Shown here: positions 1-64,000 of the stretch, one piece after another
Numbering within the stretch: position 1 is the first letter of the stretch
Layout of the letters: every line of letters begins with the position of its first letter
Assembly (NCBI RefSeq): GCF_022347785.1
Contig: NZ_JAKRGA010000002.1
Location: 496,001 to 560,000 of the forward strand
Length of the DNA stretch: 64,000 nt
Reading direction: 5' to 3'
DNA from: Psychrobium sp. MM17-31
GTDB lineage: Bacteria > Pseudomonadota > Gammaproteobacteria > Enterobacterales > Psychrobiaceae
The notes under the pieces: generated by a model
The model's input: the letters and a program-made list of their open reading frames with translations, nothing else
Databases searched by the model: none
Told to the model about the DNA's origin: nothing
Position numbers and translations under genes: made by a program

Positions 1-285
1 ATCTTAGATTTGAGCGCTGCTCACAACATGCTAAAAACGCTGGGATATCACAACACACTGACTCTAGCTAAAACCCGCAGCATGTACTTTGTTGGCGACT
101 ATCACATCACCTTCGATCACCTCGATGGCTTAGGCTATTTCGCTGAATTCGCCATTATGACCGACGATGAAGCAAGTCTTGAATATCACCGTAGCCAGTT
201 GACTGTCCTAGCAGAAAAATTTGGATTAAGTCGCCATGAAGAAATAGCCACTTCCTACCGACAACTCGTTGAAAGACTAAGATAA
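1..285 (+). CDS. CYTH-domain protein, class IV adenylate cyclase (CyaB)-like, 5'-truncated by window edge
   Basis: The frame is open from base 1, so this is the C-terminal part (about 94 residues) of a longer protein; the TTG at 10 is not taken as a start. The segment with Arg-Ser-Met-Tyr, then GDYHITFDHLDGLGYFAEF, fits the second half of the CYTH fold, where alternating charged residues on beta strands and the LGxFxE motif line the triphosphate tunnel. Known members are class IV adenylate cyclases (Aeromonas CyaB) and triphosphatases; full proteins are about 170-190 aa, so roughly half is missing. Cyclase versus triphosphatase activity cannot be decided here. Its stop overlaps the convergent kinase gene end by 9 bp. 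Confidence 0.7.
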   Translation: MLDLSAAHNMLKTLGYHNTLTLAKTRSMYFVGDYHITFDHLDGLGYFAEFAIMTDDEASLEYHRSQLTVLAEKFGLSRHEEIATSYRQLVERLR

Positions 286-2001
286 CGCCTTTGTAAAAGC
301 CATCCGCAACTTAGCTGGCTTAATCGGTTTATGCAGCAGTATTGCGTCACAGGCGTTAGCGCGAGTGATACAATCAGGTGCCGTATCTCCAGTAAGAATG
401 ATTGCAGGCACAGTAACACGATAGTTCTCTCTAACAAGGTCGATTAACTTATCACCGTATAGCCCTTGCTCGAGGCGTAAATCAGAAATAATTAATTCCG
501 GCGCAGTTAGTTTTTTCATCATTTGTTCAACTTGCTCACTCGATTGAGCACTGTATACCGTTGCGCCCCAACTCTCGAGTAAACTTGTTAGCGCATCGAG
601 AATTAACGTATCGTCATCAACAACCCAAGCAGTAATCGTCATTGAATCAACAGCTGTTGGCATAGTGTTTTGCTGAGCAATTTGCGAGCCAAAACAGCGC
701 TTTACCGATAACTTAAACAAGCAATAGCGATTAACCTCCGATTGATGAGAAATAGAATGCCCTAATAATGCACAGGTTTTCTTTACAATGGAAAGTCCAA
801 GCCCTAATCCTTTATCGCGTTGTCGCCCATAATTATCCACTTGGTAAAATTCACTATAAATATCGTCGGCGAATTCGGCGGCAATACCACGTCCATTATC
901 CATCACAAAGATACTAACTGACTTGCCGCATCGCTTAGCTCCCACCAGAATTTTAGAGCCTTTGCTGTGCTTAATGGCATTAGTGATTAAATTACTCAAA
1001 CAGCGCTTCAATAGCACCGCATTACTCTCAATCACTAACGATGTTGGTACAATACGTAACCTGATATCGTGCTGGGCGGCAACTTCATCAAAGCTGGCAA
1101 TCGTATTCTCAAAGACTCTTTGCAGTGAAACTGGTGATTTTTGATGGTCAATATCACCTGCTTCCAAGCGCGAAATATCTAACAAGGTATCTAATAACGC
1201 TTGTAAAGACTCCGCAGATTTACTGACTTTAGACAAAATCTGTCGATGGGTTTGCTGCGTCAGTTCAATGTTCAATTGGTCGAGAAACAGCATCATCGCC
1301 TGCAATGGCTGGCGTAAATCGTGGCTAGCCGCCGCCAAAAACTTGGACTTAGCACGATTATTGGCTTCGGCTATTCTGCGTTGTTTGTCATAATCTTTTG
1401 CTAACTTATGATTGCTAATTTCTAATCGAATAGACTTAATAAACTGCTGATTAATGTTAAACGCAAACAAAAATAACGCAGCAGTGTAAACCACTAAAAA
1501 GCCAGCAATACCAAGAAAATAAAAAGCGTCTTCTCGCACCATCACAAACGAAGTTACGGTGATTATCATTAGCGGGGCTATTGCGGAATAATACATAGGG
1601 AGATAGGCGGTAATAGAGCCAAGTGCCGAACTAGACATACCTATGGCCAAAATAACGACACCAATGAGGAAGAAAATATGCTCTTTGCTATCTAGGGTAA
1701 TATCAGTAATTAGCAAACTCGGCATTCCCCAGACAACACCAGTGAAAAACACTAAGCCAGCAAAATACTTTAACGCGCTATCGGCATGCTTAATCTCAGT
1801 AATTTTCTTCGTCGAGCGAGCAAAAATAGCGTTTGCTAAGGCGCAAATGAAAACAGCAGTCAACCAAGAGATAACGGTTTGAGAGTCGTCAATCACATCG
1901 AAAAACAAATAGGCAGCGGTCAAGCCCGCAGCAATTGAGCCAAACGACCCCATATACATTTGCGAGCGAATCAATTCCAACTGACGTAATTTGACATTCA
2001 T
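277..2001 (-). CDS. Membrane-bound hybrid sensor histidine kinase with C-terminal receiver
   Basis: 574 aa. Residues about 15-185 hold several hydrophobic membrane segments with no large periplasmic loop. A HisKA domain follows, with phospho-acceptor His227 in FLAAASHDLRQPLQAM, then an HATPase with the N box (NLITNAIKH) and G boxes (DNGRGIA, GLGLGLSIVKK). A receiver domain occupies about 455-574, with acidic pocket VVDDD, phospho-acceptor Asp507 in IISDLRL and Lys in LLHKPIKP. The SHDLRQPLQ type is common in gammaproteobacterial kinases that signal to a separate regulator. No cognate regulator lies beside it: neighbours are a convergent CYTH gene and argP. Signal and output are unknown. Confidence 0.85.
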   Translation of the reverse strand: MNVKLRQLELIRSQMYMGSFGSIAAGLTAAYLFFDVIDDSQTVISWLTAVFICALANAIFARSTKKITEIKHADSALKYFAGLVFFTGVVWGMPSLLITDITLDSKEHIFFLIGVVILAIGMSSSALGSITAYLPMYYSAIAPLMIITVTSFVMVREDAFYFLGIAGFLVVYTAALFLFAFNINQQFIKSIRLEISNHKLAKDYDKQRRIAEANNRAKSKFLAAASHDLRQPLQAMMLFLDQLNIELTQQTHRQILSKVSKSAESLQALLDTLLDISRLEAGDIDHQKSPVSLQRVFENTIASFDEVAAQHDIRLRIVPTSLVIESNAVLLKRCLSNLITNAIKHSKGSKILVGAKRCGKSVSIFVMDNGRGIAAEFADDIYSEFYQVDNYGRQRDKGLGLGLSIVKKTCALLGHSISHQSEVNRYCLFKLSVKRCFGSQIAQQNTMPTAVDSMTITAWVVDDDTLILDALTSLLESWGATVYSAQSSEQVEQMMKKLTAPELIISDLRLEQGLYGDKLIDLVRENYRVTVPAIILTGDTAPDCITRANACDAILLHKPIKPAKLRMAFTKALS

Positions 2002-2087
2002 AACAACTAATACCGCACAATAATAAAACCGAATGAATGTTTGATTCTAACGTTTTATTTAATTATTAAACAACCGTTTATAATTCC

Positions 2088-2984
2088 TTACTCGCCACTT
2101 AATATCTGCCGCCCATAACGCACGATTTCTTTAGAGATCTGCTTATGAATACCTTGAACCAACACCCAACTATGCCAATACAAGGTTAAAGTAATTGATT
2201 TATCGGGACAGAGGTTTATCAACTCACCATTGGCAATTTCTTCTTCAATTTGCAAGGTTGGCACCAAGCAATAAGCCGCTCCTTGCTTGGCCAGTTCAAC
2301 AAAAGCTTGTGAAGAGCGCACACTGTGACAGTAATAATCACGCGCCTGAATATTAAAATGCTGCTCAATGAATTTCACATGCATATCATCATTAGGATCG
2401 TAACTGATCCCCGGCGCAAAACGCAGACTGTCTTTGGTAATGCCATTGGGGAAATAACGTTTAGCGAACTCCGGCGAGCACACCAGAATAAAAGTTACAT
2501 CACCTAGTTCAAATGATTGATAGCCCGGCAATGCCTTTTCAAAACAACTTACCGCGCCAGTTGCTTGCCCCGAGCGCAATGCTTCAATGGTTTGGTATTC
2601 GTTTTTAACAATAAGATCGAGCTCCACTAAATGACGTTTTAGCACAGGTGTAATAGCACCTAGAAACCACGTGGCGATAGAGTCTGCGTTAACCGCCAGA
2701 GAGACTTTAATGGGTTTGGACGGTGAATCTGGCGCTAACTCGGGAATCAACTCATTTTCCAACTCTCGCACCATCTTAAAATGAACAACTAAACGCTCTC
2801 CAGCAGATGTTGCCGAAATAGGATTCGAGCGAATAATTACTGGCTGACCGATATTCTCTTCCAATAACTTAATGCGTTGCGACACCGCAGATTGAGTAAT
2901 AAACAGCTTAGCCGCGGCCTTTTCAAAGCTTTGTAAGTCAATCACCGCGGTTAGCGCTTCAAGTAATTTGTAATCAAATTTCAC
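2088..2984 (-). CDS. argP: LysR-type regulator ArgP (IciA)
   Basis: 298 aa, close to the family's usual size. The N-terminal winged helix (MKFDYKLLEALTAVID, then SFEKAAAKLFITQSAVSQRI) matches ArgP rather than generic LysR proteins, and the C-terminal two-thirds is the ligand-binding domain. In E. coli, ArgP activates argO with arginine as co-effector and lysine as antagonist. The start is GTG with only a weak upstream purine stretch, but residue 1 aligns with the ArgP N-terminus. The divergent neighbour across a 185-bp gap is an ArgO exporter, the classical ArgP target, which supports the name by context. Operon: single gene. Confidence 0.88.
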   Translation of the reverse strand: MKFDYKLLEALTAVIDLQSFEKAAAKLFITQSAVSQRIKLLEENIGQPVIIRSNPISATSAGERLVVHFKMVRELENELIPELAPDSPSKPIKVSLAVNADSIATWFLGAITPVLKRHLVELDLIVKNEYQTIEALRSGQATGAVSCFEKALPGYQSFELGDVTFILVCSPEFAKRYFPNGITKDSLRFAPGISYDPNDDMHVKFIEQHFNIQARDYYCHSVRSSQAFVELAKQGAAYCLVPTLQIEEEIANGELINLCPDKSITLTLYWHSWVLVQGIHKQISKEIVRYGRQILSGE

Positions 2985-3169
2985 AGTCGATGTTACCCCA
3001 ATGTAAACACATCATTCAGATGGAATATTCCATGCCAATTAGCCCCAACCATCATAAGTAAAATTAATGATATATCAAATTTATTAATTTTATTTAATTA
3101 AGTTTCCACCGCACAATAGCCGCATATTTAGCCACACCGCTTAAACCACTCAATCACGAGGAGCTCACA
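2985..3169 (+). promoter_or_regulatory. argP-argO divergent promoter region
   Basis: This 185-bp gap separates the divergent argP and argO genes. Bases 3058-3103 are almost pure A+T, as expected for the ArgP-binding segment upstream of argO. GAGGAG at about 3159-3164 is the argO ribosome binding site. No exact -35/-10 pair is claimed; the regulatory role is inferred from gene context. Confidence 0.5.
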
Positions 3170-3802
3170 ATGAGTTATTTAGTCGCCATCAAAGGATTTA
3201 CCCTAGGTCTTAGCATGATCGTTCCTATTGGCGCACAAAACGCCATGATCCTAAACCAAGGAATCAATCGCAATCATCACCTACTTGCCGCAGCGCTTTG
3301 TGCGTTTTACGACATTTTACTGATTAGCATTGGCATCATGGGTGGTAGTTTGATTCTAAACAGCAACGATACAATGTTCACACTACTGACTTGGGGCGGT
3401 ATTTTGTTTCTGATTGGTTATGGAGCTAGTGCTTATCAAGCGGCGTTTTCCGAGCAAACAACAGATAGTGGTCAAAAACGCAGCGCGCATAAATCGATTA
3501 AAGTGATTGTGCTAACCAGCTTAGTGGTTACCTTTTTGAACCCGCATGCCTACATCGATACCGTCATGGTTATCGGCAGTGTTGGTGGACAGTTTGACGG
3601 CGTAAATAAATATTACTTCATGGCAGGTGCAATGGCGGCATCACTGGTATGGTTCTTCACATTAGCATCCGGCGCGGCTAAGCTCTCTCACTTATTAGCA
3701 CGCCCTAAAGTAAAACAAGGTATCGACTTGGCGATTGCTGCCATCATGTGGATTATCGCTGCAAGCCTTTTTCAATCTTGGATTGAGCGATTTTATAGTT
3801 AA
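3170..3802 (+). CDS. argO: LysE/ArgO family arginine exporter
   Basis: 210-aa inner-membrane protein with about six hydrophobic segments. The N-terminal signature GLSMIVPIGAQNAMILNQG is typical of LysE/ArgO exporters, which expel basic amino acids (arginine, or its toxic analogue canavanine) using the membrane potential. A further conserved stretch TFLNPHAYIDTV lies mid-protein. The start is supported by a GAGGAG ribosome site 5-10 bp upstream. It faces argP, consistent with ArgP-dependent induction when arginine is plentiful. It is followed by a strong hairpin terminator. Confidence 0.9.
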   Translation: MSYLVAIKGFTLGLSMIVPIGAQNAMILNQGINRNHHLLAAALCAFYDILLISIGIMGGSLILNSNDTMFTLLTWGGILFLIGYGASAYQAAFSEQTTDSGQKRSAHKSIKVIVLTSLVVTFLNPHAYIDTVMVIGSVGGQFDGVNKYYFMAGAMAASLVWFFTLASGAAKLSHLLARPKVKQGIDLAIAAIMWIIAASLFQSWIERFYS

Positions 3803-3816
3803 TGTAGACCAAAAAG

Positions 3817-3840
3817 CACCGACTCATTGAGTCGGTGTTT
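3817..3840. terminator. Bidirectional rho-independent terminator (argO / mlaA)
   Basis: The inverted repeat CACCGACTCA-T-TGAGTCGGTG is followed by TTT on the plus strand and by a T-run (from AAAAAG at 3811-3816) on the minus strand. It lies between convergent argO and the lipoprotein gene and probably serves both. Confidence 0.85.
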
Positions 3841-3865
3841 ATGCCTAGCGTAGCGGCTTACTGGG

Positions 3866-4711
3866 TTATTCAATAATAAACTCAGCTTTACAATAACTAG
3901 GCAGCATATTACCTGCCATTTCAACCATTTCGCGTTTTTCAGTAATATCTTCGACCTGATCTAAATCAGTTTGCATCATCGACACCATTTCGTCACACAC
4001 AATGTCACAACTCGCTCTAACTGAATCTGCACCGTCATTTGCACTACATTCACTCATCGCTGTCATCATGCGTTTTTGCTCTTCATAGCTCATTGGTTCA
4101 CGCTCTGCTGCCCATCTAAACATCGGTAAATAACCAAGGTTCTCAATCATGTTTTCCATGTCTTTATCAAACCCTTTCGTCACGTCATACGAGACAAATG
4201 CGCCAGCCATATCACGTGGTGTCATTCCTCCCATAACAGGCAGAACGACATAAGGTCCAGATCCAACACCATAAGTCGCAAGCGTTTGTCCAAAGTCTTC
4301 ATCGTGTTGAGGAATCCCCATCATCGATGCCCAATCAAAAATACCTAATAAGCCAATTGTCGAGTTAATACCAAAGCGACCTAAGTCTTGGCCAGCCGCT
4401 TTGAATTTTCCTTGAAGAGCATTATTTAACGCGCTATTTGGCACCGACAAATTCTCTAACATCGACTCGACAGAGTCTTCAACAACATCTGGCACCACAT
4501 AATCAATCGCTGTACCTATTGGTGAAAGAACCCATTCATGAACGCCTTGGTTAAAGCTATGCATAGTCTCGTTATAGCTCTCTAACGTCGACTTATCTTG
4601 TTGGCCATCCTTATTTGTTGCTTGCTGATCAGACTCTGATTCAGGGACACTTGAACAGCCAAAGGTAATAAAGATCACTGAGCACAGTGCGACAATGTTT
4701 CTATGTTTCAT
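3866..4711 (-). CDS. mlaA: MlaA/VacJ outer-membrane lipoprotein
   Basis: 281 aa from the ATG at 4711; an in-frame ATG at 4723 would add four residues. The signal peptide ends at a lipobox with Cys19 (FITFGC), so it is a predicted lipoprotein. The core FNQGVHEWVLSPIG, NLSVPNSALNNALQGK, GRFGINSTIGLLG and GQTLATYGVGSGPYVVLPV is diagnostic of MlaA, which forms an outer-membrane ring that removes misplaced phospholipid from the outer leaflet and passes it to MlaC and MlaFEDB. The C-terminal about 80 residues (MMTAMSECSANDGADS, several Cys) are an extension beyond the usual MlaA core. The rest of the mla system is not in the window; the gene stands alone. Confidence 0.87.
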   Translation of the reverse strand: MKHRNIVALCSVIFITFGCSSVPESESDQQATNKDGQQDKSTLESYNETMHSFNQGVHEWVLSPIGTAIDYVVPDVVEDSVESMLENLSVPNSALNNALQGKFKAAGQDLGRFGINSTIGLLGIFDWASMMGIPQHDEDFGQTLATYGVGSGPYVVLPVMGGMTPRDMAGAFVSYDVTKGFDKDMENMIENLGYLPMFRWAAEREPMSYEEQKRMMTAMSECSANDGADSVRASCDIVCDEMVSMMQTDLDQVEDITEKREMVEMAGNMLPSYCKAEFIIE

Positions 4712-4785
4712 ATTCAATCTCATCTAGCGAATTAGAAACAAATTGTCACACTTAGGGCGTTACATCGGGGTTACGGCAAGTAACC

Positions 4786-6114
4786 TTATTCACTAAAATA
4801 TAAAGTTACTCGGCGCCCGCCGCTTACATCAATAGATTCAAACCGCCATGCTAGTTTTTCAGAGGCGCGTTTAACCAACTCAATCCCTAAGCCAAATCCA
4901 TATTCCTCTGCTGCTAAAGTCGATTTTTTCTGATCTTTAACACAGCGATTAGTCACCCGAATATATTGCTCAGTTAACTCAATTTCAATTTCCCCCTGAT
5001 GGGTATATTGATAGGCATTACGGATTAAATTGGTGAGAACAATACTGCACAATGCAGCAGGTACATCGATATCAATAGCAGCGAGCCGTGTATTGACATC
5101 GACGTCTTTGTTGGCGAGTAAATAACTATTCTCTTGCTTTAGCTGCCGAATAAGCTCGTCTAATGACACTTGCTGCGCAACAAAGTTGTCTTGCGTATCC
5201 TTACTCAGCCACAAAATAGTCTGCATTAACTGCTTCATATTTTCTGCCGCGCGGATCAAACGCTCTATCACCTTGTCTTGCGCGTCATTATCTTTATTGT
5301 TTAATCGCAGCTTCTCAAGCAATGCTAAATTTGTCGCCAATACTGCAACCGGAGTTCGCAGTTCGTGGCTAGCATTATTGAGAAAACGTTGTTCATTATC
5401 TAACACAGTGCTAATGCGTAAAAATGCTTCTTGTAATTGATTGGCAACGATTTCAAGCTCAACAAAGCGTAAATTGGGTAAATCATCATGTACATTGTCA
5501 ACATTGAGGTGCTGCGCCCAAAGCGCTAATTCAGTAATGGGTTGGCTGATTTTTCTGACCAAGGCAAACGCCAATGCCATCAAGGCGACAAAAAATGCGC
5601 CAGCAATTGAAAATAACATATTGAGTGCAAATTGGAGCTGTTCCTCTTCCGCCACTTCAGGAGTGATTCCCATGGCAAAATAAATCCACTGCTCTTCATC
5701 GAGTTGATAACTGTAGAACAGAATGATTTCACATTCTTTATTGCGACACATCCAGTCGAGTTGTCGAACAATCTTTAACGTTTCTGACTTAAAGCCAAAA
5801 TCAGATGTATCAATAATTAACATCTTGCCGTGTTCGCGCTTTTCCTCAGGAAACAATTTCGCCAATGGCGCTGGGATATTCTCTATCTTGCGATAACTTT
5901 TTAAGAAACTGCGCTCTGGCTTGCCTGCGGTTGTATCCTTTTTATAAAGTTCAGCAAAAGATCTCGCCTCATTCGCCAAGATAATTTCATTGGTTAACGC
6001 GATGCCATACATAAAAAAGGAAGAAATGACCAAGCTATACAGCACAATAAAAATAGCACTGCACGCTCCCAAATACGCCAATAATCGCCGATTGAGACGC
6101 TTTTTAGTCTTCAT
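4786..6114 (-). CDS. Two-component sensor histidine kinase of the efflux operon
   Basis: 442 aa from the ATG at 6114, chosen because it overlaps the response regulator stop by 11 bp and gives MKTKKRLNRRLLAYLG, a basic cytoplasmic start before TM1. A periplasmic sensor loop with paired Cys (DWMCRNKECE) runs to TM2, then HAMP, HisKA with His250 in NNASHELRTPVAVL, and HATPase motifs NLIRNAYQY and GFGLGIELVKR. This PhoQ/QseC-type layout senses an external or envelope signal. It is the last gene of an operon with adaptor, RND pump and OmpR-type regulator, so it likely controls efflux in response to a pump substrate. The Cys pair suggests a metal or redox input (inference only). Confidence 0.85.
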   Translation of the reverse strand: MKTKKRLNRRLLAYLGACSAIFIVLYSLVISSFFMYGIALTNEIILANEARSFAELYKKDTTAGKPERSFLKSYRKIENIPAPLAKLFPEEKREHGKMLIIDTSDFGFKSETLKIVRQLDWMCRNKECEIILFYSYQLDEEQWIYFAMGITPEVAEEEQLQFALNMLFSIAGAFFVALMALAFALVRKISQPITELALWAQHLNVDNVHDDLPNLRFVELEIVANQLQEAFLRISTVLDNEQRFLNNASHELRTPVAVLATNLALLEKLRLNNKDNDAQDKVIERLIRAAENMKQLMQTILWLSKDTQDNFVAQQVSLDELIRQLKQENSYLLANKDVDVNTRLAAIDIDVPAALCSIVLTNLIRNAYQYTHQGEIEIELTEQYIRVTNRCVKDQKKSTLAAEEYGFGLGIELVKRASEKLAWRFESIDVSGGRRVTLYFSE

Positions 6115-6784
6115 CGTTAACTCGCATCGCAAAACCTTGATTAACAACGGTGTGAATGAGTGGCTTGCCAAATGGTTTATCTATTTTCGAGCGCAATCGA
6201 AATATATGTACTTTAAGTGCTCCCTTATCCGGAAAGTCGTCTTGCCAAATTTCTTGCTCTAGTTGCTGCCGACTGACCGGGTTGGGGCTCTGTCGCAATA
6301 AAATCTCAACAATTTTCCAGCCAATCGCCCCCAACTCAATGTTAACACCTGCACGCGTGGCCTGTTTCATCGTTAAATCTAAACAGAAATCGTCTAAGCA
6401 AAGCTTTTTACTTTGTGTGCTGCGTCGCCGCGCTTGTACCCTAATCCGAGCGAATAGCTCTTGGATATCAAATGGCTTCACCAAATAATCATCCGTTCCG
6501 CAATCAAAGCCCTTGAGTTTATCCGCCATTGTGTCTTGCGCTGTAAGCATCAATATCGGGGTGTCATTTCCCATGTCGCGCAGCTTTTGACAGACTTCTA
6601 GCCCACTTTTCATCGGCAAATTAATGTCTAACACGATGATGTCATATTGATTGGCTAATGCGAGATTCAGTCCCGTCTGACCGTCACTGGCAAAATCACA
6701 TTCAATATCTTCCAGCTCAAGAAACTCGATAATGCCATTGGCTAAATCAATATCATCTTCCACTAATAATAATTGTAAACTCAC
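6104..6784 (-). CDS. OmpR-family response regulator of the efflux operon
   Basis: 226 aa. The receiver has acidic residues VEDD, phospho-acceptor Asp53 in IIVLDINLPM, and Thr/Lys switch residues in LMLTAQD and YLVKPFD. The C-terminal winged helix (about 130-226) has the OmpR/PhoB pattern, ending FRLRSKIDKP...HTVVNQGFAMR. Its start overlaps the RND pump stop by 4 bp and its end overlaps the kinase start by 11 bp, so translation of all three is coupled. The target is expected to be the operon's own promoter upstream of the adaptor gene, but I could not read a clear operator there. Confidence 0.88.
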   Translation of the reverse strand: MSLQLLLVEDDIDLANGIIEFLELEDIECDFASDGQTGLNLALANQYDIIVLDINLPMKSGLEVCQKLRDMGNDTPILMLTAQDTMADKLKGFDCGTDDYLVKPFDIQELFARIRVQARRRSTQSKKLCLDDFCLDLTMKQATRAGVNIELGAIGWKIVEILLRQSPNPVSRQQLEQEIWQDDFPDKGALKVHIFRLRSKIDKPFGKPLIHTVVNQGFAMRVNDED

Positions 6785-9700
6785 TTTGCGGTCTCCATAT
6801 TGCTTGCTGCAACACTAAACAGTTTGCGCTTAACCTGCTTAACATCATCAAATATAACCAATAACACAGGCACAAGCACCAAAGTAATGACTGTTGAAAA
6901 TAAAATACCATAGGCCAACGATGCAGCTGCGGGTATCAAATACATCGCTTGTTCAGACGTTTCCTGTAATAAAGACGCGAGCCCAGCGTATGTCGTTAAC
7001 GACGTTAGAATAATTGCCCTTAAACGATCGCTACACGCTTGAGTAATTGCGCTCATCAGCGCATGTTCTTGTAATCGCAACTTATTAAAGCGATCCACCA
7101 ACAACAAACTGTTATTCACAACTACACCACTTAGAGCCAATATCCCTAATATCGATAAAATACTAATAGGTAAACCAATAATCCAATGGCCTAAAATTGC
7201 CCCTAAGATGCCAAATGGTATAGCAGACATAATAATAATCGGCTGGGTGTATGATTTAAGTGGAATCGCCACCAGCGCATAGATTAAAAACAGCGACAGC
7301 GCGAATATTTTTATCATGGAATTAACCGTTTTTTCTTCTTCAGCTGACTCACCGCCGATGAGCACTTCAGCATTAGGATATTTAGCCAATAATCCCTGAA
7401 GTAACTGCTCATCCACTGCATTCATCAACCGATCAGCCGAAATAACAGCTTTATCTAAATTTGCTGTAATAGTAACGGCCTGACGTGTATTAACGTGCTT
7501 AATATCTTTAATGGTATACACGCGTTTTTGCGTTGCCACCAACGATAAAGGCACGATGACGCCACTTGGTGTACGAATACGAGCAGATTCTAAATCCGTT
7601 GTGTCTCGGCGCTTTTGAGCATCGTAACGCACGAATACTTTAACCTGATCTTTCCCGCGCTGAACTCGCTGCACTTCAGCACCAAAGAAAGCTTGTCTAA
7701 TTTGCTGAGTTAAACTTGCCGTTGTTAACCCCAACGAACGGCCAGCGGCGGTCAATTCAAATTCAAGTTGCGGCTGGCCTTTCAATAAATCGGTTTCTAT
7801 ATCCGTCACACCACCGATATTTTGCATAAACTCAATAACACTATCATTCATTACACCAATTTCTTCTCGTGTATCTGCCAAGATTTTTAAGTTAAATCCA
7901 TCGACATTTTCTTCAGAGCTAATGATCTTTAATTGACGAATACCTTCAGGTTTTGGGAGCAGCGCGCGCAACTCATTTCCGACAACTTCAGCTGTCACAG
8001 TGCGCTGCGGATCTCCATTGAGCTCTAGCGCTAAATAGCCATCGGTTTCATTTAATACCTGCGTCAGCATGCTAGCAATCACAGGGCCGTCGCTTTGTTT
8101 GCTGTCGATCCATTGTTGATTAAGCGTCGTTACCGCCGTCTCAACGTCTCGAGCCATCGCATGTGAAACGTGATACCCAACCCCCATTTCAGTCGAATAA
8201 CGCACCTCAACAACTTCTCGCACAATATTTGGGAAAAAAACAAATCCGACTTTTCCAGCGGGTATCATGCCAACAACTACGATAAAAATGGCAATGAAAC
8301 CACTTAACGTTAAATACCTAAAGTGTAATGCAGTGCGAATAGCAGGTTGGTAATAACGACTGTTAAACGTAGAAATGAGTCGATTAGCCAGCTGTTGAAT
8401 CCATGAAATTGCCGCCATAAACCAATTAGGTTTAGCAGGCTGAATTGTATTTACATGAGCCAAATGCGCGGGAAGAATTAACTTTGACTCAATCAATGAG
8501 AAAATCAAACATGCAACAGCAACCAGTGCAAACATGCTAAAGACTTTACCCAGCATCCCTTCTATAAATGACATCGGATAAAATGCTGCCACCGTCGTTA
8601 ACAAACCAAACAAGGTTGGTGCAGCAATGCTCTTCACCCCCCGTATTGACGCGGCTAAGTTATTACCATCTCGTTGACGATGGCTGTAAATACTCTCCCC
8701 CACAACCACAGCATCATCGACAAGGATCCCTAATACAATAATAAATCCAAAAGTCGTTAATTCATTTAACGTCATGTTCAGAAAGTTATCGCCCAGCAGA
8801 ATAAATGCTCCAGCAAAACACACTGGAATCCCCATTCCTACCCAAAACGCGACCTTTAAATTGAGAAAAATCCCCAACACTAACATCACTAAAAACACGC
8901 CTACCAAGCCATTCTTAGCCAAGAGTAGTAATCGATCTTGCATAAACTGAGAACGATCCCACATCGTTGCCAACTGCATATTTTGTGGTAACAATCCTTC
9001 ACTCTGCCACTGCTGAGTCAGCCGCTTTGCATCCTTAGCAATCGCCAAAATATCTGCGCCTTCATTCACCATCACTTTGAAATTAATCGCGCGCTGCCCT
9101 TGATAGCGAGAAAGTACTTTAGGATATTCGGCGTATACATCCTTAATTGTTGTAATATCTCCCAATCGAACTTCACTGCCATTGGCTAACGTTTTAACCA
9201 AAATATTGGCAAAATCGCGTTTGATATAGCCCTGCTTATCGGCCTTTAGCAATATAATGCCGTCACTTGAACGCAATTGACCGCCATTTTCACTAACCGA
9301 TTCCGCAGCAATCACCTGCGCAATGTCACTAATGGTTAAATTCAGCGCTTGAAGTTGCAATTCATTAACTTCAATCGATATTTCAGGTGTTTTCCAGCCC
9401 GTGCGCTCAATGCTATTTACAGCGGGTAGACGCAACAATGCATCTTCAAATTGACGAGCTACCTTTTGCAGGGCTTGCTGTGTATCGCCGCCATACAAGT
9501 TAATCCACAACGCATGCTCTTCCATTTTTTGCTGAGTAATAATTGGTTTTTCGGCAGTATCAGGCAGGCCATAAATACCATCGACCTTGTTTTTTACCTC
9601 TTTGGTGAGAAGCGATAAATCATAATCTTCCTCTTTTTCGACAACGATATTGGCACCGCTTAATGAACTAGTAGAACGAATTTCTTTAATACCATTAAGC

Positions 9701-9963
9701 CCTTGCAACGCCTGCTCGATTTTTATCGCTATCCCTTCTTCAGTCTGCTTTGCACTGCCGCTATCAAAGCTCACATCGATCATAACAGTGTTGGCGTCTA
9801 TGCTCGGAAATCCTTGTATTCTCAACCCTTGTAACGAGAAAAAGCCAATGACCAAAATTGATACCATCAATAAGTTTGCCGCCACTGGATTTTGCATAAA
9901 CCATGCGATTGGCCCAGTAAACAATGATTTATCATCGTGGCGATTCGTTTGATTATTCATCAT
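6781..9963 (-). CDS. RND efflux pump permease
   Basis: 1060-aa inner-membrane RND transporter with TM1 after about 25 residues, two large periplasmic loops and two six-helix blocks. The TM4 proton-relay acidic pair is present in GILVDDAVVVGE, and the C-terminal LSGVVVNNSLLLVDR matches the pseudo-repeat. The family exports drugs, detergents, dyes or metabolites by proton antiport, with an adaptor and a TolC-type channel. The adaptor gene lies immediately upstream (5-bp gap) and the regulator overlaps downstream. No outer-membrane channel gene is in the operon, so a genomic TolC is presumably shared. Substrate cannot be read from sequence. Confidence 0.9.
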   Translation of the reverse strand: MMNNQTNRHDDKSLFTGPIAWFMQNPVAANLLMVSILVIGFFSLQGLRIQGFPSIDANTVMIDVSFDSGSAKQTEEGIAIKIEQALQGLNGIKEIRSTSSLSGANIVVEKEEDYDLSLLTKEVKNKVDGIYGLPDTAEKPIITQQKMEEHALWINLYGGDTQQALQKVARQFEDALLRLPAVNSIERTGWKTPEISIEVNELQLQALNLTISDIAQVIAAESVSENGGQLRSSDGIILLKADKQGYIKRDFANILVKTLANGSEVRLGDITTIKDVYAEYPKVLSRYQGQRAINFKVMVNEGADILAIAKDAKRLTQQWQSEGLLPQNMQLATMWDRSQFMQDRLLLLAKNGLVGVFLVMLVLGIFLNLKVAFWVGMGIPVCFAGAFILLGDNFLNMTLNELTTFGFIIVLGILVDDAVVVGESIYSHRQRDGNNLAASIRGVKSIAAPTLFGLLTTVAAFYPMSFIEGMLGKVFSMFALVAVACLIFSLIESKLILPAHLAHVNTIQPAKPNWFMAAISWIQQLANRLISTFNSRYYQPAIRTALHFRYLTLSGFIAIFIVVVGMIPAGKVGFVFFPNIVREVVEVRYSTEMGVGYHVSHAMARDVETAVTTLNQQWIDSKQSDGPVIASMLTQVLNETDGYLALELNGDPQRTVTAEVVGNELRALLPKPEGIRQLKIISSEENVDGFNLKILADTREEIGVMNDSVIEFMQNIGGVTDIETDLLKGQPQLEFELTAAGRSLGLTTASLTQQIRQAFFGAEVQRVQRGKDQVKVFVRYDAQKRRDTTDLESARIRTPSGVIVPLSLVATQKRVYTIKDIKHVNTRQAVTITANLDKAVISADRLMNAVDEQLLQGLLAKYPNAEVLIGGESAEEEKTVNSMIKIFALSLFLIYALVAIPLKSYTQPIIIMSAIPFGILGAILGHWIIGLPISILSILGILALSGVVVNNSLLLVDRFNKLRLQEHALMSAITQACSDRLRAIILTSLTTYAGLASLLQETSEQAMYLIPAAASLAYGILFSTVITLVLVPVLLVIFDDVKQVKRKLFSVAASNMETAK

Positions 9964-9968
9964 TCCCC

Positions 9969-11135
9969 CTAGCTTTGCGCTGCAACGGCAAGCACAGATT
10001 GCTTAACGACAAACGTTGGCAATGGCGTAGCAACAATATTTAAAACGTCAGATTGCTGTGGGTGTGCCAGAGATAACGGCGGTTTAATATAAACAACGCC
10101 ATCTTTTTGATAAACAATCTCGACATCCATTGCATTAAGGTAGTTATCTTTGACAAACCAAAGCTGGCCGTCTGCGCTAACACTTTTTGCAGGAATAGCT
10201 AACAACGGCTCATCGATATCAAGAGTTAACTCAACATGAGTAAAAGTGCCGGCAAACAATTGGGGTTGCTGTTTGAGTGGTTGATCAACACGCACAATTA
10301 CCGCTCGTTGCTGATTAGCCAAATCAATGTGCTGCTCGATGCGATCTACGCGCCCATGCCAGATATCCCCTTGCAAGCTCTTAATCGTAGCGGGAATAAT
10401 CGCTCCATTGCGCCATTGCCGAGTGAGTAAACGCCACTGATTATTTGGCAAGAACACGCGAAACTCCATCGTATTAGCATCGTACAAGGTGGCAACTTGT
10501 TGACCTTGTTGTACATATTGACCTGGTGCCACCGCGCGTTGAACCACTAACGCATCAAATGGCACCTTGATGTGTGTATTGTCTAAGTCTCGTTTTGCAA
10601 TAGCCACTTGACGCTGCGCGGTTTCAAGCCCCGCTTTCGCGGCTTTGAGCTGGGGCGTACGATAGACAAGCGCAGATCCATGTTGTTTTTTAACACCGCG
10701 ATCACGCTCGACAATCTTGCGCTGACGCTCTTCCTCTAAAATCGACACCTTGGCCTGCTCAACGGCTTGCAGCGCACCAGCCAGTGATTGTTGATATTGC
10801 GTTGGTTCAATCCATGCTAAGACATCGTCCTTACGAAACAACTTGCCCGACTCAAAATTTTCAGCAAGTCGTTGTACTTGTCCATTCACTTGGGAAGTCA
10901 GAGCCAATTGATACTTTGGCTGCGCTTGAGCATTCCCCTGCAACACGATAGGAAATAGCGCCGGAGAAACCTCCATCACCGACACGCGTTGCAGTGAAAC
11001 AATTGCCTTTTCAGGTTCGACAACAGGGCGATTAGCAATGGCAACGCTGTTGTAAAATAGCGCCGCAATAATTAGTCCTATGCCCAGAGCGCCTAATAAA
11101 GCAGAGCGGCCAAACGAAAAACGGTTAGAAAACAT
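9969..11135 (-). CDS. RND efflux periplasmic adaptor (membrane fusion protein)
   Basis: 388 aa from the ATG at 11135, which has AGGA seven bases upstream; an in-frame TTG at 11174 lacks a ribosome site. A single N-terminal membrane anchor (ALLGALGIGLIIAALF) is followed by the lipoyl half-motifs (LTSQVNGQVQRLAENFESG, then HIKVPFDALVVQRAVAPGQ), a helical hairpin around residues 115-180 rich in Gln/Ala/Glu, and beta-barrel domains. It links the RND pump to the outer-membrane channel. It is the first gene of the adaptor-pump-regulator-kinase operon. Confidence 0.87.
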   Translation of the reverse strand: MFSNRFSFGRSALLGALGIGLIIAALFYNSVAIANRPVVEPEKAIVSLQRVSVMEVSPALFPIVLQGNAQAQPKYQLALTSQVNGQVQRLAENFESGKLFRKDDVLAWIEPTQYQQSLAGALQAVEQAKVSILEEERQRKIVERDRGVKKQHGSALVYRTPQLKAAKAGLETAQRQVAIAKRDLDNTHIKVPFDALVVQRAVAPGQYVQQGQQVATLYDANTMEFRVFLPNNQWRLLTRQWRNGAIIPATIKSLQGDIWHGRVDRIEQHIDLANQQRAVIVRVDQPLKQQPQLFAGTFTHVELTLDIDEPLLAIPAKSVSADGQLWFVKDNYLNAMDVEIVYQKDGVVYIKPPLSLAHPQQSDVLNIVATPLPTFVVKQSVLAVAAQS

Positions 11136-11251
11136 ATTTTGATCCTGTCGAACATTGTGTAGTGAGTTATCCAATGTTCAACATGGTAAAAGAGATGGGG
11201 TTAGCTAGCGGTTACGCCTGATATTTGAATGGTTTGAAAATACAGTTCATT

Positions 11252-11277
11252 TAAAATAAAACGCCTCAAGAGGCGTT
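11252..11277 (-). terminator. Rho-independent terminator overlapping a stop codon
   Basis: AACGCCTC-AA-GAGGCGTT forms an 8-bp stem followed on the minus strand by a T-rich tail. Its first stem bases belong to the stop codon (11276-11278) of the small membrane protein gene, so termination occurs immediately after translation ends. Confidence 0.8.
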
Positions 11278-11572
11278 ATACGTCAGCCAAATTATTCACC
11301 AGCTGATAGATACTAAATAGTGCAAATAAGAATGCTAATGCAATCAGCCAAAAGCCATAACTAACGCCAATCAGCATCAACTGCCACGAATGCACAATCA
11401 CTTGATAGGCATTATCAATAATGGCCCATTTAGCCTCGCCACTTAATAACCATTCAATGCCAAGTACAGCAACAATGCCAACAAAAATGCAGCATATTAC
11501 AACAGCCACATGATATATAAATTTAGATATCGAACTCAGCGGCATCAAAGAGCCAGTCTCAATTAGTTTCAT
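11276..11572 (-). CDS. Small membrane protein of unknown function
   Basis: 98 aa from the ATG at 11572, chosen because GGAGAG lies seven bases before it; a more distal in-frame start (11587) overlaps that site. Two strong hydrophobic segments are visible, about residues 16-39 (YHVAVVICCIFVGIVAVLG) and 62-90 (QLMLIGVSYGFWLIALAF), separated by a short amphipathic stretch. No enzyme motif is seen. It is flanked by the efflux operon promoter and the HPP gene; all run on the minus strand but terminators or gaps separate them, so co-function is not supported. Confidence 0.65.
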   Translation of the reverse strand: MKLIETGSLMPLSSISKFIYHVAVVICCIFVGIVAVLGIEWLLSGEAKWAIIDNAYQVIVHSWQLMLIGVSYGFWLIALAFLFALFSIYQLVNNLADV

Positions 11573-11656
11573 CAAACAACTCTCCATTTAAACGAAAAAA
11601 CACAACGTTTTTTCTAGCAATGGCCATAGACTAACCAAAGGCAAGTTAAGTGAGGG

Positions 11657-12124
11657 TTACATCGGTTTAGCAATAACCTGTTTATTTATTTCAGCGAAAA
11701 CCTTTCCAATCAAGACAATCGCAATTGCGCCGACAAAGACAGGAAAAAGCAAAAACGGCCATCCAGCACCCGCCATTAAAATTAAGATGGGATTAGCACC
11801 TGCGGGCGGATGAGTCGTTTTAGTCATTAACATCCCGCTCACTCCTAAGCCGGTAGCCAACGCAATAGTGATAGGCGTTACGGGAAACAACACCACAAAA
11901 GTCACACCGATTACAGCAGTTAAAAAGTGTCCAAAAATGACATTTTTAGGTTGTGCTAACGGACTATCAGGCACACCAAATACCAAGACAGCACTCGCCC
12001 CTAATGGCGCCATTAAAAACATCAATCCTGTTTGCAACGTGTCTAACCACGCCAACAGTCCAATTGCTACTGCAGCGCCAACACCTGCAAAAACAGATTT
12101 AATTAACGAGTCTCTATCAAGCAT
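11657..12124 (-). CDS. HPP family integral membrane protein
   Basis: 155 aa with four to five hydrophobic helices. The name-giving motif is present as KTTHPPAGANP around residue 103, together with LGASAVLVFGVPDSPLAQPKNV, both standard in HPP proteins. Members in plants and cyanobacteria are reported to carry nitrite, but bacterial single-domain forms are mostly uncharacterised, so no substrate is assigned. A GAGGG ribosome site precedes the ATG. It is divergent from a TetR regulator, with two perfect 18-bp operators in between, and is therefore almost certainly repressed by it. Confidence 0.8.
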   Translation of the reverse strand: MLDRDSLIKSVFAGVGAAVAIGLLAWLDTLQTGLMFLMAPLGASAVLVFGVPDSPLAQPKNVIFGHFLTAVIGVTFVVLFPVTPITIALATGLGVSGMLMTKTTHPPAGANPILILMAGAGWPFLLFPVFVGAIAIVLIGKVFAEINKQVIAKPM

Positions 12125-12141
12125 TTCACGCCCTCACAAAA

Positions 12142-12159
12142 GTAGACAACATTGTCTAC
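12142..12159. promoter_or_regulatory. TetR operator, HPP-proximal copy
   Basis: GTAGACAA-CA-TTGTCTAC: an 18-bp palindrome with perfect 8-bp arms. It sits 17 bp from the HPP start codon, where a bound repressor would block the promoter or its transcript. An identical-arm copy lies 35 bp away. Confidence 0.85.
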
Positions 12160-12176
12160 CAAGAAAAAACGCAAGT

Positions 12177-12194
12177 GTAGACAACTTTGTCTAC
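12177..12194. promoter_or_regulatory. TetR operator, repressor-proximal copy
   Basis: GTAGACAA-CT-TTGTCTAC: the arms are identical to the first copy and only one base of the central dinucleotide differs. It lies 45 bp upstream of the TetR start and implies autorepression. Confidence 0.85.
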
Positions 12195-12239
12195 TTGTGT
12201 CAATCTTCCTATTAATCCTCTGCACCACGAATTGAAAAA

Positions 12240-12797
12240 ATGAGCGCCAAACGACAATTATTAGTAGAAACTGCCCTTAACCTTTTTTATAAACACGGCA
12301 TCAACAGCATTGGTATTAACGAAGTTCTTAAAGTATCTGGCGTTGCAAAAAAGACGCTGTACAACCATTTCAGCACTAAAGAAGATCTGATTTTGGCGGC
12401 GCTGCAAGCGCGCGATGAAAAGTTTTTAGGCTGGCTATCGGCAGAATTATCAAAGGCGAGTGGCGACAAGCAAGTTATCTCAAATTTGTTTAATGCGCTG
12501 CACCGTTGGTTCAACAATCAAGTGTCAGAACTTACACCATTCAACGGCTGCTTCTTCATCAACACCAGCGCCGAATTCTCCGATAAATCACACCCGATAA
12601 ATCAATACTGCCAGCAGCACAAACAAGCTGTACGCGAGCTCATCGCTAGCCATTTATCATCAGATGACGAACAGCTACTGACATTAATTTGTGTCTTAAA
12701 GGAAGGCGCGATAGTGTCAGCATCGGTGGCTAATGAGTTAGATACTGCGCCGAAATGTTTAAAAATCGTATTGCGGAGCATGAGTCAAAGCGCTTAA
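12240..12797 (+). CDS. TetR/AcrR family transcriptional repressor
   Basis: 185 aa. The N-terminal helix-turn-helix is clear (INEVLKVSGVAKKTLYNHFSTKEDL, residues about 25-50), with the YNHFxxKEDL signature of TetR proteins. The C-terminal ligand domain contains two Cys (GCFF; LICVLKEG) and resembles the group of small TetR regulators often found beside stress or transport genes. It is divergent from the HPP membrane protein across two perfect palindromes, so autoregulation and repression of HPP are the likely roles. The inducer is unknown. Confidence 0.9.
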   Translation: MSAKRQLLVETALNLFYKHGINSIGINEVLKVSGVAKKTLYNHFSTKEDLILAALQARDEKFLGWLSAELSKASGDKQVISNLFNALHRWFNNQVSELTPFNGCFFINTSAEFSDKSHPINQYCQQHKQAVRELIASHLSSDDEQLLTLICVLKEGAIVSASVANELDTAPKCLKIVLRSMSQSA

Positions 12798-12906
12798 AAC
12801 AATGGTGATATCTCAAACACATTTGTACACACTTTAGTTAAAACAAGGCGCTTAGAAATAGGACGATTGGTGATAACATAACAAAAAATAACAACATGGA
12901 ATCACT

Positions 12907-14421
12907 ATGAAAACCTCACCTTTTTTGCTCGGCTTGAGCATGGTGCTGTTAGTTAGCTTTAACAGCGCCGCCAAAGACTACAGTCGTAACATTGAAATCG
13001 ACGCTAGCAATACCACCAAGCACAGCACCACCATTAACGGTAAGAAAGTCAAATACACCGCCACCACAGGCACCCAACCAGTTTGGAATAGCGAAGGCGA
13101 GCCAACAGCTAGTTTGTTTTACACCTACTACCAACGCACCGATATTAAAAACAAGGCCAAGCGCCCATTACTGATTTCATTTAACGGTGGTCCCGGCTCA
13201 GCATCAGTTTGGATGCACGTGGCTTACACTGGTCCGAAAACTCTAAACGTTGACGATGAAGGCTATCCGCTACAACCTTATGGCGTAAAAACTAATCCCC
13301 ACTCAGTGCTAGATATCGCCGACATCGTATTCGTAAACCCAGTAAATACCGGCTATTCACGTGTGCTACCAAACAAAGACGGTAAAATGCCGAGCAAGGA
13401 CAAACAAAAGAAAATGTTCTTTGGCGTTAATGCGGATGTTAAATACCTCGCCGATTGGATTAACACCTTCGTCACTCGCAATAATCGCTGGCGCTCACCT
13501 AAATACCTTATCGGTGAAAGCTACGGTACAACCCGTGTTTCTGGTTTAGCGCTAGAACTTCAATCGCGTCAATGGATGTATTTAAACGGCGTGATTTTAG
13601 TATCACCAACCGATATCGGCATCGAGCGCAAAGGCCCAGTGAAAGCGGCTAACCGTCTGCCATACTTCACAGCCACAGCATGGCATCACAAAGTACTGCC
13701 ACCAGCACTGCAAAACCGCGATTTACTCGATGTCCTAAAAGAAGTTGAAGCCTTTACTATCGACAGCTACTTACCAGCTATTGCCAAAGGCGGCTTTATT
13801 AACGCCGATGACAAACAAGCTCTTGCCGACAAAGTCGCTTATTACTCAGGGTTATCAAAACGTGCGGTGTTAGATAACAACCTCGACATTAACACCAGCT
13901 TCTTCTGGAAAGAGCTGCTGCGTGATAAAGAATTCACCGTTGGCCGTCTAGATTCGCGTTACCTTGGTATCGACAAGAAAAACGCTGGCTCACGTCCCGA
14001 TTACAACGCAGAATTGACTTCATGGTTACACAGCTTCACCCCAGCGATTAACTACTATCTACGCGAAGAGTTAAACTACAAAACCGATCTCAAATACAAC
14101 ATGTTCGGCAATGTGCACCCATGGGATCGCACAGGTAACCGCACTGGCGAAAACCTCCGCTTAGCCATGGCACAAAATCCATACCTAAATGTAATGGTAC
14201 AAGCGGGTTACTATGACGGCGCAACAAACTATTTCGACGCCAAATACACCCTATGGCAACTCGACCCAAGTGGAAAAATGAAAGATCGCATGTCATTCAA
14301 AGGCTACCGCAGCGGCCACATGATGTACTTGCGCAAAGAAGATTTAAAACTGTCTAACGACGACCTACGTCAATTTATTAAAAACACAATGGTTGATGGA
14401 AAAACGGCGGCTAAGTACTAA
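12907..14421 (+). CDS. Secreted serine carboxypeptidase-like protein (peptidase family S10)
   Basis: 504 aa with a signal peptide (MKTSPFLLGLSMVLLVSF, cleavage after SAA). The S10 fold is shown by the oxyanion/substrate segment FNGGPGSASVW, the VNPVNTGYSR strand, and the nucleophile Ser205 in IGESYGTTR. Catalytic Asp437 (AGYYDGATN) and His471 (YRSGHMMY) complete the triad. Family members remove C-terminal residues from peptides at acid pH. The protein should act in the periplasm or outside the cell in peptide scavenging. It is monocistronic; a large hairpin follows at 14449-14484. Confidence 0.88.
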   Translation: MKTSPFLLGLSMVLLVSFNSAAKDYSRNIEIDASNTTKHSTTINGKKVKYTATTGTQPVWNSEGEPTASLFYTYYQRTDIKNKAKRPLLISFNGGPGSASVWMHVAYTGPKTLNVDDEGYPLQPYGVKTNPHSVLDIADIVFVNPVNTGYSRVLPNKDGKMPSKDKQKKMFFGVNADVKYLADWINTFVTRNNRWRSPKYLIGESYGTTRVSGLALELQSRQWMYLNGVILVSPTDIGIERKGPVKAANRLPYFTATAWHHKVLPPALQNRDLLDVLKEVEAFTIDSYLPAIAKGGFINADDKQALADKVAYYSGLSKRAVLDNNLDINTSFFWKELLRDKEFTVGRLDSRYLGIDKKNAGSRPDYNAELTSWLHSFTPAINYYLREELNYKTDLKYNMFGNVHPWDRTGNRTGENLRLAMAQNPYLNVMVQAGYYDGATNYFDAKYTLWQLDPSGKMKDRMSFKGYRSGHMMYLRKEDLKLSNDDLRQFIKNTMVDGKTAAKY

Positions 14422-14448
14422 ATTAAACAATTTTTAATTCCCTCATCC

Positions 14449-14484
14449 GCGTCATACATTGCATAGACCTGCAATGTATGCCGC
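14449..14484 (+). repeat. Long near-perfect hairpin downstream of the S10 peptidase gene
   Basis: CATACATTGCA-N6-TGCAATGTATG is a perfect 11-bp stem, extended by GCG/CGC across one mismatch. It has no T-tract, so it is not a standard intrinsic terminator. It marks the junction between the peptidase gene and the orphan-gene stretch; it may stabilise the mRNA end or be a REP-like element. Confidence 0.6.
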
Positions 14485-14650
14485 AGTGCAATCTTTCCTC
14501 ACAAAAACTCATCTTCCCGCAAAGACCTTCAACCAATTAAGTAGTTGACAGCTATATATTTTATCAATAACGTAAGTGCAAAATTTAAATGTGTAATGTC
14601 GGTATTATCGTGCATGCACAATAAACTAATGTTATGCCTAAAAGGAAGTT

Positions 14651-15067
14651 ATGGACATTAAAATAATTGTGGCACTAATTGGGTTGACTGGAGTTGGGGC
14701 TAGCACCTTAATTCAGTATTACCTTGGGCGTCGAAATGAGAAGACTAAAAAGGCTATTGATATTCGTGCACAAGCTTATCTTGACTTGGTCAATACAGTT
14801 TCTGAAATTGCGTCTTCGGCCAAGCATGATGAGAAACGAAATTTAGAGCAACTACAACAGCTCACACAAGCTAAAACCAGAGTAGTTCTAATAGGTAGTG
14901 ATGACGTGGTAAACGAGATACATCAGTTTTTCACAAACTATGGAGCCTTAAACACCGAAGGTTCCTTTAATGCATTCAGCAATATAGTTGCAGCAATGCG
15001 CTCAGATCTTTCAGGTAACAATAATCTGTCAAGCCGTGTTCTCTCAGAGGCATTATTTGGCAAATAA
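14651..15067 (+). CDS. Hypothetical membrane-anchored protein
   Basis: 138 aa, not assigned to a characterised family. One N-terminal hydrophobic helix (IIVALIGLTGVGASTLIQYYL) is followed by a basic stop-transfer stretch (GRRNEKTKKA) and a mostly helical soluble domain of about 105 residues facing the cytoplasm. The ribosome site AAGGA lies before the ATG. It begins 14 bp after a GTTATGCC motif like an integron core site, and ends just before an attC-like palindrome, so it may be a captured cassette gene. The size and layout (TM plus helical tail) resemble many ORFan cassette proteins. Confidence 0.6.
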   Translation: MDIKIIVALIGLTGVGASTLIQYYLGRRNEKTKKAIDIRAQAYLDLVNTVSEIASSAKHDEKRNLEQLQQLTQAKTRVVLIGSDDVVNEIHQFFTNYGALNTEGSFNAFSNIVAAMRSDLSGNNNLSSRVLSEALFGK

Positions 15068-15072
15068 TTGCG

Positions 15073-15103
15073 GGCATAACAACGCAATGTGCGGCGTTAT
15101 AAC
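15073..15103 (+). other. attC-like palindrome (degenerate integron recombination site remnant)
   Basis: GCATAACAACGC followed by AATGTGCGGCGTTATAAC: outer arms ATAAC/GTTAT pair, with inner imperfect pairing. The left end resembles the R''-L'' start and the right end (TGCGGCGTTAT) the L'-R' end of Vibrio-type attC sites, but the usual long central segment is missing. It may be a collapsed attC; no integrase is in the window. Confidence 0.35.
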
Positions 15104-15114
15104 ACGGGAGAGCC

Positions 15115-15675
15115 ATGAGTTCTTACAAAGAAGAAAATAGAAAACGGCTCATTGATCTACTTGGGTATGTGAAAGCTGACAAAAATCCCGAAGGGTGGTC
15201 TCATGTTAATTCTGTGGCAGTAGGTGGGCTTCTTAGCGTCGGCTTCTCAAGGGTGGAAACCAATCTTCTCTTGGTTGTTTCTAGTTCCGGTCGTAGCTTG
15301 GTTGATTGCGATACGGGAAATAAAATCGAACGAGATTACGAAGAGTATGAAGGCCTAGATGACTGGAATCTTACATGTAAAGGAATTGGTAGGTTAAAGG
15401 AAGAAACAATTACCATTTGTGGGCTCAATGGTGGTGGATTACCTCAAAGTAATTCGGCAGGCGAATCGTTAGAAGTGGTTTCACCTAATTGGCCTGACTA
15501 TGACCTTGTATTATGTAGAGATCACAAGTGTTCATTAATTGATGGTCATCAGAGCTATTGCAATATTATCTATACCGAACACTTGCGAGGCTTTGGATTT
15601 TCTTGGTGTGGCAATTACATTGTGGCAGCTTGCGGAAGTGATTTTGACATTTGGCGAAGAAATGAAAAGTTATGA
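15115..15675 (+). CDS. Hypothetical protein
   Basis: 186 aa, soluble, no signal peptide or membrane helix, and no family I recognise. It is predicted mostly beta-rich with many Gly, Cys and Trp residues. It has a ribosome site GGGAG five bases before the ATG. It follows the attC-like palindrome directly, typical of a cassette gene start. The stop overlaps the next small frame by 4 bp (ATGA). Function unknown. Confidence 0.55.
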   Translation: MSSYKEENRKRLIDLLGYVKADKNPEGWSHVNSVAVGGLLSVGFSRVETNLLLVVSSSGRSLVDCDTGNKIERDYEEYEGLDDWNLTCKGIGRLKEETITICGLNGGGLPQSNSAGESLEVVSPNWPDYDLVLCRDHKCSLIDGHQSYCNIIYTEHLRGFGFSWCGNYIVAACGSDFDIWRRNEKL

Positions 15676-15887
15676 GTAGGCAGAAACGTCTCCCAAATGG
15701 GATGTCAGTTAATTCGCTAAACCAAGTTTACAAAAATGAGCTTGAGTGCTATACGATTCAATTAATAGATGAAATTAAACTACTCGTTAGAGTTCATCAT
15801 TTAATAAACACCTATCTTCTTGTATATCAAGGTAATATCAAAGCTATGCGCTTTAGCGAAGTAATGCGAACAAGAGATGCGTCGTAA
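15672..15887 (+). CDS. Possible small hypothetical protein
   Basis: 71 aa, overlapping the previous gene's stop by ATGA, which is a normal translational-coupling geometry. It has no recognisable domain or membrane helix. Composition is ordinary but there is no independent evidence of selection, so it could equally be a decayed remnant or a chance frame in this low-density stretch. Confidence 0.3.
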   Translation: MSRQKRLPNGMSVNSLNQVYKNELECYTIQLIDEIKLLVRVHHLINTYLLVYQGNIKAMRFSEVMRTRDAS

Positions 15888-15948
15888 CGAATAAAACGCG
15901 CACCTTTATACAGAGAACATGTAATTCCATCAATAAAGTGCCACGACA

Positions 15949-16248
15949 GTGAATAAACAAAAAGCACAACGCTTGGTTGAGGCCGAGCTAGAGCAAATCA
16001 AAGATAAATACAATCCAATAGACTGTGTGGTAATTACAGAACAAACGATAGAAAAAAATTGGGGCTGGGTGTTTTTCTATCAAAGTAAAGCCTACATTGA
16101 AACTGGCGATTTTCGCGAAATGCTTAGCGGCAATGCCCCGATAATAGTTAATCGAATGACAGGAGAGTTGTCATATACAGGCACAGCTTATGACGTAGAA
16201 CACTATATAAATGAGTATGAAGCGGCATTAGCACTCAATTCCAAATAG
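15949..16248 (+). CDS. YrhB/Imm35-like small protein
   Basis: 99 aa. The order of features (N-terminal helix, VVITEQTIEKNWGWVFFYQS strand pair, NAPIIVNRMTGELSYTGTA, then a C-terminal helix VEHYINEYE) matches YrhB-type immunity domains (Imm35), which neutralise toxins in polymorphic toxin systems or act as small chaperone-like proteins. No toxin gene is adjacent, so an orphan immunity gene is the likeliest reading. The start is GTG without a visible ribosome site; an in-frame stop lies just upstream, so no longer form exists. Confidence 0.6.
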   Translation: MNKQKAQRLVEAELEQIKDKYNPIDCVVITEQTIEKNWGWVFFYQSKAYIETGDFREMLSGNAPIIVNRMTGELSYTGTAYDVEHYINEYEAALALNSK

Positions 16249-16351
16249 AAACTTAGTTTTACAGAGACATAACTGGAGTATTATTATTTTTATCCGCGCT
16301 TTACGAAGTGAATTTAATTTAAAACCTTACTTTCGTGTTCAAGCTAAGAAA

Positions 16352-16675
16352 GTGTGCGTAGCTGGATGTGTACTCGCCCTTCCCACTTGGTATTACTTAA
16401 TACATATGCTGTCCCCCTTCTTAGGTATAGAAGATAACCTTCCCATTAGACAGCATGACGTAACAATTCAGATTGCGTTTTTTGCAAGCTTTGTAATCAC
16501 ATTAGTTCTTTGTCTTTATATGTTTGGCACCTTAACCGCGTTGATTTATTTTGGGATAAAGTACAAGAAAGGCCACTTGAGCAAGAAGGAATTATTCGAC
16601 ATAGTATTTAAATGGTTATACCCCGAACGTTGGCAAAATGGCTTTTCAGAATACTTTGAACATAAAGAAAAGTAG
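16352..16675 (+). CDS. Hypothetical two-helix membrane protein
   Basis: 107 aa from the first standard start (GTG at 16352). Two hydrophobic helices are visible (about residues 2-22 and 37-66), with a basic C-terminal tail (KKGHLSKKELFD). No family recognised. The frame stays open upstream to 16232, and GGAG at 16275-16278 lies seven bases before an in-frame ATT at 16286. Starting there would add 22 residues, including the basic stretch PYFRVQAKK before helix 1. That looks more natural than a start inside the helix, so the true N-terminus may use a rare ATT codon. Confidence 0.5.
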   Translation: MCVAGCVLALPTWYYLIHMLSPFLGIEDNLPIRQHDVTIQIAFFASFVITLVLCLYMFGTLTALIYFGIKYKKGHLSKKELFDIVFKWLYPERWQNGFSEYFEHKEK

Positions 16676-16828
16676 CCACAATACGCTCATATGAATTAAC
16701 AAAACTTTTAATCAACTAAAGTCGTTGGCTTTTGTTCTTTCATCATTTAAGGTTACCAACCATATTAGTTTAATCATTTGAATCTAATACTCTTTTAGTT
16801 TCCCTAGTTAGAAAATGGAATTTAAAAT

Positions 16829-17629
16829 TTGAAGATCCTTACTGCAATACTGCTCTGCTTTATCTCGACTATAGCCAACGCGTCAAATTTCACAGAGTTG
16901 AAAACTCCTAAGTCAAAGTACTTAGTCCAAGCGCCTAAAATCACCATTGCCTTGCCATCTTCTTACGAGAAAGATCCAACTAAGAAATATCCCGTTTTTT
17001 ATGTACTCGACGGTGAATTAAATGGTGATTTGGTAGATGCAACGTTACGCCGATTACATATATCTAATGGCGCAAACGAACACATAGTTATTGGTATTTC
17101 TAGTCAAAATCGACTTAGAGATTTTGCACCGACAGTCAATAAAAACCCGAGAGGGCCTGTTGGCGAAGGTGGTGGTGGCGATCTATTTCTAGATTTTATA
17201 GAAAAAGAGTTAATGCCACAGATAACTAGAAACTACCGCACAAATGGTTTCAACATCTTAGCTGGTCACTCTATCGCAGGGCTGTTAGTCGTACATAGTT
17301 TTCAATCGCGACCTACTCTCTTTCAAAGCCATTTAGCTTTTAGTCCTGCGGTTTGGTGGGGCGCAAGAGAAACATCGGCAGCGGCTAAACAATATGTAAC
17401 ATCGGGAAAACAAGTACCGACGTATCTCTATATGGCGATAGGTAACGAAGGCGGAAAAATGCGAGATATCTATGACTCGTTAACGCAGACGCTCGTTCGA
17501 AATCGTCATTTAAACTCAAGTTTGCTGCTCGATGAGTTCGATAATGATTCCCATGATTTCACAATGGTCGCAGGCCTTCTTAATGCGCTTAAAGGTTTAT
17601 TCCAATATCAAGAGCAGCGCATGAAATAA
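16829..17629 (+). CDS. Secreted alpha/beta hydrolase, esterase D-like (PF00756-type)
   Basis: 266 aa with a signal peptide (MKILTAILLCFISTIANA). The strand motif YPVFYVLDGE, the HIVIGISSQNR region and the nucleophile elbow LAGHSIAG with Ser148 identify an esterase D / siderophore-esterase-like hydrolase; the C-terminal DNDSHDF supplies the likely His. Such proteins cleave carboxylic or siderophore esters in the periplasm. The start is TTG at 16829, supported by GGAA eight bases upstream; a short overlapping ATG frame at 16815 stops after five codons. It is the best-conserved gene in this orphan stretch. Confidence 0.75.
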   Translation: MKILTAILLCFISTIANASNFTELKTPKSKYLVQAPKITIALPSSYEKDPTKKYPVFYVLDGELNGDLVDATLRRLHISNGANEHIVIGISSQNRLRDFAPTVNKNPRGPVGEGGGGDLFLDFIEKELMPQITRNYRTNGFNILAGHSIAGLLVVHSFQSRPTLFQSHLAFSPAVWWGARETSAAAKQYVTSGKQVPTYLYMAIGNEGGKMRDIYDSLTQTLVRNRHLNSSLLLDEFDNDSHDFTMVAGLLNALKGLFQYQEQRMK

Positions 17630-17723
17630 TAGTCCCGCTATATAACAGGCTGCGGCGCATAATAAGAATGCCATCAGTTTATAAATAACCCTTTATAAGC
17701 CATTTACACAAGGAACTTGATCG

Positions 17724-18506
17724 GTGAAGACTAGTATTTTATCGCTAGACGATACAAATTATGAAGTGCTCTGCGATGAGTACCGCGGCACTGAAATAAA
17801 ATCTCTAAATGATATTCTCGACAAACTAGCTGAGTTTGAGAGTAAATATCCCAATCATGTCGCGTTAACAACACTAGATGATTTAGGTCAAGCAGAATAC
17901 ACGTCTATGCATGCAATAATGTCTCATGACTTAGATGATATTGAAGGCCATGATTTATCAACGGTTGACTCCTCTGCCTTTGAAGATGGGGAACACATTG
18001 GTTATCTATCTACAAAATCAGAATTTTTTATACAAAAGAGCAATTTTATTGCAAAAGCTAAATCCGTCACTTTCTCAAATGTTTGTCGTGAAAGTCTGAC
18101 TTTAGATAACAAAGAGCTCAGTGTTATTGAGAAAATACACGCAAATCCACTCGACTATATTGACCGTGAAGTTGTAATAAAAATAGTTCCTGTTGAATAT
18201 CCTGCTTCGGCCATTTGCGCATTTCCGAATGGGTATTTTGCATGTGATCTCAGTCCATTTGATAATTACGCACTTGCGAAGCATCTAGAGAAAAATTATG
18301 GATATAAACTATTTGGAATAGGTGCATCACTCGTTGGCTTTCAGCGTAAAGAGCCGTTAAACGCCACGCAAGCCTTACAGCTTTCAAAAGACATCGCCAA
18401 ACTTTATAACAGAGATAACGATATTGCGGTTGTTAATTCCTTTTCGAAATTAACGCAAGAATTCAGCTACTTGTTCTTAAAATATGTTGAGTATCTTGAA
18501 TATTAA
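17724..18506 (+). CDS. Hypothetical protein
   Basis: 260 aa, acidic, soluble, no signal peptide. The C-terminal half (GYKLFGIGASLVGFQR; ALQLSKDIAKLYN) looks like a compact alpha/beta domain, but I cannot assign it to a family. The start is GTG with GGAA eight bases upstream. It is the last of the seven plus-strand genes in this stretch and is followed by a strong terminator shared with the convergent PepSY gene. Confidence 0.55.
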   Translation: MKTSILSLDDTNYEVLCDEYRGTEIKSLNDILDKLAEFESKYPNHVALTTLDDLGQAEYTSMHAIMSHDLDDIEGHDLSTVDSSAFEDGEHIGYLSTKSEFFIQKSNFIAKAKSVTFSNVCRESLTLDNKELSVIEKIHANPLDYIDREVVIKIVPVEYPASAICAFPNGYFACDLSPFDNYALAKHLEKNYGYKLFGIGASLVGFQRKEPLNATQALQLSKDIAKLYNRDNDIAVVNSFSKLTQEFSYLFLKYVEYLEY

Positions 18507-18570
18507 ATAGCTTTTAAATATTTCGGTCAATGGCTTCTAACTAACACTAATCAGTCGATAGTACGCAAAT

Positions 18571-18607
18571 AAAGCCCGCATCACTTAATCAGTCAATGCG
18601 GGCTTTT
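18571..18607. terminator. Bidirectional rho-independent terminator
   Basis: AAAGCCCGCAT-N14-ATGCGGGCTTT with TTTTT after it on the plus strand and AAA/TTT-rich flank on the other. It lies between convergent genes ending at 18506 and 18637. Confidence 0.85.
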
Positions 18608-18636
18608 TTAATCATCAATAATACGCTAACAGCGCC

Positions 18637-19746
18637 CTATTTCTTGCGATTTTTCCAACGACGCCACGATAGCATTACGCCAGTGTAAACCAACAAACAC
18701 GCCATGAATGAAGCGACACCAGCGATGGTTTGACCGACAATACCGTAGTACTCACCAGTGTGAGCGAAGCGTACCCAGTTGCGGATTTTGCGATAGGTTG
18801 AGTAATCGTCGAAACCAGACGTATCGGCGATTACACCTGTTAGGTTATCAACGGCTACCGAGAAACGTTTCTTCGGCTCGCCGCCATTACCATTATCGAC
18901 ACTGAAGATGCTAACGTTTTGTGGCTCAGCTGCTACCGAGAAGCGGATAGTTTGCCACTCTGGATAAGTATCTTTGAGCATACTTAGTTGAGAATCTAAG
19001 CTTACAAGTTGCGTCGATTGCTCTGGTGCTAATGCCACAGGTTTAGCGAGCTCTTTAACAGGCTGTGTTGAAACGATTTGTTTAAGACCGTCGCCTGGCC
19101 ATTTGAACGAGAAAAACAGCGCTGTTGCTGCAAGCACTACTAACACTGGCGTTAAATAAATACCAAATACATTGTGCCATTGATAATCACGCGCTTTAGT
19201 GCTGGTGTAGTTGCCCGGCAGCGTTAACTGCTTTTTAAAGGCACGGCGGTTAAAGCGTTTTGGTAGCCACAGGTAAATACCTGTTAGCGCGAGTAACACA
19301 AAAATAGCGTTAGATACGCCATTGACCCAGCGACCATTGGTGCTGAATTTGCCATCAAGCGTTAACCAGCGGTGGAAGGCGCGAACTTTACGCCAAAACA
19401 GCGTTGATTCCTTACCCGGCTCTACCAATTTTTCACCTGTGACAGGATGAAGATATGCTAATGTTTTACGGCCATCACGCAGCATAATCGGCGCGTTATG
19501 CTCATTGCTTAAAATGATCGATAAGCTGCGCTCGACTGGATAGGCGCTGGCAATGTCTTTGACTTGCGCCATCGATAGATGCTTTGCATCGGCGGCAACT
19601 ACTGGATAGTCGGCGCGTTTGCCTGCGTTAATCATTTGACGTTCGTAGGTTAGTAGACCGCCAGTAATAGACATCAAGAAGATGAAAATCGCGGCACTAC
19701 ACCCAATGATAAGGTGAAACCAAAATAGTATTTTTCTAATGCTCAT
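18637..19746 (-). CDS. PepSY-associated TM protein, siderophore-reductase-like (PiuB family)
   Basis: 369 aa from the ATG at 19746 with an AAGAG ribosome site; an upstream in-frame start at 19806 falls inside the preceding terminator and is rejected. Four membrane segments flank large periplasmic loops, with the conserved FHLIIGC at the first helix, FHRWL and ALTGIYLWLPKR in the middle and FAHTGEYYG...GVMLSWRRWK at the end. Conserved His residues in helices could hold haem. Such proteins are often encoded beside TonB siderophore receptors and are proposed to reduce ferric siderophores at the inner membrane. Here the receptor is the gene just upstream. Confidence 0.85.
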   Translation of the reverse strand: MSIRKILFWFHLIIGCSAAIFIFLMSITGGLLTYERQMINAGKRADYPVVAADAKHLSMAQVKDIASAYPVERSLSIILSNEHNAPIMLRDGRKTLAYLHPVTGEKLVEPGKESTLFWRKVRAFHRWLTLDGKFSTNGRWVNGVSNAIFVLLALTGIYLWLPKRFNRRAFKKQLTLPGNYTSTKARDYQWHNVFGIYLTPVLVVLAATALFFSFKWPGDGLKQIVSTQPVKELAKPVALAPEQSTQLVSLDSQLSMLKDTYPEWQTIRFSVAAEPQNVSIFSVDNGNGGEPKKRFSVAVDNLTGVIADTSGFDDYSTYRKIRNWVRFAHTGEYYGIVGQTIAGVASFMACLLVYTGVMLSWRRWKNRKK

Positions 19747-19803
19747 GCTATTGCTCTTTTTATTGCTTATTTTGTTACTTAAATTTTTAAGGCTGTAGAA
19801 ACC

Positions 19804-19835
19804 CAAAAAACCAGCACCCCGTAGAGTGCTGGTTT
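19804..19835 (-). terminator. Rho-independent terminator after the siderophore receptor
   Basis: AAACCAGCAC-N8-GTGCTGGTTT, with a T6 run on the minus strand. Placed between receptor and PepSY gene, it may only attenuate transcription into the latter. Confidence 0.8.
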
Positions 19836-19878
19836 AACATTCAGCTAACTATCTAATTCTTATATTGTTTTTATTGAA

Positions 19879-21981
19879 TTAGAAAGATGTTTTAACTTCC
19901 AAACGCGCCATAGTGCCGTTGCCAACAGTCACGTTGTTTAAACCACCGCCTGCAACATAATCGGTGTCGAATAGATTTTCAATATTTAATCTAAAATCAA
20001 CAGCTTGGCCAGAGAACTCAGTGCTGTAAGTCGCACCTAAGTTAACACGTGCGTAACCGTCTTTCTCAACAGTGTTTGCACTATCGGCAAAACGTTTACC
20101 TTGATAGAACACACCAGCGTTGAAAGCGATTGCTTCATTTAGTTCGTAACGAGACCAAACCGCTGCCGACCATTTTGGTGCATCAACAGGCGTTTTGCCT
20201 TGGTATTTAGCATCGCGCTCGTACTTAGCGTTTAGGTACATCGTTGATGCCATTAGGAATAAACGATCAGTTACCGCACCTTGTGCCGATAACTCAAAAC
20301 CTTTGTGACGCTGTAAACCAGATTGCGTAGTGATTGAGTCAAAGTTAGGGTTGTCTAACACTGGCGTAGAAATTAGCGTACCGCTCTTTTCGATATCGAA
20401 AATTGCAGTTTCTACTAATAGACGTTCAGAAACCTGCCATTTACCACCGATTTCAACTTGCTTAGACTCAACTGCATCTAATGCCATGCCGTGGTTAAGA
20501 TCGGTTTCGTTGTTTAGTGTTTCGCTACGTTGTGGCTCAAAACCTTCTGAGTAGTTCACGTAAACAGTCATGTCGTCTTGTGGGTGGTATAGCACGCCAA
20601 ACTTAGGTACGAATGAATCGCTGTCAGCACCTTCGCGGTTTTGCTGGTCGAAACGACCACCAAATGCTACTTGCCACTCGTCGTTAAAGGTTACTAAGTC
20701 TTGGAAGTAGAAACCGTAGTAGTCATATTCACTGGTGTATAGCGTGTCATCTGTCTTGTAGCTAACATCAGGGCGTGCTGGCTCAGTTTGGCCTGGCGTG
20801 TGCTTGATGCTGCTTGATTTAGTACGTAATTGACCGTAGTAGTAATCTAACTTGTTAGCACCGAATAATACGTTGTGCTCAGTGCTGCCTAGCTTGAATT
20901 GCCCCGTTAAATCAACGAATGCTGTTTTGAACTGCCAGTCGTCGAAACGATCGTATGGGCTAGAGCTGTACTCTTGACCAGCAACGTAATCACTTGGCTT
21001 TTTAGGCGCAGATTCAAAGCGTTGACGCTCGAATGTTTGCTCGTTGTAGCCAACTTTTACTGTCCATGCATCGTTGATGTAGTAAGTTGCTTTAGCGCCA
21101 ACGTTGTTTACTGTGATGTCAGTAAATGCCCAAGAGAAATCGTAAATTTTGTTCTTATCGCCAATTACTTCACCATCTGCATCTAACCAAGCACCAGTGT
21201 CTAGGCCTGCTTTGTCGTTAGTGCGATCGTAGTAAACGTTAAAGATTAAATCTTCGGTCGCTGCGTAATCGAAAGATACCGAACCTAGGAAACGGTCACG
21301 CTCGCGCTCTTCACCATTTTGGTATTCGCGATCGTACTTAACGTCTTGTTTTACTAACACACTGCGGAAAGTTAAATCATCAACGATTTGACCACCAAAG
21401 TCGCCCATGAAACGCGTAGAGCCGTTTTGATCAGTATCGAAGCTTAAGTCAATTAAACGCTTTGACGTTGGCTTTTTAGTAACCATGTTTACTAAGCCGC
21501 CCGGCGCAGACTGTCCGTACAGGATGCTTGATGGGCCTTTGATTACTTCTACGCGCTCAAGTGTTTCAATTGGCTGTTGGTAATGAGACCAGTGTTGGTG
21601 ACCGTCGCGCAGGTAGCCGTTAGACGAGCTTAGCGTGAAACCACGTGAGCTAAATACTTCACGGTTACGCTGCTTAGAACCCGGTGACAAACTCGCGTCG
21701 TTGTTAAGTACTTCACCAAGCGTTGTCGCAAGTTGCTCATCGATGATCGTCTCTGGAATAACAGTAACCGCTTGTGGCGTTTCCATGAGCGAGGTATTTG
21801 AGCGCATTGCGCCTGATGCATTGTCTACTTTGTAGTTATTGAAGTAAGTACCTTTTACTTGAATAACTTCCATATCAGATTTTTTCTTTTCAGGCGCCTT
21901 GTCAGCGGCCATTGCAGACAATGGTAAAAGCGCAGCAGAAACTGCTAGAGAGAGGTAACTAAGTTTCATAAGACCAGCCAT
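19879..21981 (-). CDS. TonB-dependent siderophore receptor
   Basis: 700 aa with signal peptide (cleavage after AMAA). The plug domain has QAVTVIPETIIDEQ, GFTLSSSNGYLRDG, ERVEVIKGPSSILYGQSAPGG and LVNMVTKKP, as in FhuA/FpvA-type receptors. The barrel closes with the terminal Phe (MARLEVKTSF). It brings a ferric siderophore across the outer membrane with TonB energy. The specific siderophore cannot be told. A Fur-like box lies about 55-75 bp upstream, so iron repression is expected. The PepSY protein downstream likely handles reduction or release of iron. Confidence 0.9.
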   Translation of the reverse strand: MAGLMKLSYLSLAVSAALLPLSAMAADKAPEKKKSDMEVIQVKGTYFNNYKVDNASGAMRSNTSLMETPQAVTVIPETIIDEQLATTLGEVLNNDASLSPGSKQRNREVFSSRGFTLSSSNGYLRDGHQHWSHYQQPIETLERVEVIKGPSSILYGQSAPGGLVNMVTKKPTSKRLIDLSFDTDQNGSTRFMGDFGGQIVDDLTFRSVLVKQDVKYDREYQNGEERERDRFLGSVSFDYAATEDLIFNVYYDRTNDKAGLDTGAWLDADGEVIGDKNKIYDFSWAFTDITVNNVGAKATYYINDAWTVKVGYNEQTFERQRFESAPKKPSDYVAGQEYSSSPYDRFDDWQFKTAFVDLTGQFKLGSTEHNVLFGANKLDYYYGQLRTKSSSIKHTPGQTEPARPDVSYKTDDTLYTSEYDYYGFYFQDLVTFNDEWQVAFGGRFDQQNREGADSDSFVPKFGVLYHPQDDMTVYVNYSEGFEPQRSETLNNETDLNHGMALDAVESKQVEIGGKWQVSERLLVETAIFDIEKSGTLISTPVLDNPNFDSITTQSGLQRHKGFELSAQGAVTDRLFLMASTMYLNAKYERDAKYQGKTPVDAPKWSAAVWSRYELNEAIAFNAGVFYQGKRFADSANTVEKDGYARVNLGATYSTEFSGQAVDFRLNIENLFDTDYVAGGGLNNVTVGNGTMARLEVKTSF

Positions 21982-22034
21982 GATTTAATTAAGAGAGATT
22001 AAATTTGGGCGGCATTTTACGTTTCTTTACAATT

Positions 22035-22053
22035 AATGCAAACCATTCTCATT
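22035..22053 (-). promoter_or_regulatory. Candidate Fur box upstream of siderophore receptor
   Basis: Read on the minus strand, AATGAGAATGGTTTGCATT. One half (TGAGAAT) matches the 7-1-7 Fur consensus well, the other only partly. The position upstream of an iron receptor supports the call. Confidence 0.6.
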
Positions 22054-22107
22054 AACAACCTTATTACAATTGGTGATATCCTTTAATATTTCGACTATTT
22101 AAGAATA

Positions 22108-22137
22108 TAAAAAAAGCGACCTATTGGCCGCTTTTTC
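22108..22137 (-). terminator. Rho-independent terminator of the tetR-adaptor-RND operon
   Basis: AAAAAGCG-ACC-TATT-GGC-CGCTTTTT with a T7 tail on the minus strand, 41 bp after the RND stop codon. Confidence 0.85.
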
Positions 22138-22177
22138 ACGAAAAATCAATGTCATTTCAAGACATTTAGCACCTTTA

Positions 22178-25100
22178 TTACTTTGCTATGCCAGTAACAA
22201 CAGTTGCATCAACTTTTTTGTCATTGAACGTCTGACTGCTGTTATTTTGAGCAACAGATTGATAGCGACGACTACCACCGAGCTTGTCACCAATGATCAA
22301 GAGACATGGTGTTAAGAACAAGGTTAGTAGAGTGGCGAAGCTTAAACCACCTGCAATAGCACTCGATAATTGTGTCCACCATTGAGTCGATGGCGCGCCA
22401 AAACTAATGCTACGGCCGATTAAATCGATATTCATCGCCAGCACCATCGGCATTAAACCAAGAACAGTTGTTACTGCCGTTAGTAATACCGGACGCAAAC
22501 GCAAGCTACCAGTAATCAATGCCGCATCATATGGTTTATGACCCTTTTGGCGCAGATCATTGTAACAGTCAATCAAGACGATATTGTTGTTAACCACGAT
22601 GCCCGCTAGCGCGATAATACCTACGCCCACCATTACGATACCGAAGGTTTGTCCCGTCACTAGTAAGCCTAATAAAACACCTGCCGTTGAAAAGACAATC
22701 GCCGACAATACCAAGGCCGTTTGGTAGAAGCTGTTAAATTGGGTCACCAAAATAAGCGCCATTAAGAAAATCGCAATGGCAAAAGCGGTCGCTAAGAAAG
22801 CGCCTGTTTCTTCTTGCTGCTCTTGCTCACCTTTAAACTTAAAACGAATATCTAACGGGAACTGCTCAGCTTTTAGTTTTTCGCCCATTTCAACCACTAA
22901 GTCGTTTAACAAGAAGCCCGGCGCAGGCTCTGCTTGAATAGTTACAACACGGCGACTATCAACGCGGTTAACCGTACTAGTCTTATTCGCTGGCTCAAGC
23001 GTCACGAAGTTAGACAGTGGCACTAAGCCTTGTACTGTATTGATCTTAAGCTGTAACAGCTGATCCAAGCTGCGCTGCTCTCGTGGAAAGCGAATGCGAA
23101 TATCAACTTCATCATCTGACGAATCAGGACGGAATTCAGCGGCTTTAATGCCGTTGGTCACCATTTGAACCGCGTTACCAATGACACTGATATTAGCGCC
23201 ATAACGACCCGCTTCTTGACGATCTACTTTTAAACGCCACTCGATACCCGGTAATGGACGGTTATCTTCAACGGCTTCAAAGCCCCCCATGTCATCCATC
23301 ATGTTGCGAATTTTCGCTACCGTGGCATAAATGTTTTTGTTGTCCAAACCACTAACGAGGAGCTTGAATGGTTTACCTTGAACAGGACCATCATCGGCTT
23401 TCTTGAATTCAAGCTGCACACCGGCGATATCCTTGGTGACTTCACGCATATTCTGCAAAATTTCTTGGGCAGGACGACGCTGCTCCCAGTCAACAAACTG
23501 AAATTGAATGGTTGCGATAACATCTTCCGTCTTTTCGCCATCAACTTTGCTAAAGCTGCGACCGTACACAGATTTTAACTCTTTAAAGTCTAATAAGCGG
23601 CGCTCAACTTGGAACAATAAAGCATCTTTTTCGGCGATAGATAAATCGCCGCGAGCGTGAATATCTACCAATGCTGATTCAGGCTCAGTTTCCGGGAAGA
23701 ATTCAACACCGTGCCCCAGTTGGAAATAGGCTAAATAAGTGCCCGCAATCAACAACAATGCAGCGCCAAGCGTTTTGCCTGGGTGACGCAGTAGTGTCGC
23801 CAAGATTGAACGATAGCGCTTATTAAATTCAGTATCAGGCAGTTCATCTTCATCAGCTACTGATTGCACGCCCTTGCTGCGACTGATTACGCCACCAAGC
23901 ACCGGCATAAATACCAACGCCATTAGCAGTGAAGCCGTTAGACAGAACAATACGGTAATTGGCAGATACTTCATAAACTGACCAACAACGCCCGGCCAGA
24001 ATACTAGCGGCATGAATACGACCAGTGTGGTTAGCGTTGCTGCTATTACAGGCCACGCCATGCGACGCGCCGCGTAAGCGAACGACTCTTTCGGTGCTAT
24101 GCCCTGCTTCATACGACGGTCGGCAAGCTCGATAACAACAATAGCGCCATCTACCAGCATACCTACCACGAGAATTAGACTGAATAACACAACGATGTTA
24201 AGCGTGTAACCAATCATATTCAGTACTAAGATACCCGCAAGGAATGAACCCGGAATAGCCAAACCAACTAATAACGATGAACGCAGACCCATAGCGCCAA
24301 GGATAATAATCATTACCAGAACTATGCCTGTCATTACGTTGTTAAGCAGATCATCAAGCATGGTTTTAACCTGCGTCGACTGATCCATGATGTAGCTGTG
24401 TTTTAAGCCTTGTGGCCACAGTTTTTGATGCTCGTTAACCAGTGCCTGAACTTCTTCGATGGTTTGAATGATGTTGGCACCAACTTTCTTTTTGACCTCT
24501 AATACCATCGCTGGCTTACCACCAACGCGGGCAAAGCCTTCAGGATCCTTAAAGGTTGAACGCACGCTCGCGATGTCTTGGAAAGTCACCACCTGATCGC
24601 CAACCACTTTAACTGGCATGTTCAGCATGTCTTCAACGTTGTCGATAACGCCCGGTACTTTTAGCACCTGTCGACCGTTGTCAGTATCAATCGCACCAGC
24701 TGCAACAAGGCGGTTGTTAAAATCGATAGTACGCAATAATTCGTAGTAATCGATGTTGTAGCTTTCAAGCGCTTGTGGATCGACAATCACTTCCATTAGC
24801 TCTTCGCGATCGCCACCAATATCAACTTCTAGTACGCCAGAAAGTCCTTCGATATTGTCTTTTAAATCGCGAGCAATACGACGCACCACCCGCTCAGGAA
24901 CATCACCTGATAGCGCTAAACTCAATACAGGAAATAACGCGACATTTACTTCGTGAATTTGCGGTTCGTCAGTGTCAGCAGGCAATTTACTTTTCGCAGC
25001 ATCGACTTTTTCACGCACATCAAGCAGTGCTTTATCGGCGTCAAAACCCGCGTCAAATTCAAGCGTTACCGAGGCATGACCTTCACCAGAAACGGCGCGC

Positions 25101-25345
25101 ATTTCTTTGATGCCTTCGATAGATTTCAGCTCTTTCTCCATCGGACGCACTAGTAAGCGCTCACCATCTTCTGGAGAAATGCCATCATAGGTCATCGACA
25201 CATAGATAATAGGAATGGCAACGTCAGGCTGCGATTCCTTGGGAATAGAATTAAATGCCACCAAACCACTGATGAACAAGAACACCAAGATCATCATGGT
25301 GGTCCTTGCGCGGTCAACGGCGGCATTGATTAGTGCATTAATCAT
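22178..25345 (-). CDS. RND efflux pump permease (HAE1-like)
   Basis: 1055 aa. TM1 (TMMILVFLFISGLVAFNSIP), ESQPDVAIPIIYV and GISPEDGERLLVRPMEKEL are typical of RND pumps. The TM4 motif is LILVVGMLVDGAIVVIE: one proton-relay Asp is kept and the second position is Gly, as in a subgroup of these pumps. The ATG has AGGAAGG upstream and lies 10 bp after the adaptor gene. Part of a tetR-adaptor-permease operon with no outer-membrane channel gene. Substrate unknown. Confidence 0.9.
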   Translation of the reverse strand: MINALINAAVDRARTTMMILVFLFISGLVAFNSIPKESQPDVAIPIIYVSMTYDGISPEDGERLLVRPMEKELKSIEGIKEMRAVSGEGHASVTLEFDAGFDADKALLDVREKVDAAKSKLPADTDEPQIHEVNVALFPVLSLALSGDVPERVVRRIARDLKDNIEGLSGVLEVDIGGDREELMEVIVDPQALESYNIDYYELLRTIDFNNRLVAAGAIDTDNGRQVLKVPGVIDNVEDMLNMPVKVVGDQVVTFQDIASVRSTFKDPEGFARVGGKPAMVLEVKKKVGANIIQTIEEVQALVNEHQKLWPQGLKHSYIMDQSTQVKTMLDDLLNNVMTGIVLVMIIILGAMGLRSSLLVGLAIPGSFLAGILVLNMIGYTLNIVVLFSLILVVGMLVDGAIVVIELADRRMKQGIAPKESFAYAARRMAWPVIAATLTTLVVFMPLVFWPGVVGQFMKYLPITVLFCLTASLLMALVFMPVLGGVISRSKGVQSVADEDELPDTEFNKRYRSILATLLRHPGKTLGAALLLIAGTYLAYFQLGHGVEFFPETEPESALVDIHARGDLSIAEKDALLFQVERRLLDFKELKSVYGRSFSKVDGEKTEDVIATIQFQFVDWEQRRPAQEILQNMREVTKDIAGVQLEFKKADDGPVQGKPFKLLVSGLDNKNIYATVAKIRNMMDDMGGFEAVEDNRPLPGIEWRLKVDRQEAGRYGANISVIGNAVQMVTNGIKAAEFRPDSSDDEVDIRIRFPREQRSLDQLLQLKINTVQGLVPLSNFVTLEPANKTSTVNRVDSRRVVTIQAEPAPGFLLNDLVVEMGEKLKAEQFPLDIRFKFKGEQEQQEETGAFLATAFAIAIFLMALILVTQFNSFYQTALVLSAIVFSTAGVLLGLLVTGQTFGIVMVGVGIIALAGIVVNNNIVLIDCYNDLRQKGHKPYDAALITGSLRLRPVLLTAVTTVLGLMPMVLAMNIDLIGRSISFGAPSTQWWTQLSSAIAGGLSFATLLTLFLTPCLLIIGDKLGGSRRYQSVAQNNSSQTFNDKKVDATVVTGIAK

Positions 25346-25355
25346 AATAACCTTC

Positions 25356-26408
25356 CTAACCTTGGCTTACGTCGACAGTTTGGCCAGCAATCACAAAATC
25401 CTGACCTAAGGTAATTAATGAAATGTTTGATGGCAGTCCCGCCAGCCACACTTTGTCACTATCAGTGCGTACAATAGTCACCGGATAAGCGACAACCTGA
25501 TTGTTTTCATCCACCGCTTTTACCTGTAGGCGACCTTGATTATCGAGACTAATCGACGATGCACTTACCAAGTGTCCTTCGACTTCTTTAACCGGGATAT
25601 TAAGTGATGCAGTCATACCCACCAAACGGCGGTGCTCAGGGTTGTCCACCAGCACTTCGATACGGTAGCTACGGGTATTTTCATCAGCAGTTGCCGAGAT
25701 AAATGACAGAGCACCGTGAATGCTTTCACCGTTAATCAGCTGCGCTGTAACATCTTGACCTAGTACTAAACTGTCTACTTGTTGCTGTGGCACCATGGCA
25801 GTGATTTTTAGTTTCAAATCATCGACTAGTGAAATCACTTGCTGTCCGCGATCTAAGTAATCACCTAGCTCAACGTAACGACGATCGAATACACCGTCGA
25901 ATGGCGCACTAATAGTCGAGTTTTCGATGTCATAATTAATTTGCTCAAGTGAAGCTTTTGCCGCAGCTACATTTGCTTGTTGTAAGCTTAAACGACTGCC
26001 AGACTCTAGCTTGCGATCAAATAATTTTTTAGTCGCTTCTAGCTCTTTCTCTTGATACTTAAGATTAGCAATGGCTTGCTCGCGCTGCGCTAAACGCGTT
26101 TTTAAATCAACCTTAGCCAGCACATCGCCTTTTTCGACACGACTACCCAATTCAACAGGCAACTCGATAATCTTGCCGTCAACTTCGGTTTTTAAGGACA
26201 GAACGCGGTTAGGTTCAACTTGTCCTTGCACGGTAATTTTCTTTGCCACTAATTTCGCTTCAGATGGCTTAACCACCACGCTCATTAGTTTATTGGCATT
26301 ACTATCGCCGCTTTCGGCTTGCTCTGCTGGCGCTTCACTGCTACCAGATAACATCCAAACGATTAATAGACCAGTTAAGGCCGACGCCATAACAACGGAT
26401 TTATTCAT
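25356..26408 (-). CDS. RND efflux periplasmic adaptor
   Basis: 350 aa from the ATG at 26408, which has AGGAG upstream and overlaps the TetR stop by 8 bp. An N-terminal membrane anchor (VVMASALTGLLIVWMLSG) precedes a lipoyl half (LKTEVDGKIIELPVELGSRVEKGD), a short helical hairpin, the second lipoyl half (STISAPFDGVFDRRYVELGDYL) and beta-barrel domains. It pairs with the permease directly downstream. Confidence 0.87.
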   Translation of the reverse strand: MNKSVVMASALTGLLIVWMLSGSSEAPAEQAESGDSNANKLMSVVVKPSEAKLVAKKITVQGQVEPNRVLSLKTEVDGKIIELPVELGSRVEKGDVLAKVDLKTRLAQREQAIANLKYQEKELEATKKLFDRKLESGSRLSLQQANVAAAKASLEQINYDIENSTISAPFDGVFDRRYVELGDYLDRGQQVISLVDDLKLKITAMVPQQQVDSLVLGQDVTAQLINGESIHGALSFISATADENTRSYRIEVLVDNPEHRRLVGMTASLNIPVKEVEGHLVSASSISLDNQGRLQVKAVDENNQVVAYPVTIVRTDSDKVWLAGLPSNISLITLGQDFVIAGQTVDVSQG

Positions 26409-27072
26409 GTGAGTCTCCTGACAGATTAGCTGGTGTATCTGAGTAACCAAATATTCCTGTCATAGTAAAATTAATAATATTGGTAATAAATTTGTCTCGG
26501 GTTAAGGCGGGGGAGTCCTTAAAACAGCGAAATGTTTTGTTGTTGAGCATATCTAAGGCACCGAGATATGTTGCAAATGCTCCTAACAAGAGTTCATCAA
26601 TAGGTTTTTCTGGTAAAACGCCTTCTGCTACTCCCTGTGCAAAAATACCACTGAGCATTTGAAAGTATTTCATCTCAATATCATCAAAAGCTTGTTGATA
26701 TTCAGGTGGTAGACGATCATAGAACACTTCTTGATCGCAACGACGGCAGAGTTCGCTTTTTAGCGGTGATTCGATATGAGATACAAAGCTCAATTCAAAC
26801 AATTGACGCATCTGGTGCTGGCATGATTGTGAACTATCAACCATAGCCATTCGATCTAATACTTCATAAGCAAAATCACACGACAAGCGCGCCATAATGG
26901 TGTCTTTACTAACGAAGTGCTTGTAAATCGTTCCTTTACCAATATCAGTCGTTTTTGCGATATCGGCGACAGTGACATTATCTAGTCCTTTCTCTTCAAA
27001 TAAGGCAGCGGCAGCATCTAAGATTTCTTGCTCACGCAACCGAAATTCTCGCTCTTTTCTAGATTCAGGCAT
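26401..27072 (-). CDS. TetR/AcrR family repressor of the RND operon
   Basis: 223 aa. The helix-turn-helix region ADIAKTTDIGKGTIYKHFVSKD (about 36-57) carries the TetR signature; the rest is the ligand-binding helical domain with a Cys-rich stretch (ELCRRCDQE). It is the first gene of a tetR-adaptor-permease operon, with translation coupled by an 8-bp overlap to the adaptor. Four phased palindromic repeats lie just upstream (27119-27190), so it very likely represses its own operon and is released by a pump substrate. Confidence 0.9.
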   Translation of the reverse strand: MPESRKEREFRLREQEILDAAAALFEEKGLDNVTVADIAKTTDIGKGTIYKHFVSKDTIMARLSCDFAYEVLDRMAMVDSSQSCQHQMRQLFELSFVSHIESPLKSELCRRCDQEVFYDRLPPEYQQAFDDIEMKYFQMLSGIFAQGVAEGVLPEKPIDELLLGAFATYLGALDMLNNKTFRCFKDSPALTRDKFITNIINFTMTGIFGYSDTPANLSGDSHE

Positions 27073-27118
27073 GCTTTTCTCAACTTTAGCTAATATTAAG
27101 CCATTGTTTTTAAATGGG

Positions 27119-27190
27119 AACCACTAGTCACACAAGGACCAACAGTCACTTTAAGACCGCCAGTCAAAGTGTGACCATCGGTCACGAATG
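27119..27190. promoter_or_regulatory. Four tandem 18-bp operator repeats upstream of tetR
   Basis: A 12-base unit of form RACC-N3-RGTCA begins at 27119, 27137, 27155 and 27173, exactly 18 bp apart. The last copy is the perfect palindrome GTGACC-ATC-GGTCAC (27171-27185); the others have one or two mismatches. The spacers between units are not conserved, so this is a repeated binding site, not a duplicated block. Confidence 0.8.
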
Positions 27191-27360
27191 ACGAAATAGT
27201 ATCTTAAATACGGCGTTGATAAAAGAGCTGTTCTATGAAAAAAAGTGATCTCAATAGATATTTTTTAGATCAGAGTGAGAGTTTATTAATTTATTTTACA
27301 CAGAGTGTTTAATGTCCCCGTGTACGGGATACAGCAAACAATAAATTGATGGATCGACTT

Positions 27361-27492
27361 ATGAAATACGCTCTGCTCTACCTCACCCTGCTCCCTGTAA
27401 TAGCTGTTGCGGAAGTCACCAGTGTCAACATCGTGATTGAAAACACCATCGACTGGGGCAACGCCAAGTGGGATAAACTGGTTTGGCAATAA
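27361..27492 (+). CDS. Small exported peptide, unknown
   Basis: 43 aa. MKYALLYLTLLPVIAVA is a good signal peptide with AVA cleavage site, leaving a mature peptide of about 26 residues that starts EVTSVNIVIENTIDWG and is rich in Trp (three) and Asn. GGA lies eight bases before the ATG; an in-frame ATG at 27349 would add four residues. It is followed by a strong hairpin. No family recognised; the antisense frame over it lacks such features. A secreted peptide or small periplasmic protein is inferred. Confidence 0.45.
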   Translation: MKYALLYLTLLPVIAVAEVTSVNIVIENTIDWGNAKWDKLVWQ

Positions 27493-27513
27493 CTTCTTCT
27501 CTCTTAAAGAAGA

Positions 27514-27542
27514 AAACCGCGACTCAATACGAATCGCGGTTT
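27514..27542. terminator. Bidirectional hairpin terminator
   Basis: AAACCGCGA-N11-TCGCGGTTT between the small plus-strand peptide gene and the convergent acyltransferase gene; the minus-strand side is T-rich (TTTTCTTCTTT). Confidence 0.75.
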
Positions 27543-27588
27543 GCACAAATACTCTTATTTAAAAGAGCTTTGCAGAAAGAGAGATGAG

Positions 27589-29316
27589 TTACATGGTGGA
27601 GTTAATATCATTATTTCCTAAATAACGCTGGCGCTTCTTCGCTTTGATAAGGTGAGTATCCACCAGCACCAAACCATCGACACAATCAGAGAAATCAGGA
27701 TCGATATTAAAATCTAAGAACTGCGCACCGCCCGCTTCACATAGCTCACTGTATTGTTTGTATAAGGTTGGGATTTGACATTCCATATTGGCCAACATGT
27801 TTTTAACGATAACAAAGTCGGCTTTATAGTCTTCACCAGTGATTTGCAGCTGCACCGCATCGCAAAAATCTTGTGGTAAATGATATGGCATTTTCGAGTT
27901 TACCAATTGCACATCTTCATTTGAGAAATGTAATTTGTAAAAGAATACCAATAGATCTTTAGCCGCCTTTGGCATCGCATTACTCAAGGTAACAGGCCCA
28001 AATAAATAACGTATCTCTGGGTGTTGATTGAGATAAGCACCAATGCCGTACCACAGATAATCGAGGCTGCGTTTACCCCAATATTTGGGCTGCACGAAGC
28101 TGCGACCTAGCTCCAAACCGCGCTCGAAATATGGCGTCATTTGCTTGCTGTAATCAAAGAGCGATTCTGTATATAAGGACTGCCCTGCATCCAAGATGCG
28201 TTTGGTATTGCCAAGGCGGTAAGCCCCGACAATTTCTAAATCATCCTTATCCCACAGGATCAAATGCTCGTAGTAGCGATCAAAGGGATCGACATCCCGT
28301 CTATTGCCGCTACCTTCACCCACCGCGCGAAATGCCACTTCTCGCAAACGCCCTATTTCGCGCATGACTGGCGAACTACCATGGTGTTGATAGAGATAAA
28401 TCTGCTTGCCGTCTTGAGTTTTGCCAATGTGCTGACAGGCAGCAATGGCTTTTTTTAGTTCAACTTTTGGTTCGGGATGGGCAATAGCGCTCTGCGTCTT
28501 GAATAGAGGTTTCTTGTTTTTATCAATTTGATACAAATGACGACGGAACAAGCGCACTTTTTCTTTGAGATTAATGGGTAAGCCGCTATAGCTTTCAAAT
28601 GGGATCAAATTACCAATGCGCATCGGTAAGTTTTTTGAACGCTGTTTAAACATCTCTTTGACTAAAAACAACGTCGATAACGGTTTGTAAATCATCGACA
28701 AGCTGTAAAACAGTGGCGAGTTTTTACCATCGACAAAAATCGGCAACACCGGCGCTTTCATCGACGTTGCCAAACGCAAAAAGCCACTGTGCCACTTGCC
28801 ATCTTTAACGCCATTAGGACGCAGGCGCGATACTTCACCACAGGGAAACATAATCACCACACCTTCGTCGCTAAGTACCTTGTGCATGCGATTAATATTC
28901 TCTTTCGCTGTGCCGCCCTGCATATTGTTCACGGGAATAAGCAATTCATGCAGCGGTTCAAGTGTCATCAATAGCTGATTAGCCACCACTTTAAAGTCTT
29001 TGCGCACTTCACTAACCAATTTAATTAACGCCAAGCCATCGAGTGAACCAATCGGGTGATTTGCAACAATCACACAACGCCCAGTCGCGGGAATGCGCTC
29101 CAACTCCGAATCGCGAACCGAGTATGTAAAGTCGAAATACTGTAAAACCTGCTCGACAAAATCGAGGCCAGTGAGGTGCGGATAACGCTGAGAGAAATCG
29201 ACAAAGTCTTTTTCGTGGAGTAAATCCCGCAATATAAAACGAGTGATAGAAGCCCGCAGCGAACTTGGCTCTAATTGCGGATAATTTTGTTTGATAACTT
29301 GGTCGACTGAAAACAC
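27589..29316 (-). CDS. Bifunctional acyltransferase: lysophospholipid acyltransferase plus GNAT N-acyltransferase (OlsF-like)
   Basis: 575 aa. Residues about 65-270 form a PlsC/LPLAT-type O-acyltransferase with NHPIGSLDG (His87, Asp93) and the glycerol-binding block FPCGEVSRL. Residues about 300-575 form an OlsB-like acyl-ACP GNAT domain (REVAFRAVGEGSGNRRDVD; ELGRSFVQPKYWGKRSLDYL). This domain order is that of OlsF, which makes ornithine lipids in one polypeptide by N-acylating ornithine and then O-acylating the product. Ornithine-lipid synthesis is therefore the best guess, not proven. The start is GTG with GGGAG seven bases upstream. Acts at the inner membrane. Confidence 0.78.
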   Translation of the reverse strand: MFSVDQVIKQNYPQLEPSSLRASITRFILRDLLHEKDFVDFSQRYPHLTGLDFVEQVLQYFDFTYSVRDSELERIPATGRCVIVANHPIGSLDGLALIKLVSEVRKDFKVVANQLLMTLEPLHELLIPVNNMQGGTAKENINRMHKVLSDEGVVIMFPCGEVSRLRPNGVKDGKWHSGFLRLATSMKAPVLPIFVDGKNSPLFYSLSMIYKPLSTLFLVKEMFKQRSKNLPMRIGNLIPFESYSGLPINLKEKVRLFRRHLYQIDKNKKPLFKTQSAIAHPEPKVELKKAIAACQHIGKTQDGKQIYLYQHHGSSPVMREIGRLREVAFRAVGEGSGNRRDVDPFDRYYEHLILWDKDDLEIVGAYRLGNTKRILDAGQSLYTESLFDYSKQMTPYFERGLELGRSFVQPKYWGKRSLDYLWYGIGAYLNQHPEIRYLFGPVTLSNAMPKAAKDLLVFFYKLHFSNEDVQLVNSKMPYHLPQDFCDAVQLQITGEDYKADFVIVKNMLANMECQIPTLYKQYSELCEAGGAQFLDFNIDPDFSDCVDGLVLVDTHLIKAKKRQRYLGNNDINSTM

Positions 29317-29518
29317 AATTCGCTCCCTACCAGCTAAAGCTATTTCGATGCCTTAACTGTAAAAAGCGAATGTGACGAAGGTGTTCCAGTTTTATGTCGT
29401 TTTTGTGTCGAACAATATAATTGCCATGTTGTAAATACGTATCCACTCTTAATAACTTAGTTTGACTCAGCACCTAAAGCATAGGAAAATGCACGGCTAA
29501 CCAACACTTGGAACCGAT

Positions 29519-29956
29519 ATGAAGTCAGACGACCCACTCTCATTAGACAATCAATTTTGTTTTGCGCTTTACGCCTCATCGTTAGCCATGACTCAATTGT
29601 ATAAAAAGTTTCTTGAGCCAATCGGCATTACCTATCCGCAATACACTGTATTACTGATTTTATGGGAGCAAGATGGCGTAAGTTTAAAAGCCATTGCAGA
29701 ACGACTTGGTCAAAAGTCAGGTTCGCTCACGCCTGTGTTAAAACGCATGGAAAGCGAAGGACTCATCAAACGCGTTAGAGGCATTGAAAATGACCGTTCA
29801 TTAAGCGTGCAACTCACCGAACAAGGCAAAGCACTCAAATCAAAAGCTAGCGATATTAGTGATTGCGTTGTCGAGACATCTGGCCTGCCACTGGAAGAAA
29901 TTAAGTCAATTATCGACAAATTAGCTCACATCAGAGCCAATATTCTCGCCGATTAG
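29519..29956 (+). CDS. MarR family regulator, OhrR-like
   Basis: 145 aa. The N-terminus LDNQFCFALYASSLAMTQLYKKF carries the reactive Cys14 in the QFCFALY context characteristic of OhrR, which senses organic peroxides by Cys oxidation. The winged helix (LKAIAERLGQKSGSLTPVLKRMESEGLIKR) is standard MarR. OhrR usually represses ohr, but no ohr is present; the next gene is a catalase-family peroxidase, so it may control that instead. No palindrome like the one before the peroxidase was found upstream of its own start. Confidence 0.82.
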   Translation: MKSDDPLSLDNQFCFALYASSLAMTQLYKKFLEPIGITYPQYTVLLILWEQDGVSLKAIAERLGQKSGSLTPVLKRMESEGLIKRVRGIENDRSLSVQLTEQGKALKSKASDISDCVVETSGLPLEEIKSIIDKLAHIRANILAD

Positions 29957-30086
29957 CAATAAAAAGGGTATATATCGGCTATCACGCTGGCTATTTAATT
30001 ATCTCATTCCTTTAACTTCATTACATAAACTCTTCAGTTTTTTGCTTTCTACTTAAGTCTATAAAATCAATGTTTGCGCAATTATA

Positions 30087-30100
30087 GTTATCGCGATAAC
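30087..30100. promoter_or_regulatory. Palindromic operator upstream of catalase-family peroxidase
   Basis: GTTATCGCGATAAC, a perfect 14-bp palindrome 49 bp before the peroxidase start; a half-like ACGATAATT follows at about 30123. The core TTATCGCGATAA recurs before the next gene. Confidence 0.65.
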
Positions 30101-30149
30101 ATTGATTGCAATAATACTGATTACGATAATTTAAATAGCAGGAGATATA

Positions 30150-31139
30150 ATGCAATCTATAGTCACCTTCATCGGCAGTGGCATGCTTTTAGCTGGCGCA
30201 ATAACAGGTCAATCGGCTATCGCGCAAGAGCAAGAAAAGGTGCAAGCCATCGACTTCATTAAACTGTTTCAACAAGCTGCAGGTGAAAACCCAGGCCAGC
30301 GCAAAGCGCATACCAAAGGAGTATGTGCGAAAGGAGAATTTCAACCTATTCAAACAACCGAATTTTCCTCCTCATCATTACTAACAAATGGCACGCTGCC
30401 AGCAACGGTGCGTTTTTCTATGGGGGGAGGCAATCCTAAGGCTGATGAACGAGAGCCGGGTATTCGTGGTATAGGCGTAAAACTATCACTACCAAATGGT
30501 AGCCAACACATTTTCACTGGAATAAATGCACCTGTATTTGCAGGTAAAGAACCCAGCGATTTCTTTGGCTTACTTAAAGCATTATCGCCTGATGAATCAG
30601 GCAGTGTTAATCAACAAAAACTCGCCGCATATATTGCTGCACACCCAAGCGTCGCTGAACATGTGAAGTGGGCAACATCATCAAAAACACCGACCTCATA
30701 TGCCAATACTAAGTACCATGGTTTGCATACATTTTTTTATGAACAAAATAATAAAATGACAAAATTCCGCTGGCAGTTAATACCTCAGTTAGGCGTAACT
30801 ACTTACAGCAAAACACAAGCAGAGAAACTACCGCCACACTTTCTTGAAGATACATTAATCCAACAAGCTAAACAGCAAACTGTTACCTTTGACCTTATTG
30901 CTCAGTTAGGTATGGCAAGCGACACCAATAACGATCCATCTCAACAATGGCCTACAGAGCGTCCGACTGTGAAACTTGGCACAATCAAACTTAATAGTGC
31001 GGGCGACGTTGACTGTCAAAACATCAATTTTGATCCCAACGTTTTATCTAGTGGCTTCTCGCCTAGTGACGATCCAATTTTGAGAATGCGTTCTGCTGCT
31101 TATGCCATCTCTTTTGGTAAGCGCTTAGCTGGACAATAA
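30150..31139 (+). CDS. Secreted catalase-family peroxidase (SrpA-like)
   Basis: 329 aa with a signal peptide ending AIAQ. It is a mini-catalase of the catalase-related peroxidase group: distal His in RKAHTKGVCAKGEF, the RFSMGGGNPKADEREPGIRG strand, HGLHTFFYEQN, and proximal haem Tyr in RMRSAAYAISFGKRL. At 329 residues it lacks the C-terminal domains of full catalases. It should be a periplasmic haem peroxidase for hydrogen peroxide or organic peroxides. AGGAG precedes the ATG. It follows an OhrR-like regulator and shares an operator-like palindrome with the downstream CHRD gene. Confidence 0.87.
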   Translation: MQSIVTFIGSGMLLAGAITGQSAIAQEQEKVQAIDFIKLFQQAAGENPGQRKAHTKGVCAKGEFQPIQTTEFSSSSLLTNGTLPATVRFSMGGGNPKADEREPGIRGIGVKLSLPNGSQHIFTGINAPVFAGKEPSDFFGLLKALSPDESGSVNQQKLAAYIAAHPSVAEHVKWATSSKTPTSYANTKYHGLHTFFYEQNNKMTKFRWQLIPQLGVTTYSKTQAEKLPPHFLEDTLIQQAKQQTVTFDLIAQLGMASDTNNDPSQQWPTERPTVKLGTIKLNSAGDVDCQNINFDPNVLSSGFSPSDDPILRMRSAAYAISFGKRLAGQ

Positions 31140-31164
31140 ATCGTTAAAAATTTTTAAGCAATTA

Positions 31165-31178
31165 ATTATCGCGATAAT
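31165..31178. promoter_or_regulatory. Palindromic operator upstream of CHRD lipoprotein
   Basis: ATTATCGCGATAAT, a perfect 14-bp palindrome 33 bp before the CHRD gene; it shares the 12-bp core with the site before the peroxidase gene. Confidence 0.65.
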
Positions 31179-31210
31179 ATTTACCGCAAAAACAACAAAA
31201 AGGAATAACT

Positions 31211-34054
31211 ATGAAAACTCCCACAAAGCTACTTTCCTTAAGTGCAACTGCAATGCTGATCCTCAGTGTGTCAGGTTGTAATGACAGCAATAATCGTCGA
31301 CAACCTGAGCCACCGGCTCCCGCACCTGTGGCACAGCCTGTAACACTAACGCAGGCACTTGATACCACATTGCCATCAAGCCAATTGATGAGCTCAAAGA
31401 TTCAATCTTACGGTCTACCATCGACGTCAATTAATTCAATGCGTTTACCATCTTGGGAAATGGATGATGGTTCAGACACACTAGTAACAGTGTCTAGCAC
31501 CTTAACAGCAAGTCAAGAAGTGATGGCGAATGCAGCTATGGCTTATGGTCAAACCATGGCTTCTGCGCAAGCAACCATTATGGTTGATAAAATGAGTGGA
31601 ATGATCAGTGGCGAAGTCATCGTCAAAGACTTAGGCGAAGCCGTGACCGCCCTGCATATTCACAGTGGTTACGCCGGAGCAAACGGCCCAGTTTTAATCG
31701 GACTACAACAAGATCCTGAGAACGAAATGCGTTTCGTTATTCCAGATAATACGATGTTAAGCAACCTAGCGATGGAAATGGGCAATGATTTAGCGACTTT
31801 CGAAGCTGGTGGTTGGTATTTTAATTTACACACAGCATCTATGCCAATGGGACATCTACGTGGTCAAATCCTGCCAGATGGTGTTGAAACACTACGTGTT
31901 AAATTGGACAAGAAACAGCAAGTTCCAATGCAAATGGGTTGGAGCGATAGTGCAGCAGTCGCCTACTTCACCTATTATGACGAGGCAAACGACAGTGTAA
32001 TCGGAAACGTACAAGTTATGGGATTCAGTGGCACTATGGCCCATATCCACAGTGGTTTTGCCGGTGAGAATGGCGACGTTACTATAGCGCTAGAAGACAT
32101 TAGCTCATCAATTCCCAACAGTATGTCAGGTACCTTCTTCAGAACACCTAGCGATGCAAAATTGACGAACAAAATGATGCTCCAAAACGGCGGCTACTAT
32201 TTTAATGTTCACTCTTCAGCAAACCCGGCAGGCGAAGTACGCGGCCAAATTGCACCAGCAACTGTAGAAGTTTCTCGCGTTGAACTACAAAGCGGTCAAG
32301 AAATTCCTAAAGTAACGACTCCAGCTAGCGATAATGTCACTGGCGTTGGTTATGTTACCGTAAATAAAGACAGTGAATTTGTAAAAGCCAACCTTCAGGT
32401 CAATGGTTTTGAGGCCACAATGGCCCATATCCACAAAGGATATGCAGGTAAAACTGGCGACGTTGAAGCGGGCTTAATGAATGTTACGGCCGACATGGGG
32501 ATTGCCAATGCAGGTATGTTCTTCCAAAGCGCTAATGATGCCAAGCTAACTGACATGATGGCGCTAGCTAATGGCGGTTACTATTTCAATGTTCATTCAG
32601 CGACTAATCCAGCCGGTGAAATTCGTGGTCAAATCCTGATGAGTAATACCCAAGCATCTCACGTTATTCTCAGCAAAGAGCAAGAAATTCCTATGGTGAG
32701 CATGCCAAGTTCAGACAATGCGATGGCTGATGGCTACTTCACAGTAAACACTATGAATAACAGCATTCACGCCATTGTTCGCAACAGCGGATTTAGTGCG
32801 ACAGCTGCCCATATTCACAGCGGATACGCTGGAAGTAATGGCGGCGTATCGATTGGCCTAACTGATACAAGTAGCATGTATGAAATGCCTGCTGGTAGCG
32901 TTTTTGAAACCGCTATGTACGCAATGACAGAAGATGCAATGGGTTTATTAAACGGTGGTTATTACTTTAATACACACTCGCAAGCAAACCCGTCTGGTGA
33001 AGTTCGTGGCCAAATTCTATTTAATGGCGTTCAAGCAATTCAATTCCCGTTGACAGCCATGCAGGAAGTGCCAAGTGTAATGATGCCAGCGTCAGCACAA
33101 GCCGGTGGTATGGGTTATGTTACTGCCAATATGAACAACAACATGGTCACAACCAATGTGTGGACTAACGATTTCACTCCTACAATGGCGCATATTCACA
33201 GTGGCTACGCTGGTGAAAATGGTGGTGTCGTTACGGCACTGACGAAATCTGATATGGACAATTCATTCTCCAGTATGACAACCATGACAGCAGAGCAAAT
33301 GACTATGTTGGCCAATGGTGGTTACTACATCAACGTTCACTCAGAGCAAAATCCAGCTGGCGAAGTACGTGGCCAGTTACTATTGCCGAACATTGAAGTA
33401 ACTCGTGTAATGCTTGAAGCAGCACAAGAAACAAATCCAGTATCAACGCCAGCGGCTGATAACGCGGGTGCAGTGGGTTATGTGACAGTTAACAAAAACA
33501 CGCAGGATCTGGTAGCAAATCTATACACCATGAACTTTGCTGCAACAGCTGCGCACATTCACAAGGGTTACGCAGGTTCAGATGGTGATGTAGCTATTGG
33601 CCTACAAGATGTCAGTTCAATGATGCAAGCACCAGCAGGCACACGCTTTAAATCTGAAATGAATGCAAAAGTTGATAATTTCCAACAACTACTGATGGGT
33701 GGGTACTACTTTAATACTCACAGTAATGCTAACCCAATGGGTGAAGTACGTGGGCAAATCACCACTCAACAAAGTCAAGTGTTTAAGATTAACACTACAG
33801 ATAATGGCGCGAGCGCAATGGGCTACGTTTCCTTAAAGGACAAAATGTCTGGCAGTGTAGAGGGTGTGTTAACTGTTTCTGGTATCAACAACACCATGGT
33901 GACACTAGAAAATGGCCAAGCAGAATCGATTAACTGGGCGGCATCAACATCAGCAGAAAATACCTATGTGCTAGATAGCCAAATGGTGAAATCACCAATG
34001 CCATTAACCAAAGGAGAATACTCTGTGACAGTTAAAGGTGAAAGAAAACAATAA
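31211..34054 (+). CDS. Multi-CHRD-domain lipoprotein, six repeats
   Basis: 947 aa, lipoprotein signal with Cys23 (ILSVSGC). Six CHRD-type repeats of about 121-129 residues each carry AHIHxGYAGxNG (first His at residues 149, 278, 406, 534, 661, 782) and end GGYYFNxHSxxNPxGEVRGQ. A seventh, shortened unit at the C-terminus lacks the HIH motif. The protein is unusually rich in Met, Asn and Ser. CHRD domains occur in chordin and in many bacterial secreted proteins; their conserved His could bind metal, but the role is unknown. It probably sits on the outer membrane. It shares an operator with the peroxidase, suggesting a link to oxidative or metal stress. Confidence 0.85.
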   Translation: MKTPTKLLSLSATAMLILSVSGCNDSNNRRQPEPPAPAPVAQPVTLTQALDTTLPSSQLMSSKIQSYGLPSTSINSMRLPSWEMDDGSDTLVTVSSTLTASQEVMANAAMAYGQTMASAQATIMVDKMSGMISGEVIVKDLGEAVTALHIHSGYAGANGPVLIGLQQDPENEMRFVIPDNTMLSNLAMEMGNDLATFEAGGWYFNLHTASMPMGHLRGQILPDGVETLRVKLDKKQQVPMQMGWSDSAAVAYFTYYDEANDSVIGNVQVMGFSGTMAHIHSGFAGENGDVTIALEDISSSIPNSMSGTFFRTPSDAKLTNKMMLQNGGYYFNVHSSANPAGEVRGQIAPATVEVSRVELQSGQEIPKVTTPASDNVTGVGYVTVNKDSEFVKANLQVNGFEATMAHIHKGYAGKTGDVEAGLMNVTADMGIANAGMFFQSANDAKLTDMMALANGGYYFNVHSATNPAGEIRGQILMSNTQASHVILSKEQEIPMVSMPSSDNAMADGYFTVNTMNNSIHAIVRNSGFSATAAHIHSGYAGSNGGVSIGLTDTSSMYEMPAGSVFETAMYAMTEDAMGLLNGGYYFNTHSQANPSGEVRGQILFNGVQAIQFPLTAMQEVPSVMMPASAQAGGMGYVTANMNNNMVTTNVWTNDFTPTMAHIHSGYAGENGGVVTALTKSDMDNSFSSMTTMTAEQMTMLANGGYYINVHSEQNPAGEVRGQLLLPNIEVTRVMLEAAQETNPVSTPAADNAGAVGYVTVNKNTQDLVANLYTMNFAATAAHIHKGYAGSDGDVAIGLQDVSSMMQAPAGTRFKSEMNAKVDNFQQLLMGGYYFNTHSNANPMGEVRGQITTQQSQVFKINTTDNGASAMGYVSLKDKMSGSVEGVLTVSGINNTMVTLENGQAESINWAASTSAENTYVLDSQMVKSPMPLTKGEYSVTVKGERKQ

Positions 34055-34072
34055 TTTTATCGTGCGATAAAA
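34055..34072 (+). promoter_or_regulatory. Palindrome directly after the CHRD stop codon
   Basis: TTTTATCG-TG-CGATAAAA has perfect 8-bp arms and resembles the upstream TTATCGCGATAA operators with two extra central bases. Its position, before a terminator, makes an operator role unclear. Confidence 0.35.
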
Positions 34073-34076
34073 ATCG

Positions 34077-34105
34077 GGCCGCTATCTATTTGATAGCGGC
34101 CTTTT
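34077..34105 (+). terminator. Rho-independent terminator of CHRD gene
   Basis: GGCCGCTATC-TATTT-GATAGCGGCC followed by TTTT. Confidence 0.9.
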
Positions 34106-34129
34106 ACATTCTAAACCTAATCAAAAGGC

Positions 34130-34162
34130 AAAAAAAAGTTGAGCCGCAAGCGGCCCAACTTC
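34130..34162 (-). terminator. Rho-independent terminator of the hydrolase gene
   Basis: AAGTTG-A-GCCGC-AA-GCGGC-C-CAACTT with a T7 run on the minus strand, 28 bp after the hydrolase stop. Confidence 0.85.
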
Positions 34163-34189
34163 ACTGGATAACTCAGATTAACAATAAAA

Positions 34190-35128
34190 TTACGCTTTCA
34201 TAAAGCGGTCAAACCACTCGATCATCTCAGCTGGATGTTCGCCAAAATAGTTATAACCAATGAAACGTTTAGGATTTCCATCTTCAATCCAATGTAATTT
34301 TTTATCAGCTACAGGCAATAGATCAAAAGTAGTCTGTACATCATCCGGAACTGTCCAGACATCATCTTTATTTTGCAATAAGAAAGTTGGAATCTTGACA
34401 TTAGGTGCAAACAAATGTGGTGTCATCTTATCGATATCAAACCCCGACGCTTTTTCAATTTCTTGGGCAAAAGCAGCTTTGTGTTCACTTAACCCCATAC
34501 CAGCTAATGTTATGTTCGACATAATATTAATAGAAGCAGGTTGCGCGCAAACTAAGGCTTTAACATCGGTAAAATACTCTGGATTTTTAGTCATTGCATG
34601 CATCGCTGCATTGCCACCAGCACATGGGTTAAACAAACCAATGGTCATGTCTTTTAAGGTGTCTTGTGATTTCACATAATCAAATGCTGCTAGCACATCT
34701 TTGTATTCATCACCAAAACCCTGCCCCCAGTTATTATCTGGTGCTGATTCACTTTCACCGTGGTTACGAAAATCGTAAGTGAGAACATTGTAACCAGCTT
34801 CATGCAACGCTTTATAAACCTTACCGAAAGTTACTTGTACATCTTGAAAATCACTCCATGGTTCTTGATGCCCAGGAAACCCGTAGCGATTAAACGTTGC
34901 AGGATGATTACAGATGATCAGCTTATCGGAATCGGCACATGGAATTAACCAAGCAGCTAATTCAACACCGTCTTGCGCTTTAAACTTCACATCGCAATAG
35001 GTCAAACCGTAATCTTGTGGCGTTTCTAAAACTGGAGTTGGATGATCCACTGTCGTTAACCCTTGGGCTACGGCAGTTAATGTTGCTAATTGCTCAGGTG
35101 TCGTTTCAATATCATTACTTGTTGCCAT
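34190..35128 (-). CDS. Alpha/beta hydrolase with Cys in the nucleophile position
   Basis: 312 aa, no signal peptide. The fold is visible from IICNHPATFNRYGFPG, YNVLTYDFRNHGES and a nucleophile elbow that reads GLFNPCAGGN, with Cys169 where most family members have Ser. Dienelactone hydrolases also use Cys there (GYCxGG), so it may still be active. Likely Asp in LLQNKDDVWT and His in FGEHPAEM or LHWIED. Cytoplasmic esterase or C-C hydrolase role inferred. A GGAGAG ribosome site supports the ATG. Single gene; a 15-bp palindrome (TTAGAA-CAA-TTCTAA) lies 108-122 bp upstream. Confidence 0.8.
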   Translation of the reverse strand: MATSNDIETTPEQLATLTAVAQGLTTVDHPTPVLETPQDYGLTYCDVKFKAQDGVELAAWLIPCADSDKLIICNHPATFNRYGFPGHQEPWSDFQDVQVTFGKVYKALHEAGYNVLTYDFRNHGESESAPDNNWGQGFGDEYKDVLAAFDYVKSQDTLKDMTIGLFNPCAGGNAAMHAMTKNPEYFTDVKALVCAQPASINIMSNITLAGMGLSEHKAAFAQEIEKASGFDIDKMTPHLFAPNVKIPTFLLQNKDDVWTVPDDVQTTFDLLPVADKKLHWIEDGNPKRFIGYNYFGEHPAEMIEWFDRFMKA

Positions 35129-35301
35129 ATTCTAGCTCTCCGTAAATTTGGTTGCTGTATTGAGTCTATATTTTACCCAACTAACTTTACCCATTGAATT
35201 AACTTACAACTAGAGGGTTTAAACCTAAGTAACTATTAGAACAATTCTAACAATAAGAAATTCAAACCAACAAATTAGTAACGATAAGAATTAAAAAATA
35301 T

Positions 35302-35781
35302 TTAACTATTACAGGTGATTAATCGTTTTACGCCAGTAAAACTATCAAATAATTGCTGGTGAGCGCGTTGTGAAAAAGTGTCGTCGCGCTTTGTGTATTG
35401 CGCTATCCAGTCAATTAACATATCAAGATTAGCATCTTGCGCGGCTTTGCTTTCGTACTTATGAGGCTCCCATGGTCTAGCTTTGGCATTAGCGATACAG
35501 GCTTCAACGGGCAAGTTCATAAAAATCATTTCACTAGCGACAGGCGTCAGCAACTCCAACAAGTCAGCGTAACAACCTTCAATAACCCAGTTATCATTCT
35601 CCGCAGTGAAGTCATCCAATAAGGCTTTCGATTCTTCAATCGGCATACGAGTGACAGGCGTAGTAGCCTGCCATGCAACTGTGTCTAAATCTAGATGAGC
35701 TAGCTGGTTTTCCGCTGCTAGCTTTTTGGCCAAGGTTGATTTTCCTGAGCCTGAGTTTCCAAAAATTAGGACTCGTTTCAT
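35302..35781 (-). CDS. Small P-loop kinase-like NTPase
   Basis: 159 aa. Walker A is FGNSGSGKSTLAKKL (residues 7-21). The DLDTVAW segment and VIEGCYADLLELL fit adenylate kinase/shikimate kinase-like enzymes that phosphorylate small molecules; the C-terminal lid is short with Arg residues (ARPWEPHKYES). Often annotated as shikimate kinase or topology modulator; the substrate is unknown. It lies just before a sugar transporter gene on the same strand (its start is 21 bp from that gene's stop), so co-transcription is possible. Confidence 0.72.
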   Translation of the reverse strand: MKRVLIFGNSGSGKSTLAKKLAAENQLAHLDLDTVAWQATTPVTRMPIEESKALLDDFTAENDNWVIEGCYADLLELLTPVASEMIFMNLPVEACIANAKARPWEPHKYESKAAQDANLDMLIDWIAQYTKRDDTFSQRAHQQLFDSFTGVKRLITCNS

Positions 35782-35802
35782 AATCGCATTCCCTGTAATT
35801 TA

Positions 35803-37251
35803 TTACTGTAATTGCTCAACCTTAGCGCGCACCAAAAACACCGACAATGCACCTAAGATTAGTGAACCGCCTGCCATCCACATCATGCTGATGGCGTGGT
35901 TGTTAAACCAGTAGAGTAAAATAGGTCCGGCGAGAAAGCCACAGACAATTTGCGGACCAGCAACAGTAAAGTTAAAGATCCCCATGTAAATACCCGTGCG
36001 CTCGGCAGGCAATGCGCTTGATAGCATGGTATATGGCATCGCCAGTAGCGTTGCCCACGCAATACCGACACCAAACATCGGCACTAACATATCGACTGCG
36101 CCTTGTGGCACCACAACTTGGGTAATGAGTAAGTTAAGCTCCACTGCCGTTGGATCGTTAAATAGTCCGAGTGAAATAAAACCAACGCCACCAATAAATA
36201 GCCCCAGTGCGTATATCGGTTTGCGGCCAAAGGTATTGGCGAGCTTGCCCATGATGGCAGAATAGAAAGTAGCAGACACATACATCGCCGCGTATAAGAT
36301 GCCAATCCAGTCCCCTGCTTCACCGCGCGCTTTTGTGATTTCCGCGGGCACTTCACCCACCGATTTAATGTGGTCAGGATCGAACCATATCGGATCGATG
36401 CCCCACGCCGTTTGCGTCACAGCTGCGAAAATATAAACCCACATTAAAAACATCGGCAGCCAAGAGAAAAACTGTACCAATGCCAATTGCTTCATGGTCT
36501 TTGGCATTGACGATACTAGGCTGAAAAAGTCACGTAACCGCTGTGCTAGCGGTAGTTTTTCACTTGGTTCTGGCGATACTTCGATGTTATTCATCGCGCT
36601 ATAGGATTGTGGGTCGTACTCGCGGGTTTTAAATACCGTCCAAGCCACCGAGCCAACCATAATGGCTGCGCCAATATAGAATGACCACGCGACAGTTTCG
36701 GCAACTTCACCTAAATTCGACTCATTGCTCATCATCAACACGTTAGTCAACACGAATGGAAGGATTGAGCCGACGACTGCACCAATATTAATAAGTAGTG
36801 ATTGAATAGCATAACCTTGATTGCGCTGCTCTTCTGGCACCATATCAGCTACCAGCGCCCTAAATGGCTGAAACGCGGCGTTAAATGCAGCGTCCATAAT
36901 CGCTAGCATCACTAGTCCGAAAATCATTGGCGCTACAACGGTGACAAATAACGGCGCTTGCGGCATCAGTAACATCGCCACACCAGCGGTGAGTGAGCCA
37001 CCTAGAATGAATGGTGCGCGGCGGCCAAAACGATTCCACGTTCTGTCAGATTTAGCGCCAACTAGCGGCTGAATAATAATGCCCATGATCGGAGCCAGCA
37101 GCCACATGTAAGACAATGAATAGAGATCTGCACCTAAATCGGAGAGCACCCGACTAATGTTAGCGTTTTGCAGTGCAAAGCCTATTTGCACGCCCAAAAA
37201 GCCAAAACTCAAATTCCAAATTTGCCAAAAACTCAATCGCGGTTTATTCAT
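35803..37251 (-). CDS. MFS sugar transporter, SLC45/GPH-like (probable maltose or glucoside carrier)
   Basis: 482 aa from the ATG at 37251; an upstream in-frame extension (to 37380) has no ribosome site and is rejected. Twelve hydrophobic helices. The loop motif DRTWNRFGRRAPFILGG and the first helix (GFLGVQIGFALQNANISRVLSDLG) are those of the SLC45/sucrose-maltose proton symporter family. Substrate is inferred as maltose or a related alpha-glucoside because the gene shares a TACGTATGCAA operator with the secreted alpha-amylase gene nearby. The two genes are separated by unrelated ybiT. Confidence 0.82.
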   Translation of the reverse strand: MNKPRLSFWQIWNLSFGFLGVQIGFALQNANISRVLSDLGADLYSLSYMWLLAPIMGIIIQPLVGAKSDRTWNRFGRRAPFILGGSLTAGVAMLLMPQAPLFVTVVAPMIFGLVMLAIMDAAFNAAFQPFRALVADMVPEEQRNQGYAIQSLLINIGAVVGSILPFVLTNVLMMSNESNLGEVAETVAWSFYIGAAIMVGSVAWTVFKTREYDPQSYSAMNNIEVSPEPSEKLPLAQRLRDFFSLVSSMPKTMKQLALVQFFSWLPMFLMWVYIFAAVTQTAWGIDPIWFDPDHIKSVGEVPAEITKARGEAGDWIGILYAAMYVSATFYSAIMGKLANTFGRKPIYALGLFIGGVGFISLGLFNDPTAVELNLLITQVVVPQGAVDMLVPMFGVGIAWATLLAMPYTMLSSALPAERTGIYMGIFNFTVAGPQIVCGFLAGPILLYWFNNHAISMMWMAGGSLILGALSVFLVRAKVEQLQ

Positions 37252-37324
37252 TATTATTATCCACTTTTTATCAAGGTCTTGATAATTGGCGATAAAGCTC
37301 AATAAGTAAACGTTTTCGGCAATA

Positions 37325-37334
37325 CATACGTATG
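37325..37334. promoter_or_regulatory. LacI-type operator upstream of sugar transporter
   Basis: CATACGTATG, a perfect 10-bp palindrome with central CG, in the minus-strand context TTTGCATACGTATGTATTG, about 75 bp before the transporter start. It matches the site before the amylase gene (shared TACGTATGCAA). Confidence 0.65.
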
Positions 37335-37496
37335 CAAACACCCAACGAAAATCCGCCACTAACCCTGCCACTGCGATCACATAAACAGTGATAGCAATCA
37401 GTCAGGCATCGGGTTAAAATATGCCGCTTTTTTATCCTCGCTGCTGTAAACAGCGCAGAATAATATTTATCAGTTACTTAAAAAGAGAATCTAACT

Positions 37497-39095
37497 TTGA
37501 TTACTACCGCTAATATCACCATGCAATTTGGCGCCAAGCCTTTGTTTGAAAACATCTCAGTAAAATTTGGCAACGGCAACCGTTACGGTCTTATCGGCGC
37601 AAACGGCTGTGGTAAGTCAACGTTTATGAAAATCTTAACTGGCGATTTAACACCATCGTCAGGTAACGTGAGCGTTGAGACAGATCAGCGCATCGGTAAA
37701 CTACATCAAGACCAGTTCGCCTTCGAGCAATACTCTGTTATCGATACGGTAATCATGGGTCACAAAGAAATGTGGGCAATCAAAGAAGAGCGCGACCGCA
37801 TTTACGCCGACCCAGAAATGAGCGAAGAAGACGGCATGCGTGTAGCCGACTTAGAAACGCAGTTCGCTGAAATGGACGGCTACAGCGCCGAAGCTCGCGC
37901 TGGCGAATTATTGTTAGGTGTAGGCATCGAAGAAGAACTGCACTACGGCCCAATGACCGAAGTTGCACCGGGTTGGAAACTTCGTGTGCTACTAGCGCAA
38001 TCGCTATTCTCAGATCCAGATATTCTATTACTTGACGAGCCAACCAATAACTTGGACATCGACACCATCAAGTGGTTAGAAGACACGCTGAATGAGCGTA
38101 AATCAACCATGGTTATTATCTCGCATGACCGCCACTTCTTAAACTCAGTGTGTACTCACATGGCTGATTTAGATTACGGTGAAATGTCGGTATTCCCAGG
38201 TAACTACGACGAGTACATGACAGCAGCCACTCAAGCTCGTGAGCGCTTACTAGCGGATAATGCTAAGAAAAAAGCACAGATTGCCGAATTACAGTCGTTC
38301 GTATCTCGCTTCTCGGCTAACGCATCTAAAGCGAAGCAAGCAACTTCACGTGCTAAGCAAATCGATAAAATCAAACTTGAAGAAGTTAAAGTATCGAGTC
38401 GTGTGTCGCCGTTTATTCGCTTCGAGCAAGAAAAACAACTTTACCGTAATGCCATCACTGTAGAAGGCGTAAGCAAAGCATTTGACGACCTAACGCTATT
38501 CAAAGATTTCGAAATGATCACCGAAGTTGGCGAGCGCATCGCAATCATCGGTCAAAATGGCGCGGGTAAAACCACTTTAGTTCGTATCTTACAAGGCGAC
38601 TTAGAAGCAGACAGCGGTGAAATCAACTGGTCTGAAAACGCTAACATCGGTTACTACGCGCAAGACCACTCAGCTGATTTCGACATGGACATGACATTAT
38701 TTGAATGGATGTCACAGTGGATGCAACCGGGCGATGACGAGCAATCAGTACGTGGTATCTTAGGCCGCCTATTGTTCTCACAAAACGACATCGGTAAATC
38801 AGTGAAAGTAATCTCTGGTGGTGAGCAAGGCCGTATGCTGTTTGGTAAGCTAATGATGCAAAAGCCAAACGTATTAATTATGGATGAGCCAACTAACCAC
38901 TTGGATATGGAGTCGATTGAATCAATCAACTTGGCGTTAGAAAACTACCCAGGTACCTTATTCTTCGTATCTCATGACCGTGAGTTCGTATCGTCACTAG
39001 CGACGCGTATTTTCGAAATCACGCCGAACGGCATCAACGATTTCCGCGGTACTTACGATGAGTTCTTAGCAGCGAAAGAAGCCGCTAAAAGCTAA
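37497..39095 (+). CDS. ybiT: ABC-F family ATPase YbiT
   Basis: 532 aa with two ABC domains and no membrane segment. Walker A1 GANGCGKST (34-42), Walker A2 GQNGAGKTT, and signature [10 protein letters not shown] lie in the right order, joined by the linker typical of ABC-F ribosome-associated proteins. Start TTG: residues 1-20 ([16 protein letters not shown]) align with YbiT of E. coli, and long identical stretches include [20 protein letters not shown] and [14 protein letters not shown]. YbiT binds the ribosome and modulates translation; it is not a transporter. An intrinsic terminator follows directly. Confidence 0.93.
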
Positions 39096-39114
39096 TTAAG
39101 TTTAGCCTCCGAAC

Positions 39115-39145
39115 AAGCCGACATTGTCATGATGTCGGCTTTTTT
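39115..39145 (+). terminator. Rho-independent terminator of ybiT
   Basis: AAGCCGACAT-N7-ATGTCGGCTT with a T6 tail. Confidence 0.9.
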
Positions 39146-39180
39146 ATTGCCTGTTAAAAAGCACATACCAATATAACTCT

Positions 39181-39214
39181 TTGTTATAACAAGCATCATT
39201 GAATACGTATGCAA
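39181..39214. promoter_or_regulatory. Two palindromes upstream of alpha-amylase, including LacI-type operator
   Basis: TTGTTATAACAA (39181-39192) is a perfect 12-bp palindrome. TTGAATACGTATGCAA (39199-39214) is a 16-bp near-palindrome with central CG and one mismatched pair. The latter shares TACGTATGCAA with the sugar-transporter promoter. LacI-family control by a maltose-type regulator is inferred; no such regulator gene is in the window. Confidence 0.65.
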
Positions 39215-39332
39215 TGGCTTTCGCCAAATGTTAAATCTATGTAAACATGCCAGCAGTTAGGCAGGAACCACAAAGGACTGCGCCTAGCATTCATTGGGAC
39301 ATAATAAAAATAACCTATCTATAGGAAGACTA

Positions 39333-40742
39333 ATGAACATCCAATCGACCTTCAAAAAGGCCGTTGCTTTAGGTGCTATTGCACTAAGTAGCGCCACCAT
39401 TTCACACAACGCTAGCGCCGACACCATCCTGCATGCCTTTAACTGGGAATATGATGAAGTTGCGCAAAAAGCCAAAGAAATAGCTGATCTTGGCTATAAA
39501 AAAGTATTGGTGTCTCCTGCCTATAAATCGACAGGCGATCAATGGTGGGCACGTTATCAGCCGCAGGATTATCGCGTTATCGACAATCCATTAGGCGATA
39601 CCCAAGACTTTAAAGCTATGGTTACCGCACTAAAAGCGCATGGCGTTGAAACCTATGCAGACATTGTGTTTAACCACATGGCAAATGAAGCACATCAGCG
39701 TAGTGACTTGAACTATCCTGGCGCAGCTGTATTAGCCGAATATGCTCAAGATGCCACGAAAAACGAAGCCAATAAGCTCTTTGGTGATATCACCGATAAT
39801 TTCCTAGCCGCTCATGATTTCCAAGCGCCGGGCTGTATTACCGATTACACCAATGTTCACCAAGTACAAACATTGCGTTTGTGTGGCGGCAATGGCGATT
39901 CTGGCCTGCCAGATCTCGATCCTAATAACTGGGTCGTCGAGCAACAAAAGCTCTATCTCAATAAGTTAAAGTCTTTCGGTGTCACCGGTTTTCGCGTCGA
40001 TGCCGCTAAGCACATGACCAACTATCACATCAACGCTGTTTTCACGCCTGAAATCAAAGCTAATGTTCACGTGTTTGGCGAGATCATCACTCTTGGCGGC
40101 GCAGGCCACGGTGATCACGACAACTTCTTGGTGCCATATTTAAACGAAACAGGCCACAATGCCTACGATTTCCCGCTGTTTAACCAAATGTTTAACGCCT
40201 TCAAATTTGGTGGCTCGATGAACTTACTTGTCGATCCTGGCGCCTATGGGCAAGCGCTACACGGCAGCCGCGCTATCACCTTTAGTGTTACCCATGATAT
40301 CCCGTTAAACCAAGGTTTCCGTCATCAAATTATGGATCCTACCGATGAGAAGCTCGCAAATGCTTACATCATGGGACGCGACGGTGGTGTGCCACTAATT
40401 TACTCTGATCACAACGAAAGTGGCGACAACAGATGGCAAGACTTCTACAAACGCGATGACATCAAAGGCATGCTGAAATTCCACAACGCCCTACAAGGCC
40501 GTGGTATGCAGGTGATTAATCACAATGACTGTATGATCCTATTCAAACGCGATCACGCAGGTGTGGTGGGTATCAATAAATGTGGCAACGGCCAAGATGT
40601 GTGGGTGAATACAGCCACTGACAATCTGTACTGGCATCGTAATTATCGCGATGTGTTAAGTAACGATGTCCAACGTGTATCTAGCCAATGGCATAAATTC
40701 TATTTACCAGCACGCAGCGCACGTATGTGGTTAATGGAATAA
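39333..40742 (+). CDS. Secreted alpha-amylase (GH13)
   Basis: 469 aa from the ATG at 39333 with AGGAAG upstream; a longer in-frame start at 39294 lacks a ribosome site and would spoil the signal peptide. Signal peptide ends ASA. GH13 regions: VDIVFNHMA (I), GFRVDAAKH with nucleophile Asp223 (II), VHVFGEII with acid Glu250 (III), FSVTHDIPL with Asp322 (IV). It hydrolyses alpha-1,4 bonds in starch or glycogen. No starch-binding domain is visible after the catalytic part. Product uptake is probably by the sugar transporter at 35803-37251, with which it shares an operator. Confidence 0.9.
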   Translation: MNIQSTFKKAVALGAIALSSATISHNASADTILHAFNWEYDEVAQKAKEIADLGYKKVLVSPAYKSTGDQWWARYQPQDYRVIDNPLGDTQDFKAMVTALKAHGVETYADIVFNHMANEAHQRSDLNYPGAAVLAEYAQDATKNEANKLFGDITDNFLAAHDFQAPGCITDYTNVHQVQTLRLCGGNGDSGLPDLDPNNWVVEQQKLYLNKLKSFGVTGFRVDAAKHMTNYHINAVFTPEIKANVHVFGEIITLGGAGHGDHDNFLVPYLNETGHNAYDFPLFNQMFNAFKFGGSMNLLVDPGAYGQALHGSRAITFSVTHDIPLNQGFRHQIMDPTDEKLANAYIMGRDGGVPLIYSDHNESGDNRWQDFYKRDDIKGMLKFHNALQGRGMQVINHNDCMILFKRDHAGVVGINKCGNGQDVWVNTATDNLYWHRNYRDVLSNDVQRVSSQWHKFYLPARSARMWLME

Positions 40743-40748
40743 CAATAA

Positions 40749-40776
40749 GATGTTGATCTCAACAGAGATCCACATC
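40749..40776. terminator. Possible hairpin between amylase and NTF2-like gene
   Basis: GATGT-T-GATCTC-AACA-GAGATC-C-ACATC: a 12-bp stem with one mismatch between convergent genes, but without a T-tract. A role in 3'-end formation is plausible only. Confidence 0.4.
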
Positions 40777-40787
40777 ATCACATCCCT

Positions 40788-41210
40788 TTAGTGGCTTTGA
40801 AATGCCTTACTAATAATCTTCCAGCCACTGCCATCGTTTATTAGATGAAAGAAGTTAGTAAAGTCAGTTTCCCCAAGCCCCTGCTCTTTTAATGTTACCG
40901 TAGCTACTGTGCCATCCACTTCAAGGTGGGTGATTTTCGCTTGATACTTAGCACCTGTTGTATTGAGTTTTAATTTCCCCATACTCTCAATAAAGCGCTT
41001 CGGAGTTGCCAACACCATTTTGCCACGTAACGAACCGTTCATTACTGCATTAGCGTGAAACGCTCGGGTTAGTTTATCGGTATCGCCTTCAAAAGTGCCT
41101 TGGGTATATAAATCAATCACGGCTCGAACCGCGGCTTCTTCATCTTTGGCTTGTGCAGACCATGTCATCAAAGTAACAACGGCGGCTATAAATAGATTTT
41201 TTATGCTCAT
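40788..41210 (-). CDS. Exported NTF2-like (lumazine-binding-like) protein
   Basis: 140 aa. Signal peptide ends SAQA; the mature part (AAVRAVIDLYTQGTFEGDTDKL, HANAVMNG, YQAKITHLEVDGTVATVTL, NDGSGWKIISKAF) follows the SnoaL/PF12893-like cone-shaped NTF2 fold. These proteins bind or transform small molecules, but no catalytic residues are evident. The start overlaps the stop of the cytochrome b561 gene by 1 bp (TAATG), so the two are translationally coupled. A periplasmic helper of the cytochrome is a guess. Confidence 0.75.
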   Translation of the reverse strand: MSIKNLFIAAVVTLMTWSAQAKDEEAAVRAVIDLYTQGTFEGDTDKLTRAFHANAVMNGSLRGKMVLATPKRFIESMGKLKLNTTGAKYQAKITHLEVDGTVATVTLKEQGLGETDFTNFFHLINDGSGWKIISKAFQSH

Positions 41211-41761
41211 TACGATTTCCCTACCATGCGTTTTAGGGTCGCATCTTTATCGATAATGTGATGTTTTAGCGCTCCGACCACGTGCAATACAATAGCGCCA
41301 ATAACGACATTACTTACTAAGCCGTGTAATTGATGGCCTAAACCGCCAATAGCATCACTGCGAGCAACCGTCTCATTTGTCACAGGATCATGATTTGAGC
41401 CCCACACTTCAACACCAAATACAGCCAGTTCATGACCGCCGCCCCACGACATCATTAAGCCTGATAGTGGAATAATTACCGAACCAATGAGCAGTACGTA
41501 ATGCATTAGCTTTGACATCAATTGCTCTACTTTTTTGTATTCACTAGCTGGCGTTGGCCAACCTTGTTTAATACGCCATACAACACGTACTAAAATGACA
41601 ACGAAAATTAGTGCGCCAATGGATTTGTGCAAATCATAAAATTGGTAGGCTTCGTTCTCTTCCATATAGATACCGAGCGCAAGTAGACCAATAATGGTCC
41701 ACGCGATTATCCAATGGAGGGAGATGGTTATTTTGCTCAACGGCGTTACTTGACTATTCAT
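41210..41761 (-). CDS. Cytochrome b561 family membrane protein
   Basis: 183 aa from the ATG at 41761; a GTG at 41773 would add four residues but has no better ribosome site. Four transmembrane helices with His ligands placed as in YodB/CybB-type cytochrome b561: SLHWIIAW (TM1), FYDLHKSIGALI (TM2), GLGHQLHGLV and VLHVVGALKHH (TM3-4). It carries two b haems and moves electrons across the inner membrane, typically from quinol to superoxide or periplasmic acceptors. First gene of a two-gene operon with the NTF2-like protein. Confidence 0.87.
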   Translation of the reverse strand: MNSQVTPLSKITISLHWIIAWTIIGLLALGIYMEENEAYQFYDLHKSIGALIFVVILVRVVWRIKQGWPTPASEYKKVEQLMSKLMHYVLLIGSVIIPLSGLMMSWGGGHELAVFGVEVWGSNHDPVTNETVARSDAIGGLGHQLHGLVSNVVIGAIVLHVVGALKHHIIDKDATLKRMVGKS

Positions 41762-41893
41762 TGCTGTACTCACTTTGCTAGGTTTATTTTATATTGCTAT
41801 GTAAGCAAATATAAAATAAGCAACGTCACCGCAACGTGAAGATGTGATTTGACCTTATTTGTACCAATGAAATAAAGGATCTGATTATAGAAA

Positions 41894-42940
41894 TTATCTA
41901 AATGACTTTATGGATCCGATATCTTGTCGTTGGATAAAATTGTCCAAACCTTCAGCCAAGCGCTCAGTTTCTGCGAAAACCTGTTGCCAGTAGGCAATTC
42001 GCGTATCTGCGTCCAGCTCGGTAAAGTCGGTACGATCGGGGATTTTTCCATAAGGCAGGTTAGCGATAAACTCAGGCGACGGACAAATCAGCACTACGTT
42101 ATCGTAACTCTGTTTGCTCACACCACGTTTGAGGGATTTATCAAACCAGCCCGCTTTTGGAGTGGCATTAAAGTGCGGATAAAGCACCAGCCCTTTATTC
42201 TTGAGCTTGAGATCGAAGTGATAGTCAATAATGCCGCCATCGCGATACATCCCTTTTGGGCAACCGGGAATATCGCGGATCCCTTGCATCACTAACGGAA
42301 TAGAGCCAGAGGCTAATAAAGAAGGTTTTAAATTATCGGCATCAAGCGTTTGCGTATGAGTGGTAAGCTGCACCGGATCGTCAAACAACAAATTGCCACC
42401 CGCTGCACTAAACACATAACGCTCATATTGCTTGGCCAACAAGGCGCGATCTTTACGATTGAGTAGATAGCTCTTTGCTAATCCCAACGCTTGCAGCGGT
42501 TTCTTTTCACTTGCCAATACACCATTGGTTTTGGCAACAAAAAAGTGCGCTTTGTAGCGTGGATTGTTAATGATTTCATCCACCCCGCTATCACCGAGCA
42601 TAATATCAAGCAGCTCTCGCGCCTTGTCGGTAATTTCAGCGGCCGTCGCCTTATCCGAATAACGGGTATGAGCATAATTGTGAGCTAAACGCTCGATAGC
42701 AGCCACGGGATCATTTTGCGTAAAACACGCCGCGCGAAAGGCCCCTGCACTAGAGCCTATAATATCGAGTTGCGTTGAGCGGCCTTTAAAAAACTCACCG
42801 AACAAGTATTTGTCCCAGCCATAAAGAGAAAACCACTTCGGACCACCGCTCGCGCCTATAAACACATCGAATAAATCTTGGCTAAAGCCGTGTTGTTCAA
42901 TTTCCTTTTTCGCCTTGTCACCTGCGTAAATCTCAAACAA
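41894..42940 (-). CDS. Patatin-like phospholipase/acyl hydrolase
   Basis: 348 aa, no signal peptide. The oxyanion motif GASGGPKW (29-36), nucleophile elbow GSSAG with Ser64 and the catalytic Asp in MYRDGGIIDYH identify a patatin-like Ser-Asp hydrolase. Start TTG at 42940 with GGAG eight bases upstream. Acts on lipid esters in the cytoplasm; some patatin-like proteins degrade stored PHB, which would fit the neighbouring 3-hydroxybutyrate dehydrogenase, but this is only suggestive. Divergent from bdhA with 181 bp between. Confidence 0.8.
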   Translation of the reverse strand: MFEIYAGDKAKKEIEQHGFSQDLFDVFIGASGGPKWFSLYGWDKYLFGEFFKGRSTQLDIIGSSAGAFRAACFTQNDPVAAIERLAHNYAHTRYSDKATAAEITDKARELLDIMLGDSGVDEIINNPRYKAHFFVAKTNGVLASEKKPLQALGLAKSYLLNRKDRALLAKQYERYVFSAAGGNLLFDDPVQLTTHTQTLDADNLKPSLLASGSIPLVMQGIRDIPGCPKGMYRDGGIIDYHFDLKLKNKGLVLYPHFNATPKAGWFDKSLKRGVSKQSYDNVVLICPSPEFIANLPYGKIPDRTDFTELDADTRIAYWQQVFAETERLAEGLDNFIQRQDIGSIKSFR

Positions 42941-43121
42941 GGTGCAACTCCCTAATCACTCAACTTAAAAGCGCATCTTACCCATTACGCTCAACTTGTT
43001 CAAAAGCAATCAAAAATTCCCTTAGCTAATAAATTAAAGGGTACTTTGGTACCGCATGAAAAATGTACGTAATGTGTTAGGCTAATTCCAATATTTTCTA
43101 TTTCACAGGAGACATGGCGTC

Positions 43122-43904
43122 ATGTTGGCAAATAAAGTGGCTTTAATTACCGGCTCAACCAGCGGCATTGGATTAGCCGCCGCACGCGTTTTAGCAGAGC
43201 AAGGAATCAACTTGATTTTACACGGATTGATGAGTGAGGAAGACGGCGCAGCGCTGGTCAAAGAGTTTGAAGCCGAGTACAAAATCAATGCTTATTTTAG
43301 CAATGCCGATTTGCGCGATCCTGATGCCATTAGCGACTTTATGGCCACAGGCGCAGCGGCGCTTGGCAGTATTGATATTTTGGTGAATAACGCAGGTATC
43401 CAGCACACCGAAGGTGCAGCTACTTTTCCTACCAACAAATGGAATGACATTATCGCTATCAACCTCAGCTCAGCATTTCATGCCATTCAGCAGTGTTTAC
43501 CAGCAATGACAGAAAAGAAATGGGGCCGCATTATTAACATAGCCTCAGTTCACGGCTTAGTGGGCTCTAAAAACAAATCAGCCTATTGTGCCGCTAAACA
43601 CGGCATCGTTGGTTTAACCAAGGTAGTAGCACTAGAATGCGCCGAAGACGGCATTACCGTAAACTCCATCTGTCCCGGCTGGGTCGATACCCCACTTATC
43701 GGCCAACAGATCACCGATATCGCTGAAAAAGAAGGCGTCAGTTTCGACGAAGCCCAATACAAACTCATTACCGCTAAGCAGCCACTACCAGCGATGGCAG
43801 ATCCACGTCAGATTGGTGAGTTTATCCTGTTCTTATGCAGCGACGCCGCCAAAGGCATTACTGGCTCAGCACTACCAATGGACGGTGCTTGGACGGCGCA
43901 GTAA
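43122..43904 (+). CDS. bdhA: D-3-hydroxybutyrate dehydrogenase
   Basis: 260-aa short-chain dehydrogenase. The NAD site is GSTSGIG, the structural NNAG is in ILVNNAGIQH, and the catalytic Ser-Tyr-Lys lie in IASVHGLVGSKNKSAYCAAKHG. GIQH, SVHGLV and PGWVDTPL are specific to 3-hydroxybutyrate dehydrogenases, and the C-terminus ALPMDGAWTAQ is family-typical. It oxidises D-3-hydroxybutyrate to acetoacetate with NAD. Next step genes (succinyl-CoA:3-ketoacid CoA-transferase) lie downstream at 44084 and at 56056-57425. AGGAG precedes the start; an intrinsic terminator follows. Confidence 0.92.
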   Translation: MLANKVALITGSTSGIGLAAARVLAEQGINLILHGLMSEEDGAALVKEFEAEYKINAYFSNADLRDPDAISDFMATGAAALGSIDILVNNAGIQHTEGAATFPTNKWNDIIAINLSSAFHAIQQCLPAMTEKKWGRIINIASVHGLVGSKNKSAYCAAKHGIVGLTKVVALECAEDGITVNSICPGWVDTPLIGQQITDIAEKEGVSFDEAQYKLITAKQPLPAMADPRQIGEFILFLCSDAAKGITGSALPMDGAWTAQ

Positions 43905-43927
43905 TTCCGAGAGTTTTTCCCGTCTTC

Positions 43928-43953
43928 AAGCCTTGCTTTATGCAGGGCTTTTT
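43928..43953 (+). terminator. Rho-independent terminator of bdhA
   Basis: AAGCCTTGC-TTTAT-GCAGGGCTT followed by a T-run (one G-T wobble pair). Confidence 0.85.
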
Positions 43954-44004
43954 CTTGCCCAACTTATAGCACCTAAACATGGCATTTAAAAAACCTATAA
44001 ATAT

Positions 44005-44037
44005 ATCAAAACTATAAATTTGATTAATAAATAAACT
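44005..44037 (+). promoter_or_regulatory. Duplicated 33-bp regulatory element upstream of orphan scoA
   Basis: This 33-bp stretch differs from 55971-56003 (upstream of scoAB) at only three positions. It contains TTTGATTAATAAATAAA, an imperfect version of the perfect palindrome at the other locus. It is 46 bp before the scoA start and is probably a binding site for the LysR regulator at 55034. Confidence 0.6.
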
Positions 44038-44083
44038 ACCACCAAACTTAAGCCATTATCAGTAACGAGTTGTGAGGTTTGAT

Positions 44084-44788
44084 ATGACGGGTTTTAACAA
44101 AGTAGTTAACGATTTTTCTACGGCGCTAGATGGCCTAAAAGACGGCATGACAATAGTGGCAGGAGGATTTGGTTTATGTGGCATCCCACAGGGTCTTATT
44201 GACGAAATTAAACGCCGTGGTACGCGAGAGCTCACCGTGGTTTCCAATGATTGCGGCACCACAGAGCACGGTTTAGGTATTTTACTGATCGACTATCAAA
44301 TCAAAAAAATGATCGCATCTTATGTGGGAAACAGCGCTAATTTCGAGGCACAAATGATCAGCGGTAAACTCGATGTAGAACTCACGCCACAGGGGACATT
44401 AGCCGAAAAAATGCGTGCTGGTGGCGCGGGCATTCCTGCTTTTTATACCGCTACTGGTTACGGTACGGCGGTAGCTGAGGGTAAGGAATCTCGCTTTATT
44501 AATGGTCGTCACTGTATCCTCGAAGAGTCAATTACAGGTGATTTTGCACTAGTCAAAGCATGGAAAGCCGATACATTCGGCAATCTAATATTCCGTAAAA
44601 CAGCACGTAACTTTAATCCCCTTGCCGCGATGGCGGGAAAGATTACTGTTGTTGAAGTTGAAGAGTTAGTGGATGCAGGCGAATTAGATCCCGATGAGAT
44701 TCACACTCCAGGGATCTACGTCAATCGCGTTATTGTTGGTTCGCGTCATAAAGAAATTGAATTTGTGACCACAAAACCTAGGCAGTGA
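44084..44788 (+). CDS. scoA: 3-oxoacid CoA-transferase subunit A, orphan second copy
   Basis: 234 aa. Core motifs [41 protein letters not shown] and [16 protein letters not shown] place it in the alpha subunit of succinyl-CoA:3-oxoacid CoA-transferase. By hand count it is about 83% identical to the copy at 56056 over the first 215 residues, diverging at the C-terminus. No subunit B gene follows; the next gene is convergent and overlaps it by 11 bp. The protein might pair with the ScoB at 56766 or be a leftover of duplication. The ATG at 44084 is chosen for its GAGG site; a GTG at 44072 is possible. Confidence 0.88.
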   Translation: MTGFNKVVNDFSTALDGLKDGMTIVAGGFGLCGIPQGLIDEIKRRGTRELTVVSNDCGTTEHGLGILLIDYQIKKMIASYVGNSANFEAQMISGKLDVELTPQGTLAEKMRAGGAGIPAFYTATGYGTAVAEGKESRFINGRHCILEESITGDFALVKAWKADTFGNLIFRKTARNFNPLAAMAGKITVVEVEELVDAGELDPDEIHTPGIYVNRVIVGSRHKEIEFVTTKPRQ

Positions 44789-45716
44789 AGTCCTTGATTA
44801 GCTTAAAGGTTTGTTGATATTCATCTTGAACTAAATCATTAATCAACATATACGCGTGGATCATATCGTTAAACTGATGGTGTTTAACCTTTACGCCGTG
44901 TTGAGCCAACTTCTCAGCATACGCATTGCCTTCGTCTCGTAATGGATCACAGCCTGCTGTTATCACTAAAGTCTCAGGCATTCGATCGTTAAAAGTTCCA
45001 AATAGCGCTGATGCTGATTGCGCAGCTTGATCGATATCTTGCTCCGAATGGAAATATTGCTCGAAATACCACTCAACTTTAGCCGTTTCAAGCAAGAAAC
45101 CACTGCCGTTTTCTTGGTAGGAGTCAAAGCTCATGGTGTAATCGACGCTTGGGTAAATCAGGATTTGCTTATCAATTTTTATATCGCCACGCTGATTATT
45201 GTTCATCACTAAGTTAGTACAAATTGCGCCGCCTGCGCTATCACCAGCGATATAAAGCACGTCGTTGTGATTGTGCTCCACTAGCAGCTGGCGATAGTTT
45301 TCGAGTAAATACTGACAATCGTTTAAGCCCATCGGATACGGAAATTCTGGCGCTAAACGATATTCGATACACAGCACGATTGCTTGGCACTGCTGTGCCA
45401 GCTCACGGCTGATAGGATCGTATAACTCCACCGAACCACACATGTGTCCGCCGCCGTGAAAATGCAATAACACAGGTAGCTTTTTATCGGGTGCAGGGTT
45501 GTAGATTCGGACATTAATCGCCGCCTCATAGTCTGGCATCAGCACATCAGTCACGCTCGCTATCTCAGGCCCTTTGGCCATGAGTCCCGCTAAATTATTT
45601 AAACCTTCGCGAGTTAACTCGGGCGTATAACCAATCCCCTGCGCTCTGGCATTGGCCATAACTTCATTTACTTGGTCGAGAAAAGGTTCGAGTTTGGAAG
45701 ATACAACGCCGCGCAT
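44778..45716 (-). CDS. Alpha/beta hydrolase, HSL/GDXG lipase family
   Basis: 312 aa, cytoplasmic. The oxyanion motif HFHGGGHMCG and the nucleophile motif GDSAGGAICTNL are the two hallmarks of hormone-sensitive-lipase-type esterases; ITAGCDPLRDEG supplies the acid and HAYM the His. Substrates are short-chain esters. The start overlaps the MFS carrier stop by 1 bp (TAATG), so uptake and hydrolysis are coupled; the carrier may import an ester or short hydroxyacid oligomer. Confidence 0.86.
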   Translation of the reverse strand: MRGVVSSKLEPFLDQVNEVMANARAQGIGYTPELTREGLNNLAGLMAKGPEIASVTDVLMPDYEAAINVRIYNPAPDKKLPVLLHFHGGGHMCGSVELYDPISRELAQQCQAIVLCIEYRLAPEFPYPMGLNDCQYLLENYRQLLVEHNHNDVLYIAGDSAGGAICTNLVMNNNQRGDIKIDKQILIYPSVDYTMSFDSYQENGSGFLLETAKVEWYFEQYFHSEQDIDQAAQSASALFGTFNDRMPETLVITAGCDPLRDEGNAYAEKLAQHGVKVKHHQFNDMIHAYMLINDLVQDEYQQTFKLIKDFTA

Positions 45717-46885
45717 TAGCTTTCTCCTTGCGTCTTTGCAGTCTCTGGTAAAAAGAAACTGCCGATAAAAAAGGTGGTGCTCACTACTGCAATCAATATG
45801 AATGATTGGGTGAAATCACCATTGTTCATATCCACCAACTTGCCAAACAACCATAACAAGACGGTAGAAAACAGATAACTAATCGAATAGAACAGGCTAA
45901 AGATAACGGTAATGCGTGCTGTAGTCATGTTTGCCATTTCGTGTGGAATGGACACTAGCGCCGTTACAGGTAGGAAAATAAAGAAACCCAACAGCATCGC
46001 CGAAATCATTTGCACAGCTTCTGAGCCACCAAAAGATAAACCAATAATAGTTAGCGTGATCATTAAGCCCGACCAACGAATCACTGGCACCCGTTTCGGA
46101 AACTTCTTGCTGTAAAGAATACCGGCGAAGGTACCGATAATGCCAAAGCCAATCACCCATTTACTCTGACTGATGCCTGCTTGCGGATAGAAGGTAAATA
46201 GACAAATGTAGAAAGTTAACAGACCCGCATAGGTCAAACCATAAACCCAGTTAAATTTGTCTTTAAGACCTTCGATATAGCTATAACTTTCTTGTTGTTG
46301 ATCATCGTTATTATTGGCCGCTGGCGCGTTAAATTTCACTAATAACCAAACTGCCGCCAAAGCAAAACTAATAATTGAAAAGGCGATTAAGCTATTTTTC
46401 CAGCCGCCAGTGATGGCGTTAATATCCGCCATAAACCACAAGATAATCGCCGTACCGACATTAAAGGCAACCGCGTTTAACCCATTAATCGCTGGGCGCT
46501 CATCGACTTTGAAAAACTCCATCACAATCGGATTGAAATAAACAATCATAAAGGCGCCGCCAAGTCCCATTAAAAAACGGCTCAGTAATAACAACTCGTA
46601 GTTAGGTGATATAGGCGTAAATAAGCCGATGGCAATGAGAATACTAGAAACAAAAAACGCTCCCTTAACCCCGAGTTTTACCGCCAACCACGCAGCGCCA
46701 AAGGTGCCGACAATTTTTGCAAAAGTCACCATGCCGCTAATAAAGCTAGCAGAGGCTAAGCTGTCGATATCCATCGCCGCCATAATTTGCTCCATGCTAG
46801 CGGCACCGCCAACCCACGCCATGGCAAATAGCATATAGCTTAGAAAAACTAGGGCTTCAACGAGGTATTTGTTCGTTATTTTCAT
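45716..46885 (-). CDS. MFS transporter
   Basis: 389 aa with about 12 hydrophobic helices in two six-helix halves. The loop after TM2 (KLGVKGAFFVSS) and the TM4 stretch (LLSRFLMGLGGAFMIVYF) match MFS of the NarK/OFA-like or CynX-like type; substrate is not evident. It forms an operon with the HSL-type esterase downstream (1-bp overlap). Context suggests uptake of an organic acid or ester. Confidence 0.8.
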   Translation of the reverse strand: MKITNKYLVEALVFLSYMLFAMAWVGGAASMEQIMAAMDIDSLASASFISGMVTFAKIVGTFGAAWLAVKLGVKGAFFVSSILIAIGLFTPISPNYELLLLSRFLMGLGGAFMIVYFNPIVMEFFKVDERPAINGLNAVAFNVGTAIILWFMADINAITGGWKNSLIAFSIISFALAAVWLLVKFNAPAANNNDDQQQESYSYIEGLKDKFNWVYGLTYAGLLTFYICLFTFYPQAGISQSKWVIGFGIIGTFAGILYSKKFPKRVPVIRWSGLMITLTIIGLSFGGSEAVQMISAMLLGFFIFLPVTALVSIPHEMANMTTARITVIFSLFYSISYLFSTVLLWLFGKLVDMNNGDFTQSFILIAVVSTTFFIGSFFLPETAKTQGES

Positions 46886-47017
46886 CTGTGATAATTTCTT
46901 GTGTCGATAGAACCGTCTAGCTAGATTACCGCAAGGGCTTTTTCAAATATCTGGCACCTTAGTACACTACCCAAATTCGGCTCTGATAGTCACAATACGC
47001 CATAAAAAGGAATCGCT

Positions 47018-50000
47018 GTGTTAGTTTGGATCTCGTTAGATCGGTGGTTTGTAACCGCTGTTGCCATCGGCTATCTAGCACTGTTATTCGTCATCGCCTA
47101 TCAAGGGCAAAAACAATCACCAAGCCAATGGCGCTCTCGGCCATGGATTTACAGTTTGGCGCTCGGCGTTAGTTGTACCTCATGGGCGTTTTACGGCACC
47201 GTTGGCCAAGCAGCTACTACAGGCGCATGGCTCGCCCCCATCTACATTGGCAGTATTTTGTGTTTAGTCGCCGCATGGCCGATGCTGGCCAAAATACTCA
47301 GTATCGTAAAACAGCAAAACCTCACTTCCATCGCCGACTTTATTGCCTTTAGATACGATCGCTCCCCGATGCTCGCCGCCGCTATTGCACTCGTGGTATT
47401 GGCGGGAACAGTGCCTTATATTGCGCTACAACTCCGCGCAATTAGTACCAGCTTTGATTTGCTAACAGGCACCTATCAATCGGGAATTAGCACCGCCTTT
47501 GTCGTGACCCTAGTGCTTATAGTTTTTAGTATTTTATTCGGCACGCGACAAATCGCCGCTAGCAAACAAAACCAAGGTTTGATGCTAGCGATAGCGGTTA
47601 GCTCAGTGGTCAAACTCTTTGCCCTATTCGCCGTTGGCATCTTCGCGACTTTTTATGTGTTTGATGGTGTCGAGCAACTACTAACCGCACAAAAATCACT
47701 GCCACAAACGCCAGTAAACAATGCTTACTTAGCGGTGTCACAGGCAATATTAGGCGCTATCACTATCTTTATTCTGCCGCAGCAATTTCACATGATGATG
47801 ATCGAGAATCATCACCGCGACGAGCTTAAAGCCGCCCGCTGGCAATACCCGCTTTATCTATTATTGATAAATTTATTCGTCCTGCCGATTGCTATCGCTG
47901 GCCAATCAACTTTTCCCGGTGGCAGCGTCGCCGCCGATACCTTCGTGCTGACATTGCCATTGTTTTACCAACAAGCTTGGCTAGGTTTAGTGGTGTTTAT
48001 TGGTGGCTTGGCCGCGGCCACCAGCATGGTGATTGTGTCAGCCATCGTGCTTAGTAACATGCTGTCAACGGAAGTCATTACCCCGCTGATGTTAAAAATG
48101 AAGCGTTTTGACGCCAGCCAAACACCGCAATTATCAGGTTCGTTATTAAGTGCCCGTCGTCTGACTATCGGTATCATTTTACTGCTCGCTTTTAGTTTTG
48201 AACGTGTGATTAACCAACACGATCATCTCGCCACCATTGGCCTTTTATCGTTTGTATTACTGTCACAATTCGCGCCTGCAACAATCGGCGCACTCTACTG
48301 GCGACAAGGCACATCGCAAGGAGCGCTAGTTGGTTTGGTTGTCGGAACAGTCGTGTGGTTATACACCTTGTTTTTACCGCTGTTTTTCAAAGATTCTAGC
48401 TGGTTATCACAAGGATTATTTGATTTATCATGGCTTAAACCAACCGCGTTATTTGGCCTCGATTGGCTCGATGAAATCAGTCACGGCGTAGTATTTAGTC
48501 TGCTGCTCAATACGCTTGCTTTTGTGATTGTTTCCCTAAAAAGTCGCCGCAGTGTTGGCGAAAAGCTCCAAGCTGAGCTCTATCTTGCCAAAAGTCAAAG
48601 TAAGTTCGAACAACGCCTAACCTTTGATGATCTCGCCAACTTACTGCATCGTTTTACCAACGACGATATCGCAAATAAACTCAACGACTTTAAACACGGC
48701 AATCGTCCTAATGCCGCTCTCAATGAAGCCATTGAGTACACAAGATTACAGTTATCAGGCGTATTAGGCTCAGCCTCGACACGCATGGTAATGAAAGCCG
48801 CTTCAACCTCGCAACAGATGCCACTTGAAGATGTGGTGAGCATTGTGGATGAAGCGAGCCAGATGTTCGAATTTAACCGTGAACTATTGCAATCTGGGGT
48901 TGAAAACATCGAGCAAGGGATCAGCGTTGTCGATGCCGATATGCGCATTGTAGCGTGGAATCAGCGCTATGTTGATTTACTGTGCTACCCTGCGGGATTT
49001 GTTACCGCCGGCAAATCGGTGCGAGAGTTGCTGCAATACAATGTTGAAAAAGGCATTATCACAGGCGCACAAGCCGACGAACTAGTCGAGCGCCGAATCG
49101 AACACATGCGCCTTGGCCACAGCCATCAGTTTCAGCGCACCATGCCCAATAACGTGGTGTTAGAAATTCGCGGCCAAGCAATGCCCGGCGGCGGTTTCGT
49201 TAGCACTTACTCTGATATTACTGCCCACATTGAAGCGGAAAAAGCGCTGCGTCTTGCCAATGAAAATCTCGAAAAACGAGTAAAACAACGCACCCAAGAG
49301 CTAGAAGATGCCAAGGCACAAGCGGAAGCTGCCAATCGCAGTAAAACCCGCTTTTTAGCGGCAACCAGTCACGATTTAATGCAGCCTTTTAACGCGTTGT
49401 CACTCTTTACTTCGATGCTGAAAAACCGCGTTGAAGGCACAGATTTAAGCGAGCTTGCAGATCATATCGACGATTCCCTTAATGTCGTTGAAGGCTTATT
49501 GTCAGATTTAGTGGAAATTTCACGGCTCGATAGTGGCTCGCAAAAAATAGAAATCAGCGAGTTTGCGGTAGATGATGTGCTGGCAACATTGGAAAACGAA
49601 TTTACCCTGCTTGCCGCACAGGACAACATCACCTTTAGCTATCAACGATCCAGCGCCAGCGTTAAAACCGACAAGCGCATGCTGCGCCGGATCATTCAAA
49701 ACCTGCTTAACAACGCCGTGCATTATTGCGATGACAAAACAGGCGCTAAGGCCAATATTCGCAACAAAATAGTGCTTGGTGTTAGACATTGCCCTGATAC
49801 GATTTCGATTGAAGTATGGGACAACGGCCCGGGCATTTCGCCAGCCCAACAGCAGCAAATATTTAAAGAATTTGAGCGCCTTGAGACCCACCGTGAAGTG
49901 CCCGGCCTCGGCCTTGGACTAGCGATTTGTGAACGCATGGCCAAATTGTTAGAGACGAAAATCACTATCGAATCTGAGCTCGGTAAAGGCACTGGTTTTA

Positions 50001-50446
50001 AAATTCGTATTCCTCGGGTCGCTACTACGCAAACGGATGTTCCAAGCGCGGCTAAAGTGCCAACTGAGCAAAGCGGTAATGAGTATCACGGCATCCGAGT
50101 ATTAGTGATTGATAACGATAACCTGATGCTAACTGCCATCGCCTCTCAGCTATGTGACTGGGGCTTTACGGTAATGACCGCCAAGGATAAAGCCAGCGCT
50201 GAGCATGAGGTTATTAGCGGCACGCCAAGCCTGATTATCGCCGATTATCATCTGGACAATCATTGCAATGGCGTCGACGTCGCGCGTCAGCTGCAAAGCG
50301 AAAACAGTTGGCAGTTACCTTGTATTATTTGCTCCGCCGATCCTTCGGAGCAAGTTCGCCAGCACACGAGTGAGGCGAGTTATTTATTCTTGCGCAAACC
50401 TGTGAAAGCACTGGCGCTGAAGCGGATGATAAAGCAGTTGCTATGA
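47018..50446 (+). CDS. CrbS-like hybrid sensor kinase with sodium/solute symporter domain
   Basis: 1142 aa. Residues about 5-505 are a 13-helix SSS/SLC5 symporter domain (YQGQKQSPSQW, YQQAWLGLVVF, QFAPATIGALYWRQG). A short STAC-like linker follows, then PAS at about 635-750, a coiled coil, HisKA with His785 (FLAATSHDLMQPFNALSLF), HATPase (NLLNNAVHYC; GLGLGLAICERM) and a receiver with Asp1076 (LIIADYHLDN). This is the architecture of CrbS, which with CrbR controls acetate use (acs). Start GTG with AAGGAA eight bases upstream. A LuxR-type regulator of the CrbR kind lies 0.3 kb downstream on the other strand. Confidence 0.87.
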   Translation: MLVWISLDRWFVTAVAIGYLALLFVIAYQGQKQSPSQWRSRPWIYSLALGVSCTSWAFYGTVGQAATTGAWLAPIYIGSILCLVAAWPMLAKILSIVKQQNLTSIADFIAFRYDRSPMLAAAIALVVLAGTVPYIALQLRAISTSFDLLTGTYQSGISTAFVVTLVLIVFSILFGTRQIAASKQNQGLMLAIAVSSVVKLFALFAVGIFATFYVFDGVEQLLTAQKSLPQTPVNNAYLAVSQAILGAITIFILPQQFHMMMIENHHRDELKAARWQYPLYLLLINLFVLPIAIAGQSTFPGGSVAADTFVLTLPLFYQQAWLGLVVFIGGLAAATSMVIVSAIVLSNMLSTEVITPLMLKMKRFDASQTPQLSGSLLSARRLTIGIILLLAFSFERVINQHDHLATIGLLSFVLLSQFAPATIGALYWRQGTSQGALVGLVVGTVVWLYTLFLPLFFKDSSWLSQGLFDLSWLKPTALFGLDWLDEISHGVVFSLLLNTLAFVIVSLKSRRSVGEKLQAELYLAKSQSKFEQRLTFDDLANLLHRFTNDDIANKLNDFKHGNRPNAALNEAIEYTRLQLSGVLGSASTRMVMKAASTSQQMPLEDVVSIVDEASQMFEFNRELLQSGVENIEQGISVVDADMRIVAWNQRYVDLLCYPAGFVTAGKSVRELLQYNVEKGIITGAQADELVERRIEHMRLGHSHQFQRTMPNNVVLEIRGQAMPGGGFVSTYSDITAHIEAEKALRLANENLEKRVKQRTQELEDAKAQAEAANRSKTRFLAATSHDLMQPFNALSLFTSMLKNRVEGTDLSELADHIDDSLNVVEGLLSDLVEISRLDSGSQKIEISEFAVDDVLATLENEFTLLAAQDNITFSYQRSSASVKTDKRMLRRIIQNLLNNAVHYCDDKTGAKANIRNKIVLGVRHCPDTISIEVWDNGPGISPAQQQQIFKEFERLETHREVPGLGLGLAICERMAKLLETKITIESELGKGTGFKIRIPRVATTQTDVPSAAKVPTEQSGNEYHGIRVLVIDNDNLMLTAIASQLCDWGFTVMTAKDKASAEHEVISGTPSLIIADYHLDNHCNGVDVARQLQSENSWQLPCIICSADPSEQVRQHTSEASYLFLRKPVKALALKRMIKQLL

Positions 50447-50748
50447 TGAATGATTCTAATTTTATAGTGGTATTTCTTTCGCTAATTATTGTTCATGGAG
50501 CTTGTTTAATCGGACTTTACGTGACAGTAAAACGCGTTCGATATCGTATGGAAGAAAAGAAAAACAATAAGAAAACTCGTAATGCCTTTGAAGATAAGCT
50601 CAGACGGCAACGAGTTCTCATAATCGTCTTGCCAATCATCGGTCCTTTGCTAGGACTAGCTACCTGCTTTGGTTTAAATTCAGGCCACCAAGATGCGGGA
50701 AAGAAAGTAAACTTCCCCGCAGACAATCACTCATCAGATAGTGATTAA
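50443..50748 (+). CDS. Small two-helix membrane protein coupled to the CrbS-like kinase
   Basis: 101 aa. The ATG overlaps the kinase stop (ATGA), so translation is coupled. Helix 1 about residues 7-29 (FIVVFLSLIIVHGACLIGLYV), a strongly basic loop (VKRVRYRMEEKKNNKK), then helix 2 about 56-78 and a polar tail. No family recognised. Its stop shares bases with the stop of the convergent response regulator. Being tied to the kinase, it could be an accessory subunit, but this is inference. Confidence 0.6.
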   Translation: MMNDSNFIVVFLSLIIVHGACLIGLYVTVKRVRYRMEEKKNNKKTRNAFEDKLRRQRVLIIVLPIIGPLLGLATCFGLNSGHQDAGKKVNFPADNHSSDSD

Positions 50749-51410
50749 TCGCTGCGATTTTCAGGGGCGGCTAGCATCAGTTGCTGATAAGCAAGACCCG
50801 CTAAGGTGCGGTTGTTGACTTCTAGCTTGAGTAAAATGGCCGACACATGTTTTTTGACTGTGGTTTCTTTGATATCCAAATCATAGGCTATTTGCTTGTT
50901 TAAGCGGCCATCGGCGATTTGGGTCAATACGACATATTGCTGCGGCGTGAGCTGAGCCAGTTGCTTAGCAAGATGTTGATTCGCTTTGGTTTGTGTATCA
51001 TCAGTCAAGGCTTGGTCGACGTGCTCAGGCAACCACACTTCACCATCCAACACCACTTCAATAGCACTAGCAATTGTAGAAAGGTCGGCTGATTTAGGAA
51101 TAAATGCCGCCGCGCCAAAGCTAATGGCCTTTTGCATGGTTTCGACATTATCGTCTGACGACACCATAATCACCACCAAATCCGGATAGTGATTTTGCAA
51201 TTGCATCAATCCAGTAAAACCATTGTTACCGGGCATGTGAAGATCTAAAAACACAATCTCCAAGCTAGGATTGGCCTCAACGGCTTCAAGCACTTCTTCG
51301 AAACACTCCGCCTCTAAAATCTGCGCATCATCAATACACTCAACAATCGCCTGCTTCAACGCCGTGCGAAACAGTGGATGATCATCGGCAATAATAACTT
51401 GTGGCTGCAT
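50745..51410 (-). CDS. LuxR/NarL-type response regulator, CrbR (ErdR)-like
   Basis: 221 aa. The receiver has IIADDHPLF and phospho-acceptor Asp56 (IVFLDLHMPG) with Lys in FIPKSA; the C-terminal LuxR helix-turn-helix is LTPQQYVVLTQIADGRLNKQIAYDL...ETTVKKHVSAILLKL. These features are shared with CrbR/ErdR. It is convergent to the CrbS-like kinase gene and its small partner. CrbR activates acetyl-CoA synthetase in Vibrio and Pseudomonas, so acetate or short acyl metabolism is the likely output; no acs is in the window. Confidence 0.86.
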   Translation of the reverse strand: MQPQVIIADDHPLFRTALKQAIVECIDDAQILEAECFEEVLEAVEANPSLEIVFLDLHMPGNNGFTGLMQLQNHYPDLVVIMVSSDDNVETMQKAISFGAAAFIPKSADLSTIASAIEVVLDGEVWLPEHVDQALTDDTQTKANQHLAKQLAQLTPQQYVVLTQIADGRLNKQIAYDLDIKETTVKKHVSAILLKLEVNNRTLAGLAYQQLMLAAPENRSD

Positions 51411-51481
51411 GTTTTTTCCTTGAAATGAAGTGTGATGTAGATTTCGACGAACAATTTATACATTAAAAATCAGAGTCAAAC

Positions 51482-51507
51482 AAAAAGAGCCGACAATGCG
51501 TCGGCTC
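51482..51507 (-). terminator. Rho-independent terminator of the depolymerase-TonB receptor operon
   Basis: GAGCCGAC-AATGC-GTCGGCTC with a T5 tail on the minus strand, 24 bp after the receptor stop. Confidence 0.9.
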
Positions 51508-51530
51508 ACTAAACTAATCACTGAAAGTGA

Positions 51531-53816
51531 CTAAAACTGATAACCCACTGTCAACGAGACTGTTCTAGGGTCGCCATAATAACCAATCAACGTATTATCA
51601 CCACCTAACCCTGGAGCATAACCGCCATCAGCTTTTGGTGTAACAAATTGATAACCACCAACCATATACTCTTCATCGGTTAGGTTTTTAAGATGTAAAC
51701 CAACACTCCAATCTGTATCGTCGTCATACCAAGTGATGCTGGCGTTCGCTAAACCGTAACCGTCTTGAGTTAATAAACTATTTTCTTCAAACAACACATA
51801 GTCATCGCGGTAGTAGTAGCTGGCGTTAACAATAAAATCACCCATGTTCGATTCGATAGTGTAATTAGCCGCTAGGTTATAGGTAAAATCTGGCGTGTTC
51901 GAGATAGTAAAGTTGTCAGATTTATCAAACACAGCACCTGTTTCAGGGTTAGTATCTAACACCTCTTTAAACTCAGAGTCGATAAAGCCAAAGCTTGCCG
52001 TTAGCACTAATTCGTCAGAAGCTAGGTAAGTAAATTCAGCTTCAATACCCTGACCTGTCGACGAACCTATGTTACCTAAACGTTGGTTTAATTCCGTTGA
52101 GTCTTTACCGGGTAGTACTGAGATGTATTGGCGATCTTCGTGATCAAGCGAGAACAAGGTCACGTTGGCGCGTAAACGATTGTCTAACCACTCACTCTTC
52201 ATACCGATTTCGATTGAATCAACGTTTTCTGGATCCGCCGCTGGCTCAGCAGTTGTAGCACGCGGGTTAAAGGTACCTGATTTAAAGCCCTGCGAGAAAC
52301 TAGCGAAGAACATCATATCGCGGTTCGCTTGGTATTCAACGCCAATACGCGGCGTGAATTTCGACCATTCTTCAGAATCGTCTAATACCACAGGCACCAA
52401 ATCACCATCTGGGCGGACATAGCCATCAACCCAACCTGATTCTGGATAAACGGTGTTAAACACTAAACCGTTGCGCACTAATGAGTCTTTCTTGTCTTTG
52501 GTGTAACGAGCACCTGCGGTTACCGACCATTGCTCATCGATATCATAAGTTGCTTGTGCATAAATCGCTTGGCTCTTAGCATTACTACAACCGCTCACTT
52601 CACGGGTTAAGCCCGGGGTTTTAAAGGCTGATTGTCCTAGTACGTCTAAGATGGCGTCGAATACACCACATGATTCACCGTCGTAAAGGTAAATACCACC
52701 AACCACTTTATAGTCATCGCCAACATTGTTGATTTGTAGCTCGTGAGTGCTTTGCTCATCGTCGTAAATCGCTGGTACGTCGAAGATGCGTAGTGGCGTG
52801 TTATCAAAGTCGATATTAGTTGGTGAATAGCTATCGCGTGACGAATAAACGTATTTCAGCGTAGTGCTATCATTCACATCGTATTTTGCTGTAAAGCTAA
52901 TGCCTTCAAGCTCAACTTTGTTGTTGGTTGGCAAACTGGTGTAAGAATCGTAAACGCTATCTGGCACTGGCGCGTTGGTGAGCAAACTAGGCAATAAACG
53001 ATAACCGCCTTTGGCATTTGACTTATCTTCGGTACGATCCCAGTTCAGTTTTAACAATAGATCTTCAGTGGCATGGTATTCCAGCGTTACCCGCGCCGCC
53101 ATCACTTCTTTGTTGTAGTTATCGGCATCTTGATCTTCTAACGCCGATAATAAGTATTCGCCATAACCATTGCGATTTAAGCTCGCAACACCAAAACCAA
53201 AGTATAATTTGTCTTCAACCAGTGGCATTTGACCAGTGAGTTTTACATCGCCTTGGCCGTAACTACCAACAGTGCCTTGCACGCTAAATTCAGCATCGCC
53301 AGACATTTCTTTAGTCACGTATTTAATCGCACCACCAATGGTGTTTTTACCGTATAGCGTACCTTGTGGACCACGTAAAACTTCGACGCGTTCAATATCT
53401 AATAAATCTAATACCGCCCCTTGAGGACGCGCCATGTAAACATCATCGACATAAATACCGACACCCGCTTCATAGCCCCATAAAGGATCTTGCTGACCTA
53501 CACCACGGATAAACGCGGTAATGGTCGAGTTAGTACCACGGCTGCGTTGCAGCGTTGTATTTGGCGAAAACTGTTGAACTTCGGTGATCACTTCAATGCC
53601 GCGCTCGGCTAAGTCTGTGGCGCTAATCGATGTAATAGCAACAGGCACTTCTTGCAGGCTTTCAACGGTTTTACGTGCCGTAACCTCGATGCGTTCAAGC
53701 GCGCCGTCTTTTGCTTTCTTTTCGTCTTCTGCTGCCATTAGTGGCTGAGTCACTAGCGCACTGCTCACGGCCAGTGCAAGCGTACTTAGACTTAGCTTTG
53801 CATATGTCATTTTCAT
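51531..53816 (-). CDS. TonB-dependent receptor (co-transcribed with a PHB-depolymerase-type esterase)
   Basis: 761 aa from the ATG at 53816; in-frame ATGs at 53828 and 53810 also exist. Signal peptide cleaves after LMAA. The plug has VEVTARKTVESLQEVPVAIT-type TonB box and RVEVLRGPQGTLYGKNTIGG; the barrel ends in Phe (LTVGYQF). It belongs to the large non-siderophore group common in marine bacteria that imports carbon substrates. It lies about 75 bp downstream of the PHB-depolymerase-type esterase gene, so it may take up hydroxyalkanoate oligomers or another ester; this is inferred from context. Confidence 0.88.
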   Translation of the reverse strand: MKMTYAKLSLSTLALAVSSALVTQPLMAAEDEKKAKDGALERIEVTARKTVESLQEVPVAITSISATDLAERGIEVITEVQQFSPNTTLQRSRGTNSTITAFIRGVGQQDPLWGYEAGVGIYVDDVYMARPQGAVLDLLDIERVEVLRGPQGTLYGKNTIGGAIKYVTKEMSGDAEFSVQGTVGSYGQGDVKLTGQMPLVEDKLYFGFGVASLNRNGYGEYLLSALEDQDADNYNKEVMAARVTLEYHATEDLLLKLNWDRTEDKSNAKGGYRLLPSLLTNAPVPDSVYDSYTSLPTNNKVELEGISFTAKYDVNDSTTLKYVYSSRDSYSPTNIDFDNTPLRIFDVPAIYDDEQSTHELQINNVGDDYKVVGGIYLYDGESCGVFDAILDVLGQSAFKTPGLTREVSGCSNAKSQAIYAQATYDIDEQWSVTAGARYTKDKKDSLVRNGLVFNTVYPESGWVDGYVRPDGDLVPVVLDDSEEWSKFTPRIGVEYQANRDMMFFASFSQGFKSGTFNPRATTAEPAADPENVDSIEIGMKSEWLDNRLRANVTLFSLDHEDRQYISVLPGKDSTELNQRLGNIGSSTGQGIEAEFTYLASDELVLTASFGFIDSEFKEVLDTNPETGAVFDKSDNFTISNTPDFTYNLAANYTIESNMGDFIVNASYYYRDDYVLFEENSLLTQDGYGLANASITWYDDDTDWSVGLHLKNLTDEEYMVGGYQFVTPKADGGYAPGLGGDNTLIGYYGDPRTVSLTVGYQF

Positions 53817-53891
53817 GATCTTCCCCATCGTTCCTGTATTTTTAATAGTAATTTTTATGGCCAAACCTTTAGCTCAGCGGGTTATTTGGAA

Positions 53892-54851
53892 TTAGTTCAG
53901 TTGCCAAAAATCGACAATTTGTTGCGCAGTACTCAGCTGCGCTTTAGGTAAAAATGGCGCGGTTGAGCCGCCATTTTTTACAGCAGGATTAACGCTCCAG
54001 CCGTGATCCATTCCTTTGATCGTCACCAGCTCGATCGTTGGTTTATCGCCGCTTTTCCATTGGCTAAAACTGGCGCCTAACTTATCTTCGGTTGCAACTT
54101 GCTTGCTGCCAGAAAGCGCGGCCCATTGCTCGGCTAGTTTTTGAGAATTGACCGCATTTACTACCTTGTCGCTATCGCCAGTCGCAATAAACAGTGGCGG
54201 CCAAGTCGTAGTCTTTGGCGATGTTTTCTGTGCCAAGGCAACCAATTCTGCCGCGCTTTGAGACGGCCCCGCCCGCATACAAGAAATGGCTTTAATCAAG
54301 TTGTCTGCGCAGGGGTACGGCAAGCCAGCAATCACAGCACCGCCGTCAAACATTTGCGGATAAGTCACCAACAATCCACTGGCCATGGCGCCACCAGCAG
54401 ACAAACCAGCGATGTAAACTTGATCCACCTTTAATGATCCTTTTACGGTGGTGATCATATTTTTCAGCGAAAGTGTCTCACCTTGATCGCGTGCGGTGTC
54501 CGGCGTTGAAAACCAGTTGAAGCATTGCTTGATGTTGTTGCTTTTACTTTGCTGCGGCAAAAGTAGTGCAAAGTTATGGCTCTTCGCTAAACCGCGAAAA
54601 CCACTGTCTACAGCAAGCTTTTCAGCGTTTTGTACACAACCGTGCAATAACACAACCAGTGCTTTTGGCGTTTTAGTCGGCCTGAACACGCTAGCGGTTA
54701 GTTCACCAGGATTTTCACCAAATTGAGAGAGCGGTAAACTAGCAGGCACTTGTTCACTAGCGGCGTTTGCAAGCGGCGAAAAACTCACACTAGCAACAAA
54801 ACCAAGGGCAGCGATGGCAGAAATTAACAGAGATTTATTTTGGGGCATCAT
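53892..54851 (-). CDS. Secreted PHB-depolymerase-family esterase
   Basis: 319 aa with signal peptide (cleavage after LANA). The LpqC/PHB-depolymerase type fold is shown by VVLLHGCVQNAEKLA (oxyanion, 66-80), LLPQQSKSNNIKQCFNWF with disulphide-type Cys, nucleophile Ser151 in GLSAGGAM, Asp in FIATGDSDKVV and His in GMDHGWSVNP. This is type 1 short-chain esterase, possibly a poly(3-hydroxybutyrate) or feruloyl esterase. No substrate-binding domain is present. First gene of a two-gene operon with a TonB receptor; secreted into the periplasm or medium. Confidence 0.85.
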   Translation of the reverse strand: MMPQNKSLLISAIAALGFVASVSFSPLANAASEQVPASLPLSQFGENPGELTASVFRPTKTPKALVVLLHGCVQNAEKLAVDSGFRGLAKSHNFALLLPQQSKSNNIKQCFNWFSTPDTARDQGETLSLKNMITTVKGSLKVDQVYIAGLSAGGAMASGLLVTYPQMFDGGAVIAGLPYPCADNLIKAISCMRAGPSQSAAELVALAQKTSPKTTTWPPLFIATGDSDKVVNAVNSQKLAEQWAALSGSKQVATEDKLGASFSQWKSGDKPTIELVTIKGMDHGWSVNPAVKNGGSTAPFLPKAQLSTAQQIVDFWQLN

Positions 54852-55033
54852 AGATTGCCTACTTTATATTCGATGGGGTTAGCATGGCGTAAAGTGTTTT
54901 GGTGTTGAATGGTACTTTAGATCCAACACAGGCAATTTAATGATGAAATGATTATTTATCAATTGGTTAATTGTTTAGTAACTTTATTTTTCAAGCAAGA
55001 AACGACGGAAATTTTCTTTATGCGTGATTCGGT

Positions 55034-55921
55034 TCATCCATACTTTTCAACCAATTGCCCTATAAAAGACTGCGCAGCTACAGATAGTGGCTTTCGTTGC
55101 TGAGTCACTATACCAACACGGCGCATTAGCGGCGGAGATTGCAGTGGTACACACTTGGCGCCTTGCGCTTCAAATAACGGCGTGCAGAGCGATGGAACCG
55201 CGCTAACGCCTAGTCCGCTTGCTACCATTTGACCGATTGTCGCCAGTTGATTTGCTTCAAACTCTACATCAAATGCCAGCCCTTGTTCATCGAGCAAGGC
55301 TTCAATTTGTGCACGAATGGTTGACGGTTGTTGTAGCGCTATCAAAGGGGATTCTAATAGCTGAGCCCAAGAAAAATGTTCAGTGCAATCCTGTGCAAGC
55401 GCTGGTGGAATGGCCGCAACAAATTTATCTTCAAACAGTGGAATGAAATCGAGTTGTGGCACATCGGGCACTTCAAATACCAATGCTAATTCGACTTGAT
55501 CGTCAATTACCATTTGCACCGCATCTTCTGCCACAACATCGTGCAGTTTGATTTTGACATCGGGAAATTCATTGCGAAAACGCTTGAGATAACTTGGCAC
55601 TAACGAGCTGGCAAAAGACGGCATGGCAGCAATAGATAAAATGCCATGCTCAAGAGTGAATGCTTGTGATAAATCGATAAAAGCATCATCCCAATCTTGC
55701 AGTAAGCGTTTAGCGGTGGGTAAAAAACGTTGCCCTTCTGGTGTTAACACCACCGCACGGGTGGTACGTGAAAATAGCGCCCCTCCCACTTCTGTTTCTA
55801 GATTTTTAATGGCAATACTTAATGCAGGCTGTGAAATATGCAGTAGCTCACAGGCGGCCATAAAACTCTCTTGCTGAGCGACCACCACAAATGCTTTGAG
55901 TTGTTTTAGCGTTACATTCAT
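55034..55921 (-). CDS. LysR family regulator, divergent from scoAB
   Basis: 295 aa. The N-terminal helix-turn-helix is LKAFVVVAQQESFMAACELLHISQPALS; the C-terminal domain is a two-lobe effector-binding fold. AAGGAG lies before the ATG. It is divergent from scoAB over 134 bp, with the perfect palindrome TTTGTTTA-A-TAAACAAA between them, the classical LysR arrangement. A near-copy of that element lies before the orphan scoA, so it probably regulates both. The inducer may be acetoacetate or 3-hydroxybutyrate (inference). Confidence 0.87.
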   Translation of the reverse strand: MNVTLKQLKAFVVVAQQESFMAACELLHISQPALSIAIKNLETEVGGALFSRTTRAVVLTPEGQRFLPTAKRLLQDWDDAFIDLSQAFTLEHGILSIAAMPSFASSLVPSYLKRFRNEFPDVKIKLHDVVAEDAVQMVIDDQVELALVFEVPDVPQLDFIPLFEDKFVAAIPPALAQDCTEHFSWAQLLESPLIALQQPSTIRAQIEALLDEQGLAFDVEFEANQLATIGQMVASGLGVSAVPSLCTPLFEAQGAKCVPLQSPPLMRRVGIVTQQRKPLSVAAQSFIGQLVEKYG

Positions 55922-55970
55922 TACAGCTCCTTACACTTACACCATATTAATAAAAATAATCTATCAATTA

Positions 55971-56003
55971 ATCAAAACAATAAATTTGTTTAATAAACAA
56001 ACT
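55971..56003 (+). promoter_or_regulatory. LysR-type binding element upstream of scoAB (copy of 44005-44037)
   Basis: Contains the perfect palindrome TTTGTTTA-A-TAAACAAA (55985-56001) between the LysR gene and scoA. It is 30 of 33 bases identical to the element before the orphan scoA, and both sit a similar distance (46 and 52 bp) before the start codons. Confidence 0.7.
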
Positions 56004-56055
56004 TAGCACAAACTAATCTGCAACGAGTAGAAATTGATGAGATTTAGGAGCACAT

Positions 56056-56763
56056 ATGGCGGGATTTAATAAAGTCGTTTCCAGTTTTCAAGAAGCGATG
56101 AATGGCCTCGAAGACGGTATGACAGTGGTCGCAGGCGGTTTTGGTTTATGTGGCATTCCTCAAGGCTTAATCAATGAAATTAAAAGCAAAGGTACGCGCG
56201 AGTTAACCGTAGTTTCAAATAACTGCGGCACCACAGAGCATGGCTTGGGTGTGTTGTTAGTTGACCGTCAAATCAAGAAAATGGTGGCGTCATACGTCGG
56301 TGAAAACGCTAATTTTGAGTCGCAAATGATGAGTGGCGAGTTAGAAGTTGAACTGACTCCACAAGGAACACTGGCAGAAAAAATGCGTGCTGGCGGCGCT
56401 GGCATTCCGGCATTTTTCACCGCGACGGGTTATGGCACGGCAGTCGCCGATGGCAAAGAAGAGCGCGAATTTAATGGCCGCCAATACATTTTAGAAGAAT
56501 CGATTACGGGTGATTTCGCCATCGTAAAAGCGTGGAAAGCCGATACTTTTGGCAATTTAATGTTTCGAAAAACGGCTCGTAACTTTAATCCACTAGCGGC
56601 CATGGCTGGCAAAGTCACCGTGGTGGAAGTCGAAGAAATTGTAGAGCCGGGTGAGCTTGATCCCGATGAAATTCACACGCCGGGGATCTATGTTAATCGC
56701 ATTATTTTAGGCACTAGTGAAAAACTGATTGAGCAACGCACCGTCGCTCAACAAGGAGAATAG
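56056..56763 (+). CDS. scoA: 3-oxoacid CoA-transferase subunit A
   Basis: 235 aa with the CoA-transferase alpha-subunit motifs [41 protein letters not shown] and [14 protein letters not shown]. With ScoB it moves CoA from succinyl-CoA to acetoacetate, making acetoacetyl-CoA for thiolysis; thus it follows BdhA in 3-hydroxybutyrate use. AGGAG lies before the ATG. It is the likely ancestral, complete-operon copy (subunit B is 2 bp downstream); the orphan copy at 44084 lacks a B partner. Confidence 0.93.
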
Positions 56764-56765
56764 TC

Positions 56766-57425
56766 ATGGCATTATCAAGAGAACAACTAGCAATGCGCGT
56801 GGCGCAAGAGCTACGCGATGGTTACTACGTAAACCTTGGTATTGGTATTCCAACTTTAGTGGCGAACTATATTCCCGATGGCATGCAGGTCATGTTGCAA
56901 TCTGAAAACGGTTTATTGGGTATGGGAGAGTTTCCGCAAGAAGAAGATGTCGATGCCGACTTAATCAATGCCGGTAAACAAACAGTAACCGCAGTAACTG
57001 GCGCAAGTATTTTTGACTCAGCAGAATCTTTTGCGATGATCCGCGGCGGCCACGTTGATTTAACCGTGTTAGGCGCATTTGAAGTGGATACTCAAGGTAA
57101 TATCGCGTCTTATATGATCCCCGGTAAGCTCATTAAAGGCATGGGTGGCGCGATGGATCTTGTGGCTGGCGCCGATAATATCATAGTCACCATGACTCAC
57201 GCGTCTAAAGGCGGCGATTCTAAATTACTACCCGAGTGTAATCTGCCACTCACAGGCAAGGGCTGTATCAAGAAGGTACTTACCGATCTCGCTCTCATCG
57301 AAATTAAAGACGGTAAGTTTCACCTGCTTGAACGCGCCCCCGGCGTCAGTGTTGAAGAGATAAAATCACTAACCGCAGGCGAACTGGTGGCTGACGGTGA
57401 CATTCCGGAGATGCAGTTTAATTAA
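56766..57425 (+). CDS. scoB: 3-oxoacid CoA-transferase subunit B
   Basis: 219 aa. The catalytic Glu is in LQSENGLLGMGEFP, preceded by VNLGIGIPTLVANY and followed by SAESFAMIRGGHVDLTVLGAFEVD, the beta-subunit signatures. Glu forms the acyl-enzyme thioester intermediate with CoA. It starts 2 bp after scoA, with AAGGAG upstream, in a two-gene operon closed by a terminator at 57451-57486. It is the only B subunit in the window. Confidence 0.93.
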   Translation: MALSREQLAMRVAQELRDGYYVNLGIGIPTLVANYIPDGMQVMLQSENGLLGMGEFPQEEDVDADLINAGKQTVTAVTGASIFDSAESFAMIRGGHVDLTVLGAFEVDTQGNIASYMIPGKLIKGMGGAMDLVAGADNIIVTMTHASKGGDSKLLPECNLPLTGKGCIKKVLTDLALIEIKDGKFHLLERAPGVSVEEIKSLTAGELVADGDIPEMQFN

Positions 57426-57450
57426 TCTTTTTACTTAGTTTGGTTGTCTT

Positions 57451-57486
57451 GCCATTGATAGCGTGTCAACTGTCAATGGCCTTTTT
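57451..57486 (+). terminator. Rho-independent terminator of scoAB
   Basis: GCCATTGA-N14-TCAATGGC followed by CTTTTT. Confidence 0.8.
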
Positions 57487-57501
57487 CCTTCTTCTATGTT
57501 G

Positions 57502-58062
57502 TTAGAGTTTTACAATTCCTTTCGTTACTAAAATCCCGCCAACCAAGGTAGAGCCGCCATAATCTTTTGCTAAGCGCATCAGTGTTTTGTGAAAGCCACA
57601 ATTAGCGAATGTCGCTTCTACTTTTTTAATATTTCCCCGACTCACACCTTTGCGAATTGTTCCCATTGAAGCGTCTATCCAATCTGCTTTACGACAAGCG
57701 TTAATCAATCTTTCATGCTCTCCGCGATAGGAAAAAATCTTGTGATGCCAATGAATGGCACCCACTAGTGCACTTTCCTCTAATCCCCAACCGTGTTTTT
57801 TATTATCTGCTAACGCAACGGCTTCTGAAGGCTCTAGGTAGGCCAGTTTGTGATCTGTCCACAAACCAATATCGTGATAAACAAAAGCCGTTTCAACGAG
57901 CTGTTCGTAGCTAGGATCGTTATCTAAAAAGTTCATTGCATAAGTCACGGTGCGATAGACGTGATTGCGATAACCCTCAAAATCATCACCAATTACGATT
58001 CTGTACTGCGCTAATAGCTCTTCAACTCTTGGACGATGTTGTTTGATAATAAATTCTTTCAC
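57502..58062 (-). CDS. HD-domain phosphohydrolase-like protein
   Basis: 186 aa. Metal-binding pattern: His34 (NHVYR), His63-Asp64 (VYHDIGLW), then HWHHK later, as in the HD superfamily of metal-dependent phosphohydrolases. The N-terminal part is helical. Substrate is unknown; small single-domain HD proteins often act on nucleotides. GTG start with GGAGT five bases upstream. Not obviously linked to its neighbours. Confidence 0.78.
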   Translation of the reverse strand: MKEFIIKQHRPRVEELLAQYRIVIGDDFEGYRNHVYRTVTYAMNFLDNDPSYEQLVETAFVYHDIGLWTDHKLAYLEPSEAVALADNKKHGWGLEESALVGAIHWHHKIFSYRGEHERLINACRKADWIDASMGTIRKGVSRGNIKKVEATFANCGFHKTLMRLAKDYGGSTLVGGILVTKGIVKL

Positions 58063-58175
58063 GGTGACTCCTAATATTTGCTAATACCAATGCAATTATG
58101 GAGCAGTAGTAAGTCTCCCACGAGAGTCACAAATGACTTTTATCATGCCATTTACGACATTGATGAATCGAAAGC

Positions 58176-58212
58176 AAAAAAACGTCGAATTGACAGGCAG
58201 ACAATTCGGCGT
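58176..58212 (-). terminator. Rho-independent terminator of the MarR-deacylase operon
   Basis: ACGTCGAATTG-N9-CAATTCGGCGT (11-bp stem with one G-T wobble) followed on the minus strand by T7. Confidence 0.85.
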
Positions 58213-58241
58213 GAAAAAGGTTTACAACAAGGAGAGGAAAT

Positions 58242-59318
58242 CTAAAGTGCTTTAAGGCCTGCTACGGCTTGTTCGACAAATAGTTTTGATTGCTGCCAAA
58301 TGCGTGTTTGCCACTCATCGCTAGGCGTCATAAAGGCATCGCGCACGGTTTGAATGATACGTCTACGCTCGCTATCGCTACAATCTGGATTGGCTTGGAG
58401 CCAGCTATCGTTGATTAAAGAAACCAGCACGTGATCGATATCTTGCGTGCCAAACTCCAAGGCGATGGCAATGTTATTGACATTAAAATTATCTAAATGA
58501 GATGCAAGATGTCCTGTAATAGGTTTACTCGTACTGCCTTCAGTGCCGGGGATTTTTACGATATCTTCACCAAACCACTCGATGACACTATCCTTAATTT
58601 TGTCTTGATTGCCACCGAGATACATCAGCTCACAATCGCCGTTTTCACCAAGTCCAGTATGGATATCGATATGGACCACATGCTCGAACTCTGCTGCTAG
58701 CTCATGACAAACGCGATCCCATAACTTGCGTGTCCATTGCGGCTCAGTACCGCCATAGAAAATACCGCCGGGATAATGATATTGACCGCCAGTGAGCACA
58801 GTTTGGAGCTGCGATACACCACGTTGCTCGCGATATTGATAAACAGCTTCAAATACATCGCTTAGGTGAGAGCCTTTCCATTGCAACGGAAATACGGTTT
58901 CATTGAACTCTTTAATATCATCATCGAGCGGGATTTGCAGCGTGTAATCCATGAAGTTACGATTCATATCGACATTGTTTTCATTCACCCGCTTAGAAAA
59001 CGAAAAACCATATGGATTAAAGGCGTGAATGAAAATAACGGAGATATCTTGTGGTAAGTGCTCTAGTGTTTCTTGCAGCAGTAATTGATGCTGAACACCC
59101 GAGCCACAGTAGCCTTCAACGCCATGCAGGCCGGAAGAAATAACGATACATTTATTATTGCCGTCATGTCCTTTTCGAGCAATGTCACAATACAATAATT
59201 CATCATCAATGCCGCGATAACCTTGAAGCAAGTTATTTTCGATGGCATACCCCTTCGCTTCTGCTTGCGCTAAAAAGGCGGCTCTGGCGCTTTGATAAGA
59301 TGGCGATAATTCAATCAT
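58242..59318 (-). CDS. M14-like zinc deacylase (DUF2817, succinylglutamate desuccinylase/aspartoacylase-like)
   Basis: 358 aa. Zinc ligands His65 and Glu68 in SSGLHGVEGYCG, then the NxxxxNRNF substrate stretch (ENNVDMNRNF), and a later HIDIHTGLGENGD with the third ligand, as in M14-type amidohydrolases of the DUF2817 group. No signal peptide; cytoplasmic. The family removes acyl or amino-acid groups from amides, but the substrate here is unknown. It follows a MarR gene on the same strand by 32 bp; both sit divergent from a TonB receptor across four operators, so the module may handle an imported amide- or ester-linked compound. Confidence 0.8.
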   Translation of the reverse strand: MIELSPSYQSARAAFLAQAEAKGYAIENNLLQGYRGIDDELLYCDIARKGHDGNNKCIVISSGLHGVEGYCGSGVQHQLLLQETLEHLPQDISVIFIHAFNPYGFSFSKRVNENNVDMNRNFMDYTLQIPLDDDIKEFNETVFPLQWKGSHLSDVFEAVYQYREQRGVSQLQTVLTGGQYHYPGGIFYGGTEPQWTRKLWDRVCHELAAEFEHVVHIDIHTGLGENGDCELMYLGGNQDKIKDSVIEWFGEDIVKIPGTEGSTSKPITGHLASHLDNFNVNNIAIALEFGTQDIDHVLVSLINDSWLQANPDCSDSERRRIIQTVRDAFMTPSDEWQTRIWQQSKLFVEQAVAGLKAL

Positions 59319-59350
59319 AGTGTTACATCCTCTAGCTAGAACAATGCACG

Positions 59351-59818
59351 CTACTCACGGCAGGCAGCATTGAGTTTCGATAGTATTTTCAACAGTGACT
59401 TCTTCTCATTTTGAGTGATAGCACTATCAAAAAAGTCATTGTATTTACTCAGAATCTTCGTGACACTCGCGCCAACTTCTCGACCGGAGTTAGTAAGCGT
59501 AATAACTTTGCGTCGCTTGTCATTTTCATCTTGAGTTAGAGTGATAAGGTGCTTACGACTTAGTGAGTTAATGTTTCTGGTCACTAAGGCTTTATCCATC
59601 CCCAACGCCTCGGTAAAGTCAGACGGAGAAGCAGCCTTGCCAAAGTAAATACAAACGAGTACACGCAGTTCTCCTTGCGATAACGGCTTACCATCAACCA
59701 AAGCGGTTTCCATATCTTTACGCCCCACGCGATACATCATTAGCTCGGTGTAAAGCACGTTAAATGGAATATAACTATCTAAGTCGAAAGAACCGTCGTC
59801 GTAATTTTGCTTACTCAT
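59351..59818 (-). CDS. MarR family regulator of the TonB/deacylase module
   Basis: 155 aa. The winged helix includes SPSDFTEALGMDKALVTRNI and wing DENDKRRKVITLT, as in MarR proteins; N- and C-terminal helices give the dimer. The 300-bp divergent region to the TonB receptor holds four copies of TTTAC-N3-GTAAA, which it very likely binds. It is co-directional with, and 32 bp from, the zinc deacylase gene, so it probably also represses its own operon. Ligand unknown. Confidence 0.88.
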   Translation of the reverse strand: MSKQNYDDGSFDLDSYIPFNVLYTELMMYRVGRKDMETALVDGKPLSQGELRVLVCIYFGKAASPSDFTEALGMDKALVTRNINSLSRKHLITLTQDENDKRRKVITLTNSGREVGASVTKILSKYNDFFDSAITQNEKKSLLKILSKLNAACRE

Positions 59819-59885
59819 TTACCTATCACTCTTGTTAAATAATCGTTGTTTTCTAGCTGATTCATTATCACCCAGAAAATAATGA

Positions 59886-60000
59886 TTTACAAAGTAAACC
59901 AAAATTAATTTACATTGTAAACTAATTTAATTTAAAAAAAATGTTAAAAAATAGTTTGCGATGTAAACTAAATTACCTTAGGTTTAGTTTACACAGTGAA
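59886..60000. promoter_or_regulatory. Four MarR-type operator copies between MarR and TonB receptor
   Basis: TTTAC-AAA-GTAAA (59886-59898), TTTAC-ATT-GTAAA (59909-59921), TTTGC-GAT-GTAAA (59955-59967) and TTTAC-ACA-GTGAA (59988-60000). The first two are perfect palindromes, the last two carry one mismatch each. Flanking bases (AGTTTAC...GTAAACT) are also partly conserved. Centre spacings are 23, 46 and 33 bp. The intergenic stretch shows nothing else beyond these sites. Confidence 0.85.
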
Positions 60001-60118
60001 CAAAATATCGTCATTTATAGCTCTCATTCGATACCGTTTACGTGCAATAAAAATTAGCTACATCAATCTCTAAAACTGGTGTGGTTGTAAAAAGATAAGT
60101 AATGTCGAGGATAAGAAA

Positions 60119-62293
60119 ATGAAGTTGTCAAATGTAGCAATCGCCGTAAGTGCTCTTATGTTTACCAGCGTAAATGCCGTAGCAGAAGAAACAAAAGACC
60201 AAGCGAAGCAAACAGAAAAACGTAAAATTGAAACCATTTCTGTTACTGCGCAAAAACGTGTCGAGAGTGTGCAAGATATTCCTATCGCCATCACAGCCTT
60301 TTCTGGTGATCGCCTAGTAGAATCCGGCATTGAAAATTCCCTCGACCTACAAATGATCGACCCAGCATTAGTAATTACCACTAATACCGTTGCCGCACAG
60401 CCATACTTACGCGGTGTAGGTACTGACATCTTTACTCCGGGTGCCGAGTCGAGTATTGCCACCTTCGTTGACGATGTTTATGTGTCACGTACGACATCTG
60501 CTCTGCAAGACTTTCTAGATATTGAGCGTGTTGATGTTGTAAAAGGCCCGCAAGGCGTACTATTTGGCCGTAATGCGGTAGGTGGTGCAATTAACGTTTA
60601 TTCCAATAAACCGACAGAAGATTTAGAAGCCAAACTAAGTGCAACTATTGGTAATTTCAACAAACGTCGCCTCGAAGGTATGGTGAATGTGCCACTAGTC
60701 GAAGACAAAGTATTTTGGCGCTTTGCAGCACTTAGCAGCCAGCGTGATGGTTATTCACATAACCTGCACACGGGTAAAGATGTTGATGATGATGATGTAT
60801 TCTCTTTTCGTACACATCTGCGCGTTGATGTGACCGATGATTTTACTCTGACCTTCTCAGCCAATCACACCAAAGAAGATAGCACCCGTAACCTTGCGAT
60901 TCACGTTGATGATTACGGAATTAGTCCAGCCAGTGCTGCCGATAAGCGCATTGTAAAAGACAAGCACGATGTGTCGCTCAACGAAGATAGCTACCTAGAT
61001 AGTGAAATCAGCGGCTACTCAATGACCGCAAATGTCGACTTTGATAGTGTGTCATTTAAATCTATTACCGCCTATCGCGAATCAGACGTGGTTGAGCACC
61101 TTGACTTAGACGGTACCGAGTTAAATTACCTGTCAAATACACCAATGTTTACTTCTGAAGTGCTCACGCAAGAGTTTCAGTTGGTATCTAACACTGGTGG
61201 CGATTTAGATTGGGTTGTTGGTGCATTTTTTCTAAGTGAAGAAGCGACGCAACAACTTAATATTGCACTAAAATTTGTACCTGATGCCTTTAAAATCCAA
61301 CCTGATGGTCTAGTAGAAACTGATGCCTATGCGCTATTTGGTAATGTGAAATACCACATTAACGATGAGTGGGCTATTTCGGGCGGTATTCGTTATAACA
61401 ACGACGAACGTAAAATCGACTTCGTTCAAAACAGCGTGTTACTGGCCGATAATTCAATTATTGATGGCCAGACGCTAGCTCATACAAATTCTAAAAAGTT
61501 TAATTCAACTACTCCACGTCTAGTTGTTGAGTACACACCAGAGCAAGACCTTATGTTCTATGGTTCGGCATCTCGCGGCTATAAAGCAGGTGGTTTCAAT
61601 ACCAACGTTTACCAAGAAGAATCGTTCGCACCGGAATACGTTTGGGCCTATGAAGCGGGTATGAAATCGACAATTTGGGACGGCAGCGCGCGAATTAACG
61701 GCGCCGCGTTCTACTACGATTACACAGACATGCAGTTAAACTCGATTCCACCGGGCTCGTCGACAGGTACTTTCCAGGTGGTTTACAACGCCGCCGCGGC
61801 AACCGTACAAGGTATTGAGTTAAACACCACTTTTGTGCCAAATGATGACTGGGAATACGGTATTAACTTACAACTACTAGATGCACAATTCGATGACTTT
61901 GTCGCCGAGAATCCAAATGAGCCTGCAGCAGGTGAAGTAAATCGTTCGGGTGAGCGTATGCCACGTGCGCCAGAAGTAAGCTTAAGCTTTACCTCAAAAT
62001 ACATTTGGCTCATTGGCGAACGCGCACTAACATGGCATGTTGATGCTCGTTATGAGAGTGACCAATACCTCGATGTGTTCCAAGACGACTTAGTACAACG
62101 CGATTCAAATGTAGTGATTAATACTCGTCTAAACTATGAAATTAACGATGATATGACAGTGTCAGCTTGGGTACGTAACCTAACCGACGAAGAAGTTGTG
62201 CAATCGTCTATCCGCGCCGACAACCTAATTGGTACCGCAAACTTCTATGCGCCGCCACGTACGTTCGGCCTAACGTTAGATTGGAGCTTCTAA
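60119..62293 (+). CDS. TonB-dependent receptor of the MarR-controlled module
   Basis: 724 aa with signal peptide (cleavage after NAVA). It has the plug motif SVTAQKRVESVQDIPIAIT, RVDVVKGPQGVLFGRNAVGG, AINVYSNKP and a barrel ending in Phe (GLTLDWSF). It belongs to the same carbon-uptake type as the receptor at 51531. It is 1 bp upstream of an alpha/beta hydrolase gene, so the imported compound is probably hydrolysed in the cytoplasm or periplasm. Regulated by the four operators just upstream. Confidence 0.88.
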   Translation: MKLSNVAIAVSALMFTSVNAVAEETKDQAKQTEKRKIETISVTAQKRVESVQDIPIAITAFSGDRLVESGIENSLDLQMIDPALVITTNTVAAQPYLRGVGTDIFTPGAESSIATFVDDVYVSRTTSALQDFLDIERVDVVKGPQGVLFGRNAVGGAINVYSNKPTEDLEAKLSATIGNFNKRRLEGMVNVPLVEDKVFWRFAALSSQRDGYSHNLHTGKDVDDDDVFSFRTHLRVDVTDDFTLTFSANHTKEDSTRNLAIHVDDYGISPASAADKRIVKDKHDVSLNEDSYLDSEISGYSMTANVDFDSVSFKSITAYRESDVVEHLDLDGTELNYLSNTPMFTSEVLTQEFQLVSNTGGDLDWVVGAFFLSEEATQQLNIALKFVPDAFKIQPDGLVETDAYALFGNVKYHINDEWAISGGIRYNNDERKIDFVQNSVLLADNSIIDGQTLAHTNSKKFNSTTPRLVVEYTPEQDLMFYGSASRGYKAGGFNTNVYQEESFAPEYVWAYEAGMKSTIWDGSARINGAAFYYDYTDMQLNSIPPGSSTGTFQVVYNAAAATVQGIELNTTFVPNDDWEYGINLQLLDAQFDDFVAENPNEPAAGEVNRSGERMPRAPEVSLSFTSKYIWLIGERALTWHVDARYESDQYLDVFQDDLVQRDSNVVINTRLNYEINDDMTVSAWVRNLTDEEVVQSSIRADNLIGTANFYAPPRTFGLTLDWSF

Positions 62294-62294
62294 T

Positions 62295-63083
62295 ATGATC
62301 TCCCCAACCGCAAAGCAGTATGAATTTAAATTGGGAGCCGCCAGCTTGGCGGTAACCCGAGGTGGTCCCAATACCGACACCAGCATCTGTTTTATTCCCG
62401 GCTGGGGTGGCGACCACTGGTTGTGGCAACAACACTTTGAGCAGTGTAGTCAAACCCACGACACCCTAATTGTCGATTTACCGGGTTTTGGTCGCTCGCA
62501 AGTACCACTGTCACAACTCACTGTTGAAGCCTCAGCGCAATTAGTTTCCGCTGCGTTAACCGATGCAGGCATCAAGCAATGTGTGTTAGTCGGCCATTCA
62601 CTCGGCGGTGCTATTTCATTGGCCATCGCAGCATTGTTGGGCGATAAAGCGCAAGCAGTTATTGGCGTAGATTCATTAGCATTTAATGTTATCTACCCCG
62701 CAACCTCGCAAGAAGGCATCGACGAAATGGTCAACCCATTTCGCTGTGATTATACTGCTGCAATTAACGGCTTGGCAGATGCCTATATGAGCGAAAACAC
62801 GCCAGCAGGCGCACGAGATAAAATTGCTGCTGATATGCTTAGCAATGATCAGAAAACAGGTGTAACAGTGTTAGAAACCTATTTGGCGTGGGACAGAGAC
62901 GCAGATTTAAAGCGTTATCAAGGTCCAGTTTACGGCTTGTTAGCTCAGGTACATGAACCCATTATCGACCATCGCGTAACCGACAGAATCGATATCGAAA
63001 TCGTCGATGGCACCGGTCATTACATCATGCTCGACCAACCTGATGCCCTACACAAAAAAATAGACGAAGTACTCAACTCATAA
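62295..63083 (+). CDS. Alpha/beta hydrolase
   Basis: 262 aa, no signal peptide. The fold is typical: FIPGWGGDHWLW oxyanion region, DLPGFGRSQ, nucleophile Ser102 in VGHSLGGA and His in DGTGHYIML. Candidate substrates are esters or lactones from the receptor just upstream. It starts 1 bp after the TonB receptor stop (TAATATG) and is followed by a strong terminator, so the two form one operon. Confidence 0.85.
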   Translation: MISPTAKQYEFKLGAASLAVTRGGPNTDTSICFIPGWGGDHWLWQQHFEQCSQTHDTLIVDLPGFGRSQVPLSQLTVEASAQLVSAALTDAGIKQCVLVGHSLGGAISLAIAALLGDKAQAVIGVDSLAFNVIYPATSQEGIDEMVNPFRCDYTAAINGLADAYMSENTPAGARDKIAADMLSNDQKTGVTVLETYLAWDRDADLKRYQGPVYGLLAQVHEPIIDHRVTDRIDIEIVDGTGHYIMLDQPDALHKKIDEVLNS

Positions 63084-63112
63084 GTACTCCGCCTAAAAAT
63101 TTATCTCTCATT

Positions 63113-63136
63113 GGGGACTGTGAAGTCCCCTTTTTT
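63113..63136 (+). terminator. Rho-independent terminator of the TonB-hydrolase operon
   Basis: GGGGACT-GTGA-AGTCCCC followed by T6. Confidence 0.92.
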
Positions 63137-63154
63137 GTACGTTAGTTATCTAAC

Positions 63155-64000
63155 TTAAAAGAATCCCAATGGATTAATATCATGACTTACCAGCATGTTT
63201 TTAGTTTGCTGATAGTGATCTAACATCATCTTATGGTTTTCACGGCCAATCCCCGATTGCTTGTAACCGCCGAAGGCTGCATGTGCTGGGTAGAGGTGAT
63301 AACAGTTAGTCCACACACGACCCGCTTCAATGCCACGCCCCATGCGATACGCACGGTTAATATCGCGCGTCCATAAACCAGCACCTAGACCGAATTGGGT
63401 GTCGTTAGCAATGGCCAAGGCTTCAGCTTCATCTTTAAAGGTAGTGATGCTAATGACCGGACCAAAGATTTCTTCTTGGAACACGCGCATGTCATTGGTA
63501 CCTTTAAGCAGCGTTGGCTGAATGTAATAACCATCGTTTAAGCCATCAACCTTTTCGTAGTCACCGCCAGAAAGCACTTGCGCACCTTCGTCACGGCCGA
63601 TGTTAATATAAGACATAATGCGATCGAACTGCTCTTTTGATACTTGTGCACCAACTTGACTGCCCATGTCTAACGGGTTGCCTTGAGTAATGGTTTTAGT
63701 GCGCTCGACAAGGCGTTTAATGAATTCATCGGCGATTGATTCTTGGACTAAAAGACGCGATGGACAAGTACACACTTCACCTTGGTTAAAGAAGGCTAAG
63801 GTTGCACCTTCTAAACATTTATTGATGTATTCATCTTCTTGATCAAGTACGTCTTCGAAGAAAATATTTGGCGATTTACCACCAAGCTCTACGGTCGATG
63901 GGATCATGTTATCTGCAGCGCATTTTAGAATGTGTTTACCAACAGGGCTTGAACCCGTGAAGGCCACCTTAGCAATGCGCGATGACGTTGCTAGCGCTTG
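63155..64000 (-). CDS. Aldehyde dehydrogenase (ExaC/AldB-like), 5'-truncated by window edge
   Basis: 282 codons of the C-terminal half; the frame stays open to base 64000. The NAD/active-site strand ELGGKSP, the catalytic Cys in [10 protein letters not shown], and the terminal [19 protein letters not shown] typify NAD-dependent aldehyde dehydrogenases of the ExaC/AldB type, which oxidise acetaldehyde and other short aldehydes. Full-length is about 500 residues, so the N-terminal part lies beyond the window. Its end is convergent with the TonB-hydrolase operon, 72 bp away. Confidence 0.9.

Follow-up and report, generated by a model that had tools for sequence, protein, structure and literature searches.

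A lone scoA gene in Psychrobium sp. MM17-31 that carries the promoter element of scoAB and an altered acyl pocket

Which acid family I CoA-transferases prefer as acyl group (succinate, acetate or 3-oxoadipate) has been argued from few structures, and it has been pointed out that the organic-acid specificity of these enzymes must be understood for the acetone pathway (PMC12400318). The catalytic glutamate of the family is found in subunit B, and in CtfAB of T. melanesiensis, as described in the same source, the A-subunit residues in contact with acetate are N50 and Q98, while T78, F54, F24 and L25 line the pocket (PMC12400318). In human SCOT the position of T78 is occupied by E118, which forms a salt bridge with K368 and may in this way favour succinyl-CoA (PMC12400318); K368 follows the catalytic Glu344 by 24 residues (PMC3825524). 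A triple change of CtfA (L25M/F54L/T78L) is reported to have had no effect in an acetone-pathway assay, and CtfA combined with CtfB of another genus was active (20% at 70 C; PMC12400318).

The window, that is the whole stretch of 64,000 nucleotides of Psychrobium sp. MM17-31 that was analysed, contains an A-subunit gene of this family that stands alone. This scoA gene (44084-44788, plus strand), here called the orphan, has an ATG start and no internal stop and encodes 234 amino acids, which we propose to form an alternative A subunit. With the profile for 3-oxoacid CoA-transferase subunit A (TIGR02429) its product scores 258 bits and passes the cut-off of 128.5, whereas the AtoD profile for the acetate CoA-transferase subunit alpha (NF007394) gives 225.2 bits and fails its cut-off of 315. 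The family I A-subunit fold is indicated by the PF01144 profile (240 bits) and by an AlphaFold model of the orphan A subunit alone, which has a mean pLDDT of 85.3. The top PDB matches of this model in Foldseek are SCOT A subunits, namely the A chains of 3cdk and 3rrl, with TM-scores of 0.91-0.92.

A search of the genome recovered three scoA and two scoB genes, which correspond to one scoAB pair in the window, a second scoAB pair elsewhere and the orphan. The scoA of the first pair (56056-56763, plus strand; TIGR02429, 267.9 bits) is followed by a scoB (56766-57425, plus strand; TIGR02428, 319.2 bits, cut-off 243.55) which has the catalytic Glu47 and Lys71 and is the presumed partner of the orphan. 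The second pair closes a presumed leucine-type operon on a different contig, beside genes that we take to encode an acyl-CoA dehydrogenase, a carboxylase and an HMG-CoA-lyase-like protein. Lys71 is present in its ScoB too, which shares 80% identity with the ScoB at 56766. A scoB directly downstream of scoA is the usual gene order and lies outside the TIGR02429 definition of the protein. An earlier note on this DNA had described the orphan as lacking a scoB, and this was confirmed: no scoB match occurs within 2 kb of the gene, and both genomic scoB genes are elsewhere. The identity of 83% to the scoA at 56056 that the note had arrived at by hand count, however, is too high, as alignment of the two proteins gives 185 identical residues out of 234 (79.1%). 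At the level of bases the two genes are 72.1% identical, and 131 of their 234 third codon positions differ.

Upstream of the orphan is a 3-hydroxybutyrate dehydrogenase gene (43122-43904, plus strand; TIGR01963, 308.9 bits, cut-off 307.05). Between it and the orphan promoter there is a terminator-like hairpin (43928-43950, plus strand), the only one found in a consensus scan in which 0.1 were expected. The next gene after the orphan encodes an alpha/beta hydrolase (44778-45716, minus strand; PF07859). It is convergent and overlaps the orphan end by 11 bases, which leaves no room for a scoB remnant; such a remnant was rejected for this reason and in view of the position of both genomic scoB genes. 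Flanking insertion repeats of at least 12 bases were not found in 43880-44900. The third-position GC (orphan, 0.387; scoA, 0.441; lysR, 0.368) neither points to a foreign origin of the orphan nor disproves one.

The genes form part of a cluster. In the window it comprises a PHB depolymerase-type gene (short-chain PHA depolymerase; 53892-54851, minus strand; NF050058, 255.3 bits, cut-off 150), the 3-hydroxybutyrate dehydrogenase, a TonB-dependent receptor, an MFS transporter and the alpha/beta hydrolase, together with a PAS-histidine kinase, an ErdR-like response regulator (205 bits, below the cut-off of 390), a LysR-type regulator (55034-55921, minus strand; PF00126 and PF03466) and scoAB. Judged by its gene content, the cluster probably serves the use of polyhydroxybutyrate or 3-hydroxybutyrate. 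Much of the set recurs as a group in Shewanella, Thalassotalea and Colwellia (loci L048-L052, L056, L059). The histidine kinase (47018-50446, plus strand) and the response regulator (50745-51410, minus strand) both lie inside the cluster, and relatives of both are present in the matching Shewanella and Thalassotalea loci, and a relative of the regulator in that of Colwellia. Divergent from the dehydrogenase gene is one for a patatin-like protein (41894-42940, minus strand), which remains below the Pfam cut-off and is a possible lipid or polymer hydrolase.

We then asked how common a lone scoA is. In 295 genomes of the order, proteins with at least 57% identity were counted as ScoA-type, and genes with no scoB match within 2 kb as lone. 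Among the matches listed, which include at least 111 ScoA-type genes in 102 genomes, the orphan is the only lone scoA. The list that was used contains 139 of the 150 matches listed out of a larger total, without the 11 weakest, and a second list, likewise drawn from a larger total, was used without its 12 weakest. One further lone gene among the 139 (L106; G012:C4, ~93761-94363) encodes a distant CoA-transferase A subunit of 35% identity with no ScoB match nearby. In the named loci of the genome collection a scoB match is present in 39 out of 40, the exception (L086) being a fragment at a contig end. The two genes are adjacent in these loci, save for two of Phycisphaerales (L082 and L083) in which they are about 3.2 kb apart, with scoA ending at 10717 and scoB starting at 13899 and 13881, respectively. 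The genus, which is the whole family as sampled, has nine genomes, and the orphan was found in none of the other eight, although the completeness of three of these is no more than 80-88%. The dehydrogenase and hydrolase genes of the two nearest relatives meet without scoA; they are 40 bases apart in G001 and about 700 bases apart in G007, and no scoA or scoB match was detected in either junction locus at E values up to 1. The G007 junction has an ORF of 96 amino acids (L108:2619-2909, plus strand) where the window has the orphan.

The acyl pocket sets the orphan apart from its relatives. Positions N50, Q98 and T78 of CtfA correspond to positions 55, 103 and 83 of the orphan, with a constant alignment offset of five. 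Asn55 and Gln103 are invariant and are kept in the orphan. In place of the Asn56, Glu83 and Asn84 of the succinate-type pocket, however, it has Asp (codon 56, 44249-44251, plus strand), Asn and Ser (codons 83-84, 44330-44335, plus strand). In a first set of 72 sequences the orphan was the sole ScoA to depart from these three residues, which were invariant in the 71 others. After the set had been enlarged by 74 sequences, Asn56 and Asn84 were still present in all 145 other ScoA, while Glu83 was found in 138 and Gly in seven, so that the invariance of Glu83 suggested by the first count (71/71) was dropped. None of the 145 has the Asp56, Asn83 or Ser84 of the orphan. The counts omit L081 and L083, in which the match starts too far inside, the fragment L086, the distant L018, L047 and L056, which were taken as duplicates of L010 and L024 because their contigs are equally long, and repeats from the own genome. 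Private changes at otherwise invariant columns are absent from 138 of the 146 sequences. More than one is seen only in the orphan (two) and in L084 (five) and L082 (two), both of which are only remotely related (identity to the orphan 51% and 57%, respectively). The seven ScoA with Gly at the Glu83 position (L186-L192) belong to one genus code (g35), and their ScoB keep Lys71 (7/7).

Lys71 of ScoB lies 24 residues past Glu47 and thus at the position of K368 of human SCOT. It accompanies Glu83 of ScoA in all 72 readable ScoB; one more is cut off. Two distant groups of A subunits, which we take to be AtoD-type and PcaI-type, show other combinations. The AtoD-type has Asp56 and Thr83 together with Gly71 in the B subunit (11/11), and the PcaI-type has Asn56, Ser84 and Lys71 (8/8), with Asp (6), Asn (1) or His (1) as residue 83. 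A 20th distant protein, the L106 mentioned above, belongs to neither type. The pocket of the orphan therefore looks like a mosaic, with an AtoD-like Asp56 and with Asn83-Ser84 as in one PcaI-type protein, which would face a ScoB with Lys71. Position 83 alone need not change specificity, because the triple change of CtfA had no effect in one assay and the ScoA with Gly83 are paired with ScoB that keep Lys71.

With ScoA of the 3cdk/3rrl type the orphan shares sequence family, fold, length, Asn55 and Gln103, but it differs by the changes N56D, E83N and N84S and by having no adjacent scoB. AtoD and CtfA (1k6d, 5dbn, 9cq2, 8k9h) resemble it in having Asp56 and in the loss of Glu83, whereas their identity to it is only ~45% and they have Thr83, Asn84 and a Gly at the position of ScoB Lys71. 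PcaI (3-oxoadipate CoA-transferase subunit A) agrees with it in Ser84 (8/8), in Asn83 (1/8) and in Lys71 of the B subunit, but has Asn56 and a two-residue insertion just before position 83, so that the alignment there is less sure. In the acetate:succinate CoA-transferase of Trypanosoma brucei (6lp1, 9xmy) one of the two Asn of this pair has likewise given way to an Asp; in the T. brucei enzyme, however, the Asp is at position 55 and in the orphan at the neighbouring position 56. The structure of the D62N mutant of this enzyme, described as containing succinyl-CoA and acetylacetone, was a Foldseek match below the SCOT structures. That Asp56 of the orphan is the counterpart of the trypanosomal D62 was considered and rejected, since D62 falls on position 55, as seen from the chain index and from the reversal of the mutant and wild-type scores with a changed probe.

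Besides the coding sequence, the orphan has its promoter region in common with scoAB. A 33-bp element upstream of the orphan (44005-44037, plus strand) differs at three positions, as the earlier note had counted, from an element in the intergenic region between lysR and scoAB (55971-56003, plus strand). Its core is formed by a 17-base dyad (44019-44035 in the orphan) which presumably contains a LysR box of the form T-N11-A. Eight of the eight pairs of this dyad are present at scoAB, seven in the corresponding element of G007 and six in the orphan. The local similarity of the two upstream regions covers 51 of 62 columns and has a score of 65, compared to 35 for the best of 2000 dinucleotide-preserving shuffled pairs. 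When the three positions that differ between the two elements were left free and up to three mismatches allowed, the element pattern had two matches in the 4.17-Mb genome, both of them at the scoA sites, and the backward control had none. The second scoAB pair, in the leucine-type operon, is without the element. While the elements differ at 3/33 positions, the four-fold sites of the two genes differ at 61/95 (Fisher p 3e-8). This low divergence fits with selection acting on the element.

To see how far the element extends beyond this genome, the scoAB copy was compared with the 150 bases upstream of scoA in other loci. In 26 lysR-linked promoters (own copy excluded) the best match exceeds that in dinucleotide shuffles by a mean of 2.46 bases, whereas in 36 promoters without lysR (orphan excluded) the mean excess is 0.16 bases. 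With a match taken as significant if its score is reached by at most 2 of 200 shuffles, 8/26 other lysR-linked scoA promoters have one, compared to 0/36 of those without lysR. Of the eight, L032 and L035-L037 have almost the same sequence and share one genus code, and 18 of the 26 lysR-linked promoters have no significant match. Since it tracks lysR-linked scoA promoters, we consider the element to be an inherited promoter element. The view of the earlier note that it was kept along with the gene is thus borne out, both by its restriction to the two scoA sites and by its association with lysR-linked promoters. AT-rich chance, which the note had named as a possible source of the upstream similarity, is ruled out by the shuffles, the genome pattern search and the promoter comparison. 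In G007, which has the nearest orthologue, the element is conserved at 31/33 positions and the LysR is 80-81% identical; the element thus accompanies this LysR and part of its relatives and becomes fainter as the LysR diverges. Within the own genome the next best match to the LysR at 55034 is at most 32% identical. As the orphan shares the element of a lysR-linked promoter, this LysR may regulate both sites, as the earlier note had proposed. Sigma-70-like hexamers were found neither at the orphan promoter nor at the scoAB promoter.

The reading that we favour, although we give it somewhat less than an even chance, is that the orphan is a co-regulated alternative A subunit which borrows ScoB and shifts the acyl preference. 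Having its own copy of the lysR-scoA element, the orphan is probably expressed together with scoAB. It would not catalyse alone, because the catalytic glutamate of the family is in subunit B, and would depend on a ScoB encoded elsewhere. The most likely candidate is the ScoB at 56766, as this belongs to the same cluster and is preceded by the same element. That CtfA works with a foreign CtfB makes such a pairing plausible. In such an enzyme the carboxylate would still be bound by Asn55 and Gln103 and ScoB would contribute its usual chemistry, while the altered pocket would confer a different preference of one kind or another among CoA donors or acceptors. It would be used on acids from the breakdown of 3-hydroxyalkanoates, for which we infer acetate, propionate, or 3-oxovalerate from 3-hydroxyvalerate units as candidate substrates. 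Against this reading count the triple change of CtfA and the ScoA with Gly83, the imperfect dyad of the orphan, the majority of lysR-linked promoters without a match, the near-identity of four of the eight that have one, the missing sigma-70-like hexamers, the presence of the gene in one of nine genus genomes and an omega of the orphan branch that does not stand out from the background.

The favoured reading has a more far-reaching form, which we regard as possible but doubtful. One catalytic B subunit would serve two A subunits under the same operator, which would yield two CoA-transferases of different acyl preference from a single scoB. Specificity would be changed by swapping the non-catalytic half of the enzyme, and the pocket would have undergone a natural switch, with an acid for the amide at position 56 and an amide for the acid at position 83, while Lys71 on the ScoB side stayed as it was. 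The two A subunits, which presumably share one B, differ at positions that separate the SCOT, AtoDA and PcaIJ types. Such a pair allows a direct test of specificity, in which A is swapped and all else is constant. If the complex is active, it would be a clean case of a heteromeric enzyme that gained a second specificity through duplication of a single subunit. The CoA-transferase family, its fold and the pathway are already known; a lone scoA that bears the element and has an altered pocket was not found in the literature and genomes searched, and neither a scoA paralogue without scoB nor this LysR is described in the open-access literature searched.

In the tree, orphan, own scoA and the scoA of G007 group in a single clade (100/99), and their end branches measure 0.41, 0.064 and 0.075, respectively. 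The free tree places the orphan with G007 (99/58). A tree pairing orphan and own scoA is better by 2.07 log-likelihood units (p-AU 0.578), and the test does not reject one that pairs own scoA with G007 (p-AU 0.187). The copy is not recent, because the four-fold sites of orphan and own scoA differ at 61/95, compared to 55/104 between own scoA and its orthologue in G007, a sister species. The orphan may be an old copy that the relatives have lost, it may stem from a close relative that has not been sampled, or it may have evolved fast; it may also have arrived from another lineage. In the codon model, the fit drops by about 25 log-likelihood units when omega of the orphan branch is fixed at 1 instead of left free, which speaks for purifying selection. 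The length of this branch ran to the set bound, so that synonymous change is saturated, and omega was therefore not used as a value but only for the rejection of omega = 1. No difference in omega was seen between the orphan branch and the other branches, which gives no support to adaptive change in the orphan.

According to the main rival of the favoured reading, which we consider unlikely, the orphan is a crippled or decaying subunit that may still assemble with ScoB but is impaired in catalysis by its altered pocket, and it acts as a decoy that lowers activity or is a copy near loss. It would account for changes at residues that never vary in the 145 relatives, for the absence of the gene from all other genomes of the genus, and for the excess of amino-acid changes in the orphan over own scoA, which is seen with 6/6 outgroups (p < 0.05 in 4/6). 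The orphan has, however, been kept intact, as the earlier note had stated: its ORF is full after saturation of synonymous change, and omega = 1 is rejected. Moreover, the element is conserved, and Asp56 is the state found in the working AtoD-type families.

The earlier note had taken the retention of an intact A subunit to suggest a second function, a partner or a dosage role. A second role is likely, given that three near-invariant pocket residues are changed, and for the same reason simple dosage is disfavoured. We thus judge it quite improbable that the orphan is a plain spare copy, which would catalyse the reaction of scoA together with ScoB and do no more than raise the amount of A subunit. 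Its family, element and cluster are those of scoA and the two acid-contacting residues are kept, as would be expected of a spare copy, but identity is down to 79% after long divergence, and without a second scoB the amount of complete enzyme would presumably not rise as long as A and B are produced 1:1. Least probable is that the partner of the orphan is the ScoB of the other pair, similar as the two ScoB are, or an unknown protein, or none, as that pair lacks the element, lies on another contig and belongs to an operon of another pathway, while a lone A subunit would be without the catalytic glutamate of the family (PMC12400318).

Finally, we searched the window for further copies of the 17-base core of the element. 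With up to three mismatches there are ten matches, compared to 2.54 expected: five at the two scoA promoters, four overlapping ones at 2054-2074 and one inside the transporter gene (46334). Apart from the scoA promoters, none makes a convincing additional target in the window, and the core without mismatch is present only at the two known sites. The overlapping matches coincide with an AT-rich palindrome (2054-2074) which has 2-3 mismatches to the core and is located between another LysR gene (2088-2984, minus strand) and a histidine kinase gene (277-2001, minus strand).
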